Source: Procambarus clarkii
Lineage: Eukaryota; Arthropoda; Malacostraca; Decapoda; Cambaridae
Reading direction: 5' to 3'
NCBI RefSeq assembly: GCF_040958095.1
Contig: NC_091219.1
Location: 30,515,252-30,579,251 of the forward strand
DNA length: 64,000 bases
The notes beneath the pieces are model-generated. The model was not told where the DNA came from. It did no database searches and saw nothing but the letters and a program-made list of their open reading frames with translations. The stretch's first letter is position 1. Every line of letters starts with the position of its first letter. Position numbers and translations under genes: made by a program. Below are positions 1 through 64,000 of this stretch, piece after piece.

Positions 1-306
1 CGTAGCCCTGCCCTGCCGTAGCCCTGCCCTGCCGTAGCCCTGCCCTGCCGTAGCCCTGCCCTGCCGTAGCCCTGCCCTGCCGTAGCCCTGCCCTGCCGTA
101 GCCCTGCCCTAGCCCTGCCCTAGCCCTGCCCTGCCGTAGCCCTGCCCTGCCGTAGCCCTGCCCTGCCGTAGCCCTGCCCTGCCGTAGCCCTGCCCTGCCG
201 TAGCCCTGCCCTGCCGTAGCCCTGCCCTGCCGTAGCTCTGCCCTGCCGTAGCCCTGCCCTGCCGTAGCCCTGCCCTGCCGTAGCTCTGCCCTGCCGTAGC
301 CCTATC
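1..306. repeat. 16-bp GC-rich minisatellite
   Basis: A tandem array of the unit cgtagccctgccctgc begins at base 1, so it may extend beyond the window. Most copies are identical; a few carry one change (cgtagctctg) or a short deletion near 110-125. Because 16 is not a multiple of three, the array is open in several frames and makes artificial Gly/Arg/Ala-rich reading frames on the minus strand. It is not telomeric (arthropod telomeres are TTAGG). Confidence 0.95.
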
Positions 307-2403
307 CTGACGTAGCCGGCGCACTCTGCTAATGTCTGTGTGGTCCGTGTTTTACCTCACGCTTTGGGCACGTACGTTTCCTTGCATCTGATGGATTGTT
401 CACATGACAGTAAATATGTATCCTGGAGACGATCAGGGGCTAGATAAACCTAAAACCTATGCTTTAATGTCCTAGAGAATAGGGGGAGGGGAACTACTGG
501 GGCTCCTCGACTACCTCTCAAGGGTGTGGATAGCAACTGAACTAACGTCCGTCTTGATATCGTATTTAATCGGAGAAAGTATATCTTTCATTTATCTAAC
601 CTTTTTAATATGCAGTTTCAGTTAATGATGAATAAGTGAAAGGAAAAGGATGCATATGAATTGCACAAAATTTTTTTTTTTTTGATCCGCTGAAGCATGT
701 TTGCTTACTGCTGCATGTCACGTAAAATTATTCATAAATTAGCCTTGCATACTTGCATAATTCTAATACTAAACAGATTTTGTATAGTGAGGGTTTTACC
801 TGGCAAATGAAGTGTTGATTAAACGATTGCAGTTCCTTAGGTTAATTAAAGGGTTGATAGTTGGTGCATCAGTAATGCAGCAGACTGCATGATTTTCCAA
901 GCAGCTGTAATTAGTTTGAAAAAATGAGGTAAATAAGCTATTATCATTTGAACAAATTTATATTCAAATTGAATATTTGAATCACTTTGAATCGCCCACT
1001 AATCACACTACCACCATTAACGTTGTGCTAACTGGTTGTGACGCAATGGATGATCTCCAGGGCAGTCTGCCCAGTAACCGGTAGGCGAGCGGTCTGTGCT
1101 GGGAGACATATTGATCATGACCAAGGTGGCTCGCCGAACCGGCTGCTGTCTACTGGTGCTTCCACACTGAATTAGGCTTGAATATGGATAAGTGTTTGTA
1201 GTTTTAGATTTATCTACTCGGGAGTACAACCCCCGTGCAGCACGAGCTATGGTGTGCCCGTAATCCGTAATGTTTAGTCACACTTCAAAATAAATCTTGC
1301 TTATTAAATTAGATTTGTTAAGTAAATGGATGGTAGGAAAGATTTCTTTAAAGATTTATATTTTACAATTTTCGCACAATGCAGAAGAGCTAATAAAAGT
1401 TGGGCTGCTATTCCAGTGGGTCGTATTAAGCATGTCTGAAGAGGTGCAGTTCAGTATATTGATCTTGGCCAGCCGCTGGATGAACTGGATAAAACCAGGC
1501 ATGCTTTAGTCTGCCGTAAATACCAAGCAGACAGTCGAGCGTTGTGGCATTTAATTCACGCAGACACTTCTTACATGAATATTGTTCAGCTCGACCTCCT
1601 AATGTTTCCCAACGTCAAGAAACTGTCGTACCTCCTAACCTACCAGAAGACCTAAAACAGAAAACGGGAGTGCCAATTTCGCGAGCCGCTTCAATTTTCT
1701 AGTACGAGGAATTTTGGCCTTTTGTCAAAATGCGGCGCTCTATTAGGAGGACGGGTCCTATTATTAATGGTATCGTATTGTAATGGTACAAAGCAGATAT
1801 ATATCTACGTATTTTTGGAAGGCGAATGATACTCGTACTGGGCTAAATATATAAAATTAAAATTTAGTAATATAGTTGAAAGTAGATAATTAAATTATAA
1901 GGCTTACACCAAGTGACAATATAATTGAATTAACTGTACTAAATGGTAATGTATAGCCTGTAAATGATGCATAACTAGTTAGCCTTCACGGGGAACTAGT
2001 CTAATTTACAGTATTTAATGCAACAGGTAATAAGATGTAAGTTATAAAACTTAAATATAATATGTAAAATAAACCACAGGAATATTCCTAAAGCTTAGAG
2101 CTTAGTGTAATGTAGGGAGCCCACTAGAGGTATGAATGCTGCGGGTGGGGTCCAGCAGGGCAACCCCGCCCCCCTCCCACCAATGACCCTGAGAATGACA
2201 CATGGAAGGGTTTGCTAGTAAGAGCAACTAAGTTTCCTGGTCCGTGTTCCCGTGGATTCCTGGTTCCGTTTCCGTGGAGGGCATAAATAGGCCTGCCTTG
2301 GGCAGCCCTATTTATGCCCTCGGTAGACCTACGTGCACCCGGCCTAGACTGATGACTCTGTACTAGTGCTCAGATTCCAGAGCACTAGAGAAATGCGCAG
2401 GCA
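307..2403. other. Non-coding stretch, no gene recognised
   Basis: AT-rich DNA with no open frame resembling a known protein and no splice-bounded coding signal. The only structure I see is a T-run near 671-682 and a perfect 13-bp inverted repeat at 2278-2320. It lies upstream of the enolase promoter candidate. Confidence 0.6.
2278..2320. repeat. Perfect inverted repeat, 13-bp arms
   Basis: agggcataaatag at 2278-2290 is the exact reverse complement of ctatttatgccct at 2308-2320, with a 17-base spacer that is itself partly self-complementary (gcctgcc / ggcagcc). It could form a stable hairpin. The flanks are GC-rich and C-tract-rich. No owner element recognised. Confidence 0.8.
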
Positions 2404-2660
2404 TAATTTTATTTTATTATTTGAGTTCTTACATTCTTGTAAAGCATGCATAGCGTTTCGGGCAGGTCCTTCATCCTAATTTTCCCCTGAATACGGCCCG
2501 CTAAATAGTTTAACAATCGGGCATCCATTCACTGCTAAGTGAACAGAGGCGTGCAGTTAAGGTATGGCGCATAGTCAATCCTCCCCGGCGGGGATACTAA
2601 CCCAGACCAAATCGCTTGCGAAGCGCGGGGCGGGTGTTTTACCACTTGGGCCCCAGGAAC
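2404..2660 (-). mobile_element. tRNA-derived SINE (family A)
   Basis: On the minus strand the head reads like a tRNA: an A-box-like aagtggtaaaacac near 2650, an arm cgcttcgcaagcg, and a B-box-like ggttagtatccc near 2590. The body ends in a tail containing gacctgcccgaaacgct (about 2450-2470) and then an A-rich stretch near 2405-2425. That tail is shared with LINE 3' ends elsewhere in the window, as expected of a SINE using LINE enzymes. It is too diverged, and lacks a proper cloverleaf, to be a working tRNA gene. Confidence 0.65.
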
Positions 2661-2948
2661 TGCAGTCTCCTTTGCTCCTAAAAATTTGAGTGCTGCTTCA
2701 CCTTCATTTTAATGATTCTCTGACATAGCTGGACAGCTGTTAATATACGGAATTGGCTTCTGATGCAGTAAGAATAGACTAGCTACAGTCATTTAATTGT
2801 TACTTCTGTGAATGTTGCAGGAAAATCTGAAACTTGAGTTTCATAAATATGATTAATAACTTGGACGCACAAATAACCTAACCAGTTCCAGGGCTGAGTT
2901 ATTTAAGTTGAATTTCATTTTGTATATCATAAAACTTACTTATCTGTA

Positions 2949-3021
2949 CTCGCCTAGTTGTGCTTGCGGAGATTGAGCTTTGGTCCCGCCTCTCGACTGT
3001 CAATCAACTGGTGTACAGATT
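2949..3021 (-). mobile_element. LINE 3' tail fragment
   Basis: The reverse complement contains gttgattgacagtcgagag followed by a stretch reading ggaccaaagctcaatctccg and an actaggcgag-like end. The same tail follows LINE C-terminal coding pieces at 19947-20320 and 28515-28700, so this is a short 5'-truncated LINE 3' end. Confidence 0.6.
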
Positions 3022-3068
3022 ACTGATCCTATTGGACTCTTATATCTACAATTGAAACTATGAGCAAC

Positions 3069-3240
3069 CACTTCGACTGGGCGGTAGAGCGACTGTCTCG
3101 CTTCATGCAGATCGGCATTCAATCCCCGACCGTCAAAGTGGTTGGGCACCATGCCTCTCCGGCCCATTTCGCATCCTTATCCCTTCAAAGTGCTATGTAG
3201 TCGAAATGACTTGGCGCTTTCTCCTGATAGTTCCCTCCCT
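3069..3240 (+). mobile_element. tRNA-derived SINE (family B), copy 1
   Basis: The head gactgggcggtagagcgac holds an A-box-like block and ggcattcaatccc a B-box-like block, followed by a body ending near gcgctttctcctgatag. Matching copies lie at 4116-4268 (minus) and 10690-10870 (plus). An open frame across it is incidental. Confidence 0.75.
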
Positions 3241-4115
3241 CAAACTATGAAGTCGGCCTCCACCAGATCACTTCCTAATACATTTCTATTTGTTAACTAC
3301 TACGACACTAAAAAAAAAAAGCTCTTATGTCTATGGCTCGTTTGGGTACTCGACTTCCACCTGCCCCCCCCCTCCCCTAGTGCTCGAATTTTATTTGTCG
3401 ACTCCTCAATATTCTACGTGACTTTACATGGCGATTGGTCAATACTGATAAATGAAAAAGCTGTGTAGATTTCAGTTGGATTTATTGTTAGATAAAATAT
3501 TCCTAGTCGGCATCATATTTTTGTGCGTCGGGCGAAACAAAACACCATAGGCAATATAAGATTTTATTAATTGTAAATATTAATAAATGTTTGCAACGGC
3601 AAGTTGCATGAAATTGTTGCAACTGCGGTTATTAGTAATTTGCAACTGAAACTGATGGAAGTTTTTGCAGCTTCGCGGTTGCTAGCAGGTTGCAACCTAT
3701 GGTTTGCATGTGCAGAAATACATTTTACGAGACCTTAATAACTATACTTGTATACCTATTCCACGTAAGTAGGGGCACATGCATCCAAATATAGTAGCAC
3801 GTAAATAAAGTATACAATTAGAGAATTCATCCTAGAATTGTAAATAGTGCACTTAGCAGTAATAACGAAGGATGCATATCGCCTACGCACCATTAATCCT
3901 AAATAATTAACATTACTAATTACCAATAATTACCCACTTACATGTGTGTGTGTAACACTACATTGCATGTGTAAATGATGAGACAAGCTACTTGTATACA
4001 GAAACATTGAAAGAGTATATATGATGAACGTGTGTACATGTGCACAAAAATTCAGATAAAAAAAAGTGGCAAGCAATACAAGAGGGAGTGAATCATTAGG
4101 GTAAAGTAAGAGCCA
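3241..4115. other. Non-coding stretch, nothing recognised
   Basis: AT-rich sequence with an A-run near 3311 and a C-run near 3366. A 108-codon frame starts in the SINE and runs across this DNA, but it matches no family I know and has no supporting splice sites. Confidence 0.55.
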
Positions 4116-4268
4116 TTACGACTATATAGCACTTAGAAGGGGTCAGGATAAGGATTTGGGTTGAGACGGTGGGAAAGGAATGGTGCCCAACCACTTGGAC
4201 AATCGAGGATTGAACGCAGACCTGCATGAAGCGAGACCGTCGCTCTACCGTCCAGCCCAAGTGGTTGG
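4116..4268 (-). mobile_element. tRNA-derived SINE (family B), copy 2
   Basis: The reverse complement shows the same A-box-like (ctggacggtagagcgacgg) and B-box-like (gttcaatcctcga) blocks and the same body as copies at 3069 and 10690. It lies about 0.7 kb upstream of the enolase promoter candidate. Confidence 0.75.
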
Positions 4269-4347
4269 GACAAACAATATAAGAGTTTCAGGCGATGAGA
4301 CACAATAACGTGGCTGAAGTATGTTGACCAGACCACACACTAGTCAG

Positions 4348-4440
4348 TCGTTGAGTCATCAGTTGATTGACAGTCGAGGCGAGACCAAAGAGCCAGAGCT
4401 TCCCCCCCCCCCCGCAAACACAACTAGGTGAGTACCAGAA
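4348..4440 (+). mobile_element. LINE 3' tail fragment
   Basis: Contains gttgattgacagtcgaggc, accaaagagccagagctt, a C-run and the end motif acaactaggtgagtac. This is the same LINE tail as at 20160-20320 and 28620-28700, heavily 5'-truncated. Confidence 0.65.
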
Positions 4441-4902
4441 GGTGAACAGACGACGACCTTTCGGTCCGTCCTGAAGTAGATTGTCCAACTCAATATAAGA
4501 GTTGAACATAAAGTTGAGCCGGGTGATGGGCGGGGTTCCGGCGAAGCCAAGCCGGTTAGCGCGGAGATAAGCAATCCTAAGTTGTAATTTATAAGGGCAT
4601 GCCCTTTGGGTAACACATGAGCTCTTTATGATCAATGGCGTAATACTGCATGTTCTCAATGAACAAATTCAGATTCCGTTTTTAATCCATCGGTATCACG
4701 GACTGAATGCTAATAGTTAAAGTTAAAGGTGACTAGGTTGGGCGTGTGGTGGGCGTGGCGCTAGGGATAGTGGTGCCAAAAGTAGTGCAGTGGCGGTGTG
4801 CCAAATGCAGAGGTCATTGCCTGTCACTTTGCCATGACCTTGGCGCAGGAAGGTAGCAAGCTTTGCCTTGGTTTCCCATCGTTGCTAGGCCTTAAGGTTA
4901 GG

Positions 4903-4961
4903 GCGCATGCGCTGGCCTCGTGTAAATATGGACTTTATGCCGGGTAGTCGTAAGGTTCAGT
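4903..4961 (+). promoter_or_regulatory. Candidate enolase core promoter
   Basis: Three signals are stacked. gcgcatgcgc (4903-4912) is a perfect NRF-1-type palindrome. taaatat (4923-4929) is TATA-like. tcagt (4957-4961) is the classic arthropod initiator, about 30 bases after the TATA-like site. A GC/CACCC-type stretch (ggtgggcgtggcg) lies further up near 4748. A consensus splice donor follows at 5054. That this drives enolase is inferred from orientation and position 4.6 kb before the start codon. Confidence 0.45.
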
Positions 4962-5053
4962 AGTAGTCAAGTTGGCAGAGGGCGCTCGAGCGGCGCTGGC
5001 CCACAAAAGCCCTCGACAACGGTCGATCCTCGCCAGTTGGAGACCCGAGGTGG
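4959..5053 (+). other. Candidate untranslated exon 1 of enolase
   Basis: The stretch runs from the initiator-like tcagt to a consensus donor gtgagt at 5054. It is GC-rich against an AT-rich neighbourhood. The coding exon at 9586 is preceded by an acceptor (ttccag ending at 9566) and 19 bases of untranslated sequence, so an upstream non-coding exon must exist; this is the best candidate I can see. A second tcagt at 5207-5211 is an alternative start. Confidence 0.4.
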
Positions 5054-6056
5054 GTGAGTGTAGTGTTCTCTTGAGGTGTTTTACTTTCAGGTTTATTATT
5101 ATAACATTTACCAGCAAGTAAGACGTATAATTTTACATAAAGCTGCTAGGTTTAATTGTATGTATCGGAGTCTAGTGAGTGTAGTGAAGCAGTGTGTATG
5201 TAACTTCAGTACGTGATGACGGCAACGTCAGCCGGCGATAAATTTATGCGTTGGAATGTTTGCTGTCGGAAATGTATTACGGCCTCCGATATGTCCATAC
5301 GAGTCTTTTGTTTTATACTGCTTAACTGTCAAATATTGAATCAAGGTTTTACTGCTTTATTTAAAATTTTTACTAAATATTTAGGAAGCACTTTTTTTTA
5401 ATGCGTTTATATAGTATACATAGTCCATCGAATTATGCTGAATATGGTTTCACTAAAAATTACATGGGCTAGACTGTGGCAGTCTGTGAAGACTGAAGGT
5501 TTGGGAAGGTGACCTTCAGACGTCCTTAGTCGGCCAAGGTGGAGCCTCGCGCGCAGGTCAATCATCACAAGAGATACATGACTTCACATACAAAATTGTT
5601 AGTCGGCTGATTATAAAAACTACCCAATTCTGCATTATATATGGTTTTATAAAGTGGAAAACTATCTTTTGTGGAAACGTCAGTGTGATTTGACCGTACC
5701 CGGGGACGGCAGCCATACTGGTGGTGTTGGCCGGCGCTCATAACTTACCTGGTTTCCTTTTCTTAATTTAAACTAGTTCTGGGGTAAAGTGCTTGAACCA
5801 GTTATGTGCCTCAAGTTTTACCAACTGCCACTCGCAGGATGGGTATTGGGTGCATAATAAATTATCTAAGGTTTACGTTCAGATTCGTGCGGCAGGACAG
5901 ACATTTGGCCGTTTCCCTTGTTCTTTTATTAGTTCTCTTCACCTTGGAATGAATAGGTATCTTGGAGTTAGCTGTTGTAGGTTGTATCCTTGATAAGGTC
6001 AGTAGGTGGCTCGGTTTTTATTTAAATACAGTGGGTTGTGCAATGGTGATTGGTAC
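5054..6056. other. Enolase intron 1, left part; no gene seen
   Basis: AT-rich DNA between the candidate exon 1 and the first repeat fragment. Short frames (62 and 66 codons) look random. I see no splice-bounded coding segment. Confidence 0.5.
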
Positions 6057-6100
6057 ATTCTTGCAAAGTCACTAACATGCATAGTGTTTTGGGAAGGTCC
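6057..6100 (-). mobile_element. Shared SINE/LINE 3' tail fragment
   Basis: Reads cattcttgcaaagtcactaa then a decayed version of the tagcgtttcgggcaggtcc tail seen at 2431, 17259, 19691, 34426 and 38317. It probably belongs with the LINE endonuclease fragment at 6590-7280 on the same strand. Confidence 0.5.
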
Positions 6101-6589
6101 ATAAATGTATTGTTAGGCACTTTGTAACAATAAGAATTTATGCTTGGAAGAAAACTGCATTGGATTGGGACTCTCTTACTAAATTATTTTATTAATTACA
6201 ATTTATAGCTTGGTTACTTGCATGTATCTAGCAATCATATACATTCTTGTAACTCGTTTGTGCAGTGTGAATTTATTCCTGAAGTATACATTAATCAGTC
6301 TTAATTATGGGTTATGAGTTACAGAAGTTAACTAGACTGTGTATACTAAGACTACGGCCAGAAGTGGAATGCCTGCTAAATGATACCAGGAGTGGTATCC
6401 AGTAAACCCAAATCATATAGTAAAGTAGGCAAGGCCAATAAGAATAACAATGTACGAGGGTGTGTGTGAGGATATTTTAGGCGATTAACCAGTTACCTGT
6501 ACCTAAAAAGTTAGCACCCAGGAAGGGTGCAGTGTAGCTGGTTAATCCCACTTACAGTAATCCGGGACACAAATGAAAATGGAGTTGTA

Positions 6590-7280
6590 GCGAATTAGTT
6601 TATAGATGGTAAGTGGCCAGGGACTGTTTAACCTTTCGGCAGTCACTTAGTGAAAAGAGGATAGTGTGTGTTGTACAGTAGAGGCTTAATGTTTTGCTAA
6701 GGAAGATGTCAGTTAATGTGTCATGTGTATTTAATAAAAATTCCCAGTTTGTATTGTTAATTGCATTTGTGAGGGTACCTCTTGGTGCTTTACTGCATAA
6801 TTTGAATAATTTATTGGTATCTGATAGCATTTTGTTTGCTATGAGGAAGGTAAGATAGTGATCAGTAGTTCTGTCAGTGATTATGCCAGAAGCATGGGTC
6901 TGTTAGTCCACGTGTAGTACAAGCAGTGGTACAGTGTTGCTGGAGTATCGCTCCGCTGTGTGCTGTTTTGTAGAGATCAATGTTTGAAGTCGCCACCTAA
7001 AATGTGATTTGTTAAGTTTGTTGCTTCTGATTAAATTAGTCAGATTTTTGAGAATGCAGTTATATTGGTATTATAAAGTTGATAAACAGCTCGAATAGTT
7101 GTAGGGATTTTAAAGGTTTGAACCGAGAATAGAGTATGTAAATGTAGATTCACAGTGCCAGTAAAGTTATCTTGATAATACTGTACTGTAGATAGCTGTA
7201 CTACTTTCCCATTTTCTGGGAAAGATTGAAAAATAACTAACTGGTATGTAGTTATTTAATTCATCAATCTTACGAAGTAT
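6590..7280 (-). mobile_element. LINE endonuclease fragment (CR1/L2-like)
   Basis: Minus-strand reading shows pieces collinear with the LINE at 31530-34571: a VYxxYNTN segment, a GGDF(K/N) segment like the LINE's GDFNIDL, a RTTDHYLTFL segment like its STTDHYPTFL, then NNTNWEFLL and LSKTLSLY like its DNVNWESEL and LQKTLSLY. Several stops and frame shifts interrupt it. It sits in enolase intron 1 in antisense and is old. Confidence 0.65.
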
Positions 7281-7369
7281 TTAAGTTATGAATGGCTTTA
7301 TAACAAGGTATGTTGTCTAATTGGATAAGGTCTTCATTTAGCCATGTTTAACATAATGAAAGTTTAGTA

Positions 7370-8240
7370 ATTAGTGCTTCTAGCAGTGCATGTCAGAAAA
7401 TCATGGCCAGGTTGCCTAGGGTGTGCATGTGTGAATACCCACCACATAGGGTTGAATGGGATAGGTTCTGGTGTGTGTGTGTGTGTTCCAGAAAGGCCTT
7501 GCCACTGGGGCGGAGAGGCTTGCTTAGGGCAATTCACGAGTCTCTTGGTTGGGGCTTGTGTATTTGTTGTACCTTGCATTGATTTTGTGCATCGATGATC
7601 CCATGGTCCGACCTCTAACCACGCCTCTTGGTTTATAGTCTGGTCAACCAGGCTGTTGGACACAGCTGTTCACAGCCTGACGTATGAATCGGACTGTTGC
7701 CCAGGTTTCCTTTCGAGGCGTTTAAATTGCCCTCTTGACCACGGAGGAGTTGGCCAGAGTATGCCCCTTATGGTATAGTGGAAGCATGTTGAACAGTGAC
7801 AATCTGACATGACATGCCACACACTAGTCATAGCCTGATTGTTTTGGATTGCATTTAGCATATCTTCTGGCAAGTAGTCTCATTGTCTGGTGTCCTGCTT
7901 GGCCGGCTGCCTTCAGGCCCTGGTAATCCCCGTCACTGGTCATTAGCATGGTTGGTTTGGCTTGAGCCCACACGTGCCATCTGCGAGGTTGAAGGGTGTT
8001 CCTCGGCTTTGTTACCAGACGATGGTCATTCTTTCTCTCCCCCTTGCTGCCTGTTGGGTTGGCCTATCTTATCTTATCTGACCCAGTGTCCTGTGTGGTT
8101 TGTTCCCTCTGGGTCTCTGCATTTACTGACTGCTTCCAAAATGCATTGGGCAGCTGCTACTTTGAGAGCTAGGTTTGCTATGGCTTGGCGTTGACAATGT
8201 AATCAGTTGGATGCTCTGGCATGCCGCCCTCTTCTCCTGT
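7370..8240 (+). mobile_element. DIRS-like fossil, gag-like part
   Basis: Fossil of a DIRS-type tyrosine-recombinase retroelement, a group known to be widespread in decapods. Plus-strand frames include a RKALPLG segment near 7490 and a segment ending LRARFAMAW near 8185, which I read as gag-like. It is broken many times and looks old. It lies in enolase intron 1, in sense orientation. Confidence 0.5.
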
Positions 8241-9090
8241 GGGTGTAGTTTGTCCCGCTTCTGGTCAACTGAGGGGTGAATGTCATATTTTATATGTACA
8301 AGTATAACATTTGGCCACTTTCCCTCGGGTTTGGTTTTGGGTCCCATGCAGTACATCTGAATTATGGTATTTCTGGAAATTTCCATCTTCCTACGTTTCC
8401 TCTGGTGGTTCACATGGAATTCTTTCAGTATCTATTGCAGAATTTAAAATGCTCTTCGTTGATAGATCTGGCCTCTTTGGAGTAAATCTGTCTTGGATTG
8501 TCAGATTTGGAAGGTTCCACACATTGGTGGGGCTCTGGTAGCTTCCAGATTCATAGCTTCCCTGCTTACAAGGTTAGTTGGTTTGTTGGTGTGCTGGTCT
8601 TCGGTAACTGGCCAGGAAGACGGTTGTGCGCAAAAGCACGGCCACCTTGCAGTGGCATTTAGTACTATGAGTTTCACCCTAATTTTGAATACTGTGATTT
8701 ACACACAGAAATCACAATAGCGTGATGTATCAAATGAACAAATCCACAAGGACTGTGACGAGGATTCAAATCCTCGTCACAGCCCTTGTGGATTTGTTTA
8801 CTTAGATTTATTTACACAGATGTTTGGTGTTTGAGAATTTTGTCTTTGTTAACCCTCCAGTTTTCTTTATAGATTCACCCACTTTCTGGATGCATTCACT
8901 GTGGTGGCTTATTGCCACTTGCTCTCTGCAGCTTTGAGTGGGGTGGTGGGTGGGCTAGGAGTTTGCTCCGACCCATGGTAGGCCTGATGTGTCCCATTTG
9001 CATGGCGCAATCTTGGCAAGATGGCTTCTGGGAGCCACTGGACCTCATTTAGCAAGAGGCATTTCATTACATTCAGTGTATTGTTTTTGG
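8241..9090 (+). mobile_element. DIRS-like fossil, continued, with SINE pieces inserted
   Basis: Decayed continuation of the fossil to its left. The stretch at 8900-9085 ends in gcatttcattacattcag, the motif found at the ends of the repeated blocks near 39070, 52552 and 63254. SINE fragments at about 8690-8830 interrupt it. Badly broken and old. Confidence 0.4.
8739..8796. repeat. Near-perfect 28-bp palindrome of two SINE fragments
   Basis: Arms 8739-8766 and 8769-8796 are reverse complements with one mismatch and a 2-base spacer. Each arm contains the B-box-like gattcaaatcctcgtcac region. The right-hand flank of the family (tgatgtatcaaatgaac) is found again at 62786-62875. The palindrome therefore looks like two head-to-head SINE ends. 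Confidence 0.8.
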
Positions 9091-15779
<6,689 letters not shown>

Positions 15780-15825
15780 GAAGTTTAAATCATAAGGCTT
15801 TTAAAATCTTATAAGAATGTTACTG

Positions 15826-15831
15826 AATAAA
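15826..15831 (+). terminator. Enolase polyadenylation signal
   Basis: A canonical aataaa lies 47 bases after the stop codon. A longer 3' untranslated region using a later signal is possible, because the DNA up to about 16.2 kb is AT-rich and free of repeats. Confidence 0.6.
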
Positions 15832-16624
15832 TTTGGGAAAACTGATATACCTATAACATTGCTTATGAGATGTTTAAAAGTTTCAGATTGCTGTGAATTG
15901 CAAAGTGCATTTGAAAGTTTGAAACAGATACGCAAGTGGAAGCCGTGTTAAAAAGGATAACTAATGTACTGTACTGCTAGGAAGTTCTGTATATTTTGTT
16001 AGCTTGAGTTGTATGTGTTTGTCTTCAGTTTAAATGATTCCATGTTAAACAATTACTCCATGCTTATAGAAAAATATTTACTAGTCATGTCTTGTATTAG
16101 AAATGTCTTCAGAATGTCTTGTTGCAATGTTCTTATATATACTGTACTAAAAAAGTTCTAGTATTATGTATACAGTATAAGGTACATTAAAACTTGAAGA
16201 TGTATGATCCTGTTCTTCATCCCAGCAAGTTTTTGTTTTTCAATTTTAATATCTAAAGCTTGTCATGGTTTTTACTTTATGCAGCATTTACAGTACCCAA
16301 GTACCTTGGTGCATTCCTGACCATAAGCATTGTGCATCTATTGATATTTTCTCAGATTACTATAAATTAAAAAGTAGATGGTTAAATTATAGTGCCAATG
16401 TTGTGGAGCAACTTGTCCTATGGTGTTGCCTGTCACATTTGTCTAATTTCATTATCAAATGATTTTCAGAGTAAAAATGTTTTCATGTTCTGCATTTAAC
16501 CCCAACATTATAGTGAAAAAATATACCATATTTCTTCATTACTTGCATAATGCTAGTAGGCTTCAGGTAGCTTGGTAATTTTATTGACCAGTGAGAAGGA
16601 AAAGGGGGTGGGAGACTAATCTGG
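15832..16624. other. 3' flank of enolase, nothing recognised
   Basis: AT-rich, without recognised repeats or open frames of interest. It may be the longer 3' untranslated region of enolase. A 65-codon frame at 16265 shows no family resemblance. Confidence 0.5.
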
Positions 16625-16815
16625 TACTACCAGGTACCCTGTACCCTAGTATATGCCTCTCCTAATGGCAATTGGAGAACTCTCAGGTACCTATTTACTG
16701 TTAGGTAAACAGGAGCCCCCCACCAGGGTGACAAACTGCCCATTTGTTTTTGCCTCTGCTAGGAATTGATCCCCAGACCCTAAGATTACAATTCCAGAGT
16801 GCTGTCTACTCAGAA
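16625..16815 (-). mobile_element. tRNA-derived SINE (family C)
   Basis: On the minus strand the head reads tgagtagacagcactctgga (A-box region) and ggggatcaattcc (B-box region). The body includes the caaatgggcagtttgtcac and taggtacctgagag stretches typical of a common decapod SINE. A 109-codon minus frame across it is incidental. Confidence 0.7.
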
Positions 16816-17000
16816 TGGAAGGCCGTGTAGGGGTGAGGAAGCAAGACTGGGCAGGGTGCTGTGTGTGGAAATTAGGGGGGGCACGGGGTACTGTATGTAG
16901 AAATTGGGGGGAGAGGGGGGGGCACAGGGTGGTTGTGTGTGTGTGGAGACTGGAAGGGGACGGGACCGTGAATGGAGATGGGGTTATGGCCCAGGGATGC
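16816..17000. repeat. Imperfect G/T-rich minisatellite
   Basis: Diverged repeats of about 45-55 bases share ctgtgtgtggaaattaggg-like cores at about 16860, 16890 and 16930, with G-runs of 6-8. It has strong G-quadruplex potential on the plus strand. Confidence 0.6.
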
Positions 17001-17087
17001 CAGATAGTTATAGCTGCCATTCTAAATTGGGTTTTGTCGTTATTTGCATCATTTGGGGCTTCTTTTAGAAAAGGTGTCCATCCTTAT

Positions 17088-17190
17088 CAGTGGTACCTCG
17101 CATAACGAATTTAATCCGTTCCATGTTCGTCATGTTAAACGGACGTCATACAAAACGAGTGTCCCCCCATGTAACCAGTGTGATGCACTT
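17088..17190 (+). mobile_element. Tigger/pogo-like transposon end, left
   Basis: Begins cagtggtacctcgcataac and continues with attaatccgttcc-like sequence typical of Tigger-type terminal repeats. The first 21 bases match exactly, in inverted orientation, the end at 36619. It is cut off at about 17190 by a LINE tail. Confidence 0.6.
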
Positions 17191-17890
17191 TATTTATTTA
17201 TTTATGCATATGCAAGAATGTACATAAGGAATGTGAGGATACAAATATGGTAATTACAGTCTTGTAAAGCCACTAGCACGCGCAGCATTTCGGGCAGGTC
17301 CTTAATCTAAGAAAATTTTAAGGAGGTAAATACTTGCAAAATTTATAGACAAAAAAAATGATAAGTTACATGAAATGAAAAAAAGATGAGAGAAAATTGT
17401 AGGTACAGTATATTAAAGCACATAGGTAGCTAAGATTGATTGCAATGACAGCTTGAATGGTAGTTGACAAAAATTGGTAGGCACAATACAGCAGAATCAA
17501 TATAAGATTGATTGCAATGACAGCTTGAATGGTAGTTGACAAAAATTGGTAGTCACAATACAGCATATGGCTAGCACATAAAAGACAGCAATGAACACAA
17601 TGATAAGGTTGTTTGATATTACATAAAAATTAGGAGATTGGGTAACACTAGGTACAGAGCAAACTTAAGGCTCAGTGTAGGAAACTAAGAAGATGAAGTT
17701 AGGTACTTTTTGGTTTTGCTTTTAAATAAGGCAAAAGTTTTACAGTTTTTCAATTCACTAGGGAGTGAGTTCCATAGACTAGGTCGCTAAATTTTCATAG
17801 TGTTTACACAGATTAAGTTTGACCCTGGGGATATCAGAGATATTTATTTCTGGTGTGGTGATGTTCCGAACCTTAATGGAATCTGACCCA
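17190..17890 (-). mobile_element. LINE 3' fragment, CR1/L2-like
   Basis: Read on the minus strand, 17890 to 17600 encodes a decayed C-terminus: TRNKY, then LWNSLPSELK- and ALFKSK-like segments, matching the end of the LINE at 31530 (HTRNKYSFDIPRVRL ... MWNDLPNHVKD ... FKLKTKLYL). The shared tail gacctgcccgaaatgct (17285-17302) and an A-rich end (taaataaataaa) follow. It appears to have inserted into the Tigger-like end at 17088. Confidence 0.6.
17431..17575. repeat. 72-bp tandem duplication
   Basis: taagattgattgcaatgaca and the following bases up to cacaatacagca occur at 17431 and again at 17503, nearly identical, inside the LINE 3' region. A recent local duplication. Confidence 0.8.
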
Positions 17891-18079
17891 TATATCAATC
17901 AGGTCAACCCATGTGTTGCGTTTCCAAAAGGGTCGCCCATGTTAGAATCGGTGAACGCCCTAGTAATATTGTTGAAAACATCTTAACTTATTAAACCAAA
18001 GATCTTTTTATGTCAGAAGAACGGCAGAAACTGGATCTATATATGAAAACTGTTTCAGGACAAAATTTAAAGTAAAACT

Positions 18080-18680
18080 AAAGATATTTGTAGTTGTATA
18101 AAAGTTGCCTTTTTCATCGGTCGTAGAGCCGGAAATCCGCAATATTCATCTCGGAACAATGCTTATTATACGCAGAATCGTTAATAAACGTAAGATTTTT
18201 ATACGTCTCAAGAAAGATAGAAACATAATCTTCATTTTAAATGCCTTACCATGGGCATATTTGTATTTAAAGCGAAGATACCTGTATTTTTCTAATCGTC
18301 GAGCTCCGATCCCGCACAGATCGAGCAACGGAGTAACTCTCTCAGAACAATGCTTATTTCACGTAAATTCGTTAATAAATGCAAATGTTTTTATATGTGG
18401 TGAGAAAGATAGAAATATAAGCTTCATTTTAAATACTTTACCATAGATATATATAAAGTTCTAATGAAGATACATGTGTTTTAATAATCGCCGAACTCCG
18501 ACCCCACACAGACTGATCGACAGAGCAACTCTCTCTCAGAACAATGCTTATTGCACGTAAATTCATTAATAAACACACATGTTTTATATGTCTCAAGAAA
18601 GATAGAAATATAAGCTTCATTTTAAATACTTTAACATAGACATATATAAAGCTCAAGTGAAGATACATACGTTTTTATAG
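18080..18680. repeat. Diverged ~190-bp satellite array
   Basis: At least three tandem units. aacaatgctta recurs at 18155, 18346 and 18540 (spacing 191 and 194), each followed by cacgtaaattcgttaataaa-like sequence, an agaaagatagaaatataa block and aagcttcattttaaatac. Two short frames on opposite strands are by-products of the repeat. Confidence 0.8.
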
Positions 18681-19610
18681 TGGCATTCAGTAGCTTGTTG
18701 GTCATGGAATGCAGAAGCCTACGCACTTGCCAATATAGTGTGTAATTAACAAAGATACGCTTATAAAGCCTAAAATATTATATGCCTTCAGAAAGACAGA
18801 GATATGCTCGTTATTGTGAGTGCACCAAAGGAAATATATCTTGTTGGAGGACAAAGATATATCAATTCTAAAATAAGTTTCGACTCTCGCTCGGGCGAGA
18901 GATAGCGCGACTCTCGCCCCATCTATTGGAGATTCTGTTCACCTAATGACCCAAAGCTACTCAAAGCCTCCTAGCATTACTTAAATAATGAAGAAATATG
19001 GTATATTTATTCACTATAATGTTGGTGCTTAATGCAGAACACGAGAAAACATATATTTACTATAAAATAATATACTTCCATTATGAAATAAGTAAATATG
19101 TGGCCTCATAGGAAGTCAACGGTCCAGGTGTCAATGTTGTGGAGCGACTTATCCAAGATATGTTGTTGTCTGGAAAGTGTTTGTTGGCATATCAACCTTC
19201 TGTACACAGTGATCCAGTCGTCGCACTTCTCTCCTTAAATGATCGCAAATTTAGTTTATTATATTAACAAGTAGAATACGTATTTCTAATAATATCTAAC
19301 ATAACTAGCCAGAAAATATTGAAGACTTATTGAAAAATACATGTCTGGAAGTTAAATCGACTTCATAGAACAATAGTGTTGGTCTATACTAATCGTTATT
19401 CGTTAGTATGCGTTCGCTACTTAAAACATTTACTGTACTGATGTAAAATCTCCCATGTCTCTTTGCACATGGAACACCGAACCTTACACACTCTCTGATA
19501 TATTGTTTAATTAATAGAGATTCATTAATAAAGCTTATAATTGTATATGTTATCAAAAAGGCATAGATAAAGTCGTTCTTACGTTTTAGTCACAGAGATT
19601 AGATATTAGT
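18681..19610. repeat. Degenerate satellite units
   Basis: Blocks such as aacaaagatacgcttataaa (18745) and ttcattaataaagcttataa (19522) echo the 190-bp unit, but order and spacing are decayed. No gene is seen. Confidence 0.45.
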
Positions 19611-19740
19611 AAAGTTCATTTTATTCAGGAAAGTACATAAATAGTCGATTTACAAACATAATATTGGATTTATAAATAGAGCTAGTACATACAATACCTA
19701 AAGCCACTAGTACGCATAGCGTTTCGGGCATATTATTGAG
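19610..19740 (-). mobile_element. LINE 3' end fragment
   Basis: The minus-strand sequence tgcccgaaacgctatgcgta, then gtggctttaggtattgtatg, then tactagctc runs collinear with the LINE 3' end at 34426-34540, ending in an aataaaat tail near 19615. Confidence 0.75.
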
Positions 19741-19946
19741 AGAGGAAAGATATTTATATTTAAACAATTTTTTTTTTTTTACCGACGCTCTCCCTATAGA
19801 TGAGAACTACAACCTAATGAAGATAAATGTTAATTTTATGTAGATACTGTAATAAACGAAAGTTTTTAATGTCATCAGAGAAGCAGAAATATAGGCAAAT
19901 TTTAAATCCCTTGTCATAAATATAACTGAAGTGAAAGCAAAGATAT
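19741..19946. repeat. Satellite-related unit, inverted copy of 29930-30180
   Basis: 19845-19960 (aataaacgaaagttttt, gcagaaatata, ataactgaagtgaaagc) is the reverse complement of 30056-30175 at high identity. A T-run at 19770 followed by accgacgctctccctatag is echoed in reverse near 31361-31405. Confidence 0.7.
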
Positions 19947-20320
19947 ATGCATTTTGATAGTTACAAAGACAGCTCTTTAACACGGGTGGAACACGAACAA
20001 GGGGAACTTAGTACCCAAATGAGCCACAGAGATATTAGAAAGAATTTTTTCAGTGTCAGAGTAGTTAACAAATGGAATGTATTAAGCAGTGATGTGGTGG
20101 AGGCTGACTCCATACACAATTTCAAATGTAGATGTGATAGAGCCCAATAGGCTCAGGAACCTGTACACCTGTTGATTGACGGTTGGTTGAGAGTCGGGAC
20201 CAAAGAACCAAAGCTCAACCCCTGCAAGCACAAATTAGGTGAGTACAACTAGGTGAATACAGCTGAGGGGCGGGACCAAACAGCTGAAGCTCAATTCCCT
20301 ACGCATAACTAGGCGAGTCC
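19947..20320 (+). mobile_element. LINE C-terminus and 3' tail (CR1-like)
   Basis: Encodes THVEHEQGE-like sequence leading to RKNFFSVRVVNKWNVLSSDV and SIHNFKCRCDRAQ stop. This is the familiar C-terminal RVVNxWN...F+..LD pattern of CR1-group LINEs. The tail gttgattgacggttg...accaaag...caagcacaaattaggtgag ends in short actaggtga repeats. Heavily 5'-truncated. Confidence 0.75.
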
Positions 20321-21229
20321 ATAGGAATTACTGTTTGTCCTGGCGCCATCTATGTTTTGACAGCAGTACTACTAATGTTCCCACGTTATGTGATGATCGC
20401 TATACGGGTGTTACGGTCAGTTGCTCTTCTATATATGTTTATGGACAACGTAGGTGATTTGAGGCAATTTGCGGCCAGAGTGATATAGTATCCACGCGGT
20501 GAGTGATGGAGGAGGATATATACTGCTGTGTACTCGACCAGCGGGTGAGAGGTAAGTTATATCGAACAATTATGGGGAATAGATGGGTTATTTTAAGCGT
20601 AGAATGTCAGGTAACCGGTAACTACACAGATGGGGTAGTGTTTTTTTTAAGTCTTTATTTACTAAAGTTGAACATTACATTATGCCTTTAGCTGAACAAG
20701 TCTACTGGTGGGGGACGTAGACGGGTTTTATGAAAGTATTTTACCTTTGTATTTGGTTAACTAGTTCCTCCGTTACCAGGGAGGGTGTTCCTTTAATCTA
20801 ATCTAAAAATTCTAGCCGGACAAAGTGAATAAATAAATTGAATAGAACGAAGTGGTTTGCCAGGGTGCTTAACATTTAGTTTAGTTCACTTACTATGCAG
20901 CCCATGCTTAAAGAATGCAAGTTTATCATATTGAATTTACCGTAGTTTTACTGCATTTAATATACCGTTTTTACCCTACTTATGTCGGGTAAAGGCCGGT
21001 CGTGGAAAGTTCCTAATATAGTATGTTTTAAAGGAAAAGTTTGAGTTAACTTTAACGCTTAAGTTAGTGACCAATTAGCTTAGTCTATTGTGAGGAAAGT
21101 TACTAGAATCTAACATTGCAAGTGCCATTTCTTTACTCTTTTTGAGAAACGTGACTAGATAAATGAATCTCATAGTTTTATTACTAAATGTTCATGGATT
21201 AGGTTGCATAGTTGAGGAAATAGTGATAA
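20321..21229. other. Non-coding stretch, nothing recognised
   Basis: AT-rich intergenic DNA without a recognisable repeat or gene. A 62-codon frame at 20503 has no visible family features. Confidence 0.5.
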
Positions 21230-21580
21230 GGTTTGTGATTTTGTGTACCTTGACTGCAGCAGAGATTTTGATAGTGGCGCAAAATTGATAGGGGCTCGGA
21301 TCATTGGGAGTGCTGACTGAAGTTGATTAGGTCATGGCTATACCAAAGGAAATTAGTATAAATGGGGTTAAGTTGGGAGAAGTGTTGTAAGTAGTACCTA
21401 AAAGCTCTCCTTGGACCTCGGTTATTCGCAAGATTATGGTTTAGACTGCAATAGTTGCAGAATTGGCAAATAAAAAATACCGATGCCCTATATAGTTTTG
21501 AATGGTTGACTACCAGATGCAGTTTAATGCTGACAAATGTAAGGTTTGGGGGCTAGGTAAAGATGATAGATGGTGTAGAT
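21230..21580 (+). mobile_element. LINE reverse transcriptase remnant (CR1-like)
   Basis: In-order echoes of a CR1-type RT: FVYLDCSRDFDSGAKL (like VYLDFSKAFDxVxHxxL), an INGVKLGEVL-like stretch, then MQFNADKCKVWGLGK (like QFNxDKCKVMHxG). Many disruptions; an old copy. Confidence 0.6.
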
Positions 21581-22988
21581 AGTATTAAATTTTTTGCAGG
21601 TGGTAAATTCTCCCAGAGCTGGCACTGCTCTCCAGCTTGGGATGTTGATTGGTTAGTCTTCAACTGCCTCCCAACATGGTAGCGAGGTCCTGAGCTGACA
21701 TGCAGTGAGGAACGTGGAAAGCTTCCTGAATTGGCACATGGTATGCCTCTTTCAAACCAGCAGCTGGCACAAATGTTCCAGCTAACATCAGAATAGTGGA
21801 AGGTCCTAGCAACAAAGAGCTGCAGGAAATTACTTGCAGATCTACAGTAAGTAGTGTTGTGTACATTGGAATTAGAGGGTAAAAGTTTATTGCTAAAAAC
21901 CTATTAAATATTAGGGTATGGAAGTCTAGGCTTAGGCTAGTGGGTACCATGTCTGCAAGTTTAGTCCTTTCAGGAATGTATTGAATAGAATGGTATGTTG
22001 AAATTGTGAAAATTGTAATGTGGGGTATTAGATCTTAAACAGCATAGTTGAGGGTGTTTTATTAATAATTTTAATGAAATACAAATCTTGTTTAGTTAAC
22101 ATTAAATGTTTGTTAAAAAAGCTTTAATCTATGAATGTATAACGCTTAAGGGTAATCATGAGGCAAAGTTAATGGCAGGAAAAGTTTTGTTCTAAGTAAT
22201 GGTATTTTTTCCCTTGAAAGTAAAAAAAATATTCTATGTTTACTTTAGATTGGTTTTAAATCTATATAGTTTTCCAGAATGTGGTTTGGAAAGTCCAGAA
22301 GTCCCTCTGTCGGTTGCTTAAACAGAATCAGGCGAGTTGTAGTAAAGGTTAATCTGAATAGATTTGCATAAAAGTAAAAAAATGGTAATAACTTAAACGA
22401 TATAGCATTGGCTAAAGATAAATGTAAATTGCCGTTGAAGTGCAGTTGTGGATAGTTTCTCATGACATTTACTGCAACTTGGCAAATTGATGCCATATAT
22501 TTATATTGCTAAATTAGATCTTTACTACTGCTACTAGAATATGTAGGAAAGGTAAATTCCTTAAAGAAATTTTCCATCTGAATTTGTAAAGTAAAGCAAG
22601 ATTGGCTTTAAAGCTGAAATTAATTTGAAATTTTTCAGGTGAAAGTGATTGATGCATGGACTGGCTTGGAGTGAGGCTCCTTTCCTCTGCAAAAGGAAAT
22701 CTACAAAAGTGGGTGAGTTTGAATTTGATGTTTTAGCTATATCAATGACCTAATCTTTATTCTCTTATCTAGTCCATTTATAGGTGTGTAACTGTCCTAC
22801 TGTTACAACCCACAGGGGATGATGCAGTTTGTACTGATCCTACCCCATTTCATAAAAGGGGACCAGGCAGTCCTGCAGATTTCTCTGGCTTGGCTTTTTC
22901 AGAGTTTTGCTCTACTACCCATCTAATAGATGGACTAGATTTGCATAGGTTTAGGGACCCTTAACAATGGTTACATTGTTAATTCTCA
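21581..22988. other. Non-coding stretch, nothing recognised
   Basis: No known family is visible. Frames of 96 (21660 minus) and 83 (22245 minus) codons show no domain pattern. The region around 21600-21960 is less AT-rich than its surroundings. Confidence 0.5.
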
Positions 22989-23134
22989 CAGGGCTTGTTT
23001 GCTGAATGGGTGGATGCATCTAAAACTTTAGTGCCTGGCTTGCATTGTACAGTGCTTTCAGTAAAGCATATGTACAATGTGTTGATGGCACTGAAGTGGT
23101 GGATGCAATGCACCCATTCAGGGAACAAGCTCTG
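22989..23134. mobile_element. MITE-like inverted-repeat element
   Basis: The left end cagggcttgtttgctgaatg and the reverse complement of the right end (cagagcttgttccctgaatg) form imperfect ~33-base terminal inverted repeats around a ~80-base centre. Termini of CAGGG type recall hAT MITEs, but I see no clear 8-bp target duplication. Confidence 0.45.
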
Positions 23135-23879
23135 CAATAAAACCAGAGTAAGGGATAGGCCTTGCTGAGCCTATCTTGAAAGATAGGATGTTAGGATTTT
23201 TTGGGCTTGTTATTAGGCATTGGTGATAATAAAAGTAGTGTCCCTGTTTAATGTTTATTTTTCTTTTACAGGTGATTGTCTCTGGAGTTGTCTTTGCCTT
23301 TTGGATCTTCTGTTCATCTAGGAGCATCTGTCCCACAACCTGAAATGGTAATAAATATTAGATGTATTATAAATACTATATGTAAAACTTATTTAATAAA
23401 ACAATATTAATGAAACTACATTATATACCTTATCCTGAAATTATGCTGGAAATTATTGTTTACTACTATTGATGCAATGTTTAAACATAATTTTTTTACT
23501 TTGAAAATAAATACTTGGTAAAATTTACACCTATTTCTAACTTGTTACATAGGTGCATGGAAAATGCATTGAAAAAATGTAAAAGTGGACTACCTATTCA
23601 ATTTACATAAACTGACTAATATTTCAGACTAATTTGCAATATTTAAGTGGAAGAAACTTTAGTCAATATTTTAGTTTTCATATTTGAAAGTAAATTTAAA
23701 GCTATGCAACACCTAAGCTTTAGTTAATTTATTCATAATTTGTACAAAGATCATTGTGAAATTTACAAAACATTAGAAAAGTGACACTGAAAACCATGTT
23801 GTATAGATGCTTCAAAGCTCTTAAATGATTTGTCTGCCAAACTTCCGATATGGTTTTAATCTAGGTAAAATATTTCAGA
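23135..23879. other. Non-coding stretch, nothing recognised
   Basis: AT-rich sequence, no gene or clear repeat. A 72-codon minus frame at 23118 looks random. Confidence 0.5.
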
Positions 23880-24330
23880 ATTGTTTGAAAGGGCAAAACA
23901 GATTAGTCAATTAGTTTGACCTAACATCTGCAAGGTCCTGAAGGAACGGAATTTTTTGTAAAACTTGGTTTGCTAAAAACCAACCCTGCCTAATGAACCT
24001 GCTCATTTTTTTTAGAAATGGTAATTGCAACATTACCAAAGGCCATTGTTTTAATAGCCAAAGTACCAAATGAAAGACCAAGAAGCAACAAACAGGTACA
24101 TGGTAGAAAGGACAAAAGAATGGTTACGAGGACCCTTTCATTTGTTAAAGAAATGACTGGGGAAAAATGCTGTCATACCACAAGGGGTCTTAACCCTTGT
24201 CATATACATCACTGACATTAATCTAAATATTACCAACCACAAAAATTGCCGATAACATGTTATAAAGAATATAATATTGAGGCCTTAATGCAGATCTCTA
24301 ACTCTACAAATAGTAATAAGACTGGCAATT
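23880..24330 (+). mobile_element. LINE reverse transcriptase remnant (CR1-like)
   Basis: Echoes of RT in order: an ICKVLKE-like stretch near 23930, LLKTNPA near 23975, then VIPQGVLTLVIYITDIN at 24173-24220 (like GVPQGSVLGPLLFxIYINDI), followed by a KNCR..ADN stretch in the place of KFADDTK. Several stops; old. Confidence 0.6.
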
Positions 24331-24419
24331 TCTTAATATAAAACAGAAAAAAATCCAAGACCTTGCACGTGAGCCAGAACAATCCATATCACAACTACCA
24401 CATTAAAATGAAACAACAA

Positions 24420-25960
24420 TGAAGGTAAGGTAATTACCAAAAGAAGGCACCAAACCGGGAAGGCCATGTAGCACCATCAAAGTGCGAAATAATCAGAGGG
24501 CGCTAAATATCACCAAGAATGCCAATATGAGAACAAAAACGCATAAGGCGAACGATATTAAAAGTATCCGATTCAACTAGAATTCTATCGAGGGACGGTC
24601 GGAAAGCAAGACACACGCTCGTCCTGGAAGTCAGGACATTCAACAAGGATATACACAACTGTAAGAGGGACAATAAGGAGCAGGGCGACGCTCCATTAAG
24701 TGACCGTGGGTTAAGCGGGTACGACCAACCCACAGCCGTGCCAAAGCAGTGTCCCACCGCCGGTTACGGTGGTAGGAGGAAGGCCACGGGGACACACTAA
24801 GTTTGAGAGTACGCAGCTTGTTACCAACAACCCTGCCAACGGGGAAGAATGAATAACAGGATAAAAGTCGGAATAAGGAATACCTTTACGGGAGATGGGA
24901 CAAGAACGGATAGCTTCCTTAGCAGCAGCATCCGCACGCTCATTGAAACACCAATATGGCTGGGAACCCAGCAAAACTCTACTGATTTAAATTTACTAGA
25001 AATAAGAAACAGCCAATGTTGAATCTCAATGACCACCGGATGGACAGGATTAAAGGACCCTAGAGCCATGAGGGCACTACGAGAATCAACTACAACCACA
25101 AAAGAGGAATGAGAAAGCAAGAGACGAAGAGCATAGAGAACAGCATAAAGTTCTGCCGTAAAGACGCTAGCCTCCGAAGGGAGGCGACACATGTAAGTAC
25201 GGTCAGGAAAAACAACAGAGTAGCTCACACCATCCGCAGACTTAGACCCATCAGGGAAGATGGAAATAGAGTGGGAGTGCGAAGAAAAGTGCTCAAGGAA
25301 GAGGCTTTTCAGAATTGTAGGAGGGGTAAAGGCTTTAGCAATACAAGTCAAGGACGTACACAACTTGGGAAGGGGGACTCTCCACGGAGGTAATGAAGGA
25401 ACAATACGAGGAGAAACATTAGAAATATGAACAGAAAGAGAATCCTGTAAGCGAGATAACTGGACAGAAAGTGGGAGACAATGAAGAGGAACAGGAACCA
25501 CAGGAGGAGGAAAAGTCAATGCACGACAGAGGCGAGAGGATGTTGGAAGGACCGCGCAAGATAGCCAAGACAGTAGCGATCATGGCAGTCCTGAAGAGAA
25601 AGCCAGTGTCAACATACAAACTAAGGGCGGGAGTCGAACGAAAGCCACCAGAGCTGAGACGCAACCCAGTATGGTGCAAAGCATCAAGATGGCAAAGAGT
25701 AGAAGGAGAAGCAGAAGAGCATGCAGGGCAACCATAATTGAGTTTAGACAGGACGAGAGAGGAGTGCAAATAGAGGAGCGTGCGCCTATCCGCTCCCCAA
25801 GAAGTATGGGACAAAACCTTAAGGAGGTTAAGGTCCTTAGAGCATTCAACTCGGAGGCAAGAGATATGGGCTGACCAAGACAAACGAGTGTCAAAGACTA
25901 ACCCCAAAAGCTTCGCGGAATCCCTGTACACAATGAGATGACCATAAAGCAACAACAATG
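24420..25960 (-). mobile_element. LINE fragment with RNase H domain (I/R1-group)
   Basis: Read from 25960 downwards, one frame encodes the post-RT region (KLLGLVFDTRLSWSAHI, then KLNYGCPACSSASPSTL). A following frame at 25519-24821 encodes an RNase H domain: FPDGSKSADGVSYSVVF, ELYAVLYALRLL, VVVDSRSALMAL and WVPSHIGV, which hold the Asp-Glu-Asp core. A small C-terminal segment follows to about 24500. RNase H after RT is typical of I-group LINEs. It is 5'-truncated and shifts frame between the RT and RNase H parts. The long plus-strand frames here are shadows. Confidence 0.8.
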
Positions 25961-27520
25961 AAGTAAAGGTCCTTTCAGTAAGAATCTATCATTCACTGAA
26001 AGTTGCTGCAGTTAAAAATAAAACAAAATACAAGTCCCTAGAAATAAACAAGCAACCTTTTTGACTAAGGAAAAGAAGGTAGTTATTCTACTGTATAAAT
26101 CTAAGTATTCACTTAGATAACTGTATCCAAGCATAGAGGTTCCCCCCCCCCCTTCCCTTTCAGAAAAACATCTACCTTCGAAAAAGTTTAACATTGGCCA
26201 ACAAAAATGATTCCAGAACTAAATTGCCTAATACCAGGAACAACTGAGAGCCATGACAAACACTGCAACCCTCTCCTACCCCCAAGTCTTATGCTATTTA
26301 TGATCCAAGGTAATTTGAGATACTATACTCTACTTCCTACAGACGAGTCTAGTGAGAGGGTGATCTCCTGGCGATTAAATTGAAGCACGATACAGGTGTC
26401 AACGAACATCAGTCAGCCCACTTGTCAGCACAGTGGATAACTAATGACATCATAATCTGCAGTGTTGTATGCCTCCCTGTGGCCATTTAAATCAATAAAA
26501 CCCAGGGTTGTGGCAATGTTTACAGCATAAGGCAAGGTATAGAGGAATCCTGGAATGCCATGTAATGTGTAGTCCTTGAATGTGCTTAGGCAACCAAATT
26601 GAATAACAACATTTCTGTTGTTCGGCTATATAATCCGAGTTTCTCATTCGGTATAATGTTTTAAACCTAAATAGGAATTCACTTTAAAGGTCAATTTATT
26701 TGGAAAGTGCTAACCAGATTCCAAATTACTCAGCTCTGAAAGTACTACAAGGCAAGTTTAACCGAATGAGTGTTTGCCTATCCATACCCCCATGAGGTAT
26801 GTGACAACACTGAATAAAGAAAGGGTCTTTGAGCATTCACCGTGCAGGTATTTGACATGACCAATATAGCCAAGTGTTAAAGATCATTCTAAGCAGTTCT
26901 GCACAATCCATATACTATCAATTAATATAATTGTACAATGGTGCTTGGTGGATGATATTTCCTATTAAAACTCATTGGACAACTGTTTGTATTAGACATT
27001 TTAAACCTACAAATGGTAGCCCTAGATATCGCACTACAGTATTAATTACAAGATGAACAATGTAAAATCAATACCACAACAGCAAAGGATGACGGCTTTT
27101 CAACAACCGACAAACACACAGGTCTAACACCAGCCATCCCGAGAGAGGACGTCCCAAGCATGTACACCCCACAACTTTACATCACCTTTCCTACCTCACG
27201 CGAGCACGCAACAGCATGAGGATGCCATACTCCCAAACCAACTCCATGCACTTTGAAGCTTTAACAACTCAACATTTAAAAAGTTGATTTAAAAAATCAA
27301 ACACCTGAATTTTTCCCTAATTAAATTTACTAGGGAAATGCACACCAAGCCATGAAACTTACAATGAAGATGAACAAACTACACACAACTGTCACCAAAC
27401 TTCCACATACCACCCCCCTCTCACTCCTGCCCTCCCTCCTTAGGTGCTCTGATTGGCTGAGCACCTGAGCCACCACCACTCACCTCTTGTTGTGAGAGCC
27501 TAAAGCATGTTTGGTTGCAC
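25961..27520. other. Non-coding stretch, nothing recognised
   Basis: Mixed AT-rich DNA with a C-run at 26142-26152. No gene or repeat family identified. It lies between an RNase H LINE and a Penelope-like fragment and may hold decayed parts of either. Confidence 0.5.
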
Positions 27521-27524
27521 TTAG

Positions 27525-28345
27525 TGTAGAACACTAAGGAAACGAACATAGGAATGTGCCTAAATGCCAACAGCGACTGCCCAGACAGGTACAAGAGGAG
27601 TGTTGTTAATGCATATGTCAACCGTGCTCTCAGCCACAGCTCAGAATGGAAGCAAGTCGACAAAGAACTCTGTAGGGTAAGGCAGGTCCTAGTCAATAAC
27701 GGCTTCTCCAATGGTTTCGTCGAAGACATCATAAGAAGGAAAGTGAAAAGCCATGCAACCTCTGAAGAGACAACTAACACAACACCTATACCCCCTATTA
27801 GACTATTTTACAGGAACTTCTTTTCCACAGCTCATAAAACGGAGGAAAGGGTCCTGAAAGATATTGTTAATAGAAACGTTATCCCTACAGACAAAAATCA
27901 GAGGATACAACTGACGATTTACTATAAAACCTGAAAAACGGCCAGCCTACTCATGAGAAACTCTCCAGACACAAAACAGAACGCTTTAAAAGAGACTAAC
28001 GTCGTCTATGCCTTCAAATGCCCTCTTGGGGACTGTAAGCTCCAAAAAACCCAGTATATAGGCAAGACAACATCTCTTTCTAGGCGTTTAACGATGCATA
28101 AGCAACAGGGCTCCATTAAGGAACATATAATCTCTTCCCACAACCAAACCATCGCCAGAGAAATCCTAGTAAACAACACAGAAATCATCGATAGATACAG
28201 CGATAGCAGGCGGCTTGACGTTTGCGAGGCACTACACATCAAGAAGTCAACACCAGCAATCAACAGCCAATTATTGCACAACTATATTCTACCCACCTCA
28301 AGACTCCGCTCCAATATAGAAGCATCAAGAAATATGGACCAATAG
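27525..28345 (+). mobile_element. Penelope-like retroelement, 3' part with GIY-YIG nuclease
   Basis: The first segment (27525-27930) matches the stretch after the RT domain in Penelope-like elements: ETNIGMCLNANSDCP, then RALSHSSEW and a VLVNNGFSNGFVEDII segment. The second (27953-28345) is a GIY-YIG endonuclease: VVYAFKC, QYIGKT, then RRLTMHKQQGS and EIIDRYSDSRRLDVCEALHI. The RT itself is not present, so this is a 5'-truncated copy and it is broken. Penelope-like elements are a distinct class from LINEs and are known in crustaceans. Confidence 0.8.
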
Positions 28346-28384
28346 GCTTTCTACAAACACTTCTATTCAATACCCATTGTTTCG

Positions 28385-28465
28385 TGTTCTGTCTTGTGTT
28401 GATGAAATTAATACCCTATTAATGCCACCTCTTGTTCTGTCTTGTGTTGATGAAATTAATACCAT
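28385..28465 (+). repeat. Tandem duplication in the Penelope-like 3' tail
   Basis: tgttctgtcttgtgttgatg followed by aaattaatacc occurs at 28387 and again at 28433. Short tail duplications of this kind are seen in Penelope-like 3' ends. Confidence 0.75.
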
Positions 28466-28514
28466 ATATGATTATGTGTATGGAATGATTATGATTATGT
28501 GTAATCATATATGA

Positions 28515-28700
28515 TTATAACTAATGGAATGCATTAGTAAGTGATGTGGTGGAGGCTGACTCCATACACAGGTTCAAGTGTAGATATGATAGAGCCCAAT
28601 AGGCTCAGAAACCTGTACACCTGTTGATTGACAGTTGAGAGGTGGAACTAAAGAGCCAGAGCTCAACCCCAGCAAGCACAATTAGGCGAGTATATGAACG
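28515..28700 (+). mobile_element. LINE C-terminus and 3' tail fragment (CR1-like)
   Basis: Contains aagtgatgtggtggaggctg, then a stretch encoding DSIHRFKCRYDRAQ-like sequence, then the tail gttgattgacagttgagagg and caagcacaattaggcgag. Nearly the same as 20090-20310. Only about 190 bases retained. Confidence 0.75.
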
Positions 28701-29296
28701 AATGCACATGTACACTTTCAAATGAATTAAGATACCTTGAGATACACAATGACTTAGTTTAAATAGTTTAAACACATTATGGTACTGATTTTGACATGCT
28801 GATGTCTGGAAGGGAGAGGGGGTGTGGGGGGTTATTGTCTGAGGTGGAGGACCAGAGGAGGGGGTCAGTGGCAGGATGGTGGCTGGAGGGATGCCATTGT
28901 TCTAATGGTTATGAAAACAATTATTGATGGCAGGAATTCAGTGGGTGTGTACTTCACCCGCACCATCACCATACTGTGCCCTGCTACAACCACCCCCCCC
29001 CCCACTCCACCCATGCTGTGCGGGGCGTATTACACATTATGGGATAACCGACTGTCTGTCCATTCCTGTCTGCTCGTTATGCTGCCCTTCCTTTTGAAAA
29101 TTGTCTGCTTTATCGACTTCATTCAAGACCACACGTTAGCCTCTTATCACGCCCTCTTACCACTCTCAGGGAGCCGGCTCTTCTATACAATAGTTACCAC
29201 TCAGTCCCCAAGGTGAAAGAGTGTCCGGGCATATGACTTGTTACGTGTACTTATTTGCGATTCGTTTGGGCTATCACGTGTGGTGATTAGTGTTGG
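28701..29296. other. Non-coding stretch
   Basis: A G-rich patch (28808-28880), a C-run (28993-29003) and no recognised gene. The 130-codon frame at 28824 crosses low-complexity sequence and shows no domain. Confidence 0.5.
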
Positions 29297-29400
29297 GTAA
29301 GGCTAGGACAGGTCAGGTCAGACTAGGCTAGGTAAGGCTAGGCCAGGTCAGGTCTGGTCAGGTCTGGCTAGGCCAGGTCAGGCCAGGCTAGGCAGGGTGA
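29297..29400. repeat. Short-unit repeat (aggtc / aggct)n
   Basis: A run of interleaved 5- and 10-base units aggtcaggtc, aggctaggcc and aggtctggtc. Simple-sequence origin; no gene. Confidence 0.85.
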
Positions 29401-29667
29401 GAGAAGTAAAGCGGCAGGTACTTACGTTTCCGAGAAAGTAGCGGCGGTAGTATATTGTTGATTTAGATTCGACGACATCCTGAAGCTAGTAGGTGGCGGC
29501 CTCATCGCTCTCGAACTTCTTGTTGTTGTAGGGGATACGAGGCACACCCAATATCCCCCTTACATTGATCACATCGCACACTAATATTTTTACTATTTCG
29601 GACACCAGATTTGTCTGTTTCGTGTATGTATAATTGTTCAATATTAAAACCACAATAGAATGCTCTA

Positions 29668-29740
29668 AGTACTTTCGTATATTAATACATCTTCAGAAGG
29701 AATGGTTCGCTCTGAAGATGTATTAATATAAGAAAGTACT
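29668..29740. repeat. 30-bp hairpin with hammerhead-like core
   Basis: Arms 29668-29697 and 29711-29740 are reverse complements with one mismatch around a 13-base loop. On the minus strand the left arm reads ctgaaga, a 4-bp helix gtat/atac, then cgaaa. That resembles the conserved core of hammerhead ribozymes (CUGANGA ... GAAA), which Penelope-like elements are known to carry in their terminal repeats. A Penelope-like fragment ends 1.3 kb upstream. Ribozyme function is an inference. Confidence 0.55.
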
Positions 29741-30180
29741 AAAGGAAATTCCTGTTATCAACGTATCTCTGCGAATTACATAATTTATCAGTATTGTACA
29801 GCCTGTGATCTCCACCTGGCTGGCCACTGATACCTAAGTAGCTTTCATGTGTCCGGACACCGGCGATAGGATTGTATTATTTAACTTTAAAGAGAGAGAT
29901 ATTTCTTGAAATGTTGTCACATTAACGTCTACATCTTCCTTCCTTCTGACATATAGATTTTAAGGTTAATTAGCATATATGGAAATAAATTACACAATTT
30001 ATAGGCTGGTGTGAAGGGCTTCACACTCTTAGAGCAAGCCATCAAGAAATTGTACAGTATCAAATGCATATATCTTCGCTTTCACTTCAGTTATATTTAT
30101 GACAAGTATTTAAAGTGTAGCTTATATTTCTGCCTTTCTGTTGACATAGAAAACTTTCGTTTATTACATTATCTAGATAA
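29741..30180 (-). repeat. Satellite-related unit, inverted relative to 19845-19960
   Basis: 30056-30175 is the reverse complement of 19845-19960 with few changes. The flanking DNA to 29930 is AT-rich and partly related. No gene is seen. Confidence 0.65.
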
Positions 30181-30188
30181 AATTAGCA

Positions 30189-30945
30189 TTGATCTTCAAA
30201 AGGTTGTATATGTACTGCCGAAGCGAGTACAACCAAAAGGTTGTAGTTGTAACTTCCATTATAAACAACATTATTATTGCAAACAGTAGGAGTTTCAAAG
30301 TCTCATTTGTATGGATACCTTCTCATATAGGTGTTGTCCAGCATGATGACACAAACAAGGCAGCTAAAACTGAATGTGATAAGCCTGAAGTTGAGTGGGA
30401 TATGGGCATTCCAATCTTTTCTGTCAAAGCCGCAATATTTTAGGAAATTAGGGAAGACAGAAGAGCAGTCACTGACACACAAAAGCCAGAAAGCAAGAGT
30501 ATAAAGAGCTATGACATGTTTATGTGCCTCTGTAACCTTTTCCACTACCGCCCACAAGATGATATATGGGGTGCATAATTAATGAACTAAACTAAGTAAA
30601 CATGTTTAGAATCGAGAATTATATGAACGGACAGCATAAAACTTCCACTAGTGTCACAATGACAGTGTGACATTGTAATTGCCAGAATTAGGCTAGGATA
30701 TCGATATGTATCGCAGGTGGCTGCAGGTACTGAATAGCCCCCAATGGTGAATATTCCAATTGTAAACTATGTGAACAAGAGCTGGGTCATACTCACCAAC
30801 ACTATATCTGTGATTGCCCTGTTATAAGTGACTTCAGACCAAATGGTATAAGGTACTTTGAACTCTGTAATTACTTCATACACTTAGGAATATTGGAAGA
30901 TATTCTTATGCTGTACCCGGATTTTGCTAACGGAGGCTAATAGAT
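30189..30945 (+). mobile_element. Decayed RNase H LINE fragment
   Basis: Encodes SFKVSFVWIPSHIGVVQHDD (RNase H C-terminal motif), then after interruptions ARIRLGYRY and a H-x-H-C zinc-knuckle-like stretch GHTHQHYICDCPVISDF, ending LMLYPDFANGG. The order matches the better copy at 34584-35261 (FLWIPSHVGICG ... ARIRLGYKY ... DHYLREC ... RFPHFAPAR). An older copy of the same family. Confidence 0.7.
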
Positions 30946-31529
30946 CAGCCTTATATTTTATGTTCTCACCTGATTGTTACTTTGAGGTAGGCCCGTAAGT
31001 GGTAGTCCTCTTGAACCATTAACAGTATCAATAGATGATACTGGAGATCTGTGGAGGTGCGACTGGACCCTGCGTGACGGGAGATGTATCCCTTGTTTCT
31101 TGTGATTGATTGATGAGGATTAAGCCACCCAAAAGGTAGCAAGGGCATGAATAGCCCGTAAGTGGTGTTCTTGTTAGTCACAGTTGATTTTTTTTTTATT
31201 GAGACTGGTATTTTATCCCCTGATTCCATGTATAACTAACCATCCTGTGAGATGGGAATATTTAATGAACTTATAGCTAGTTTTTGATATACACTGTGTA
31301 ATCTTTCATATAGAATAGGGTAGCAGCACATTACTGTGTATACCTAAGCTTGTTAATAATAACAAAAAAAAAAAGTTAGTTTCTATCGATAGGGAGAGCG
31401 ATGGTTCAAAAATCCTTCTTTAAAATATGAATATCTTTCCTATCTCACTAAGATCTAATCTCTGTGATTAAAATTATACTTTTTTTATAATTATATATAT
31501 AATTTTTTTGATTATATAAAATTATACAT
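30946..31529. repeat. Likely LINE 3' untranslated DNA and AT-rich flank
   Basis: Follows the decayed RNase H LINE. It contains two taagtggt-containing blocks (30998 and 31151) and ends in A/T runs at 31361 and 31480-31530. The latter is the target or 5' junction of the LINE that follows. Confidence 0.4.
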
Positions 31530-31554
31530 ATTTATTATACTTACTGAAACATGG

Positions 31555-34254
31555 TTGAAAGAGGATACTACTCAACTCTTTAACATGCCTAACTACTCAG
31601 CAATTCACAACTGTCGTCAACTTCAGAGAGGTGGTGGCACTGCTCTTTACTACCACCAAGAACTAACATGCTTAAAAGAAATTAGAACTAGAGACTGCTA
31701 TGGGGAGTATATCTTCGCCAGCTTCAGAGTCAAGGGTGCCGAGTCTGTCCTGTCTGTGGGTGCAGTTTATAGAATTCCTAACACTGATGTGTCCGAATTC
31801 AACTCAAACCTTAGAAATCTAATACTTGATAACAGATTGAACAAAAACCACCTAATTATCGCAGGGGACTTTAATATTGACCTCTGCGAGCCAGAACACC
31901 CTACTGCTGTTAGCTTCCTCAACTGTATGAATTCCTGCTTCCTCATACCCTTAATCACTAGACCTACTAGAATCACTGATAGCACTGCCACGACTCTAGA
32001 TCACATCTGGACAAACATAACCTCTCCGCTTACTTCAGGTATAATCACCGATAGCACTACAGACCATTACCCCACATTTCTCTTAACTAACATTAGCAAA
32101 CCACCTCTTGAGTCAAGAGAGATACGTTTCAGACTACACAATGAAACTGCTATAGACAATTTTATAACTGCTGCTGATAATGTCAACTGGGAGTCCGAGT
32201 TAGGTAACATAGAGGACATCAACCTAGCAGTGCAATCTTTTCTTCAAAAAACTCTTAGCCTTTATAATACCCACTGTCCTATGCTTACAAAACAAGTCAC
32301 AACCAAAAGGCTCAACAATCCCTGGCTTACAAAGGGAATACTTAAATCTATTAATAAAAAACATGACCTTGAGAAGAAGTATAGGTTAGGAATTGTCTCC
32401 AAAGAATTCTCAAAGAATTACTCATTATTGCTATCTAAGATAATTAGACGAGCCAAAACTAAATACTACGAAGATAAATTTACCCAAATAAAGAGCAACA
32501 TTAAACAAACTTGGAGCACAATTTCACAAATATTGGGATCAAAGAAATCTTTAAATAACAAACCGACTCTCCTGTCTAATAACGATGGTCAGCTTTCAGC
32601 CTCTGATTCTGCTATTGAGTTCAATAGGTTCTTCTCTTCCATTGGTTCATCCCTTGCAAATGATATTCCATCTTCCAGTACTGACATTAAGGACTATCTT
32701 AAAGGTAACTATCCACAGTCTCTGTACCTAAAGCCTATTAACTCCACTGACGTCAATGAGATAATCCTTTCCCTTAAAACCAAGTCTGGTGCCCTTGAGG
32801 AGATACCAACTTTAATTTACAAAAAAGCCTCCAGATCTTTAGCCCCTGCTATTGCTTTGCTCTTCAACAAGTCACTTGAACTCCAAACCTTTCCAGATAT
32901 TCTAAAAAAAACGAGAGTAACGCCTGTCCACAAATGTGGTGATCTCACAGATGTTAACAACTACAGACCTATATCAATCCTGCCAAACTTGTCAAAAAAT
33001 TTTGAAAAAGTAATCTATAAGCAGCTTTACTCATATCTAGCCAAACTCAATATACTTAGCCCTTGCCAATATGGCTTCAGACCCAAAAAAAGCACTAACG
33101 ATGCACTTATTAGTATGCTTAACTCGATTCATACAGCTCTTGATAAAAAGGAGTTCCCTGTTGGGTTATTTGTGGACCTGCGTAAAGCTTTTGATACTGT
33201 CAACCACCAAAATCTTCTTCTTAAATTACATCATTATGGAGTCAGAGGACACTCCCTACAATACCTCAAATCCTACCTTACTGACAGGCTCCAATATGTT
33301 TCTGTGAATAATACAATTTCTCCCACCCTACCCATCAACATTGGTGTTCCTCAGGGCAGCATACTTGGCCCTCTCCTCTTTCTCATCTACATTAATGACC
33401 TTCCAAATGCCTCCCAACACCTCAAACCAATTCTATTTGCTGACGACACAACCTTCATTTACTCCAGTCCTGACCCCCTTGCTCTAAATGCCACAGTAAA
33501 TACTGAGCTAAATAAAGTCCATCTTTGGCTAACTGCCAACAAACTCACCCTTAACATTGACAAAACTTTCTATATTCTGTTTGGCAATAAATCCTCTAGT
33601 CAAATAAATCTCAAAATAAACAATACCCAAATTTGTAACAAATTAGATGGCAAATTCCTTGGCATTCTCATTGACCACAAGCTGAATTTCCAGGGACACA
33701 TTCTAAATATATCAAAAAAAGTTTCAAAAACTGTGGGCATTCTTTCTAAGATCAGATATTATGTACCACGCCCTGCCCTGGTGACTCTCTATTACTCCCT
33801 TATCTATCCATATCTCAACTATGGTATTTGTGCTTGGGGCTCTACTACCCAAAATCACTTACGTCCTCTAATTACTCAACACAAAGCTGCTATTAGGACA
33901 ATATCCAACTCTGGCCCCAGGCATCACTCGGTACCCCTACTCAAATCTCTGAATATGTTAGACATTAAGTCACTGCATATTCTCTCATGTGTATTATACA
34001 TATATAAAACGCTAAACTATAATGCCAATCCTGATCTCAAAAGCTTCATAGAAGGATGTAACAGAACCCATGAGCACCACACCAGAAATAAATACAGTTT
34101 TGATATTCCTAGAGTACGACTTAATCAAACTAGAAATGCTCTACAAATCAAGGGGCCCAGAATGTGGAATGACCTTCCCAACCATGTTAAAGACTGTACT
34201 TCTCTCAACCAGTTTAAGTTAAAAACGAAGCTATACCTAATAAATTCCCTGTAA
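31555..34254 (+). CDS. LINE ORF2: endonuclease and reverse transcriptase
   Basis: 899 codons from the first Met; the frame is open for several codons upstream, so this Met is not the true start. Domains: AP-like endonuclease with GGGTALYY (26-33), GDFNIDL (104-110) and STTDHYP; linker; reverse transcriptase with VDLRKAFDTVNH (~539-550), GVPQGSILGPLLFLIYINDL (~597-616) and the catalytic FADDTTFIY (~628-636); C-terminal domain with HTRNKYSFDIPRVRL and MWNDLPNHVKD. It encodes target-primed reverse transcription of its own RNA. The RT signature is complete, but without the endonuclease N-terminus this copy is probably not autonomous. The RT and C-terminus suggest the CR1/L2/Jockey group; the exact clade needs a tree. 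Confidence 0.92.
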   Translation: MKEDTTQLFNMPNYSAIHNCRQLQRGGGTALYYHQELTCLKEIRTRDCYGEYIFASFRVKGAESVLSVGAVYRIPNTDVSEFNSNLRNLILDNRLNKNHLIIAGDFNIDLCEPEHPTAVSFLNCMNSCFLIPLITRPTRITDSTATTLDHIWTNITSPLTSGIITDSTTDHYPTFLLTNISKPPLESREIRFRLHNETAIDNFITAADNVNWESELGNIEDINLAVQSFLQKTLSLYNTHCPMLTKQVTTKRLNNPWLTKGILKSINKKHDLEKKYRLGIVSKEFSKNYSLLLSKIIRRAKTKYYEDKFTQIKSNIKQTWSTISQILGSKKSLNNKPTLLSNNDGQLSASDSAIEFNRFFSSIGSSLANDIPSSSTDIKDYLKGNYPQSLYLKPINSTDVNEIILSLKTKSGALEEIPTLIYKKASRSLAPAIALLFNKSLELQTFPDILKKTRVTPVHKCGDLTDVNNYRPISILPNLSKNFEKVIYKQLYSYLAKLNILSPCQYGFRPKKSTNDALISMLNSIHTALDKKEFPVGLFVDLRKAFDTVNHQNLLLKLHHYGVRGHSLQYLKSYLTDRLQYVSVNNTISPTLPINIGVPQGSILGPLLFLIYINDLPNASQHLKPILFADDTTFIYSSPDPLALNATVNTELNKVHLWLTANKLTLNIDKTFYILFGNKSSSQINLKINNTQICNKLDGKFLGILIDHKLNFQGHILNISKKVSKTVGILSKIRYYVPRPALVTLYYSLIYPYLNYGICAWGSTTQNHLRPLITQHKAAIRTISNSGPRHHSVPLLKSLNMLDIKSLHILSCVLYIYKTLNYNANPDLKSFIEGCNRTHEHHTRNKYSFDIPRVRLNQTRNALQIKGPRMWNDLPNHVKDCTSLNQFKLKTKLYLINSL

Positions 34255-34425
34255 CCTACCTTACCCTTCTATTGTCAACCAATGTCTGTTTTTTTTTTTT
34301 TTTAAAGAGCGCTGTTTGTCGACATAATTGTATTTGTGCTACTTTTTCATCTATGTTTTCATTTCTTGTTTTCATTCTACTCATTATGCTCAATTAGTAT
34401 TAAGCTTGTCATTTAAGTTTATCAT

Positions 34426-34475
34426 GCCCGAAACGCTTTGCGTAATAGTGGCTTTAGGCATTGTATGTACTAGCT
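34426..34475 (+). other. Shared 3' tail motif in its LINE of origin
   Basis: tgcccgaaacgctttgcgta then tagtggctttaggcattgta. Reverse-complement copies of this tail end the SINE at 2404, the LINE pieces at 17190 and 19610 and the insertion at 38287. Confidence 0.7.
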
Positions 34476-34572
34476 CTACCTATAAGTCAACCATTCTTTG
34501 TAAAAATTTATTGTATGTATGTACCTTACCTAAATAAACATTTTATTTTATTTTTTTATTTTTTTTTATTGA

Positions 34573-35495
34573 TGTAACCATCAATGTCATCTAATGGTGC
34601 AGTGATTTGCACCGATTCAAAAGCAGCACTGCAAAGCCTAAGTAAAAATCAGGCAGAAAATCTTGCAATAGTCGCTGAAATCAAGAGAGCTGTGAGAGTA
34701 CTTACCAATCAGGGAAGAGTCATCAAGTTTCTGTGGATCCCCTCCCATGTTGGAATATGTGGGAATGAACGAGCAGATGTGCTGGCTGCTGAAGGCGCTG
34801 AAGGAGACCATATTGAATACTTCATACCCAAGACTCAACTACAAATTAGAGGTATTATCAGGCAACATCACCGTGACAAGGTAACTGAGGAAAGGAGGAT
34901 AGAAGCACAAACCAGTGAATCTGTACGATGGTACAACATGGTTGCAGCTGGCAATCCCAATCAGTATGGCCGAAGAGGAGGACGACGAGGGAGAGAATCT
35001 GTAATAGCGAGAATCCGTCTTGGATACAAATATCCATGGAGATTTGGAATGGAAACAACAGTTGATCAGCGAAGTTGCAGAATCTGTGGTGAGAGTGATG
35101 GACACCGCCTTGACCACTATCTACGTGAATGTGAACACCTGAGAGACATTAGGAATAACTGTAGAATAATAAACCCCACATTGTTTGAGTTAGGAAAACA
35201 CTATTTGTCAAATATTGATACTGTTCTTAAAAGATTTCCCCATTTTGCACCCGCAAGATAACGTAAGCTTTTAAGGGTTGATAAATGTTAATCTTCTTGT
35301 TTGAGGAGCTGTTCACTTGAGACAGTTAAGCAAGTCCCAGCTCTGTCTGGGTACAAGTGACAGGATGAACAACCCAGCGGGTTTTCTTCCTATTGGGGAG
35401 TGTTGTACATTCTGCTATGGCGGTATGTTCACTCACAAGATGAGTGGCGCTGCCCAATAAACTTGCCCCTCGGGGCAAAATTTAAAAAATTTAAC
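34573..35495 (+). mobile_element. RNase H LINE, 3' part with its untranslated region
   Basis: A 225-codon frame (34584-35261) holds the second half of an RNase H domain: CTDSKAALQSL (Asp at residue 11) and FLWIPSHVGICGNERAD (50-64, with the last Asp). A zinc-knuckle-like CRICGESDGHRLDHYLREC (~164-182) follows, then the C-terminus. The first RNase H Asp and the whole RT are absent, so this is a 5'-truncated LINE of the I-group type. The 3' untranslated region (35262-35495) contains gacagttaagcaagtccc and ggcgctgcccaataaacttg. It directly abuts the tail of the LINE at 31530. Confidence 0.85.
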
Positions 35496-35757
35496 CTGGA
35501 TACGCTCGCTGTATCATTCTCATAGGTGCTGTATCACTGGCATCCGACCGTTGTGTTAAGCCCTTATTGCGCCTAGCTTCACCAATGTTATGACCCTTAT
35601 GTTCTTCAAACAATAGGGCCTGAATTTCACCGACTGAGCGCAGTCTTTCAACACCGTGTGGGACAGGTGTTTGAGAGCCAGAGGCACGTGTGCTACAAAT
35701 GGTTGCTCACGCAGTACTAACCCAGCCAGCAGCCCTGTCTTTCATATTCATTATAGC
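35496..35757. other. Non-coding stretch, nothing recognised
   Basis: Mixed sequence between a LINE 3' end and an inverted-repeat array. It may belong to the Tigger-like element whose end is at 36619. Confidence 0.4.
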
Positions 35758-36325
35758 AAAAGGTTCGTTCAGTGTTTGTTGGGTAGGCTGCTCCATTATG
35801 ACAATCTTTCTTTGTTTCAAATGTGTTCCATTTGTTTTGTATTTGTCACTTACGTCTCAATAATGGAGCAGCCTACCCGACAAACACTGAACGAACCTTT
35901 ATGGCATTTGTCCATTTTTCAAATTGTTTCAACAGTTCTTTTATTTTTCGTTTTTTTTTTTATTTAAGAAACATGGAGCAGCTGACCTGTAGACAACCGA
36001 ACGAACCTTTTTGACATTTGTACTGGTTTTCAAAATTCTTCATTTTTTTTATTATTTACGTTTTTTGTATGTAAGAAACATGGAGCAGCCTACCTGCCGA
36101 CCACCGAACGAACCTTTTGCTATAAGACAAATGAAAAATAAATATTGAACACATTTGAAGAAAGGAAAATGTCATAATGGTTTATTCAGTGTATGTAGGG
36201 TAGGCTTCTCCATTATTGAGACGTAAATGACAAATACAAAACAAATGGAACACATTTGAAACAAAGAAAGATTGTTATAATGGAGCAGCCTACCTGCCGA
36301 ACACCGAACGAACCTTTTTGACATT
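35758..36325. repeat. Inverted-repeat array
   Basis: The unit atggagcagcctacc...cgaacgaaccttt occurs four times on the plus strand (about 35864, 35972, 36079, 36279) and twice reversed (about 35764-35797 and 36187-36212). The whole stretch 35760-35895 is close to the reverse complement of 36187-36315, giving ~130-bp arms around a ~290-bp centre. Short frames repeat MEQPTxRxxNEPF and look like by-products. Confidence 0.8.
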
Positions 36326-36525
36326 TGTTGTATATCAGACATTTCATTTCTTTTTTCCTACAAAAACGTCAATGCTTTGCAACATCTCAGCAGTCACCCT
36401 TTTATATCCCAGCATTATTAGCATCTTTAAACAAGAACAACATAATTTATGTGATCGTCGGAGGCGTCTAAGAATGTGCAAGAAGCAGCGCGACCCCACC
36501 GTGTGGTGTTGACGTTACTCAAACC

Positions 36526-36619
36526 AGCGTTCGTCATACGGGACGATTTGACGCCGATCGGGCCGTTCGTTACCCAAAATGTTCGTCTTTTGGGGCGATC
36601 GTTATGCGAGGTACCACTG
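36526..36619 (-). mobile_element. Tigger/pogo-like transposon end, right
   Basis: On the minus strand it starts cagtggtacctcgcataac, identical for 21 bases to the end at 17088, then runs cgatcgccccaaaagacga and a second copy-like gggtaacgaacgg. A TA dinucleotide flanks it at 36620-36621, as expected for Tc1/mariner/pogo target sites. Confidence 0.6.
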
Positions 36620-36621
36620 TA

Positions 36622-37102
36622 TTAAGCTTATTAACTGAGCTCCATTACTAACCCCCTAATGTAAAAAAAAAAAAAATTCTACATCAGTGATGCATGGGCC
36701 TACATTTGTGATTTCAAGGATGCATGAATGTGTGAGCCTATTATAGAATTTTTTTTTTACATAGCCTGACCAGGATTTTAAGTGGGATCGCCCCCTGGGG
36801 TATAGGGTACGGTAACTACAGTACTAGTTTCTCTTCCTCCAAATTAAGAATGAACGCTAGACAAATACATGGAGATATGATGGACCTTGCATTCAACATC
36901 CATATATAGTACTGTATTCCATTAAACAAATGCATCATGGCTAGTTCATCATAAAGTAACAAATTTAAAAATTGCAAAACCTTTAGTTGCAGCTACCAAA
37001 TACAGTATTAAGTTTCATATGAATTTCTTTTATGAAGGATATTTAAATGCAGTTTAACATGTAAAGAATTTTGTTCAGTTCTAGAAATAAAATGCATACA
37101 TG
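36622..37102. other. Gap between repeats and RFT1 stop codon
   Basis: AT-rich with an A-run at 36662 and a T-run at 36752. The part next to 37102 is the likely 3' untranslated region of RFT1. I see no clear canonical polyadenylation signal on the minus strand close to the stop. Confidence 0.5.
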
Positions 37103-37333
37103 CTAGATTCTATAGAGCAACCAGTGTATTTTATCTACCAGCAATACTTTGCTAAACTGCTCCTTGTCATAGTGATCATTCTGCTCACCCAGTCGTGAGA
37201 GTAATTTACTGGCAAACTGAAGGATCTTCTCCAGCAAAGGTTTCATCTCCCAGCGCAGGAAGTATATAACAGCCATGAGACACATTGCACCAAATCCAAT
37301 GTGTAAGGTTATACATCTTGGGTAAACAGTTTT
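37103..37333 (-). CDS. RFT1 last exon
   Basis: The acceptor cttttccag precedes KTVYPRCITLHIGFGAMCLM, then VIYFLRWEMKPLLEKILQFA, ending WLLYRI and TAG (37103-37105). Phase 0 entry fits the previous exon. It holds the last membrane segment and a polar tail. Confidence 0.88.
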   Translation of the reverse strand, partial: KTVYPRCITLHIGFGAMCLMAVIYFLRWEMKPLLEKILQFASKLLSRLGEQNDHYDKEQFSKVLLVDKIHWLLYRI

Positions 37334-40300
37334 CTGGAAAAGAAAATTCACATCTCGCATTACATTCACAATAAACATAAGTATTCTGGAAAATAACAAA
37401 ATTATATACTGCATTATAAGATTTGATTTTGAAAATGAAGGCATACCCCCATTCTTGCAACCTTTACATTGATCCATGGTAGGCCAATGCACAGTGTGTG
37501 AACAGAGCCTTGACTGGTGCCTCTGAGGCACGAAAAGAAATCTGGCCCAGATGCCACACGAGACTGGGACCAGGGAAATTTACTAAATACAAAGATTCAG
37601 TTAGACCTCTCAAACCTGAGCACAAATATCAACCTACAACATGTTGAAGACAGCCGCCAATGCTGCATACTTATGAATATCATGGACTCAAGGGTAGACT
37701 GCATGTTGGCTAGTTTTTATGATGCTGCAGACAACCTTAGAATTGCAACAAGAGGGAAAGGAAACTAAACAAGGCATCCATCAAGGCAGAACCGGTACCA
37801 CACAAGTAGGGTGAAGCATACCACTGGACACTACAATGATGCACCCCCCAGCTGGACCAACTAAGCATCAATCACCAAGAATATAATCCAGAATCCAACC
37901 AACTTGCTCTTTGCCAGAAAAGAAGGCAGAGAACAAACACACCATCCATCAGAGCCAAAGGAACAGAACCTCTGCCCCAGAGAAGAGCACAAAGCTCTCC
38001 ACCCTGCAGGGTTGGGGGAGTCATGAGTATAATGCTCATACTGTCCAGTATAGTACTAGATATTTATTAGCAGTACCTTCTTTTCTAGTGTATGAAATTG
38101 TTAACATGTATACCCACCTCGGAAATTGTTGTAAGAACTAAGACAACACATGCACCCACCTCAGAAATGTTTGTAAGAACTAAGACAACACATGCACTCA
38201 CCTCAGAAATTGTTGTAAGAACTAGGACAACACATGCACCCACCTCAGAAATTGTTGAAAGAACTAAGACATCACATGCACCTACTTTTTTTTTTTGAGA
38301 TATATATAAGAATTGTTACATTCTTGTACAGCCACTAGTACGCGTAGCGTTTCAGGCAAGTCCCTGGAATACGATCCCCGCCGCAAAGAATCGTTTTTAC
38401 AACCAAGTACACACCTCAGAAATTGTTGTAAGAACTAAGACAACACATGCACCCACCTCAGAAATTGTTGTAAGAACTAAGACAACACATGCACCCACCT
38501 CAGAAATTGTTGTAAGAACTAAGACAACACATGCACCCACCTCAGAAATTGTTGTAAGAACTAAGACAACACATGCACCCACCTCAGAAATTGTTGTAAG
38601 AACTAAGACAACACATGCACCCACCTCAGAAATTGTTGTAAGAACTAAGACAACACATGCACCCACCTCAGAAATTGTTGTAAAAACTAAGACAACACAT
38701 GCACCCACCTCAGAAATTGTTGTAAAAACTAAGACAACACATGTACCCACCTCGGAAATCGCTGTAAGAACTAAGGTGAAAGTAAATATAAGTATGATTC
38801 TTGGTTGTATGTATAAGGAAATTAGTGGATGGAAGGCACTTCCTTGGTATTGCTTATGAATAAACCAATAACTGAAAAGAGAAAAATGTATATACATTGA
38901 TTAATACTAATATATATGAATATCCAGAGAGAATAATAAGACTTGCTTAACAGATTGTTTTAAAGGTAAATATTCCAATAAATACATATCACTAATAACA
39001 TCCATTATTTAAGTCTCAAAGAATGGTGATCATCAAAATTGTCACCTCGCCTGTACACATGGGGAAAATAATCCAGCATTGAATTTAATGAAACACCTCT
39101 TTCTGGCGACTCACTAAAGCAATCTCGCCACCATTGCTCCTATCTATTAGGTGCCATCAGTCGTGGAGTTCTCTTTGGTCTACCGGGAACCAGAGCCAGA
39201 AACCGCCCTCTCCTCACAAAGGCAGAGAGAGCGAGTGATATTCCACCACTCCACTGGGAAAGCATCCAGAAAGTCAAAGAAGCATTAGAGACAAATGCCA
39301 GGTCCCCAAAAACCAAAACCTCAAAAACTCTGCCACAAAACACTTGATCTAAAGAATGTAAATAATTGATTGAATCTAACACAACTAGTGCTAAACAGTT
39401 AGCATTAACAACCCCCCCCCCCTCTCTGCCACCAGGGGGCCAAGAGCACCAGCATCCCACCAACCCAATTAAGTCAGTGCTGGAGCTGCTACCAAATGAT
39501 GAACCTCAAGAGAGGGAGGGAGGGATTCAGGGTGCCACTGGGGCTCAACCAGAAAGAAGTATTTCATTACATTCAATGATGGATTTTTGGGAGAGGCCCT
39601 CATAGTTCCCTGAAGCTAATTAACCACAGAGAAGGAAAACATGGGACTTACCAGGGAGGAGGGGAGATGGCAACGAGGGAGAGGCAACAAGCCAAGAAAC
39701 ATGGCCCAAAACACTACAGGGACAATTGGGTTCAGGAAAACTGATTAAATACTGGTCTGCTAAGACCCTGCTACTCCTCCAAAACCCCTTTGCCTGAATA
39801 TCAGCCCAGGACATTGGAAAAAGACAGTTGCAAGCACATCATGTTTATGAACATCAAGGGGCACAAGGGTAGACCATTAGCTGGCTAAACGTAACAGCAC
39901 TGAGGACAACCTGAGAAATGTGAGCTTTCGAATGGGACCAAGGAAACAGGGTTGACCTGCAAGGCATTCACCGAAGCAGAATCGGTGGTGGAAAGGTGGT
40001 GGGAAATTGCCACCACCGGACACAACAAATGATGATGCTCTTGTGAGAACTAACCAAGTATCAATAATTAATGGACCTCTCCGGAAGCCCGCTGACTCAT
40101 TTTTCACCAGAAAAGGAGAAGGCTACAAATGAACAAAATGCCCACCAAGGTCAAAAAAACAAAACCCATGCCTCTGGAGAAGAGCATGAAGCTACCTCCA
40201 TCCTACAACCCAAGGTGAGAGCCAACAGGAACACTGTCTTGAGAAAGAGTGTCCCCGGATAGAAGAGGAATCCGTAAACAGAGAAGAGGACAGCAAGACG

Positions 40301-43300
40301 AGGACTCGGTTGAGAGACTAGGGTGACTTGGGAGGCTGGAGGCGAAAAAATTACAGTTTACAGAGCAGCATTGAAACAGTATTGACGTCGAAGGCAAGTA
40401 ACAGTGGCTCCATCAACGTCAAATGATGAGATGCTGGTCCAGAAACAACCACAACAAAAAGGAAAGCACAACCCGTACGGAAAACTATGAAAGATGACAA
40501 GAGAAACAGAAAGACGCAAAATCATACTGCTGCATCAAAGACACACACTGAAGGACACCAACAATCTAGCTCCCTGCTTGTCAAGCAAATGATGATAGAG
40601 GTGTGCCAAAAAGTCCAGATGCAAAGTGCAGAGGAGAAGTTTGAACCAGTAAAGTATGGTGCAGGACTAGACCAATTTCCTGAAAGAGATGGAGCTATGG
40701 AAAATGCCCGGGTTTGAACACTGAGCAAGAAAAGCCGGGAATCAAGGCTGAGTCGGCCACCAAGGAACAAGAAGAATCACCATCCCTGAATATGACCAGT
40801 CTGGCAAGAACCAAGAGCAACAGTTGAACCAGGGTAAAGAGATAAATGAACTCCCATATCAACTAGCCCAAACGAGGCCAGCCAAGTTCTACACTTATGT
40901 GAAGTAATCCACCTTGAAGCCCCCAAAAGTCTAAACAAATCCAGTAGAACACGTTAATGATCCACTTCATGGAAATAAAACGGAAGCAAGACAACCCATT
41001 TATGATGGGGTGATATGATCACCATTTACAAAATACTAACAGGAATTGACAAAATTGACAAAGAGGAATTCCTGAAACCAGCAACTTCACGAACAAGAGC
41101 ACACAGATTCAAGCTAAGGAAACACAGGTGTCAAAAAAGTATTAGAAAGTTTTCTTTTGCAAACAAAGTGGTAGACGATTGGATTAAGCTAAGTGAGAAG
41201 GTGTTGGAGGCCAAAACTGTCAATAGTTTCAAAGCGTTATATGACAAAGAGTACTGGAAAGACAGGACACCACAAGCGTAGCTCTCATCCTGTAACTACA
41301 CTTATGTAATCACTTCGCTGACTTTGTTCAATAAGGATGTTGGATACCCCGAATGTGAAGGGTGTGCAGTGGCAAACTCCAAGAATCCAGAAAACAAGTT
41401 ATATATTGCATCCAGCTCCAAAATGAGAGGGACTAAAGCAACTCCCTTGGTTAAAGCCATGTACCACTGGGAAGCATTCAGAATAAAGCTGGAGCATGGA
41501 GCCCGGAGGGAGCTAAATCTTCCTCAAAGCATTCCACATGCTTGTAAACTAGTGCACTGTACACTGTGCCTGAAGGAACAGACCTGACCAATGATCCAGG
41601 GTCGCATGGTGAGTGCTAGTCATGAAGTCCCAGTCCAGAGCCAAAGTGTTTGTAAACACATCCAGCAAAAGGGAAGGATGGGACCACAGAACCAAAGCCT
41701 GAAAAACTTGAAGAGCAAACGGAAAAAGCAACAGCCAACGAAGGGATACCAGGGCCTGAAGCCACACCCTCCCTAGCTGGAAAACTAACCAGGCAAATCT
41801 GAGGCTTCTGCACAACCACTCAACTAGCCTCCAAGTCACCCAGAGCCAATCCAGTACCAGATGGTGAAGAGGTTGCCAGAGGAAGGGAAAGTGAATCCCA
41901 AACGAGGCCAGCCAAGTCTGGACCAGGGATAGGACCAAGTGGAAATTTCACCAGTTAACCAGGAAACTGAATGCACTAATGAGTAGAAGCTAAAGGTCCC
42001 TGGAACCTGGGGACCCACTGAGGACCCACCCTGACCAGTGGCAGGCAAAGCCCCAGCCCTACCAAACTGCCTCTGAAAATAAGGAATAGAACCCCGAGAA
42101 CAAAGTGTTACAGTTATCACCTGCATAGCAGTGGATTCTGCCTGTTCCTTACATCTTCCAAATCAACATGCTTCTACCTTATCCATCAACACCAACAATA
42201 TGTGCCAAAAACATATTGTCTAGTCTCTCCTTCCCCACCCCCACCACCCTACCGTCCACGAGAGATGCGCACCTGCAACCCACCAGCAAACAACCACTTC
42301 TCTTGCCGTTTCCTCATTCACGGACCCAGCTTCGCGCCAATATGACGTCACTACCGGTATATGTAGCCCTGGCCTGGGCTGTAGTAAATCAGAAGCCTAT
42401 TGGTGCTCTCTCAGTTCGCTTGTGTCTTCCCTTGCCTTGACGTTGTTACGAATGGGTGAAGGATGACATTCAGAGCACATTGTATAAAGTGCCACATTCA
42501 CCTTTTTGTCAGTAACAAATTCACTTGTACATATATAATTTCTTTTTAATTGTGATTATCCCTATAATCTATAATTAAAAAATAATTATCCCTAGAAGAC
42601 AGCCACCACGCCACCACACTCAAAGCACAGTGTTGGAAACGCTGGAGCCAAGCACAGAACCTCCACCTCTAGCATCAGCCCGAGAACTGACGGGTGGATA
42701 GCCGGCGTGGGGGTCTGGGGTTTCCCCTTTCCCCTCCTGGAAAGTGGGGAGCTGCACAGACAACGGGGCGGCGACGTGTGACGTCATGCTCGTTTCTTTT
42801 AGGGGAGTTCTATGTATTTGTTTGGCATCTGGTAGCATTTTCACCAGAAAAGGGGTTTGTCTTGGGATGCTTACCTTTCTGAGTGCCTGACCTGGTCGAT
42901 GGCAGACACAGAATGCTTCCAACCACATGTGGGTGTCTATAAGCCATTGCTTCCCATGCCTCTCTGAGGGGGCCAGGTTCTGGCTCGTGGTCCCCGGTAG
43001 GCCCACAGAACTCCATACTCATCACTGATGCCAAAGTCTGACATTAGCATATCAGCCTAGTAAGCTCCGGGAAGCTGTAGGGGCTTTCCCCAGAAAGAAA
43101 AAGAAAAGAAAAACTTCGCAAGAGGACAACGTACCCCAGGAGGAACAGAGCCAGCCACTGATATAGGTGAAAACTAGCTGCACAGTACCCTGTGCCCCTA
43201 CCAGTGCAAAAACTACCACTTGCCCCAGGGTAAACAAGGGCGGAAACCCCCCCCGCAAAACACTCGGGACAGTCAATCGCCGAGCAGCAAAAGACCAACA

Positions 43301-46300
43301 GAAATTGACCGCAAGGTGACCTGTGGAAGATAACCCCAAGCACCCTGGGTGGTACTTACAGGGCACTCAGGGAAGGTAACCCTCAGCACATGCAGCCCGA
43401 GTACCTGTGAATATTACTCCCAGCTCACACACCACCGTAAGAGCAGTACTGGACCCAAAGTACAAAGAGTCTGGAGCTGGAGCCACACGACCATACCACA
43501 ATCACATCAGCCGAAGAAATGATGGGTGGATCGCTGGCATGGGGGTCTGGGGCTCCCCCTTTTCCCCCTCCCGGGGAGGGAGGGGAGCTGCGCAGACATG
43601 CAGCGCGGCTTGTGTGATATCGAGCTTGTTTGCTCATTTTCATTTGGGGAGTTCTGGCCATTAGTTGGTCTATTTTAGTTGTTTTAACCAGAATATGGGT
43701 TTGTTTTAAGGTGCTTACCTTTCTGGGTGCCTGTCCCGGTCAATGGCAGATATAGAATGCTCCAAATCCCATTTGCATTTCTATAAGCCATTGCTCCTCG
43801 TGCCTCTCTGAGGAGACCAGGTTCTGGCCATGGTGCTCGGTAGGCCTAGAACTCCATTCCCACTGACTGATACCAAAGTTTAAGGATATACATATCAGCC
43901 TGGATAGCTCCAGGGAGCCGAAGGGGGTTCCCCCAGAAATGTAAGTCTTTATTCTGGTTTCATGCACATCAGGAGGGGGCTGGGTGGGCAAGTCATTGGG
44001 ACTATGGACATGATACTCAGTTTGCTGACTCAACAAGTTAGGATGAATGGCTCTGACATTTAAGCTAGATAGTTTTTATATTCATTGTTACACTGTAGTA
44101 TAAACAATGTGTAGCCTAATGCAACTTATGCACATATACTTGACAAATACAGTACAGTGATTCTGAATTTGTCATTATATATAAGGCCAATATTCTCTAT
44201 ATAGGCCTACAATGTAATATGTACACTTAAATTTCATGTAAATCTGTTCTAGGTACAGATGAAAGGATCATAGTTCAGTAATATATTTAAACACTGGTGA
44301 GAAAGACCAAAGTGTGATTTCATGATAATGGCAGGTCCATATTCACATAATAATCTATACAATAATCCATGATTTCATATTACATATAATAACCTCATTG
44401 CATAATAAGAAATACAAAATGGATAGCAGAACTTTTCATGGATTTTAGAACTTCATTATATCCCTATAGATGTAATATAACCAAATTAACATCATTTGTA
44501 TAAAAATAAGGCAATAACTAAAATCAGCATTTGGCAACCACATTACAGTACTCTGAAGATTAATGGATGATGATAATCGTTCTTTAAGAGATGATCCGAG
44601 AAGAGTTTTCTGTAGATGTGTACAAGCCATAGAAAAATTAATCATGTCTCATGGAACTATAACTACAATAATTCATGAAAGAATGATAATACCGTATTCT
44701 GAAATCATCTTTACAGACAAACAGTATATATATATTACCTGTATGTAATACGAAGTCCCATGTTGATACAGTTAGCAAAGACAAAGCCAAGGACACCAAA
44801 TAGCTGTGTGAATATGACTGCTGTTCCCAAATAAGCAAAAGAGAACAATATCAACAAACGGTTGTATCTGAAAAATATAAACAGTACCTTGAAAATTATA
44901 TTTCTGAGGGTGCCCATCCCCTCAGTGGCTCCTGTTCATTGGCCAGCAAAGAGGTCTTCATTAGATTCACTCAACTGTCAATTCAACCAAAATTTGTTTT
45001 ATGCACTTCACATTACTGACAGTGAACAAAATAAAACTAGATTGTTTCATATTTATGGCATGCACTGATAAAAGTAATATATTTATATGTATACAGAATA
45101 CCTATGTGTTCCCCATCTACAGACTAGATCTGAGGTCAGAAAAGATCAGTTTATTATATAAAATATGCTGCAATTTATTTTATTATTCCAGGAAAATTAT
45201 AATTAAGATTCTCTGGGGCAGAAAATTTTAAGAGATTTAAGTTAGTGGAGATAAGTATTACAATTACAACTTATGTTAAGAATATTATCTAGATGATCAA
45301 GAATATGACACAAGTTTACCAAAGCCCTATAAATGTAATATATTTCAGTTATAAAAAAAATTAACTCAATTAATATTTTTTCTATGAAAGTTACCTTGAA
45401 AGTTGTGCGTCATCCATGACAGCAAGAGTATATGACTCTGTGATACCATTGATGGCCAAAAAGACAACATAGAAGCACTGAGCTCTCATCAGAGGTGTCC
45501 CTTCCCCTTCACTCAGCTGATGACCTCCATAGAGCTGTAGATAAGAAAAAATTATTCACTCTTAGAATAATGACAGGAAAAACCGATGGTTCAAAGGACA
45601 TCGAAACCACCATTACAAATTCAACTGTGACTTGCAATACCTAAAATATTTAGCGCACAAGAATGAAATATGGCCACATCAAATTACTTAACAGCCTTAA
45701 AAATGCTCAAAACTATTTTAACTCACAAAAACTACAGTACAGTACTCTATTTCAAAACTATATAGAGCTACAATAAACACCCCTCTTATCTGAAGCCTCA
45801 TGGTACAGTTCTTTAACCCTTAGGCCGCGTAATACATATATAGATGATTTGAGTAACATTACCAATACCGCGCTATACATTAATAGCTGTTTTAGTGTCT
45901 AGCACTTTAATTTAAATGCCCTGCGTGAGATAGGGGCAGCTATAGTGCAGCCACGACCGCAAAGCAGTCGCCACCTAGAAAAGCGAGGTCTAGTGCTTCA
46001 TGCCTCACCTCCTATCCATTTATACCTGGTGCACTAATTACCTCATTCAACATTAACAATTTCATCTTATTTTTCTTAAAGTTCAGGGTGGAATTGGCTT
46101 CAACAACCCCTTTGTTCAATACATTCCATTTGCCAAGCACCCATACAGGGAACAAGTACTACCTTATGTCTCTTCAACTCTTCGATCTGACCTACATCCT
46201 TTTAATTTAAATAGGCTCTCTTTATTCACTTTATCTATTCCCTTTATGATCTTGTATGTAGTTATCATATCCCCTCTGTTTCTTCTCTCTTCTAAGGTTT

Positions 46301-49300
46301 AGATGGTGAGTTCTCTCAACCTGTCCTCATAGTTGAATCCCCTCAATTCTGGTATAATATAGTTATAAACCTCTGAACTTTCTTAAGTTTCTGTTTATAA
46401 CTCACACGGTGGGTTCTATGCTGGTGGTGTATACTCAAGTAATGGTCTCACATAGGCAGTGTGTATGGACTTGAAAGCTACCTTGTTTGGTTTCTTAAAT
46501 GATGCTCCTATGTGTACTAACTCCCAATATGCAGCTGATGTTACCCTGTCCACATGAGTTTCTGGTGTTAATGTTGGGATTATGTCCACTTCCAAGTCTT
46601 TTTCTCTTATTGTTTCTTGTAATTGCCTACCCCCTTCTGGTGAAGTAAAATATATGTCTAATTTGGATTTAATTGTACCTGGATGAACCTCAGTGAGGCT
46701 CTGGGAGTTGTTCTTCCCAAGCTCACTCCTGAAGTTTGTTAAGGTCTTCTTGCAGCACCCTTCAGCTCTTACTCTCCTCATTAACTTTGCATTATCTGCA
46801 AACATCGACATGTACGAGCTCACTCCTGTGTGGCCATTTACATAAATTTAAGAAACGAATGGTCATAGGACAGATCCCGGTGGAACACCATTTTCCACTC
46901 CTCTCCAGCCAGACATGTCCTCTCTGAATATGATCTTTAGTCGAGTACTCCCATACCCATTCCAGTGCCTTTTCTGTTATCTCCACTTGTCTCTCCATCT
47001 TATGTATTAGTCATTTGAGAGGAACTGTATCAAAAGTCTTTTGGCAGTCTACAAAGATACAGTCTACCCATCCTTCCTTGTTTCATTGTGTTGACCCTGT
47101 CACAGAATTCAATCAAGTTTGCATAATTTTCCCTCTCTGAAGCCATGTGGTGCCTCTATTATAAAATTTACTGTCCCCAAATCTTCTACAATCTTTTTCC
47201 TGATGACTTTATCATGTTGCATAGAATGCATATTACTGACACTGGTCTATAGATTAATGCCAGCTTCATTTCTGTCCCCTTCTTGAATACTGGAATTACA
47301 TTTGCCTATTTCTAGAATTCTAGTAGCTCTCACATCTCTAGTGTAATACTGAACACTATAGTAAATGGGTAACAAGATCCCTGCAGCTTTCTTCAATAAC
47401 CTTGGTGATATCTGGTCTGGTCCCACTGTTTCTGCTGCACTCAGTTCATTCTACTACATTAACTTAAATTCTGTCTAATATTGTTTCTGACAGTCTGATT
47501 ACGTGGTCTTGTACCATCATTTTCCTCCATAAATGGCTGTGCAACAGTTTAGGTTGGTTCTATGCTTTTGCTGCAAAGTCATTTTCAAACTGCTGCTCTA
47601 CTGTACTCCTGATTCTGGTGTATTCATTTCTGGCCCTCTCTGAGGAGAGACTGGAGGCATTAATAAGCCAAAGCTAGTGGATAGAAAGAAATGATGCAAT
47701 ATGATCACCACATACAAAATCATGACAAATTTACTAAGTTGACAAAGAAGGAATTTTCTAAATAGGCAACTTGCAGAACAAGAGGCCATAGATTAATGTT
47801 AAGAAAACATAGACATAAAAAATATAAGTAAGTTCTCAAGCAAATAGAGTTGTGCAATTAAAGATTTAAGAAGCTAAAATATATAAACTTTTAAATACAG
47901 TGACACCTCGAATTACAATTGCCCCGATTTACGATCATTTCGAGTTACGATATAAATTTGATCGAAAAATGCGACTTGACTTACGATAGTGTAGTCGACC
48001 AACGATATTCATTGATACACATTCGGGTCGACCGAGCACATGGTTCCCAGTCACGCAGGATGACCTGCCTCAGTTTACTAGAGCCGCCCACTTAGTGACG
48101 ATCACGCTTATAAGAAATTCCATTTTTGTGGTGATTTTTGCTTTTTGAACATAAAACTGATTATTATATATTATGCCATGGGTCCTAAGAAAGTCAGTAG
48201 TAAGGTTCAACATATGAAAACACATGTAAGAATGACCATAGAGAAAAAACAAGAGATCATACGTAAACATGAAAATGGTACTGGTGTTGTTGAACTAGCT
48301 AGGCAGTACAACAAATCTTCAGAGGCGGCGGCGGTGTTAGAGGATGTCCCTTCCTCATTAAGAAAATGTGCAGTATAAGAAAAACTGCAAAGTATTGCTG
48401 AAAAGAATCACCCAGATAAAGCTGTTACAGGCTTTTGCATTGATCTTTTTAATGACAATGTGATGCCTCACTACAGACAAGTGTTGGAAAGAAGGGAAAA
48501 CAATCTTCAATGAAATGATTTCTAGTGAGAAAATCAAGCAGTGAGCCAGAAGCAGGTCCTAGTGGTATGCAGGCAAAACGTGCCAGTGTGTGTACCCCAC
48601 TGCCTGATGTTATAATGGAAGGGGACTCCCCTTTCAAACAGTAACACCTCTCCTCCTCCCCCCTCCTCACCATCTTCCGTACACCATCAAGAGTCCTCCA
48701 TAAAGGTAAGATAAACATATGTACTGTATTGGAGTTTGAGAAAAAAATTGTATTCAGTATAAAATATATTTTTAGGTTAATATTTTTGAGGAGTGTGGAA
48801 CGGATTAATTCAATTCCCTTTATTTCATATGGGAAAAATTATTTTGAATTACGATATTTCGACTTACAATATGTCTCTGGGAACGGATTACCATCATAAA
48901 TCGAGGCTCCCACTGCATAAATAAATTTAGACCTGAATACATAAATTTAGACATGAAATGAAGGAATACATGTTTGCCACTCACCTGCAGTAATAAGCTG
49001 GAATATGACCAGCCAAATGTTAAGATAATGATACTAATAAGAATCATATTGCGGATTAATGAAGAAAAGAATCTAACCACTGCTGCAATTCGATCCTGAA
49101 AAAAGTTCAGATTATTTATAACTCAAACTTTATAAATATGAAAGTTTGTTGAATATTTTCACTTCAAATTTCATTCATACAACTGATACACAAACAAGAG
49201 TGTTTTTTTAAATCATCTGATCAGTGATAAATGATCTGTGCACATTGGAACACAAACACAATGTATAATAAATTAAAAATCAAGAATTGAATGTAATGAA

Positions 49301-52300
49301 ATACCCTTGTAACGTACGATTATGTTACGTTGTTGAATAGATTAGATACACAGTATTTAGTGGGTTTTCATATTTATTTAGTAGTTTTGGATACATCAGT
49401 ATCATAGACGTTGAGACAGAGCTTGGAACAGAGCAGAGCTGAGTGAGGCAGGAGTCGTGGAGCTCTATGTGGGAGAGTGTAGCGGCTCGATTGAGGAATT
49501 GCAAGTGTCTAAACTTGATGGGGCTTGAGACAGCGTTGTAGCTCGATGCGGTCCTAGTCTGCTGTCTGCTCTGAGTTGAAGCTGTACTGTCCTGGGGTTA
49601 ACTAGAACTGTACACGCCGAGTGCTACATTCTTGAGGTTGAAGAGATGTGGTAAGTCCTAAGCGTCTGTATTGTAGTTCACTGAATCACTGTGGAAATAA
49701 TTGTACTGTCGGCTATTCATTTTTTGCTTGCTTATATTTGGTGACTACACCTCAACTTCCTCCAACCAGGATGAAAAGAATGTTATTTGTAAATATGGCT
49801 AGGATTATAGCTTGTGAAATTAGTGCTAATTAGTTATGCCATTAACACTTTCGCTCGGGGATGACGCAGCATTGCGTCATCCGTTTACTGGCGGTAATGC
49901 CGGGGATGACGCAGCATTGCGTCATCCACTTTAAAAATTCGCCAAAAATCAGGTTTTTATCCGATTTTTTTGGGACTGGTTTTAAAATGTGCGCCGATAT
50001 CTTCCCATTTTCTTTGTTGAGCCTCGTGGCCCTCAGGCGGCTTGGCACACGCCGTGGGCCCATTGTCTTTGCTCCACTGTTGTGACCAATGTCGCCTCCC
50101 CTCGCATCTCAAACGTGTGAACATTTCGGCTATTTCCCGTGGCTATATTTCTTACTGCGGCTTTAGAAACTATCTACGCTTACTCCACGATGGATAGTAA
50201 TCATGAACAAGGCCCTTCCAGGAAGAAAATTGCGAAAGAAAGGCTTGAAAAGGGTGGGAATTGGGAGTGTAGCAGGAAGGCCTCTGAGCACTCACTCACG
50301 GCTAACGCGTGGCCCGTCTTCAATTCGTCGGCGGTTGGAGCGTGACCAGGTTTTTTTTTTTATATGCTAATGTTCCTCTAGAGAATTTTATTACGAACCC
50401 ATTGAGACCAAAATGAAAGACCTAGGACAAAAATTGAGGTGACCAGAGTGAAAATAGTGAAAACATTTTATCCCGTTTGCGCGCTCCCGGGTAACTCGTT
50501 CGCACTTTCTCTGTTTGCTGTGGGTAATTAGCCGGGCTTTTGGAGTTTATATGCATTTAGTGCTGTAGAGAATTTTATTGCGAACACAATGATACCAAAT
50601 TTAATCTCGTAGAAGGAGAATTGAGGTGACAAAGTTGAAGAGAGTATAGACTTTTCGGAATTAACGCGCGCTTCCGTGACACGCTGGGGCCCATATCGCC
50701 CTGTGGAGGGGTGGCGCGCGGGGTGAGCGAAAGTGTTAAGCTAATGAGAGACTGTAGTGAGTATATTGTTTGTACTTACTACAGAACTCCCCCTGCCAGG
50801 GAATGAAAGAAAGACAATTCAACAAAAAATATGAGTCTACTGTTTCCTGGGTCGCTGTGGAGCATGTAGTCCGGTACCAAAATACGCAGGCAGTGCGTGG
50901 ACAAGCTCGGAGTAGCAGGAGAAAAGAATGTAAATAATTGTGGCGTCCTTGGGTCTCTGGTGGAGCAATTAGATCTGGGACTGATGGGCTCGGGCACCAT
51001 GACCATAGGAGGTAATGTAGGCACATAGTTAAGACGAGGGGATCACTGCTAGAGCATAATTGTCCTGGAGGCGACGATCAAGAGTCAGAAATGCAAGCTG
51101 TAGGTCCTGTACTGCGCAAGGAAAATGCTCGAGTCGGCAGCATAGCAGAATGCAGTAAACGTGTAGATGAATCTGATGACAGAGCAGCTGTCGTGGGTGT
51201 CCCTGTAGGACAAGCAGTGCCCTGGCAGCGATGGAGAGTCGGCAGGACAGGCTGTAGATCCCACATGATGAAGCTGCCAGATGAGTAAGTAACGATCGTG
51301 GTGTAGCAAGCTGTAGCAGATGCAAATGCAAAGATGATCGTGATGAAAATCATAGTTGTGGCGAGGGTGTTGGCAGCGTTCCATGACAGCTGGCTGCGGT
51401 CCACAGCAAGCAGCAGCAGCAGTAGAGGTCCAGTGAAAGGGCCGAACCAGCCACGTACAGGACCGATTCGACCTGTTGAAAGAGGCGGAGCCGCGGGAAA
51501 ACACCCCGCGTTTGGACACCTATCAAGCAGTGTCTGAAAATAAGGATGGGCTGGCCACCAAGGAACCATAAGGACTACTCCCATGGGAATGGGCTCCAAC
51601 CGAGCCAGAACCCGAAGCAACAGCTGGACAGGGAGAAGAGGAACAGGTACCCCCACCTTAATCAGTCCTGCCGAAAGGCATCCACCATGAACGCCTCGCA
51701 GGCAGGTAAGGGTGCCACATAGAATGGGCGACGCCTAGACCATGCCGACTCGAAGACTTCCATGGCCAGGAGTCCGTACATCTGGCAGAGCCAACGAAAC
51801 GAGTCGGCGACGACCGGCCAATCCACGAACAGAGGAATGAACCGAGACAGCTGGTTGACATTAGCTTACGAACTGATGCTAGGCAGCCGGCGCGGTAGGT
51901 CCAGGGCTCCCCCCCTCCCCTCTCGGGGCGGGGAGGGCTGCGCGGACGATCGACGCAGCAGTAAAGTGTGATGTTTGCTTTGTTTCCTTGGGATTGTAGG
52001 GTGTTTCTACCTCTTTGTTCGGTTTTTTGTTACCATGTGGGGTTTATTTTGTTATGCCTACCTTTCTGGGTGCCTAACCCCGATCGATGGCAGATAAGGA
52101 AAACCCCAACCACAATGGGGTTTTCCAGGGCCATTGCTCCCTGAAACCTCTCTGAAGGGGCCAGGTTATGGCGCTGGTCCCTGGTAGGTCTGAACTCCTT
52201 AGCTAATGTCCCAGTCTAATATAACATACATCCTAAACACTATGGTTATCAATATGGATTCATCTGCATAACAAAGAAAATGCTGAAATGTAAACTAGTT

Positions 52301-55300
52301 AATTTCAAAATACTGTATCATATTTCCCAACCTGATTTTGTTCTGTTATTGGTTTTCCTCGAAATATCATCTGGGCATAATATTTGTATGCTGCAGTTTC
52401 AATACTTCGAAAAACAAGTCGGGCAGCGAGAGATCCCAAATTACTCACCACCTGTGTGCATTTATAGTTAGTTAGTTGTATAATGAAGAAATTATGGATT
52501 ATCAAAATGAAAGTAAAATTTTAAGGTTGAACCAAGAATAGTGAAAAAATCAGCATTGAATGTAATGAAACGTCATTTTCTGGGTGTGCCCCGGAGGCTC
52601 CCTGGGGCTACCGGATTGATATACACTATATTAATCTGGGGCTTCAGTTAATGGAGTTCTGCCTAATGGAGACCACAAACCAGAACCTGGCCTCCTCTGA
52701 GAGATGCAGGGAGCAATGGCCTAAGGAAACCACGTTATATTTGAGCATATTCCATGTCTGCCAAAAACTGGGGTTAGGCACTCAGAAAGGTAGGCATTCC
52801 AAAAACAAACCACACTTGGTAGGAAAATTGCAAACCCAAGACCAAACAGAGAAACAGAACTCCCCCAATAGAAAATAAGCAAATGTCATCCACTGCTGCT
52901 GCACCGCTTGTCCGTGCAGCTCCACCCCCCCCCCCCCCTCCCCATTTCCCCGGAGGAGGAGGAGAGAGGAGTCCTGGACCCCCTCATGCCAGCTGTCCAC
53001 TCTTCAGTTCGAAGAGTGGACTTTAAAGAGAAAGGGAGTTTTCGTGAAGTCATCACAACAACACGTATATACTGTATATTAAACTCCAATTATTCTTATA
53101 CAACAGTCTAGTGTTTAAACTTAATAAAAAAGTAGTCACTAGGACTGGCTATAATATAATTAGCAGTAAAAGTACAGCTTGCTTCCCTAAATCCTTAAAA
53201 TAAACTCCATAATAGAGGCTCAATAGAATATCGAGAGAATATTATTGGAACACGAACTGGGGAAAGGAGAGGTAGTCACGCTCTCACACGGACAGAGCTT
53301 GTAAACAAAACAGAGGGGGCTACTCACAACACGCGCAACTCATCAAAGGATCCACTACGATCCGACCAACCGAGAAATTACCATAGTGACCTCAATAACA
53401 AAGAGAAGAGCTCAGTTCCCGACTTCCTTACATCTTTTACTGGTAGTGATCACTATTAAATATTTGATAGGTTAGTTTGTTAAGCTGCAGGCGAGGCCCC
53501 ACAAAGTGAGTAGTGTTTTACTCAGCATCACACCCCATTTAATTCATGTCACACCTGTTCTTTAATAATGGAGCCATTATTAAAGCCCATTCTTTGGCAG
53601 GTAAGCTTGTGACCTGGAGATATTAGTGAGCTGACCACCTATAACCTGGGAAGCTTCCATGTATGATATAGTTGGCTTTACAGATGCCATTTTATGGATG
53701 CCATGACATGGCCCAGCACCTAGACCACATGTGACCCAACAAACACAGATGTTGGGACCACACAATGCCTAATAAGGCCATAGCAACTATCACAGCTAAG
53801 GCCATCAATTTACATTATATTGACCCAGTAGGTTGTAGTATTATAATACTGTAGTCTAATTACCACCATATGTGGTATAATTTATATAAATTTAATGGTA
53901 AATGTTTACAGCTTATTATATAACCACCAATTGTGGTGTAAGTTGTACACATCCCTCCCAACTATGTGCAGGTAAATTCTGGCAGGCTGAAATTAACATG
54001 CTGTCCACTTAGAATCATAATTCAATATTGAAGTAAACTAAAAAATACAAAATAAATAATCACTAATTAAAAACAAATACTGCCTGCTAGGATTACCCCA
54101 TAGAGACAACTGGCTGCAACCTGCGACCCAAAGCAACACATGAATGACTGGGACCAGGAATATTCATCAAATAACAAGCAGCCAGGACCCTGTTTGACCT
54201 CCAAAACCCCCCATGCCAGAATGTCAGCCCAAGACATGTTCCCAAACACTGCGGCTAAAACTGCATACTTACAAAACACTGCATACTACCCTCATGCCCT
54301 TACATAGTAACGAGAGTAGACCACACACTGGTTAGGCTTAATAACCCTTTGGACGACCTGAGAGACCCGAGCCCTGGAACAGGGAATGAGGGAAATCAGA
54401 TTAACACAAAGCGGGTTCATGGCCACAGAAGCCAAGGTGTGCATTTAATGGCGCAGAGCCACAACCAGACACAACACAGGCAGAACCCCAGCCTGACCAC
54501 CCAAGTATCAATAACCCAAGGGCCCCTCCGGAAGCTCGCTGTCTTGTTCTTCACCAGAAAAGATGAAGACGGATGCAACCAAACAAACCAATCACCAGGA
54601 CCAAAAGAGCAGAAACCTCTGCATTGGAGGAAAGCATAAAGCTCACCGACCTGACCCCCAGAGGCCAATGCTAACAGAAACAGCGCCTTCTGAAAGCAAT
54701 CGTGAATCGAAGAGGCCATTACAAACCAAGGAGGAAAGAGAAAAGGAGAGCACCTGGGTTCAAGGACCAGGAGGGCTCAGGCAGCACATGAGCAGGCCAA
54801 AGATGAAACAAAGCACAAGAAAGCTTATGGAATGGGGGGTGGAAGTAACATCCACTTCGAATGCAAGCTACTACCCTACTTGCTACTACAAGCTACTACA
54901 TGCGGTGCTGACTCTGCCAGCACCGCATGATAAGAGGCAACAGTATTTGTCATAAGATGACGGTCCAGAAAGAACCAAAAAAGGACAAAACAATCCAAAC
55001 AGAAACAGAAGACAACCTATGAAGAGAGGAAATGGTGAAAAGAACGCCAAGAGACTTCATACTGTCCCCGAGACAAAGACTGCGAGTGGGACATCATCAG
55101 TGAAGTCACCTGATCACCATACAAGTGGTGATACACCTGCGTCAAAAAGACCAGACACGAAGAGTGGAGGAGTAGATCGAATTAAACAGATATATGACCG
55201 GCCAGATCTGATGGAAGGGAAGCGAAGACACGGAAAATGCCCTAGTTCAGACACCAAGCAAGTAGTGCCTGAAACCAAGACTATGTTGGCCATCAAGGAG

Positions 55301-58300
55301 TCACAGGAATGACTCTCCTGCAATAAAACTCCAACCAAGCTAGAACCCAAAGCAACAGTAGGACGGTGGGGGGGGGGGAGAGAGGTAAAGGTAACCCCAC
55401 CTTTACCAGTCTTGCCGAAAGGCATCGTCTGCGATGGCTCCGCAGTCGAGAAAGAGCACCACATATATTCGGAAACGCCAGGACCACGTCAATGCAAGAG
55501 GTCCACCACCGGGGACCCATTCGTCCGACTGAGCTAACTGTAGGAGTCGGCGTTGACCATCCATTCCAGGGACAGGGTAATGAACCGGGACTGGCCATCG
55601 GCCAGAACGCTGGACACCCCCGATGTCAACCGCAGAGAGAGCTGAACCCTGAGAATCCAGCAGACGAGTCACTTGAAACGAGAAGCCCCTAAGAGCCAAG
55701 GACCAAAAAGACCCCCCCTCCCTCATGGTTCAATCAATGAACCACTGGGGAACAAAACGAATGGAGCTAGATCATATAGCTAGATCATATAGCGACCCAA
55801 ACTCGCTGCAGCGAAAGCCATACCGCCGCAGCGAAAGCCATACCGCCGCAGCGAAAGCCCCACTGCCGCAGCGAAAGCCACACTGCTGCAAACTGGTGAG
55901 CACTGGTCACAAAATCTTAGCTGAGAAACGAGGCATCTGTGAATGCAGATTGCAAGAGAGGCGGAAGGGATGTCCCCAAAGGAACCAGAACAGGCACTGA
56001 AGCCAGACCCGACAAGCAAACCAGCACAGTGAAGTTCAGATTCCCACATAACTGTTCGAGCAACTGCTGAGTGACCCGGGAACACCCCAGGAACCGCTGA
56101 AGGTTGGACCGCAGCCGCAGCAATGCCTCTGGAGGAACACACACAGAAGCGGTCCGAGGGTCCCAAACTAGGCCCAGCCAGGTCCAAACCTGGGGATGGA
56201 ACCAGATGGGACTTCTTCCAGTTTGCCAGGAACCTGAACCCGGCGAGCTGGGAAAGATTCACACCCCTGGTGAGCAGACGACCAGACCGGCTGGAAGCCC
56301 ACACTATCCAGTTGTCAAGGTAGGCAAGAACCCCAAACCCCTAGCAGACACAGATGGGTCACCACGAGCCGTCAAAGATTGAGGAAAGATGTACACGTTC
56401 GTAAGTGCTTGCTTTCGTGAATCTGGCCCCTGGGGATCCTCACTTTCCCTCCCAAAGGGGGGGGGGGGAACTCTGTTTGATACTGCTTGATGGGGTTCTG
56501 GGAATTCTTCTACTCCCCAAGCCTGGCCCAAGACCAGGCTTGACTTGTGAGAGCTTGGTTCACCAGGCTGTTGCTTGGAGCGGCCCGCAGGCCCACATAC
56601 CCATCACAGCCCAGTTGGTTTTAGAAAACAATCCAGTTTTCTCTTGAAGATGTCCACGGTTGTTCCAGCAATATTTCTTATAGTCGCACTATAGAGGGGT
56701 GAGAAACTCTACGGACAAATGGCACGGCAGCAGTAGATGACGTTTGCTTACAGGTATTTCCTTGTTTTCTTTTGGAGGAGTTCTGTTTCTCTGTTTGGCC
56801 TTGGGTTTGCAATTTTCTACCAAGTGGGGTTTGTTTTGGAATGACAACCATTCTGGGTGCCTAACCCCAGTCGATGGCAGACATGGAATACACACAAATA
56901 CAAGGGGGGGTTCCTTAGGCCATTGCTCCCTGCATCTCTCTGAGGGGGGGGGGGGGCCAAGTTCTGGCTCAAGGTCCCCAGTAGGCAGAACTCCAATAAC
57001 TGAAGCCCCAGACTAATATAGCGTATATCAGTCCAATAGCTCCAGAGAGCCGAAGGGCTCGCCACAGAGAAGTAAAAATTTATTCTGTTTATAGTAACAA
57101 AATTATATGAATATGTATGTGCTTGGCACAGTGGCCATATCATAACCAATGAGGATGATACTGTGCAAAGTTGTCTATGGAGAATTTGAAGTACAGTAAA
57201 GAGGTGTGTGTGTGTGGAAAATAGTATTAGTGTATTGTAAATAGTAAATGAGGATTTAAAGTGTTGATGGGGCTAAAGAAATAGATAATCCAACTCTATA
57301 AGAGTGGCATACACAGTAACATTGATGATGATGATGATGATGATGATGATACATATAACAACCAATGGGCAGTGATGCAGTAAGATAGAAGCAACTAGTT
57401 TGGTATTCTTCATCAAATTATAAATATAGAATTGATGGATAAGGCTCACTTTATGGTTTCTCATATCAAGACCATCTAGGCCAAACAGTGATTGTGTTAT
57501 GGGCGAGTTTAATTTTAGTAAAATAAATTGGATTAATAAAGCAGCGAATACTGACATAGATGAATTTTTTAGAATTAGTTGATTACTTCCTTAGTAACAC
57601 ATTAAGAAGCTGACATGGGAAAATAATTTTTAGACTTAGTGTTAGCTAACACTAATAAATAATATCAAAATAGGGAGTAAGTTAGAGAACAGTAATCACA
57701 AGAAAATCAGATTTAGCATAGAATGGAATAGAATGCAAGAGAAAATTCTGTTAAGGTGCCAGATCTCCAAAAAGCTGAATTTAATGGACTAAGAAATTTC
57801 TTGGAAAGAATAGATTTGACAGCCCTAACCATGTAAACATGGTAGGTGGGCTGGTCTTGGAAAGCGATGTGAACCTGGCAATGTGTGGCGTAACAAGGGA
57901 CTGCGATGTAGATTTAAAACATAGCTTAAAATATATATAAATATTCTTAGCAAAGCCCAGGAACATAGTATATTATATAAATTGATTAGATCAAATAATA
58001 ATGATCCCAAATGGATAACTATGGGTCTAAAGAACCTTATATATAAATAGAAAGCTTTGTATAAAAGGATTAATAATGGGGAAGTCAATCTAGAACAATA
58101 ATTTGTCAAACAAGTTAGAAATGTTAAAAATAAGGAAAGCAAAAAGAAATTATGAAGTTTGTGCAACACAACAGGACATGCAAAGACAAATCCAAAATGT
58201 TTTTCTGTGTGGCGTCTGTGTAATAACCTACACTTGGAAAATATTAGAAGGGCTAGTTCTAAATCTGCACTCAGAAATAAGACCACACGAGACCAGGAGA

Positions 58301-61300
58301 CATGGCAGGATGTGCAAAATAGCCCCAATGAAGAGCAGAGGTGCAATAGGAATGTTAAGAGAGAACTTAACATCAAAGACCGAAGACATTTTCAACACAC
58401 TTTTCCCAAACATACATGACATAACTGGCCGACTTCTTGCAGTGTTCAAAACAGAACTCGACAAGCACCTTCAAAGGACAGCTAATAAACCAGGCTGTGA
58501 TTCATACATAAGGTTGCGAGCAGTCACATCAAACAGCCTGGTGGTGGATCGACCAGCAACCTGGTCAGAGACCGAGCCATCAGGTCATTAACACCTAGAA
58601 TCTTCAACAGATAGAAAATTGTAGCCCCTTGTGGCTCCCTGAAAGTATGTCAAAGAGATAGCTCCCAACTACTGGATCACATCAGCCATGTTGTTCAGTT
58701 TGGCCTACCGGGGATCAAAACCAGAACCAGCCCCCCCCCACCCCCCCGCCTCAGGAGCAGTGAGCAGGTGACACTCCTCCACCTCACTGAGAAAGGCATC
58801 CCGAAAGTCAGCAAACTGATAAAGACCACTGCTGGGTTCAAAAGAGACTGAAGCCTCACAAACCTGCCGAATGAATTCCGCTAACAATGTTAACAAATTA
58901 TTGAATCTCTGAAAACAAGCATCGTCTTGTTCACCCCCACCTCTCTCCCACTTGTTTGGGGAGGGTGGGCTGGGGCTCACACTGCACACTAGATAGAACA
59001 GTCAGTTCTTTTGCTGATGCAGTGTGTACAACATGTCTGCAGTAAGGCTTCTGGATTGTCTGTAAACAGTGGCTGGCCCCAGTGCCTTTCAGCTAAGTGC
59101 CTTTTTGAACTGTGCCCTGTGTAGCTTGGTTGGTATATTCTTGGTGTAGTGTAGGCTTGACCTTTTAGAGTGATTGGAGCTGTAAGTGTTCAGGGCTACC
59201 TACCCTGAGAGCTCTCTAGCACTACCCTTGCACTGACAATTCTCTCTTTTCTGGTGTGTTTGAGAGTTTGCTCTCTTAGTGGTCCATCCTGCTTGGGGTG
59301 GCCCTTGCCTTGGGTGAGTTAAGAGTATAGTTGTCTTGTTGGGTAAAAGACACCTCTGACCCAGAGTCTTGTAAGGTCTGCGCTGCTCGTGTGGCTCATA
59401 TCTGACCCTCCTGATGAAGTTCTGAGTATAGTTGTCTTGACCTGGGTCAGGAAGGAGCAATGGCTAGTGGGCCACACCAGCTTGTTGGCTTGTGTGCTTG
59501 TTCATACAGTGTGCCAAGGTCGGCATTCACATCCATGTAGCCCAGGCTGTGTTGGCTAACTTTTAAGTCCAGCATAGCATCCCCAGTGCCTGAATGTCCT
59601 GTTTAGTTTACCCTTCAGGCCCTGGAAATTCCTTATGGGTTCAGTGTGGCCAATGGATATTCCCTCTGAGCCCATTCTCACCTTGTGCATATTGAGAGTT
59701 GTTCATCCTTACAATGGGTGACAACCAATTATTATGCCTCCTCCATGCCACTTGTTGGGTCAAAGACACCTCTGACCCAGAGTCTTGTAAGGTCTGCGCT
59801 GCTCGTGCGGCTCATATTTGACCCTCCTGATGAAGTTCATGCATGTCAGGCAGTGGGCTTTACAGGTTCATTTTGCCTGTCTTCAGTAGTCTAGGTAGTC
59901 TCCAGAGCATCCAGTTGGCTGCCCCGGAGATAGTCCACTTTGTGTTTAGGGATGCTGAATTGGAGGTGTTGATGAACTTCACCTTGGTTCTTAGGAACCA
60001 AGACAGGATTTTATCACAGATGTTGTAAGGAGAATGAACCTACTGAGCATGACAGAGAATAGAGGTTTAGGCCACAACTAATGAGTCACCTCAGTGAACA
60101 CAACAGCAAAGTAAAAATATATGTTTATTTTGATTCAATTCAGATTGAGGATATGAAAGAATGACACAAGGAACTACAATTAATATATCTGGTGAACCTC
60201 ATTTACAATGACAAAGGAAGTACAAGTATAGAACAGAGAGCTAATTTATATTGATGAGAGAGAGAATGTCTGTTTGTCTGTCAGTACAAGGTTGGAGGCC
60301 AGCTGCTTAGGCTAACCTCATCCATCTTTGCAGGGCAAATGGTCTGAGGTATGGGACGGACATAGGCTGATCAGGGTCACCAGAATTCAATAGGGAACAA
60401 CATGCCATGTTCACATACTGATCCCCTTAACTGCTTTTTGCACTGCCTGACTAAATACTGTATTAAAAAAAATAACAGTTCAAAACAAACTTTTTTTTCT
60501 TATAACAATATGAAAATTATGCACTGATCTCAGGAAAATTAACTGAAATTTTATATTCATATACTTTGCCCATAGCAACATAAAATAGATAATCCTTCCA
60601 TAGCTTCACAGGCTTTCTCAAAGCCAATGGGAAACTATTATATGTTTTTTATTTTTCTGAGGGGGGGGGGTTGAGGAGAGATCTATTTTTTATTATAATA
60701 TCTTAACACATTGTGCACTGATATAGCAAGAACTACTACAAATATTTTATTAATCATACTCTGGCCGTAAAGAGCAAAAACTTGCAAGTTAACACTATCA
60801 CACTCTTCAAACGTCCCTGGCGTCCGATTTTTTTTGAGTCCGAGCATCGGACTGTGCTGGCGTCCGATAAAAAAATATTTCTATAAAATTCATTTATTAT
60901 CCGATTGACTTTAGGATAGTTTCAAAATGAGCGCCTTTAGAGTGCGCACAATTTGATATCAAAATGAAACTTGATGTCAGAACACTTGAAAGATTATAAA
61001 TACGTTTTTGGTAAAATTTTTAAAATATTTGTTAAAATTCTATTTATTGTGCTATTATTATGCGACTAGTTTTAAAATGCGCGCCTTTAGATTGCGAACA
61101 ATTTGATACCAAAATGAAAGATGTAACACGAAAATTTATGTCAGAACACTGGAAAGATATAAATAATTTTGTGATGATGAGCGTCCTAAATTAAAATATT
61201 TGTTAAAATTCCAGTTATTGCTCTATTAGTATGGGAATAGTTTTAAAATACGCACCATTATATTGCGAACAATTTGATACCAAAATGAAAGACATAACAC

Positions 61301-62611
61301 GAAAATTGATGTTATCAAACTGAACGAGTATATAAATTAAGCTGGTGTGAAATTGGTGCTTGTTCATGGGTAACTTTAGGCTTTGCTGCTGGGAGTCATG
61401 CCAGGCTTTTGGACATTATATGCATATACATCTGCAGGAAATTTAATTGTGAACACAATGATACCAAAATAAATGACGTAGCATGAGAATTAAGGTGAGA
61501 AAACTGAAACGAGCATACACATTTTATGGATTTTGTGCGTTCACGGGAAACTTTTGCAGACTTTAGGCTTTGCTGTGGGGGAGTCACGCCGGGCTTTTGG
61601 ACATTATATGCATCTACACCTGTAGGGAATTCTATTGCGAATACAATGATACCTAAACAAACGACGTAGCATGAGAATTAAGGTGAAAAAAATTAAAAGA
61701 GTATACATATTTCGGTGTTGCCACACGCTCGCCTGCACAATCGCCCGCATGCCGGGGGCGTGACCTCTAAGTTGGCAGCGCGCATGCCCAGGGCGCGAAA
61801 GTGTTAAAACAAAGTCTCCACAATTGAAAAAGCCCTACCCCTTTCCCAAAACCAATGGAACACTATTATTTTTTAAATAATTCACACTGTTAGGCTGCTC
61901 CCACCAGCTGACAACCTCCATACTAATAGGAACTATATTATTATTTTTATAAGAGAAAGGCAGTCAGTCAGTCAGAGACAGGGACAGAAACAGACAGAGA
62001 AAAGTCTACAGAGAGAGAATGGGTCAACCAGGGCAAAAAAAAAGAGACAGGAAGATAGACAGAGATAAGGAGAGAAGGAAAAAGAAGGGAAATACATAGG
62101 GGATGTTTTACGAGAGGAAAGGAGAAGATGGGGTGTTTGAAGAGAGATGAGAGAGAGGGTGGATAGGGAAGAAGATGGGGAAGAGGGGAAATGGTGAGGG
62201 AAAAGGTTGGAGAGGGGGGGAGGGAGAATAGTGGAGAGGAATAGGGGGGAGAAGGTGAAGAAGGAAAGAGACAGGGGAGAGAAGAGGGGTGATAGTGGGC
62301 AAAAGTTGGAGAGGGAGGGGGTTGAGGGGAAGAAAGTGGGGAGATTCGGAAGAAGGGAGGGTAAGTGGGGAAAGGAGACACACCTGGGTGCAGCCAGGTA
62401 TTCTCCGAGTTACTTATACAAAACAAATGTTTCTGACTATTTATTAAAGCTGTAATGCAAATCTTCTCACCTGATACACTCCCTGCTGGGCTAAGGATAT
62501 CAGTGGAAAGAAATTCATGAGATATAATTCTCCTTCTGTCAGAGCTTCCATTAACCAGCCTTGTTTAAAGAAGCTCCATGATAAGGATCCCAACTCATTA
62601 TTCACTTCAGG
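37103..62611 (-). CDS. RFT1 homologue, 3' half of gene (seven exons)
   Basis: RFT1 is a multi-pass ER membrane protein of the MOP flippase superfamily, needed for Man5GlcNAc2-PP-dolichol to be used on the lumenal side in N-glycosylation; whether it is itself the flippase is debated. Minus-strand exons 62471-62611, 52332-52451, 48985-49095, 45395-45534, 44739-44867, 38751-38871 and 37103-37333 join with GT-AG borders and matching phases to 993 nt (330 residues plus TAG). They match RFT1 in order: SWSFFKQGWLMEALTEGE, QQGVYQVVSNLGSLAARL, LYGGHQLSEG, FYVVFLAINGITESYTLAVM, GFVFANCINMGLRITYS, FIHKQYQGSAFHPL. Several hydrophobic segments fit its membrane spans. The family is ~540 residues, so the first ~230 lie beyond the window or in exons I cannot see after 62612. 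Introns are full of transposons, yet no break is seen in coding sequence. Confidence 0.93.
37505..38035 (-). mobile_element. DIRS-like fossil fragment
   Basis: Aligns by eye with segments of the larger DIRS-like fossils at 39740-40200 and 54100-54670. A fragment in the last RFT1 intron, same strand as the gene. Broken many times; old. Confidence 0.45.
38116..38750. repeat. 42-bp minisatellite copied from an RFT1 exon-intron junction
   Basis: Unit starts (cctc) fall at 38117, 38159, 38201, 38243 and then at 38414, 38456, 38498, 38540, 38582, 38624, 38666 and 38708, exactly 42 apart within each block. The next position, 38750, is the junction of the genuine exon. Read on the minus strand each unit is 24 nt like the exon end (LVLTTISE) plus 18 nt like the intron start (gtgggtgcatgtgttgtc). 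Twelve extra copies are seen; an insertion at 38287-38396 splits them four and eight. Confidence 0.95.
38287..38396 (-). mobile_element. Truncated SINE/LINE tail inserted in the 42-bp array
   Basis: An 11-base T-run at 38286 (poly-A on the minus strand), an atatatata stretch, then tgtacagccactagtacgcg and tagcgtttcaggcaagtcc, the shared tail. It interrupts the minisatellite, so it arrived after the array had expanded. Confidence 0.7.
38751..38871 (-). CDS. RFT1 penultimate exon, with repeated donor
   Basis: The acceptor tctcttttcag precedes one base completing Ser, then YWFIHKQYQGSAFHPLISLY, IQPRIILIFTFTLVLTAISE, 40 codons, ending GAG|gtgggt in phase 0. It matches the RFT1 stretch around [20 protein letters not shown] in the human protein. 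The donor and the last 24 coding bases are what the adjacent 42-bp array repeats, so the exon could be extended by whole 14-residue steps. Confidence 0.88.
39070..39590. mobile_element. Repeat block with inverted ends, copy 1
   Basis: The left end (39070-39090, cattgaatttaatgaaac) and right end (39563-39585, tttcattacattcaatg) are inverted copies about 500 bases apart. The interior resembles 58670-59000. It carries a C-run at 39412-39422. It forms the left part of a DIRS-like fossil region; whether it belongs to that element or is a separate insertion is unclear. Confidence 0.5.
39591..42130 (-). mobile_element. DIRS-like fossil, pol region
   Basis: Fossil of a DIRS-type element on the minus strand. 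A frame near 41550-41940 reads as reverse transcriptase/RNase H of DIRS type. Left-hand parts (39620-40800) align by eye with 54100-55260. A LINE fragment is inserted at 40990-41310. Broken many times; looks old. It lies in the RFT1 intron, sense to the gene. Confidence 0.55.
40990..41310 (+). mobile_element. LINE C-terminal fragment inserted in the DIRS fossil
   Basis: Encodes YDMITIYKILTGIDKIDKEE, then RKFSFANKVVDDWIKLSEKV and AKTVNSFKALYDKEYW, ending TPQA stop. The pattern is the C-terminus of a CR1-group LINE, uninterrupted in this part (88 codons from 41015 to 41281). It was 5'-truncated on insertion. Confidence 0.8.
42131..42600. promoter_or_regulatory. Promoter-like island of unknown owner
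   Basis: Within about 130 bases on the plus strand: ttcgcgccaatatgacgtca (a CCAAT-like and a full CRE), ccggtatatgta (TATA-like) and ctctcagttcg (initiator-like tcagt at 42410-42414), in CpG-rich DNA. No coding exon follows that I can recognise. It lies between two DIRS-like fossils, antisense to RFT1. It may be a regulatory piece of a retroelement rather than a host promoter. Confidence 0.35.
42601..43100 (-). mobile_element. Repeat block (450-bp family), copy A
   Basis: Shares with 43495-43945, 51870-52235, 52552-53000, 56720-57080 and 63254-63815 a fixed order: GC-rich gagctgcacagac region, ggggagttct, gcttacctttctgagtgcct, gatggcagacacagaatgct, ccattgcttcc, ggggccaggttctggctc, then an agctccgggaagc end. 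No coding function seen. Confidence 0.7.
43101..43494 (-). mobile_element. DNA between two block copies, probably DIRS-related
   Basis: Contains an A-rich patch (43099-43115), a C-run (43250) and two minus frames of ~100 codons without clear domains. It may be part of the same fossil element as its flanks. Confidence 0.35.
43495..43945 (-). mobile_element. Repeat block (450-bp family), copy B
   Basis: Same order of landmarks as copy A (gcttacctttctgggtgcct at about 43709), same orientation, 0.85 kb away. Differences of roughly one in six bases suggest that the two are not a fresh duplication. Confidence 0.7.
43946..44738. other. RFT1 intron, nothing recognised
   Basis: AT-rich intron DNA between a repeat block and an RFT1 exon. 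A 66-codon minus frame at 44445 and its plus-strand counterpart have no family features. Confidence 0.55.
44739..44867 (-). CDS. RFT1 exon
   Basis: The acceptor atatttttcag precedes one base completing Arg, then YNRLLILFSFAYLGTAVIFT, QLFGVLGFVFANCINMGLRI and TY, ending acatacag|gtaata in phase 2. It matches the human stretch around [20 protein letters not shown]. Confidence 0.92.
45395..45534 (-). CDS. RFT1 exon
   Basis: The acceptor ttatctacag precedes LYGGHQLSEGEGTPLMRAQC and FYVVFLAINGITESYTLAVM, then DDAQLS, ending tttcaag|gtaact in phase 2. It matches [20 protein letters not shown] and LLAINGVTECFTFAAMS in human RFT1. Confidence 0.93.
45535..45960. other. RFT1 intron, nothing recognised
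   Basis: AT-rich intron DNA leading into the LINE fragment at 45960. No open frame or repeat identified. Confidence 0.5.
45960..47640 (-). mobile_element. LINE fragment, CR1-like RT and C-terminus
   Basis: Minus-strand reading from 47640 downwards shows the CR1-type order: AETVGPDQISPRLLKKAAG, an APHGFREGK stretch (like QHGFRxGKSC), GVENGVPPGSVL, LIYVNGHTGVSSYMSMFADN (RT core, FADD seen as FADN), VHIGASFK and IHTAYVRPLLEYT, then NYEDRLRELTI, EERRNRGDMITTYKIIKGID. It carries several stops and frame shifts and lies in an RFT1 intron in sense orientation. Confidence 0.8.
47690..47885 (+). mobile_element. LINE C-terminal fragment (CR1-like)
   Basis: atgatcaccacatacaaaat, then ttactaagttgacaaagaag parallels 41012-41110 (YDMITIYKILTGIDKIDKEE). 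Decayed and about 200 bases long. It abuts the Tigger-like element to its right and the oppositely oriented LINE to its left. Confidence 0.6.
47898..48915. mobile_element. Tigger/pogo-like DNA transposon, internally deleted
   Basis: The left end cagtgacacctcgaattaca follows a TA dinucleotide at 47896-47897. The right end read inward starts cagtgggagcctcgatttat. Subterminal repeats of the gaattacgatatttcgact kind occur near both ends. At 1.0 kb it is far shorter than an autonomous element and keeps only the start of a transposase. It sits in an RFT1 intron. Confidence 0.8.
48178..48378 (+). pseudogene. Truncated pogo/Tigger transposase
   Basis: 66 codons from MGPKKVSSKVQ to stop, containing the helix-turn-helix segment MTIEKKQEIIRKHENGTGVV followed by ELARQYNKSS. 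That is the psq/CENP-B-type DNA-binding N-terminus of pogo-family transposases. The rest of the DNA-binding region and the DDE nuclease domain are absent; coding-like remnants continue to about 48700 without a frame. Confidence 0.75.
48985..49095 (-). CDS. RFT1 exon
   Basis: The acceptor acttttttcag precedes DRIAAVVRFFSSLIRNMILI, SIIILTFGWSYSSLLLQ, ending ctgcag|gtgagt in phase 0. It matches the human [20 protein letters not shown] segment, a membrane helix. Confidence 0.9.
49096..49307. other. RFT1 intron; ends in the repeat-block end motif
   Basis: AT-rich DNA. The last part, gaattgaatgtaatgaaat at about 49285-49303, is the end motif of the repeated blocks seen at 39070, 52552 and 63254, so the LTR element to the right may have landed inside one. 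Confidence 0.45.
49308..50783 (-). mobile_element. Long terminal repeat of an LTR-retroelement fossil, split by a DNA transposon
   Basis: Bounded by TG...CA (plus-strand ends tgtaacgtac and cttactaca). On the minus strand it is preceded by a purine-rich tract (ggcagggggag), as at a 3' LTR. Without the piggyBac-like insertion at 49842-50739 it is about 580 bp. The partner LTR is not in view, so age cannot be judged and the family is not assigned. Confidence 0.45.
49842..50739. mobile_element. piggyBac-like element 1 (non-autonomous), TTAA-flanked
   Basis: TTAA at 49842-49845 and 50736-50739 flank an 890-bp element. It begins cactttcgctc and ends with the exact reverse complement gagcgaaagtg: 11-bp terminal inverted repeats and a 4-bp TTAA duplication, the piggyBac hallmark. 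Near the left end a 22-bp palindrome (arms gatgacgca) occurs twice, at 49860 and 49905. Internal modules containing gaattttattacgaac and aaaatgaaagac repeat near 50380 and 50560. A 53-codon frame starting MDSNHEQGPSRKKIAKERLE (50190) may be a transposase N-terminal remnant. Confidence 0.8.
50784..51490 (-). mobile_element. LTR-retroelement fossil, internal region
   Basis: Lies just upstream (minus strand) of the purine tract and LTR at 49308-50783. Several overlapping minus frames exist and I cannot assign any domain. It stops where DIRS-like sequence begins near 51490. Broken; the 5' part of the element is absent. Confidence 0.35.
51490..52240 (-). mobile_element. DIRS-like fossil with repeat block copy C
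   Basis: 51490-51860 aligns by eye with 40700-40840 and 55230-55600. 51870-52235 is copy C of the 450-bp block family (gcctacctttctgggtgcct at about 52054). Broken many times. Confidence 0.55.
52332..52451 (-). CDS. RFT1 exon
   Basis: The acceptor aaatgcacacag precedes VVSNLGSLAARLVFRSIETA and AYKYYAQMIFRGKPITEQNQ, ending aatcag|gttggg in phase 0. It matches [20 protein letters not shown] and FYIFFAKVLERGK of human RFT1, one of the best-conserved parts of the family. Confidence 0.94.
52552..53060 (+). mobile_element. Repeat block (450-bp family), copy D
   Basis: Begins agcattgaatgtaatgaaac, gtcattttctgggtg and runs through the block landmarks in the opposite orientation to copies A-C (ggcactcagaaaggtaggca at 52780). 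It includes a C-run at 52926-52938. The right-hand inverted end seen in copy F is not found here. Confidence 0.65.
53061..54060. other. RFT1 intron, nothing recognised
   Basis: About 1 kb of mixed DNA. A 61-codon minus frame at 53580 has no recognised family. The region 53200-53480 is less AT-rich and may be an unidentified repeat. Confidence 0.45.
54899..54929. repeat. GC-rich perfect hairpin, 12-bp arms
   Basis: catgcggtgctg (54899-54910), loop actctgc, cagcaccgcatg (54918-54929). It lies within the DIRS-like fossil and follows a short tandem of ctactacaag units. Confidence 0.85.
55806..55887. repeat. 20-bp tandem repeat
   Basis: Four units of cgccgcagcgaaagccatac with small changes, within the DIRS-like fossil. 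A 13-base duplication (tagatcatatagc) sits just upstream at 55769-55794. Confidence 0.85.
56401..56719 (-). mobile_element. Repeat-derived segment, probable LINE 3' remnant
   Basis: Contains cccaagaccaggcttgactt, accaggctgttgcttggagc and aaacaatccagttttctctt, wording that recurs near LINE C-terminal remnants (7640, 15255, 58545). A G-run lies at 56458-56468. Confidence 0.4.
56720..57080 (-). mobile_element. Repeat block (450-bp family), copy E
   Basis: Landmarks in the same order and orientation as copies A-C: ttttggaggagttctg, accattctgggtgcctaacc, gatggcagacatggaa, ccattgctccctgc, ccaagttctggctc, then agctccagagagcc. A G-run (56946-56956) is inserted. The core reads aaccattctggg, so the splice-donor-like motif of the other copies is lost here. 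Confidence 0.65.
57081..57469. other. RFT1 intron with a (gat)n microsatellite
   Basis: AT-rich DNA with nine gat units at about 57325-57351 and a tg-run at 57206. No gene. Confidence 0.6.
57470..58640 (+). mobile_element. LINE with internal deletion (endonuclease joined to C-terminus)
   Basis: 57495-57560 encodes VMGEFNFSKINWINKAANTD (endonuclease GDFN motif). 57665-57740 continues with a SNHKKIRFSIEWN-like stretch, and 58040-58160 reads like the RT linker (ALYKRIN-, then LEMLKIRKAKRNYEV). From about 58200 it jumps to a C-terminus (YTWKILEGLVLNLHSEIRPH, then VFKTELDKHLQRTANKPGCD, VTSNSLVVDRPATWSE). The RT core is absent. The C-terminal 162-codon frame is open. Confidence 0.65.
58670..59000 (-). 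mobile_element. DIRS-associated repeat fragment
   Basis: Aligns by eye with the interior of the block at 39070-39590 (gtttggcctaccggggatca, gagaaaggcatcccgaaagt). C-runs lie at 58731-58747. Broken. Confidence 0.45.
59001..60030 (+). mobile_element. DIRS-like fossil, gag-like part
   Basis: Shares phrases with 7380-8230 (cccttcaggccctgg, cacttgttgggt, gacccagagtcttg) in the same order, so it is likely the same gag-like region. An 85-bp segment is duplicated within it (59338-59422 and 59754-59838). Broken many times. Confidence 0.45.
60031..60788. other. RFT1 intron, nothing recognised
   Basis: Mixed to AT-rich DNA with a G-run (60661-60669). No gene or family seen. Confidence 0.5.
60789..61807. 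mobile_element. piggyBac-like element 2 (decayed), TTAA-flanked
   Basis: TTAA at 60789-60792 and 61804-61807. The ends cactatcacac and gcgcgaaagtg still resemble element 1. The interior is at least five diverged modules of about 130-190 bases, each containing gttttaaaat, a cgaacaatttgataccaaa-like block and a cacgaaaattgatgt-like block (about 60930, 61070, 61240, 61440, 61620). No transposase is seen. Confidence 0.7.
61808..61944. other. RFT1 intron, nothing recognised
   Basis: Short AT-rich intron segment between the piggyBac-like element and the polypurine tract. Confidence 0.5.
61945..62385. repeat. Polypurine tract (~440 bp)
   Basis: The plus strand is almost entirely A and G (gagagagaatg ... 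ggagaggggggagggagaat ... ggaagaagggaggg), so the RFT1 pre-mRNA carries a long polypyrimidine tract here, starting about 85 bases after an exon. It makes a spurious Ser/Pro/Leu-rich minus frame of 152 codons. Confidence 0.9.
62471..62611 (-). CDS. RFT1 exon (first one visible)
   Basis: The acceptor ttctttctag precedes PEVNNELGSLSWSFFKQGWL, MEALTEGELYLMNFFPLISL, AQQGVYQ, ending tatcag|gtgaga in phase 0. It matches [20 protein letters not shown] and [16 protein letters not shown] in human RFT1. Phase 0 at its start means that at least one earlier exon is needed. Confidence 0.94.
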
Positions 62612-62785
62612 CTAGAAAGAAAAAATATATAAATGTACAGTATTACTGAATAGCAGTGGTTCCCAAACTCTTTACATTCATTACACCTTTTTCAGAGTGC
62701 ATTCTTATTAATGGCCCCCTACACTCAGTATTAAAAGAATTTTAGCAACATAAATTTTATTGTTGTTATTATGATCTCAGACAGG

Positions 62786-62880
62786 AATGATCTCGGACGC
62801 AGGTTTGAATCCTCGTCACGGCCCTTGTGGATTTGTTCATTTGATACATCACACTATTGTGATTTCTGTGTGTAATTGTT
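62786..62880 (+). mobile_element. tRNA-derived SINE fragment (family D)
   Basis: ggtttgaatcctcgtcacgg (B-box region), then cccttgtggatttgttcatt and tgatacatcacactattgtg. The same sequence in reverse is at 8700-8770. Only the 3' half is present. Confidence 0.65.
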
Positions 62881-63054
62881 GTTATTGTGATATTTTTCTT
62901 TCTTTGAGTATCATAACCTGTATATTGCCTCAACTTATGGACCCCTACTTATTGCAAAAAGAACCCACCCCCACCCCAAGGGAGCCACGGCTCCAAGTTT
63001 GGCAACCAGTACTGTACAGGGTCCATTTTGGGGCTAAAATTAAATAAAAGAAAA

Positions 63055-63253
63055 CAGCATTGAATGTAATGAAACCACCTTTTCTGTTGAATCACTTAGT
63101 GTTTCCCAGTGTTACTGGGGCTGTCAAGACTGAGGAAATTGTACCAGGCTCACAAAACCCACTCGAATCTACTGGAAACAAGAACCACTATCTGGCTTTC
63201 TCTATGAGGTGAGGTAAGCTTAAGGATCAGAGATCAACCCAAAACCAAAAATC
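63055..63253 (+). mobile_element. Repeat block end fragment
   Basis: Starts agcattgaatgtaatgaaac, caccttttctg, then diverges. A 5' end of the block family, cut short and followed by a full copy at 63254. Confidence 0.5.
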
Positions 63254-63815
63254 CAGCGTTGAATGTAATGAAACTCAATTTTCTGGGTGAGTCCCAGAGG
63301 CTCTCCGGAGCTATCTATGGCCGATATGGATACCCTAACTATTTTGCATCAGTCAATGTGGGTTGAGTTGTAGGCCTACTGGGGACCACGAGCCAGACCC
63401 CTCATAGAGGCATGAGGAGCAATGGCCCATCATGGAAATGCACATGTGATTTGGAACATTACAGGCTGTATATATCTGTCATCGACTGGGACAGGCACCC
63501 AGAAAGGTAAGCGCCACAAAACAATCCCCTATTCTGGTTAACAATGAAAATCATCAAACGAGTGGACAGAACTCCCCAAAAGAAAAACGAGCAAACAAGC
63601 ACGACGTCACACGAGTCGTGCCGCATATCTGCACAGCTCCCCCTCCCCAGATGGAGGATGGGGGAGCCCCAGACCCTCGCGCCGGCGATCCTCACCCCAG
63701 TTCTGAGGCAGGATATCAGAAATGCAAAAAATTGCCGACCGGAGGGAGGGAGGGAGGGTTGCCGGGAAGCCTCCAGGACTCACCCCCAGAAAATGGCGTT
63801 TCATTACATTCAACA
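63254..63815 (+). mobile_element. Repeat block, copy F, with both inverted ends
   Basis: The left end agcgttgaatgtaatgaaac, tcaattttctgggtgagtcc and the right end, read inward (agtgttgaatgtaatgaaac, gccattttctggg, ggtgagtcc), form ~40-bp terminal inverted repeats around 560 bp. Inside are all block landmarks, including ggcacccagaaaggtaagcg at 63494-63513. It is the most complete copy and shows that the block is a unit with its own ends. Confidence 0.7.
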
Positions 63816-64000
63816 CTGGTTTTACCCTACGGCTCCCCGGAGCTAACTCACCAAAGACAAAACAAGAAAGAAGGGGACCTACCCGGGAGGCGGTCGGTGC
63901 TCCACTCCTCAACTCGAAGTCGAGACAACGGGCTGCAACCGCCGTCCCAATGCGGCACAAGCCCGACTGCGCCCTGGAACGTTCACGAGGTAGCGTGCAG
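63816..64000 (-). mobile_element. DIRS-like fossil fragment at window edge
   Basis: acctacccgggagg...ctgcaaccgccgtcccaatg aligns by eye with 39645-39720 and 54080-54140. It runs off the window. Confidence 0.45.

Follow-up and report, generated by a model that had tools for sequence, protein, structure and literature searches.

The window, meaning the whole 64-kb stretch of Procambarus clarkii DNA that was analysed, includes seven exons of RFT1 on the minus strand. They were chosen by eye among the open reading frames, have AG/GT borders and agreeing phases, and when spliced predict 330 residues followed by the stop codon in which exon G ends. The predicted product matches Pfam Rft-1 with 245.1 bits (E 2e-72, cut-off 23.8) over profile positions 230-500 of 512, and the exons upstream of exon A presumably lie beyond the end of the window. 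The initial annotation had named the gene RFT1, which this model and its Pfam score bear out, and had placed the repeat array described below next to the exon preceding the stop-bearing one, as is also the case in the spliced model. The exons and the junction of interest are as follows.

62471-62611, minus strand: RFT1 exon A, the first recognised in the spliced model; the Pfam match begins at profile position 230 of 512
52332-52451, minus strand: RFT1 exon B, from AG/GT borders and phase
48985-49095, minus strand: RFT1 exon C, from AG/GT borders and phase
45395-45534, minus strand: RFT1 exon D, from AG/GT borders and phase
44739-44867, minus strand: RFT1 exon E, from AG/GT borders and phase
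38751-38871, minus strand: RFT1 exon F, penultimate, 121 nt, phase 2 to 0, ending ...TAISE; open, bounded by AG/GT, phases fitting its neighbours
38749-38750, minus strand: genuine 5' splice site GAG/GTGGGTAC, phase 0 join with the acceptor preceding 37333
37103-37333, minus strand: RFT1 exon G, last, 231 nt with the stop; acceptor TTTTCTTTTCCAG, phase 0, open to the stop

Adding exon F to exons A-E raises the Rft-1 score by 20.4 bits (218.3 to 238.7), and removing it from the complete product costs 27 bits (217.9 left). Its last eight residues are worth about 4 bits (245.1 in full, 240.9 masked, 241.3 deleted), so the homology of the very end of the exon has a small margin. Exons F and G align to the profile with no net gap (residue 251 at position 473 and residue 278 at 500, in two alignments), and masking or deleting those eight residues shifts this alignment. 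Human RFT1 likewise has T-A-x-S-E at the position matching the end of exon F. From the exon coordinates, the intron between F and G is 1417 nt long (38750-37334). Unspliced minus-strand frames of 37001-55000 gave no RFT1 match in Pfam, as expected of short exons, and a PDB search returned no RFT1 relative, finding weak matches to designed proteins and collagen only. A pattern search for RFT1 in viral contigs gave 16 matches, none of which was confirmed. Ribophorin_II_C with exons F and G alone (20.7 bits) and CD52 with exon F plus the array (11.9 bits), both below a cut-off of 27, were taken as chance.

Exon F runs directly into a tandem array. A gap-free consensus scan located 13 units of 42 bp in register on the minus strand (38775-38101), and Tandem Repeats Finder gave a period of 42 at 38112-38775 with a score of 704, the highest of 16 rows for the window. 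The array is split 9+4, with a step of exactly 42 within each block and of 171 between the blocks. Units start at 38775, 38733 and so on to 38439 in block 1 (nine units, minus strand), and from 38268 to 38142 in block 2 (four units).

38398-38775, minus strand: block 1, nine units, of which the first is the genuine junction (consensus scan and Tandem Repeats Finder)
38286-38397, minus strand: 112-bp SINE-like insert ending in A(11), the core of which recurs elsewhere in the window (blastn)
38269-38285, minus strand: diverged second occurrence of the unit's 17-nt intron part, the first being at 38414-38398 (inspection)
38101-38268, minus strand: block 2, four units, the last of which (38142-38101) fades into non-repeated intron (consensus scan)

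On the minus strand the unit reads CTTAGTTCTTACAACAATTTCTGAG/GTGGGTGCATGTGTTGT or variants of this. Five of the 13 units are identical to the consensus, and the most divergent are those at the block ends, 38439 (8/42 differences) and 38142 (7/42). Self-match at lag 42 is 0.65 in 38900-38050, whereas across 200 dinucleotide shuffles it reaches at most 0.34 at the best lag, and the 13 units with 10 or fewer mismatches in the real region compare with 0 in every one of the 200 shuffles. No further copy is present in the 64-kb window, the closest 42-mer outside the array having 18 mismatches. With 13 units of 42 bp, the array falls within the minisatellite unit range of 15-100 bp given in an extract of PMC3618361.

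Unit 1 comprises the final 25 nt of exon F and the start of the intron with its donor, and the array thus begins at the exon-intron border. The initial annotation had described twelve further copies at exact 42-bp spacing inside two blocks, each an exon-intron junction with a donor, and the genuine junction in register with them. The consensus scan confirmed the copies, together with Tandem Repeats Finder, and the spacing; GAG/GT is found in 13/13 units and, read along the RFT1 strand, the genuine junction comes first, its donor GT lying at 38750-38749. The composite make-up of the unit also stands, though not its division into 24 coding and 18 intron bases: the shared exon part is 25 nt (CTTAG...GAG) and the intron part 17, the cut point being arbitrary. 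That the intron consists of these copies was overstated, as the twelve units make up 504 of 1417 nt, plus a 129-nt interruption between the blocks. Two further features arise over the repeats. A 186-aa open frame opposite the array (38299-38859, plus strand) is mostly a by-product of the 42-bp period, and a NAAA-beta hit among the unspliced frames (21.5 bits, cut-off 27) falls on the block 2 repeats and was taken as chance. Other repeats in the window include a 16-bp tandem array of 19.4 copies at the window edge (1-317), and tandem duplications, in about two to three copies, of 72 bp (17431-17565), 192 bp (18149-18679), 107 bp (35863-36118) and 188 bp (61373-61712).

Derivation of the array from the RFT1 exon-intron junction, in the direction from exon to array, appears well supported because exon F fits the family profile (the match is strong over the full exon, its last eight residues contributing about 4 bits), because the two outermost units share bases mostly absent from the inner ones, and because the unit is absent elsewhere in the window. 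The outer units, 38775 and 38142, have TCC in the exon part and the other 11 have TCT. The seventh intron base is A in both outer units and G in 10 of the 11 others, the remaining one, 38439, which lies beside the insert, also having A. Outer copies that retain old bases while inner ones are homogenised would be the pattern expected of unequal exchange.

The two blocks also differ in how uniform they are. The seven inner units of block 1 carry one change, common to two units (1 event in 294 nt), compared with five changed bases in 126 nt in the first three units of block 2, two of them adjacent and perhaps a single event. Fisher's test on counts typed after inspection of the data, with units 38775, 38439 and 38142 omitted and adjacent bases counted separately, gave p = 0.010; counting the shared change as two events gives p = 0.028. 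Block 1 has probably expanded more recently than block 2, because its inner units are nearly uniform and those of block 2 have private changes. Copy-number variation between individuals is a general property of minisatellites, and if the expansion of block 1 is recent, its copy number should vary between individuals.

The insert that separates the blocks is flanked by diverged 17-nt intron parts of the unit, GTGTGTACTTGGTTGTA and GTAGGTGCATGTGATGT, which possibly represent its target-site duplication; the two have diverged considerably from each other, and their position in a tandem array makes this comparison less clear. On these features, the simplest reading would be that a SINE-like element was retroposed here and duplicated its target site. 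Parts of the insert core (32-54 nt, 74-91% identity, E 1.2e-4 or lower, blastn) are found at five other sites in the window, and the shared core might be the conserved domain of a SINE.

17301-17254, 19730-19699, 2469-2423 and 6100-6049, minus strand: insert-core matches (blastn)
34425-34456, plus strand: insert-core match (blastn)

Rfam gave two matches on 36500-39500, both far below the cut-offs, and ARAGORN (bacterial code) gave no tRNA in the 64-kb window. There were 0 matches to the array unit or the insert core in viral contigs, and a search of the literature for the insert core as text returned a single match that, judged by its title, is unrelated.

The window also holds a non-LTR retrotransposon with an open 928-aa frame (31468-34254, plus strand) that has endonuclease and reverse transcriptase domains above the Pfam cut-offs. 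An RNase H domain fragment is located at 34578-35261 on the plus strand (26.0 bits, cut-off 25.8), and an RNase H-like fragment at 24821-25579 on the minus strand scores below the same Pfam cut-off of 25.8 (22.4 bits). Open frames at 46419-47450 on the minus strand look by eye like reverse-transcriptase remnants, 46422-46847 having no Pfam match at E 0.001.

Predicted pairing with the 5' end of U1 is -9.5 kcal/mol at 11 of the 13 array donors, including the genuine one, and -10.3 and -5.8 at the other two (38201 and 38414). Ten of the twelve copies therefore equal the genuine donor, one is worse, and one, the donor GAG/GTGAGT at 38201 on the minus strand, is predicted to be stronger. The other five donors of RFT1 range from -6.5 to -11.7, those of exons A (-11.1) and C (-11.7) being predicted stronger than GAG/GTGGGT and three weaker.

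The unit consists of 14 open codons in phase 0. Use of extra donors 1 to 8 would add 14 residues per unit in frame and keep the native C-terminus, giving 345 to 443 codons with the stop, while any of the four donors of block 2 would introduce a stop, the first read-through stop being at the end of unit 9. The added peptide, VGACVVLVLTTISE, is hydrophobic (mean Kyte-Doolittle 1.94), and retention of several units might create an extra membrane span or extend an existing one. Against Pfam Rft-1, the direct join of F to G scores 245.1 bits, compared with 240.3, 243.6 and 238.0 for joins with 1, 2 and 8 units; the profile barely separates the direct join from that with two units kept (1.5 bits). 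By inspection, the stretch from GT to the next GAG within a block is formally a 42-nt GT-AG intron in phase 0, and the mRNA would be the same if units were removed piecewise. Read as acceptors, the GAGs of the copies follow stretches with 71-76% pyrimidines, within the 47-82% of the real acceptors of RFT1, and piecewise removal of units through them is possible.

The predicted RNA fold of 38871-38405 (467 nt) gave -93.8, compared with -114.8 (s.d. 5.0) in 60 shuffles, indicating a less structured region. In this one fold the predicted unpaired probability is 0.33 for the genuine donor and 0.20-0.30 for the block 1 copies; the genuine donor does not stand out clearly from the copies in openness, so structure does not explain donor choice. 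The main donor is most likely the first, at 38750, with the array spliced out unnoticed, because this donor closes the normal 121-nt exon, is transcribed first, and is predicted to be exceeded in strength by only one of the twelve copies. This is a judgement, given that the better copy lies downstream at 38201 and that the predicted structure shows no clear preference.

Overall, we consider it probable that a duplicated junction gave rise to a 13-unit intronic minisatellite that was split by a SINE-like element and in which the first donor is the main one. Initially, 42 bp across the boundary between the penultimate RFT1 exon and its intron would have been duplicated in tandem, and the duplicated junction would have expanded by unequal exchange or replication slippage to 13 donor-bearing units. 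The SINE-like element would later have split the array, with block 1 probably continuing to expand. The donor at 38750 would be mainly used, the remaining array being removed with the intron. Leakage would be cheap, because each unit reads as 14 stop-free codons in phase 0 and use of copy 1 to 8 would add a multiple of 14 residues in frame; within a block, any stretch from a GT to a later GAG could formally be removed as a GT-AG intron. On this account the array would be close to neutral.

Several of the copies may instead serve as donors, as in human IFI6, yielding isoforms that depend on copy number, with extra residues, in multiples of 14, where the penultimate membrane segment ends. The in-frame products and native C-terminus of the first eight extra donors, the equal predicted U1 pairing at 11 of 13 donors, the similar openness predicted for the nine donors of block 1 (0.20-0.33 unpaired in the one fold of 38871-38405) and the use of IFI6 repeat units as donors (extract of PMC4526556) all agree with such isoforms. 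We nevertheless regard them as unlikely, as there is no sign of constraint at the protein level (one of five distinct codon differences, leaving out units 38775, 38439 and 38142, is synonymous, too few to test) and joins with 1, 2 and 8 units fall below the direct join by 4.8, 1.5 and 7.1 bits. A further step, which we hold to be quite improbable, is that the nine in-frame donors form a length dial, in which copy number and donor choice would set the number of 14-residue hydrophobic segments. If true, hydrophobic segments would be placed between the last two membrane spans of RFT1, and piecewise 42-nt removal with no change to the mRNA would have let the array spread. It is exceedingly unlikely that each unit acts as a trap for 20-nt microexons, with CTTAG as acceptor and GAG/GT as donor. 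The AG follows 17 nt with a pyrimidine fraction of 0.47-0.53 in the twelve copies, comparable to the exon B acceptor (0.47), but six of the seven real RFT1 acceptors are richer (0.65-0.82). One to four such microexons would all end the protein prematurely, losing the end encoded by the last exon, and the reading was rejected on these products.

The remaining alternatives concern how the array arose. A satellite inserted from elsewhere, from which exon F took over its end, could draw on the mere 4 bits or so of family match in the last eight residues; however, there is no other copy within 17 mismatches of 42 in the window, the repeats begin in register with the end of the exon, and F and G align to the profile with no net gap, though the masked and deleted variants shift this alignment. 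Such an insertion has very little to recommend it. Under the Rogers model, the intron itself would have been created when a coding segment containing AGGT was duplicated in tandem; this is similarly improbable. GAG/GT is present in each unit, and two fission-yeast introns of 24-nt tandem units are reported as gained in an extract of PMC3629103, but this model needs a downstream exon that resumes with the unit. Exon G lies 767 nt beyond the array and starts AAAACTGTTTACCC, by eye unlike the unit; as this exon, at 37333, starts AAAACTG and not inside a repeat unit, a duplication-created intron was rejected. An assembly artefact that inflates the copy number is very unlikely. Five identical units do hamper exact counting with short reads, but the units of block 2 differ from one another, the insert separates the blocks, and misassembly generally tends to collapse repeat arrays.

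In human IFI6 (6-16, G1P3), a minisatellite reportedly lies at an exon-intron border. The RFT1 array also starts at a genuine exon-intron border, with the donor repeated in each unit; it differs in that its 42-bp unit has no stop codon and a length divisible by three, and in that its copies are only potential donors. Extracts of the IFI6 literature describe a minisatellite with multiple splice donor sites (Turri, Cuin and Porter 1995, NAR 23:1854), in which two downstream repeat units act as donors to give three mRNA species (PMC4526556). A minisatellite that supplies multiple splice donors is hence already known, and the frame-keeping period is the feature added in RFT1. In the fission-yeast genes SPOG_01682 and SOCG_00815, intron gain by tandem duplication is reported for 24-nt units with a proto-splice site, AGGC, and the authors note that one case needs further study, an EST being spliced differently (PMC3629103, in part). 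These share with RFT1 tandem units that carry a splice-site motif and introns that comprise units. However, the yeast units resemble nearby exons and, in the same portion of that paper, the introns are taken as new, whereas in RFT1 the intron continues far beyond the array, which did not create it. In potato RdRp, tandem duplication of an intron-exon structure made a new intron (excerpt of PMC4974935); splice signals are likewise inherited through duplication of an existing structure, but the outcome there, according to that excerpt, was a new intron, and in RFT1 it is a 13-unit array. Literature searches for RFT1 with crayfish or with arthropod splicing found no report, which is weak evidence of absence, and a search for tandem-repeat donor arrays gave none of the IFI6 kind, by title, among the matches listed.

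The RFT1 array amounts to a natural competition experiment among nearly identical 5' splice sites within one intron of a glycosylation gene, in which the effect of position on donor choice could be read from RNA junction counts in this species. The array also illustrates how a junction duplication can grow with no evident harm when its unit keeps an open frame and has a length divisible by three.
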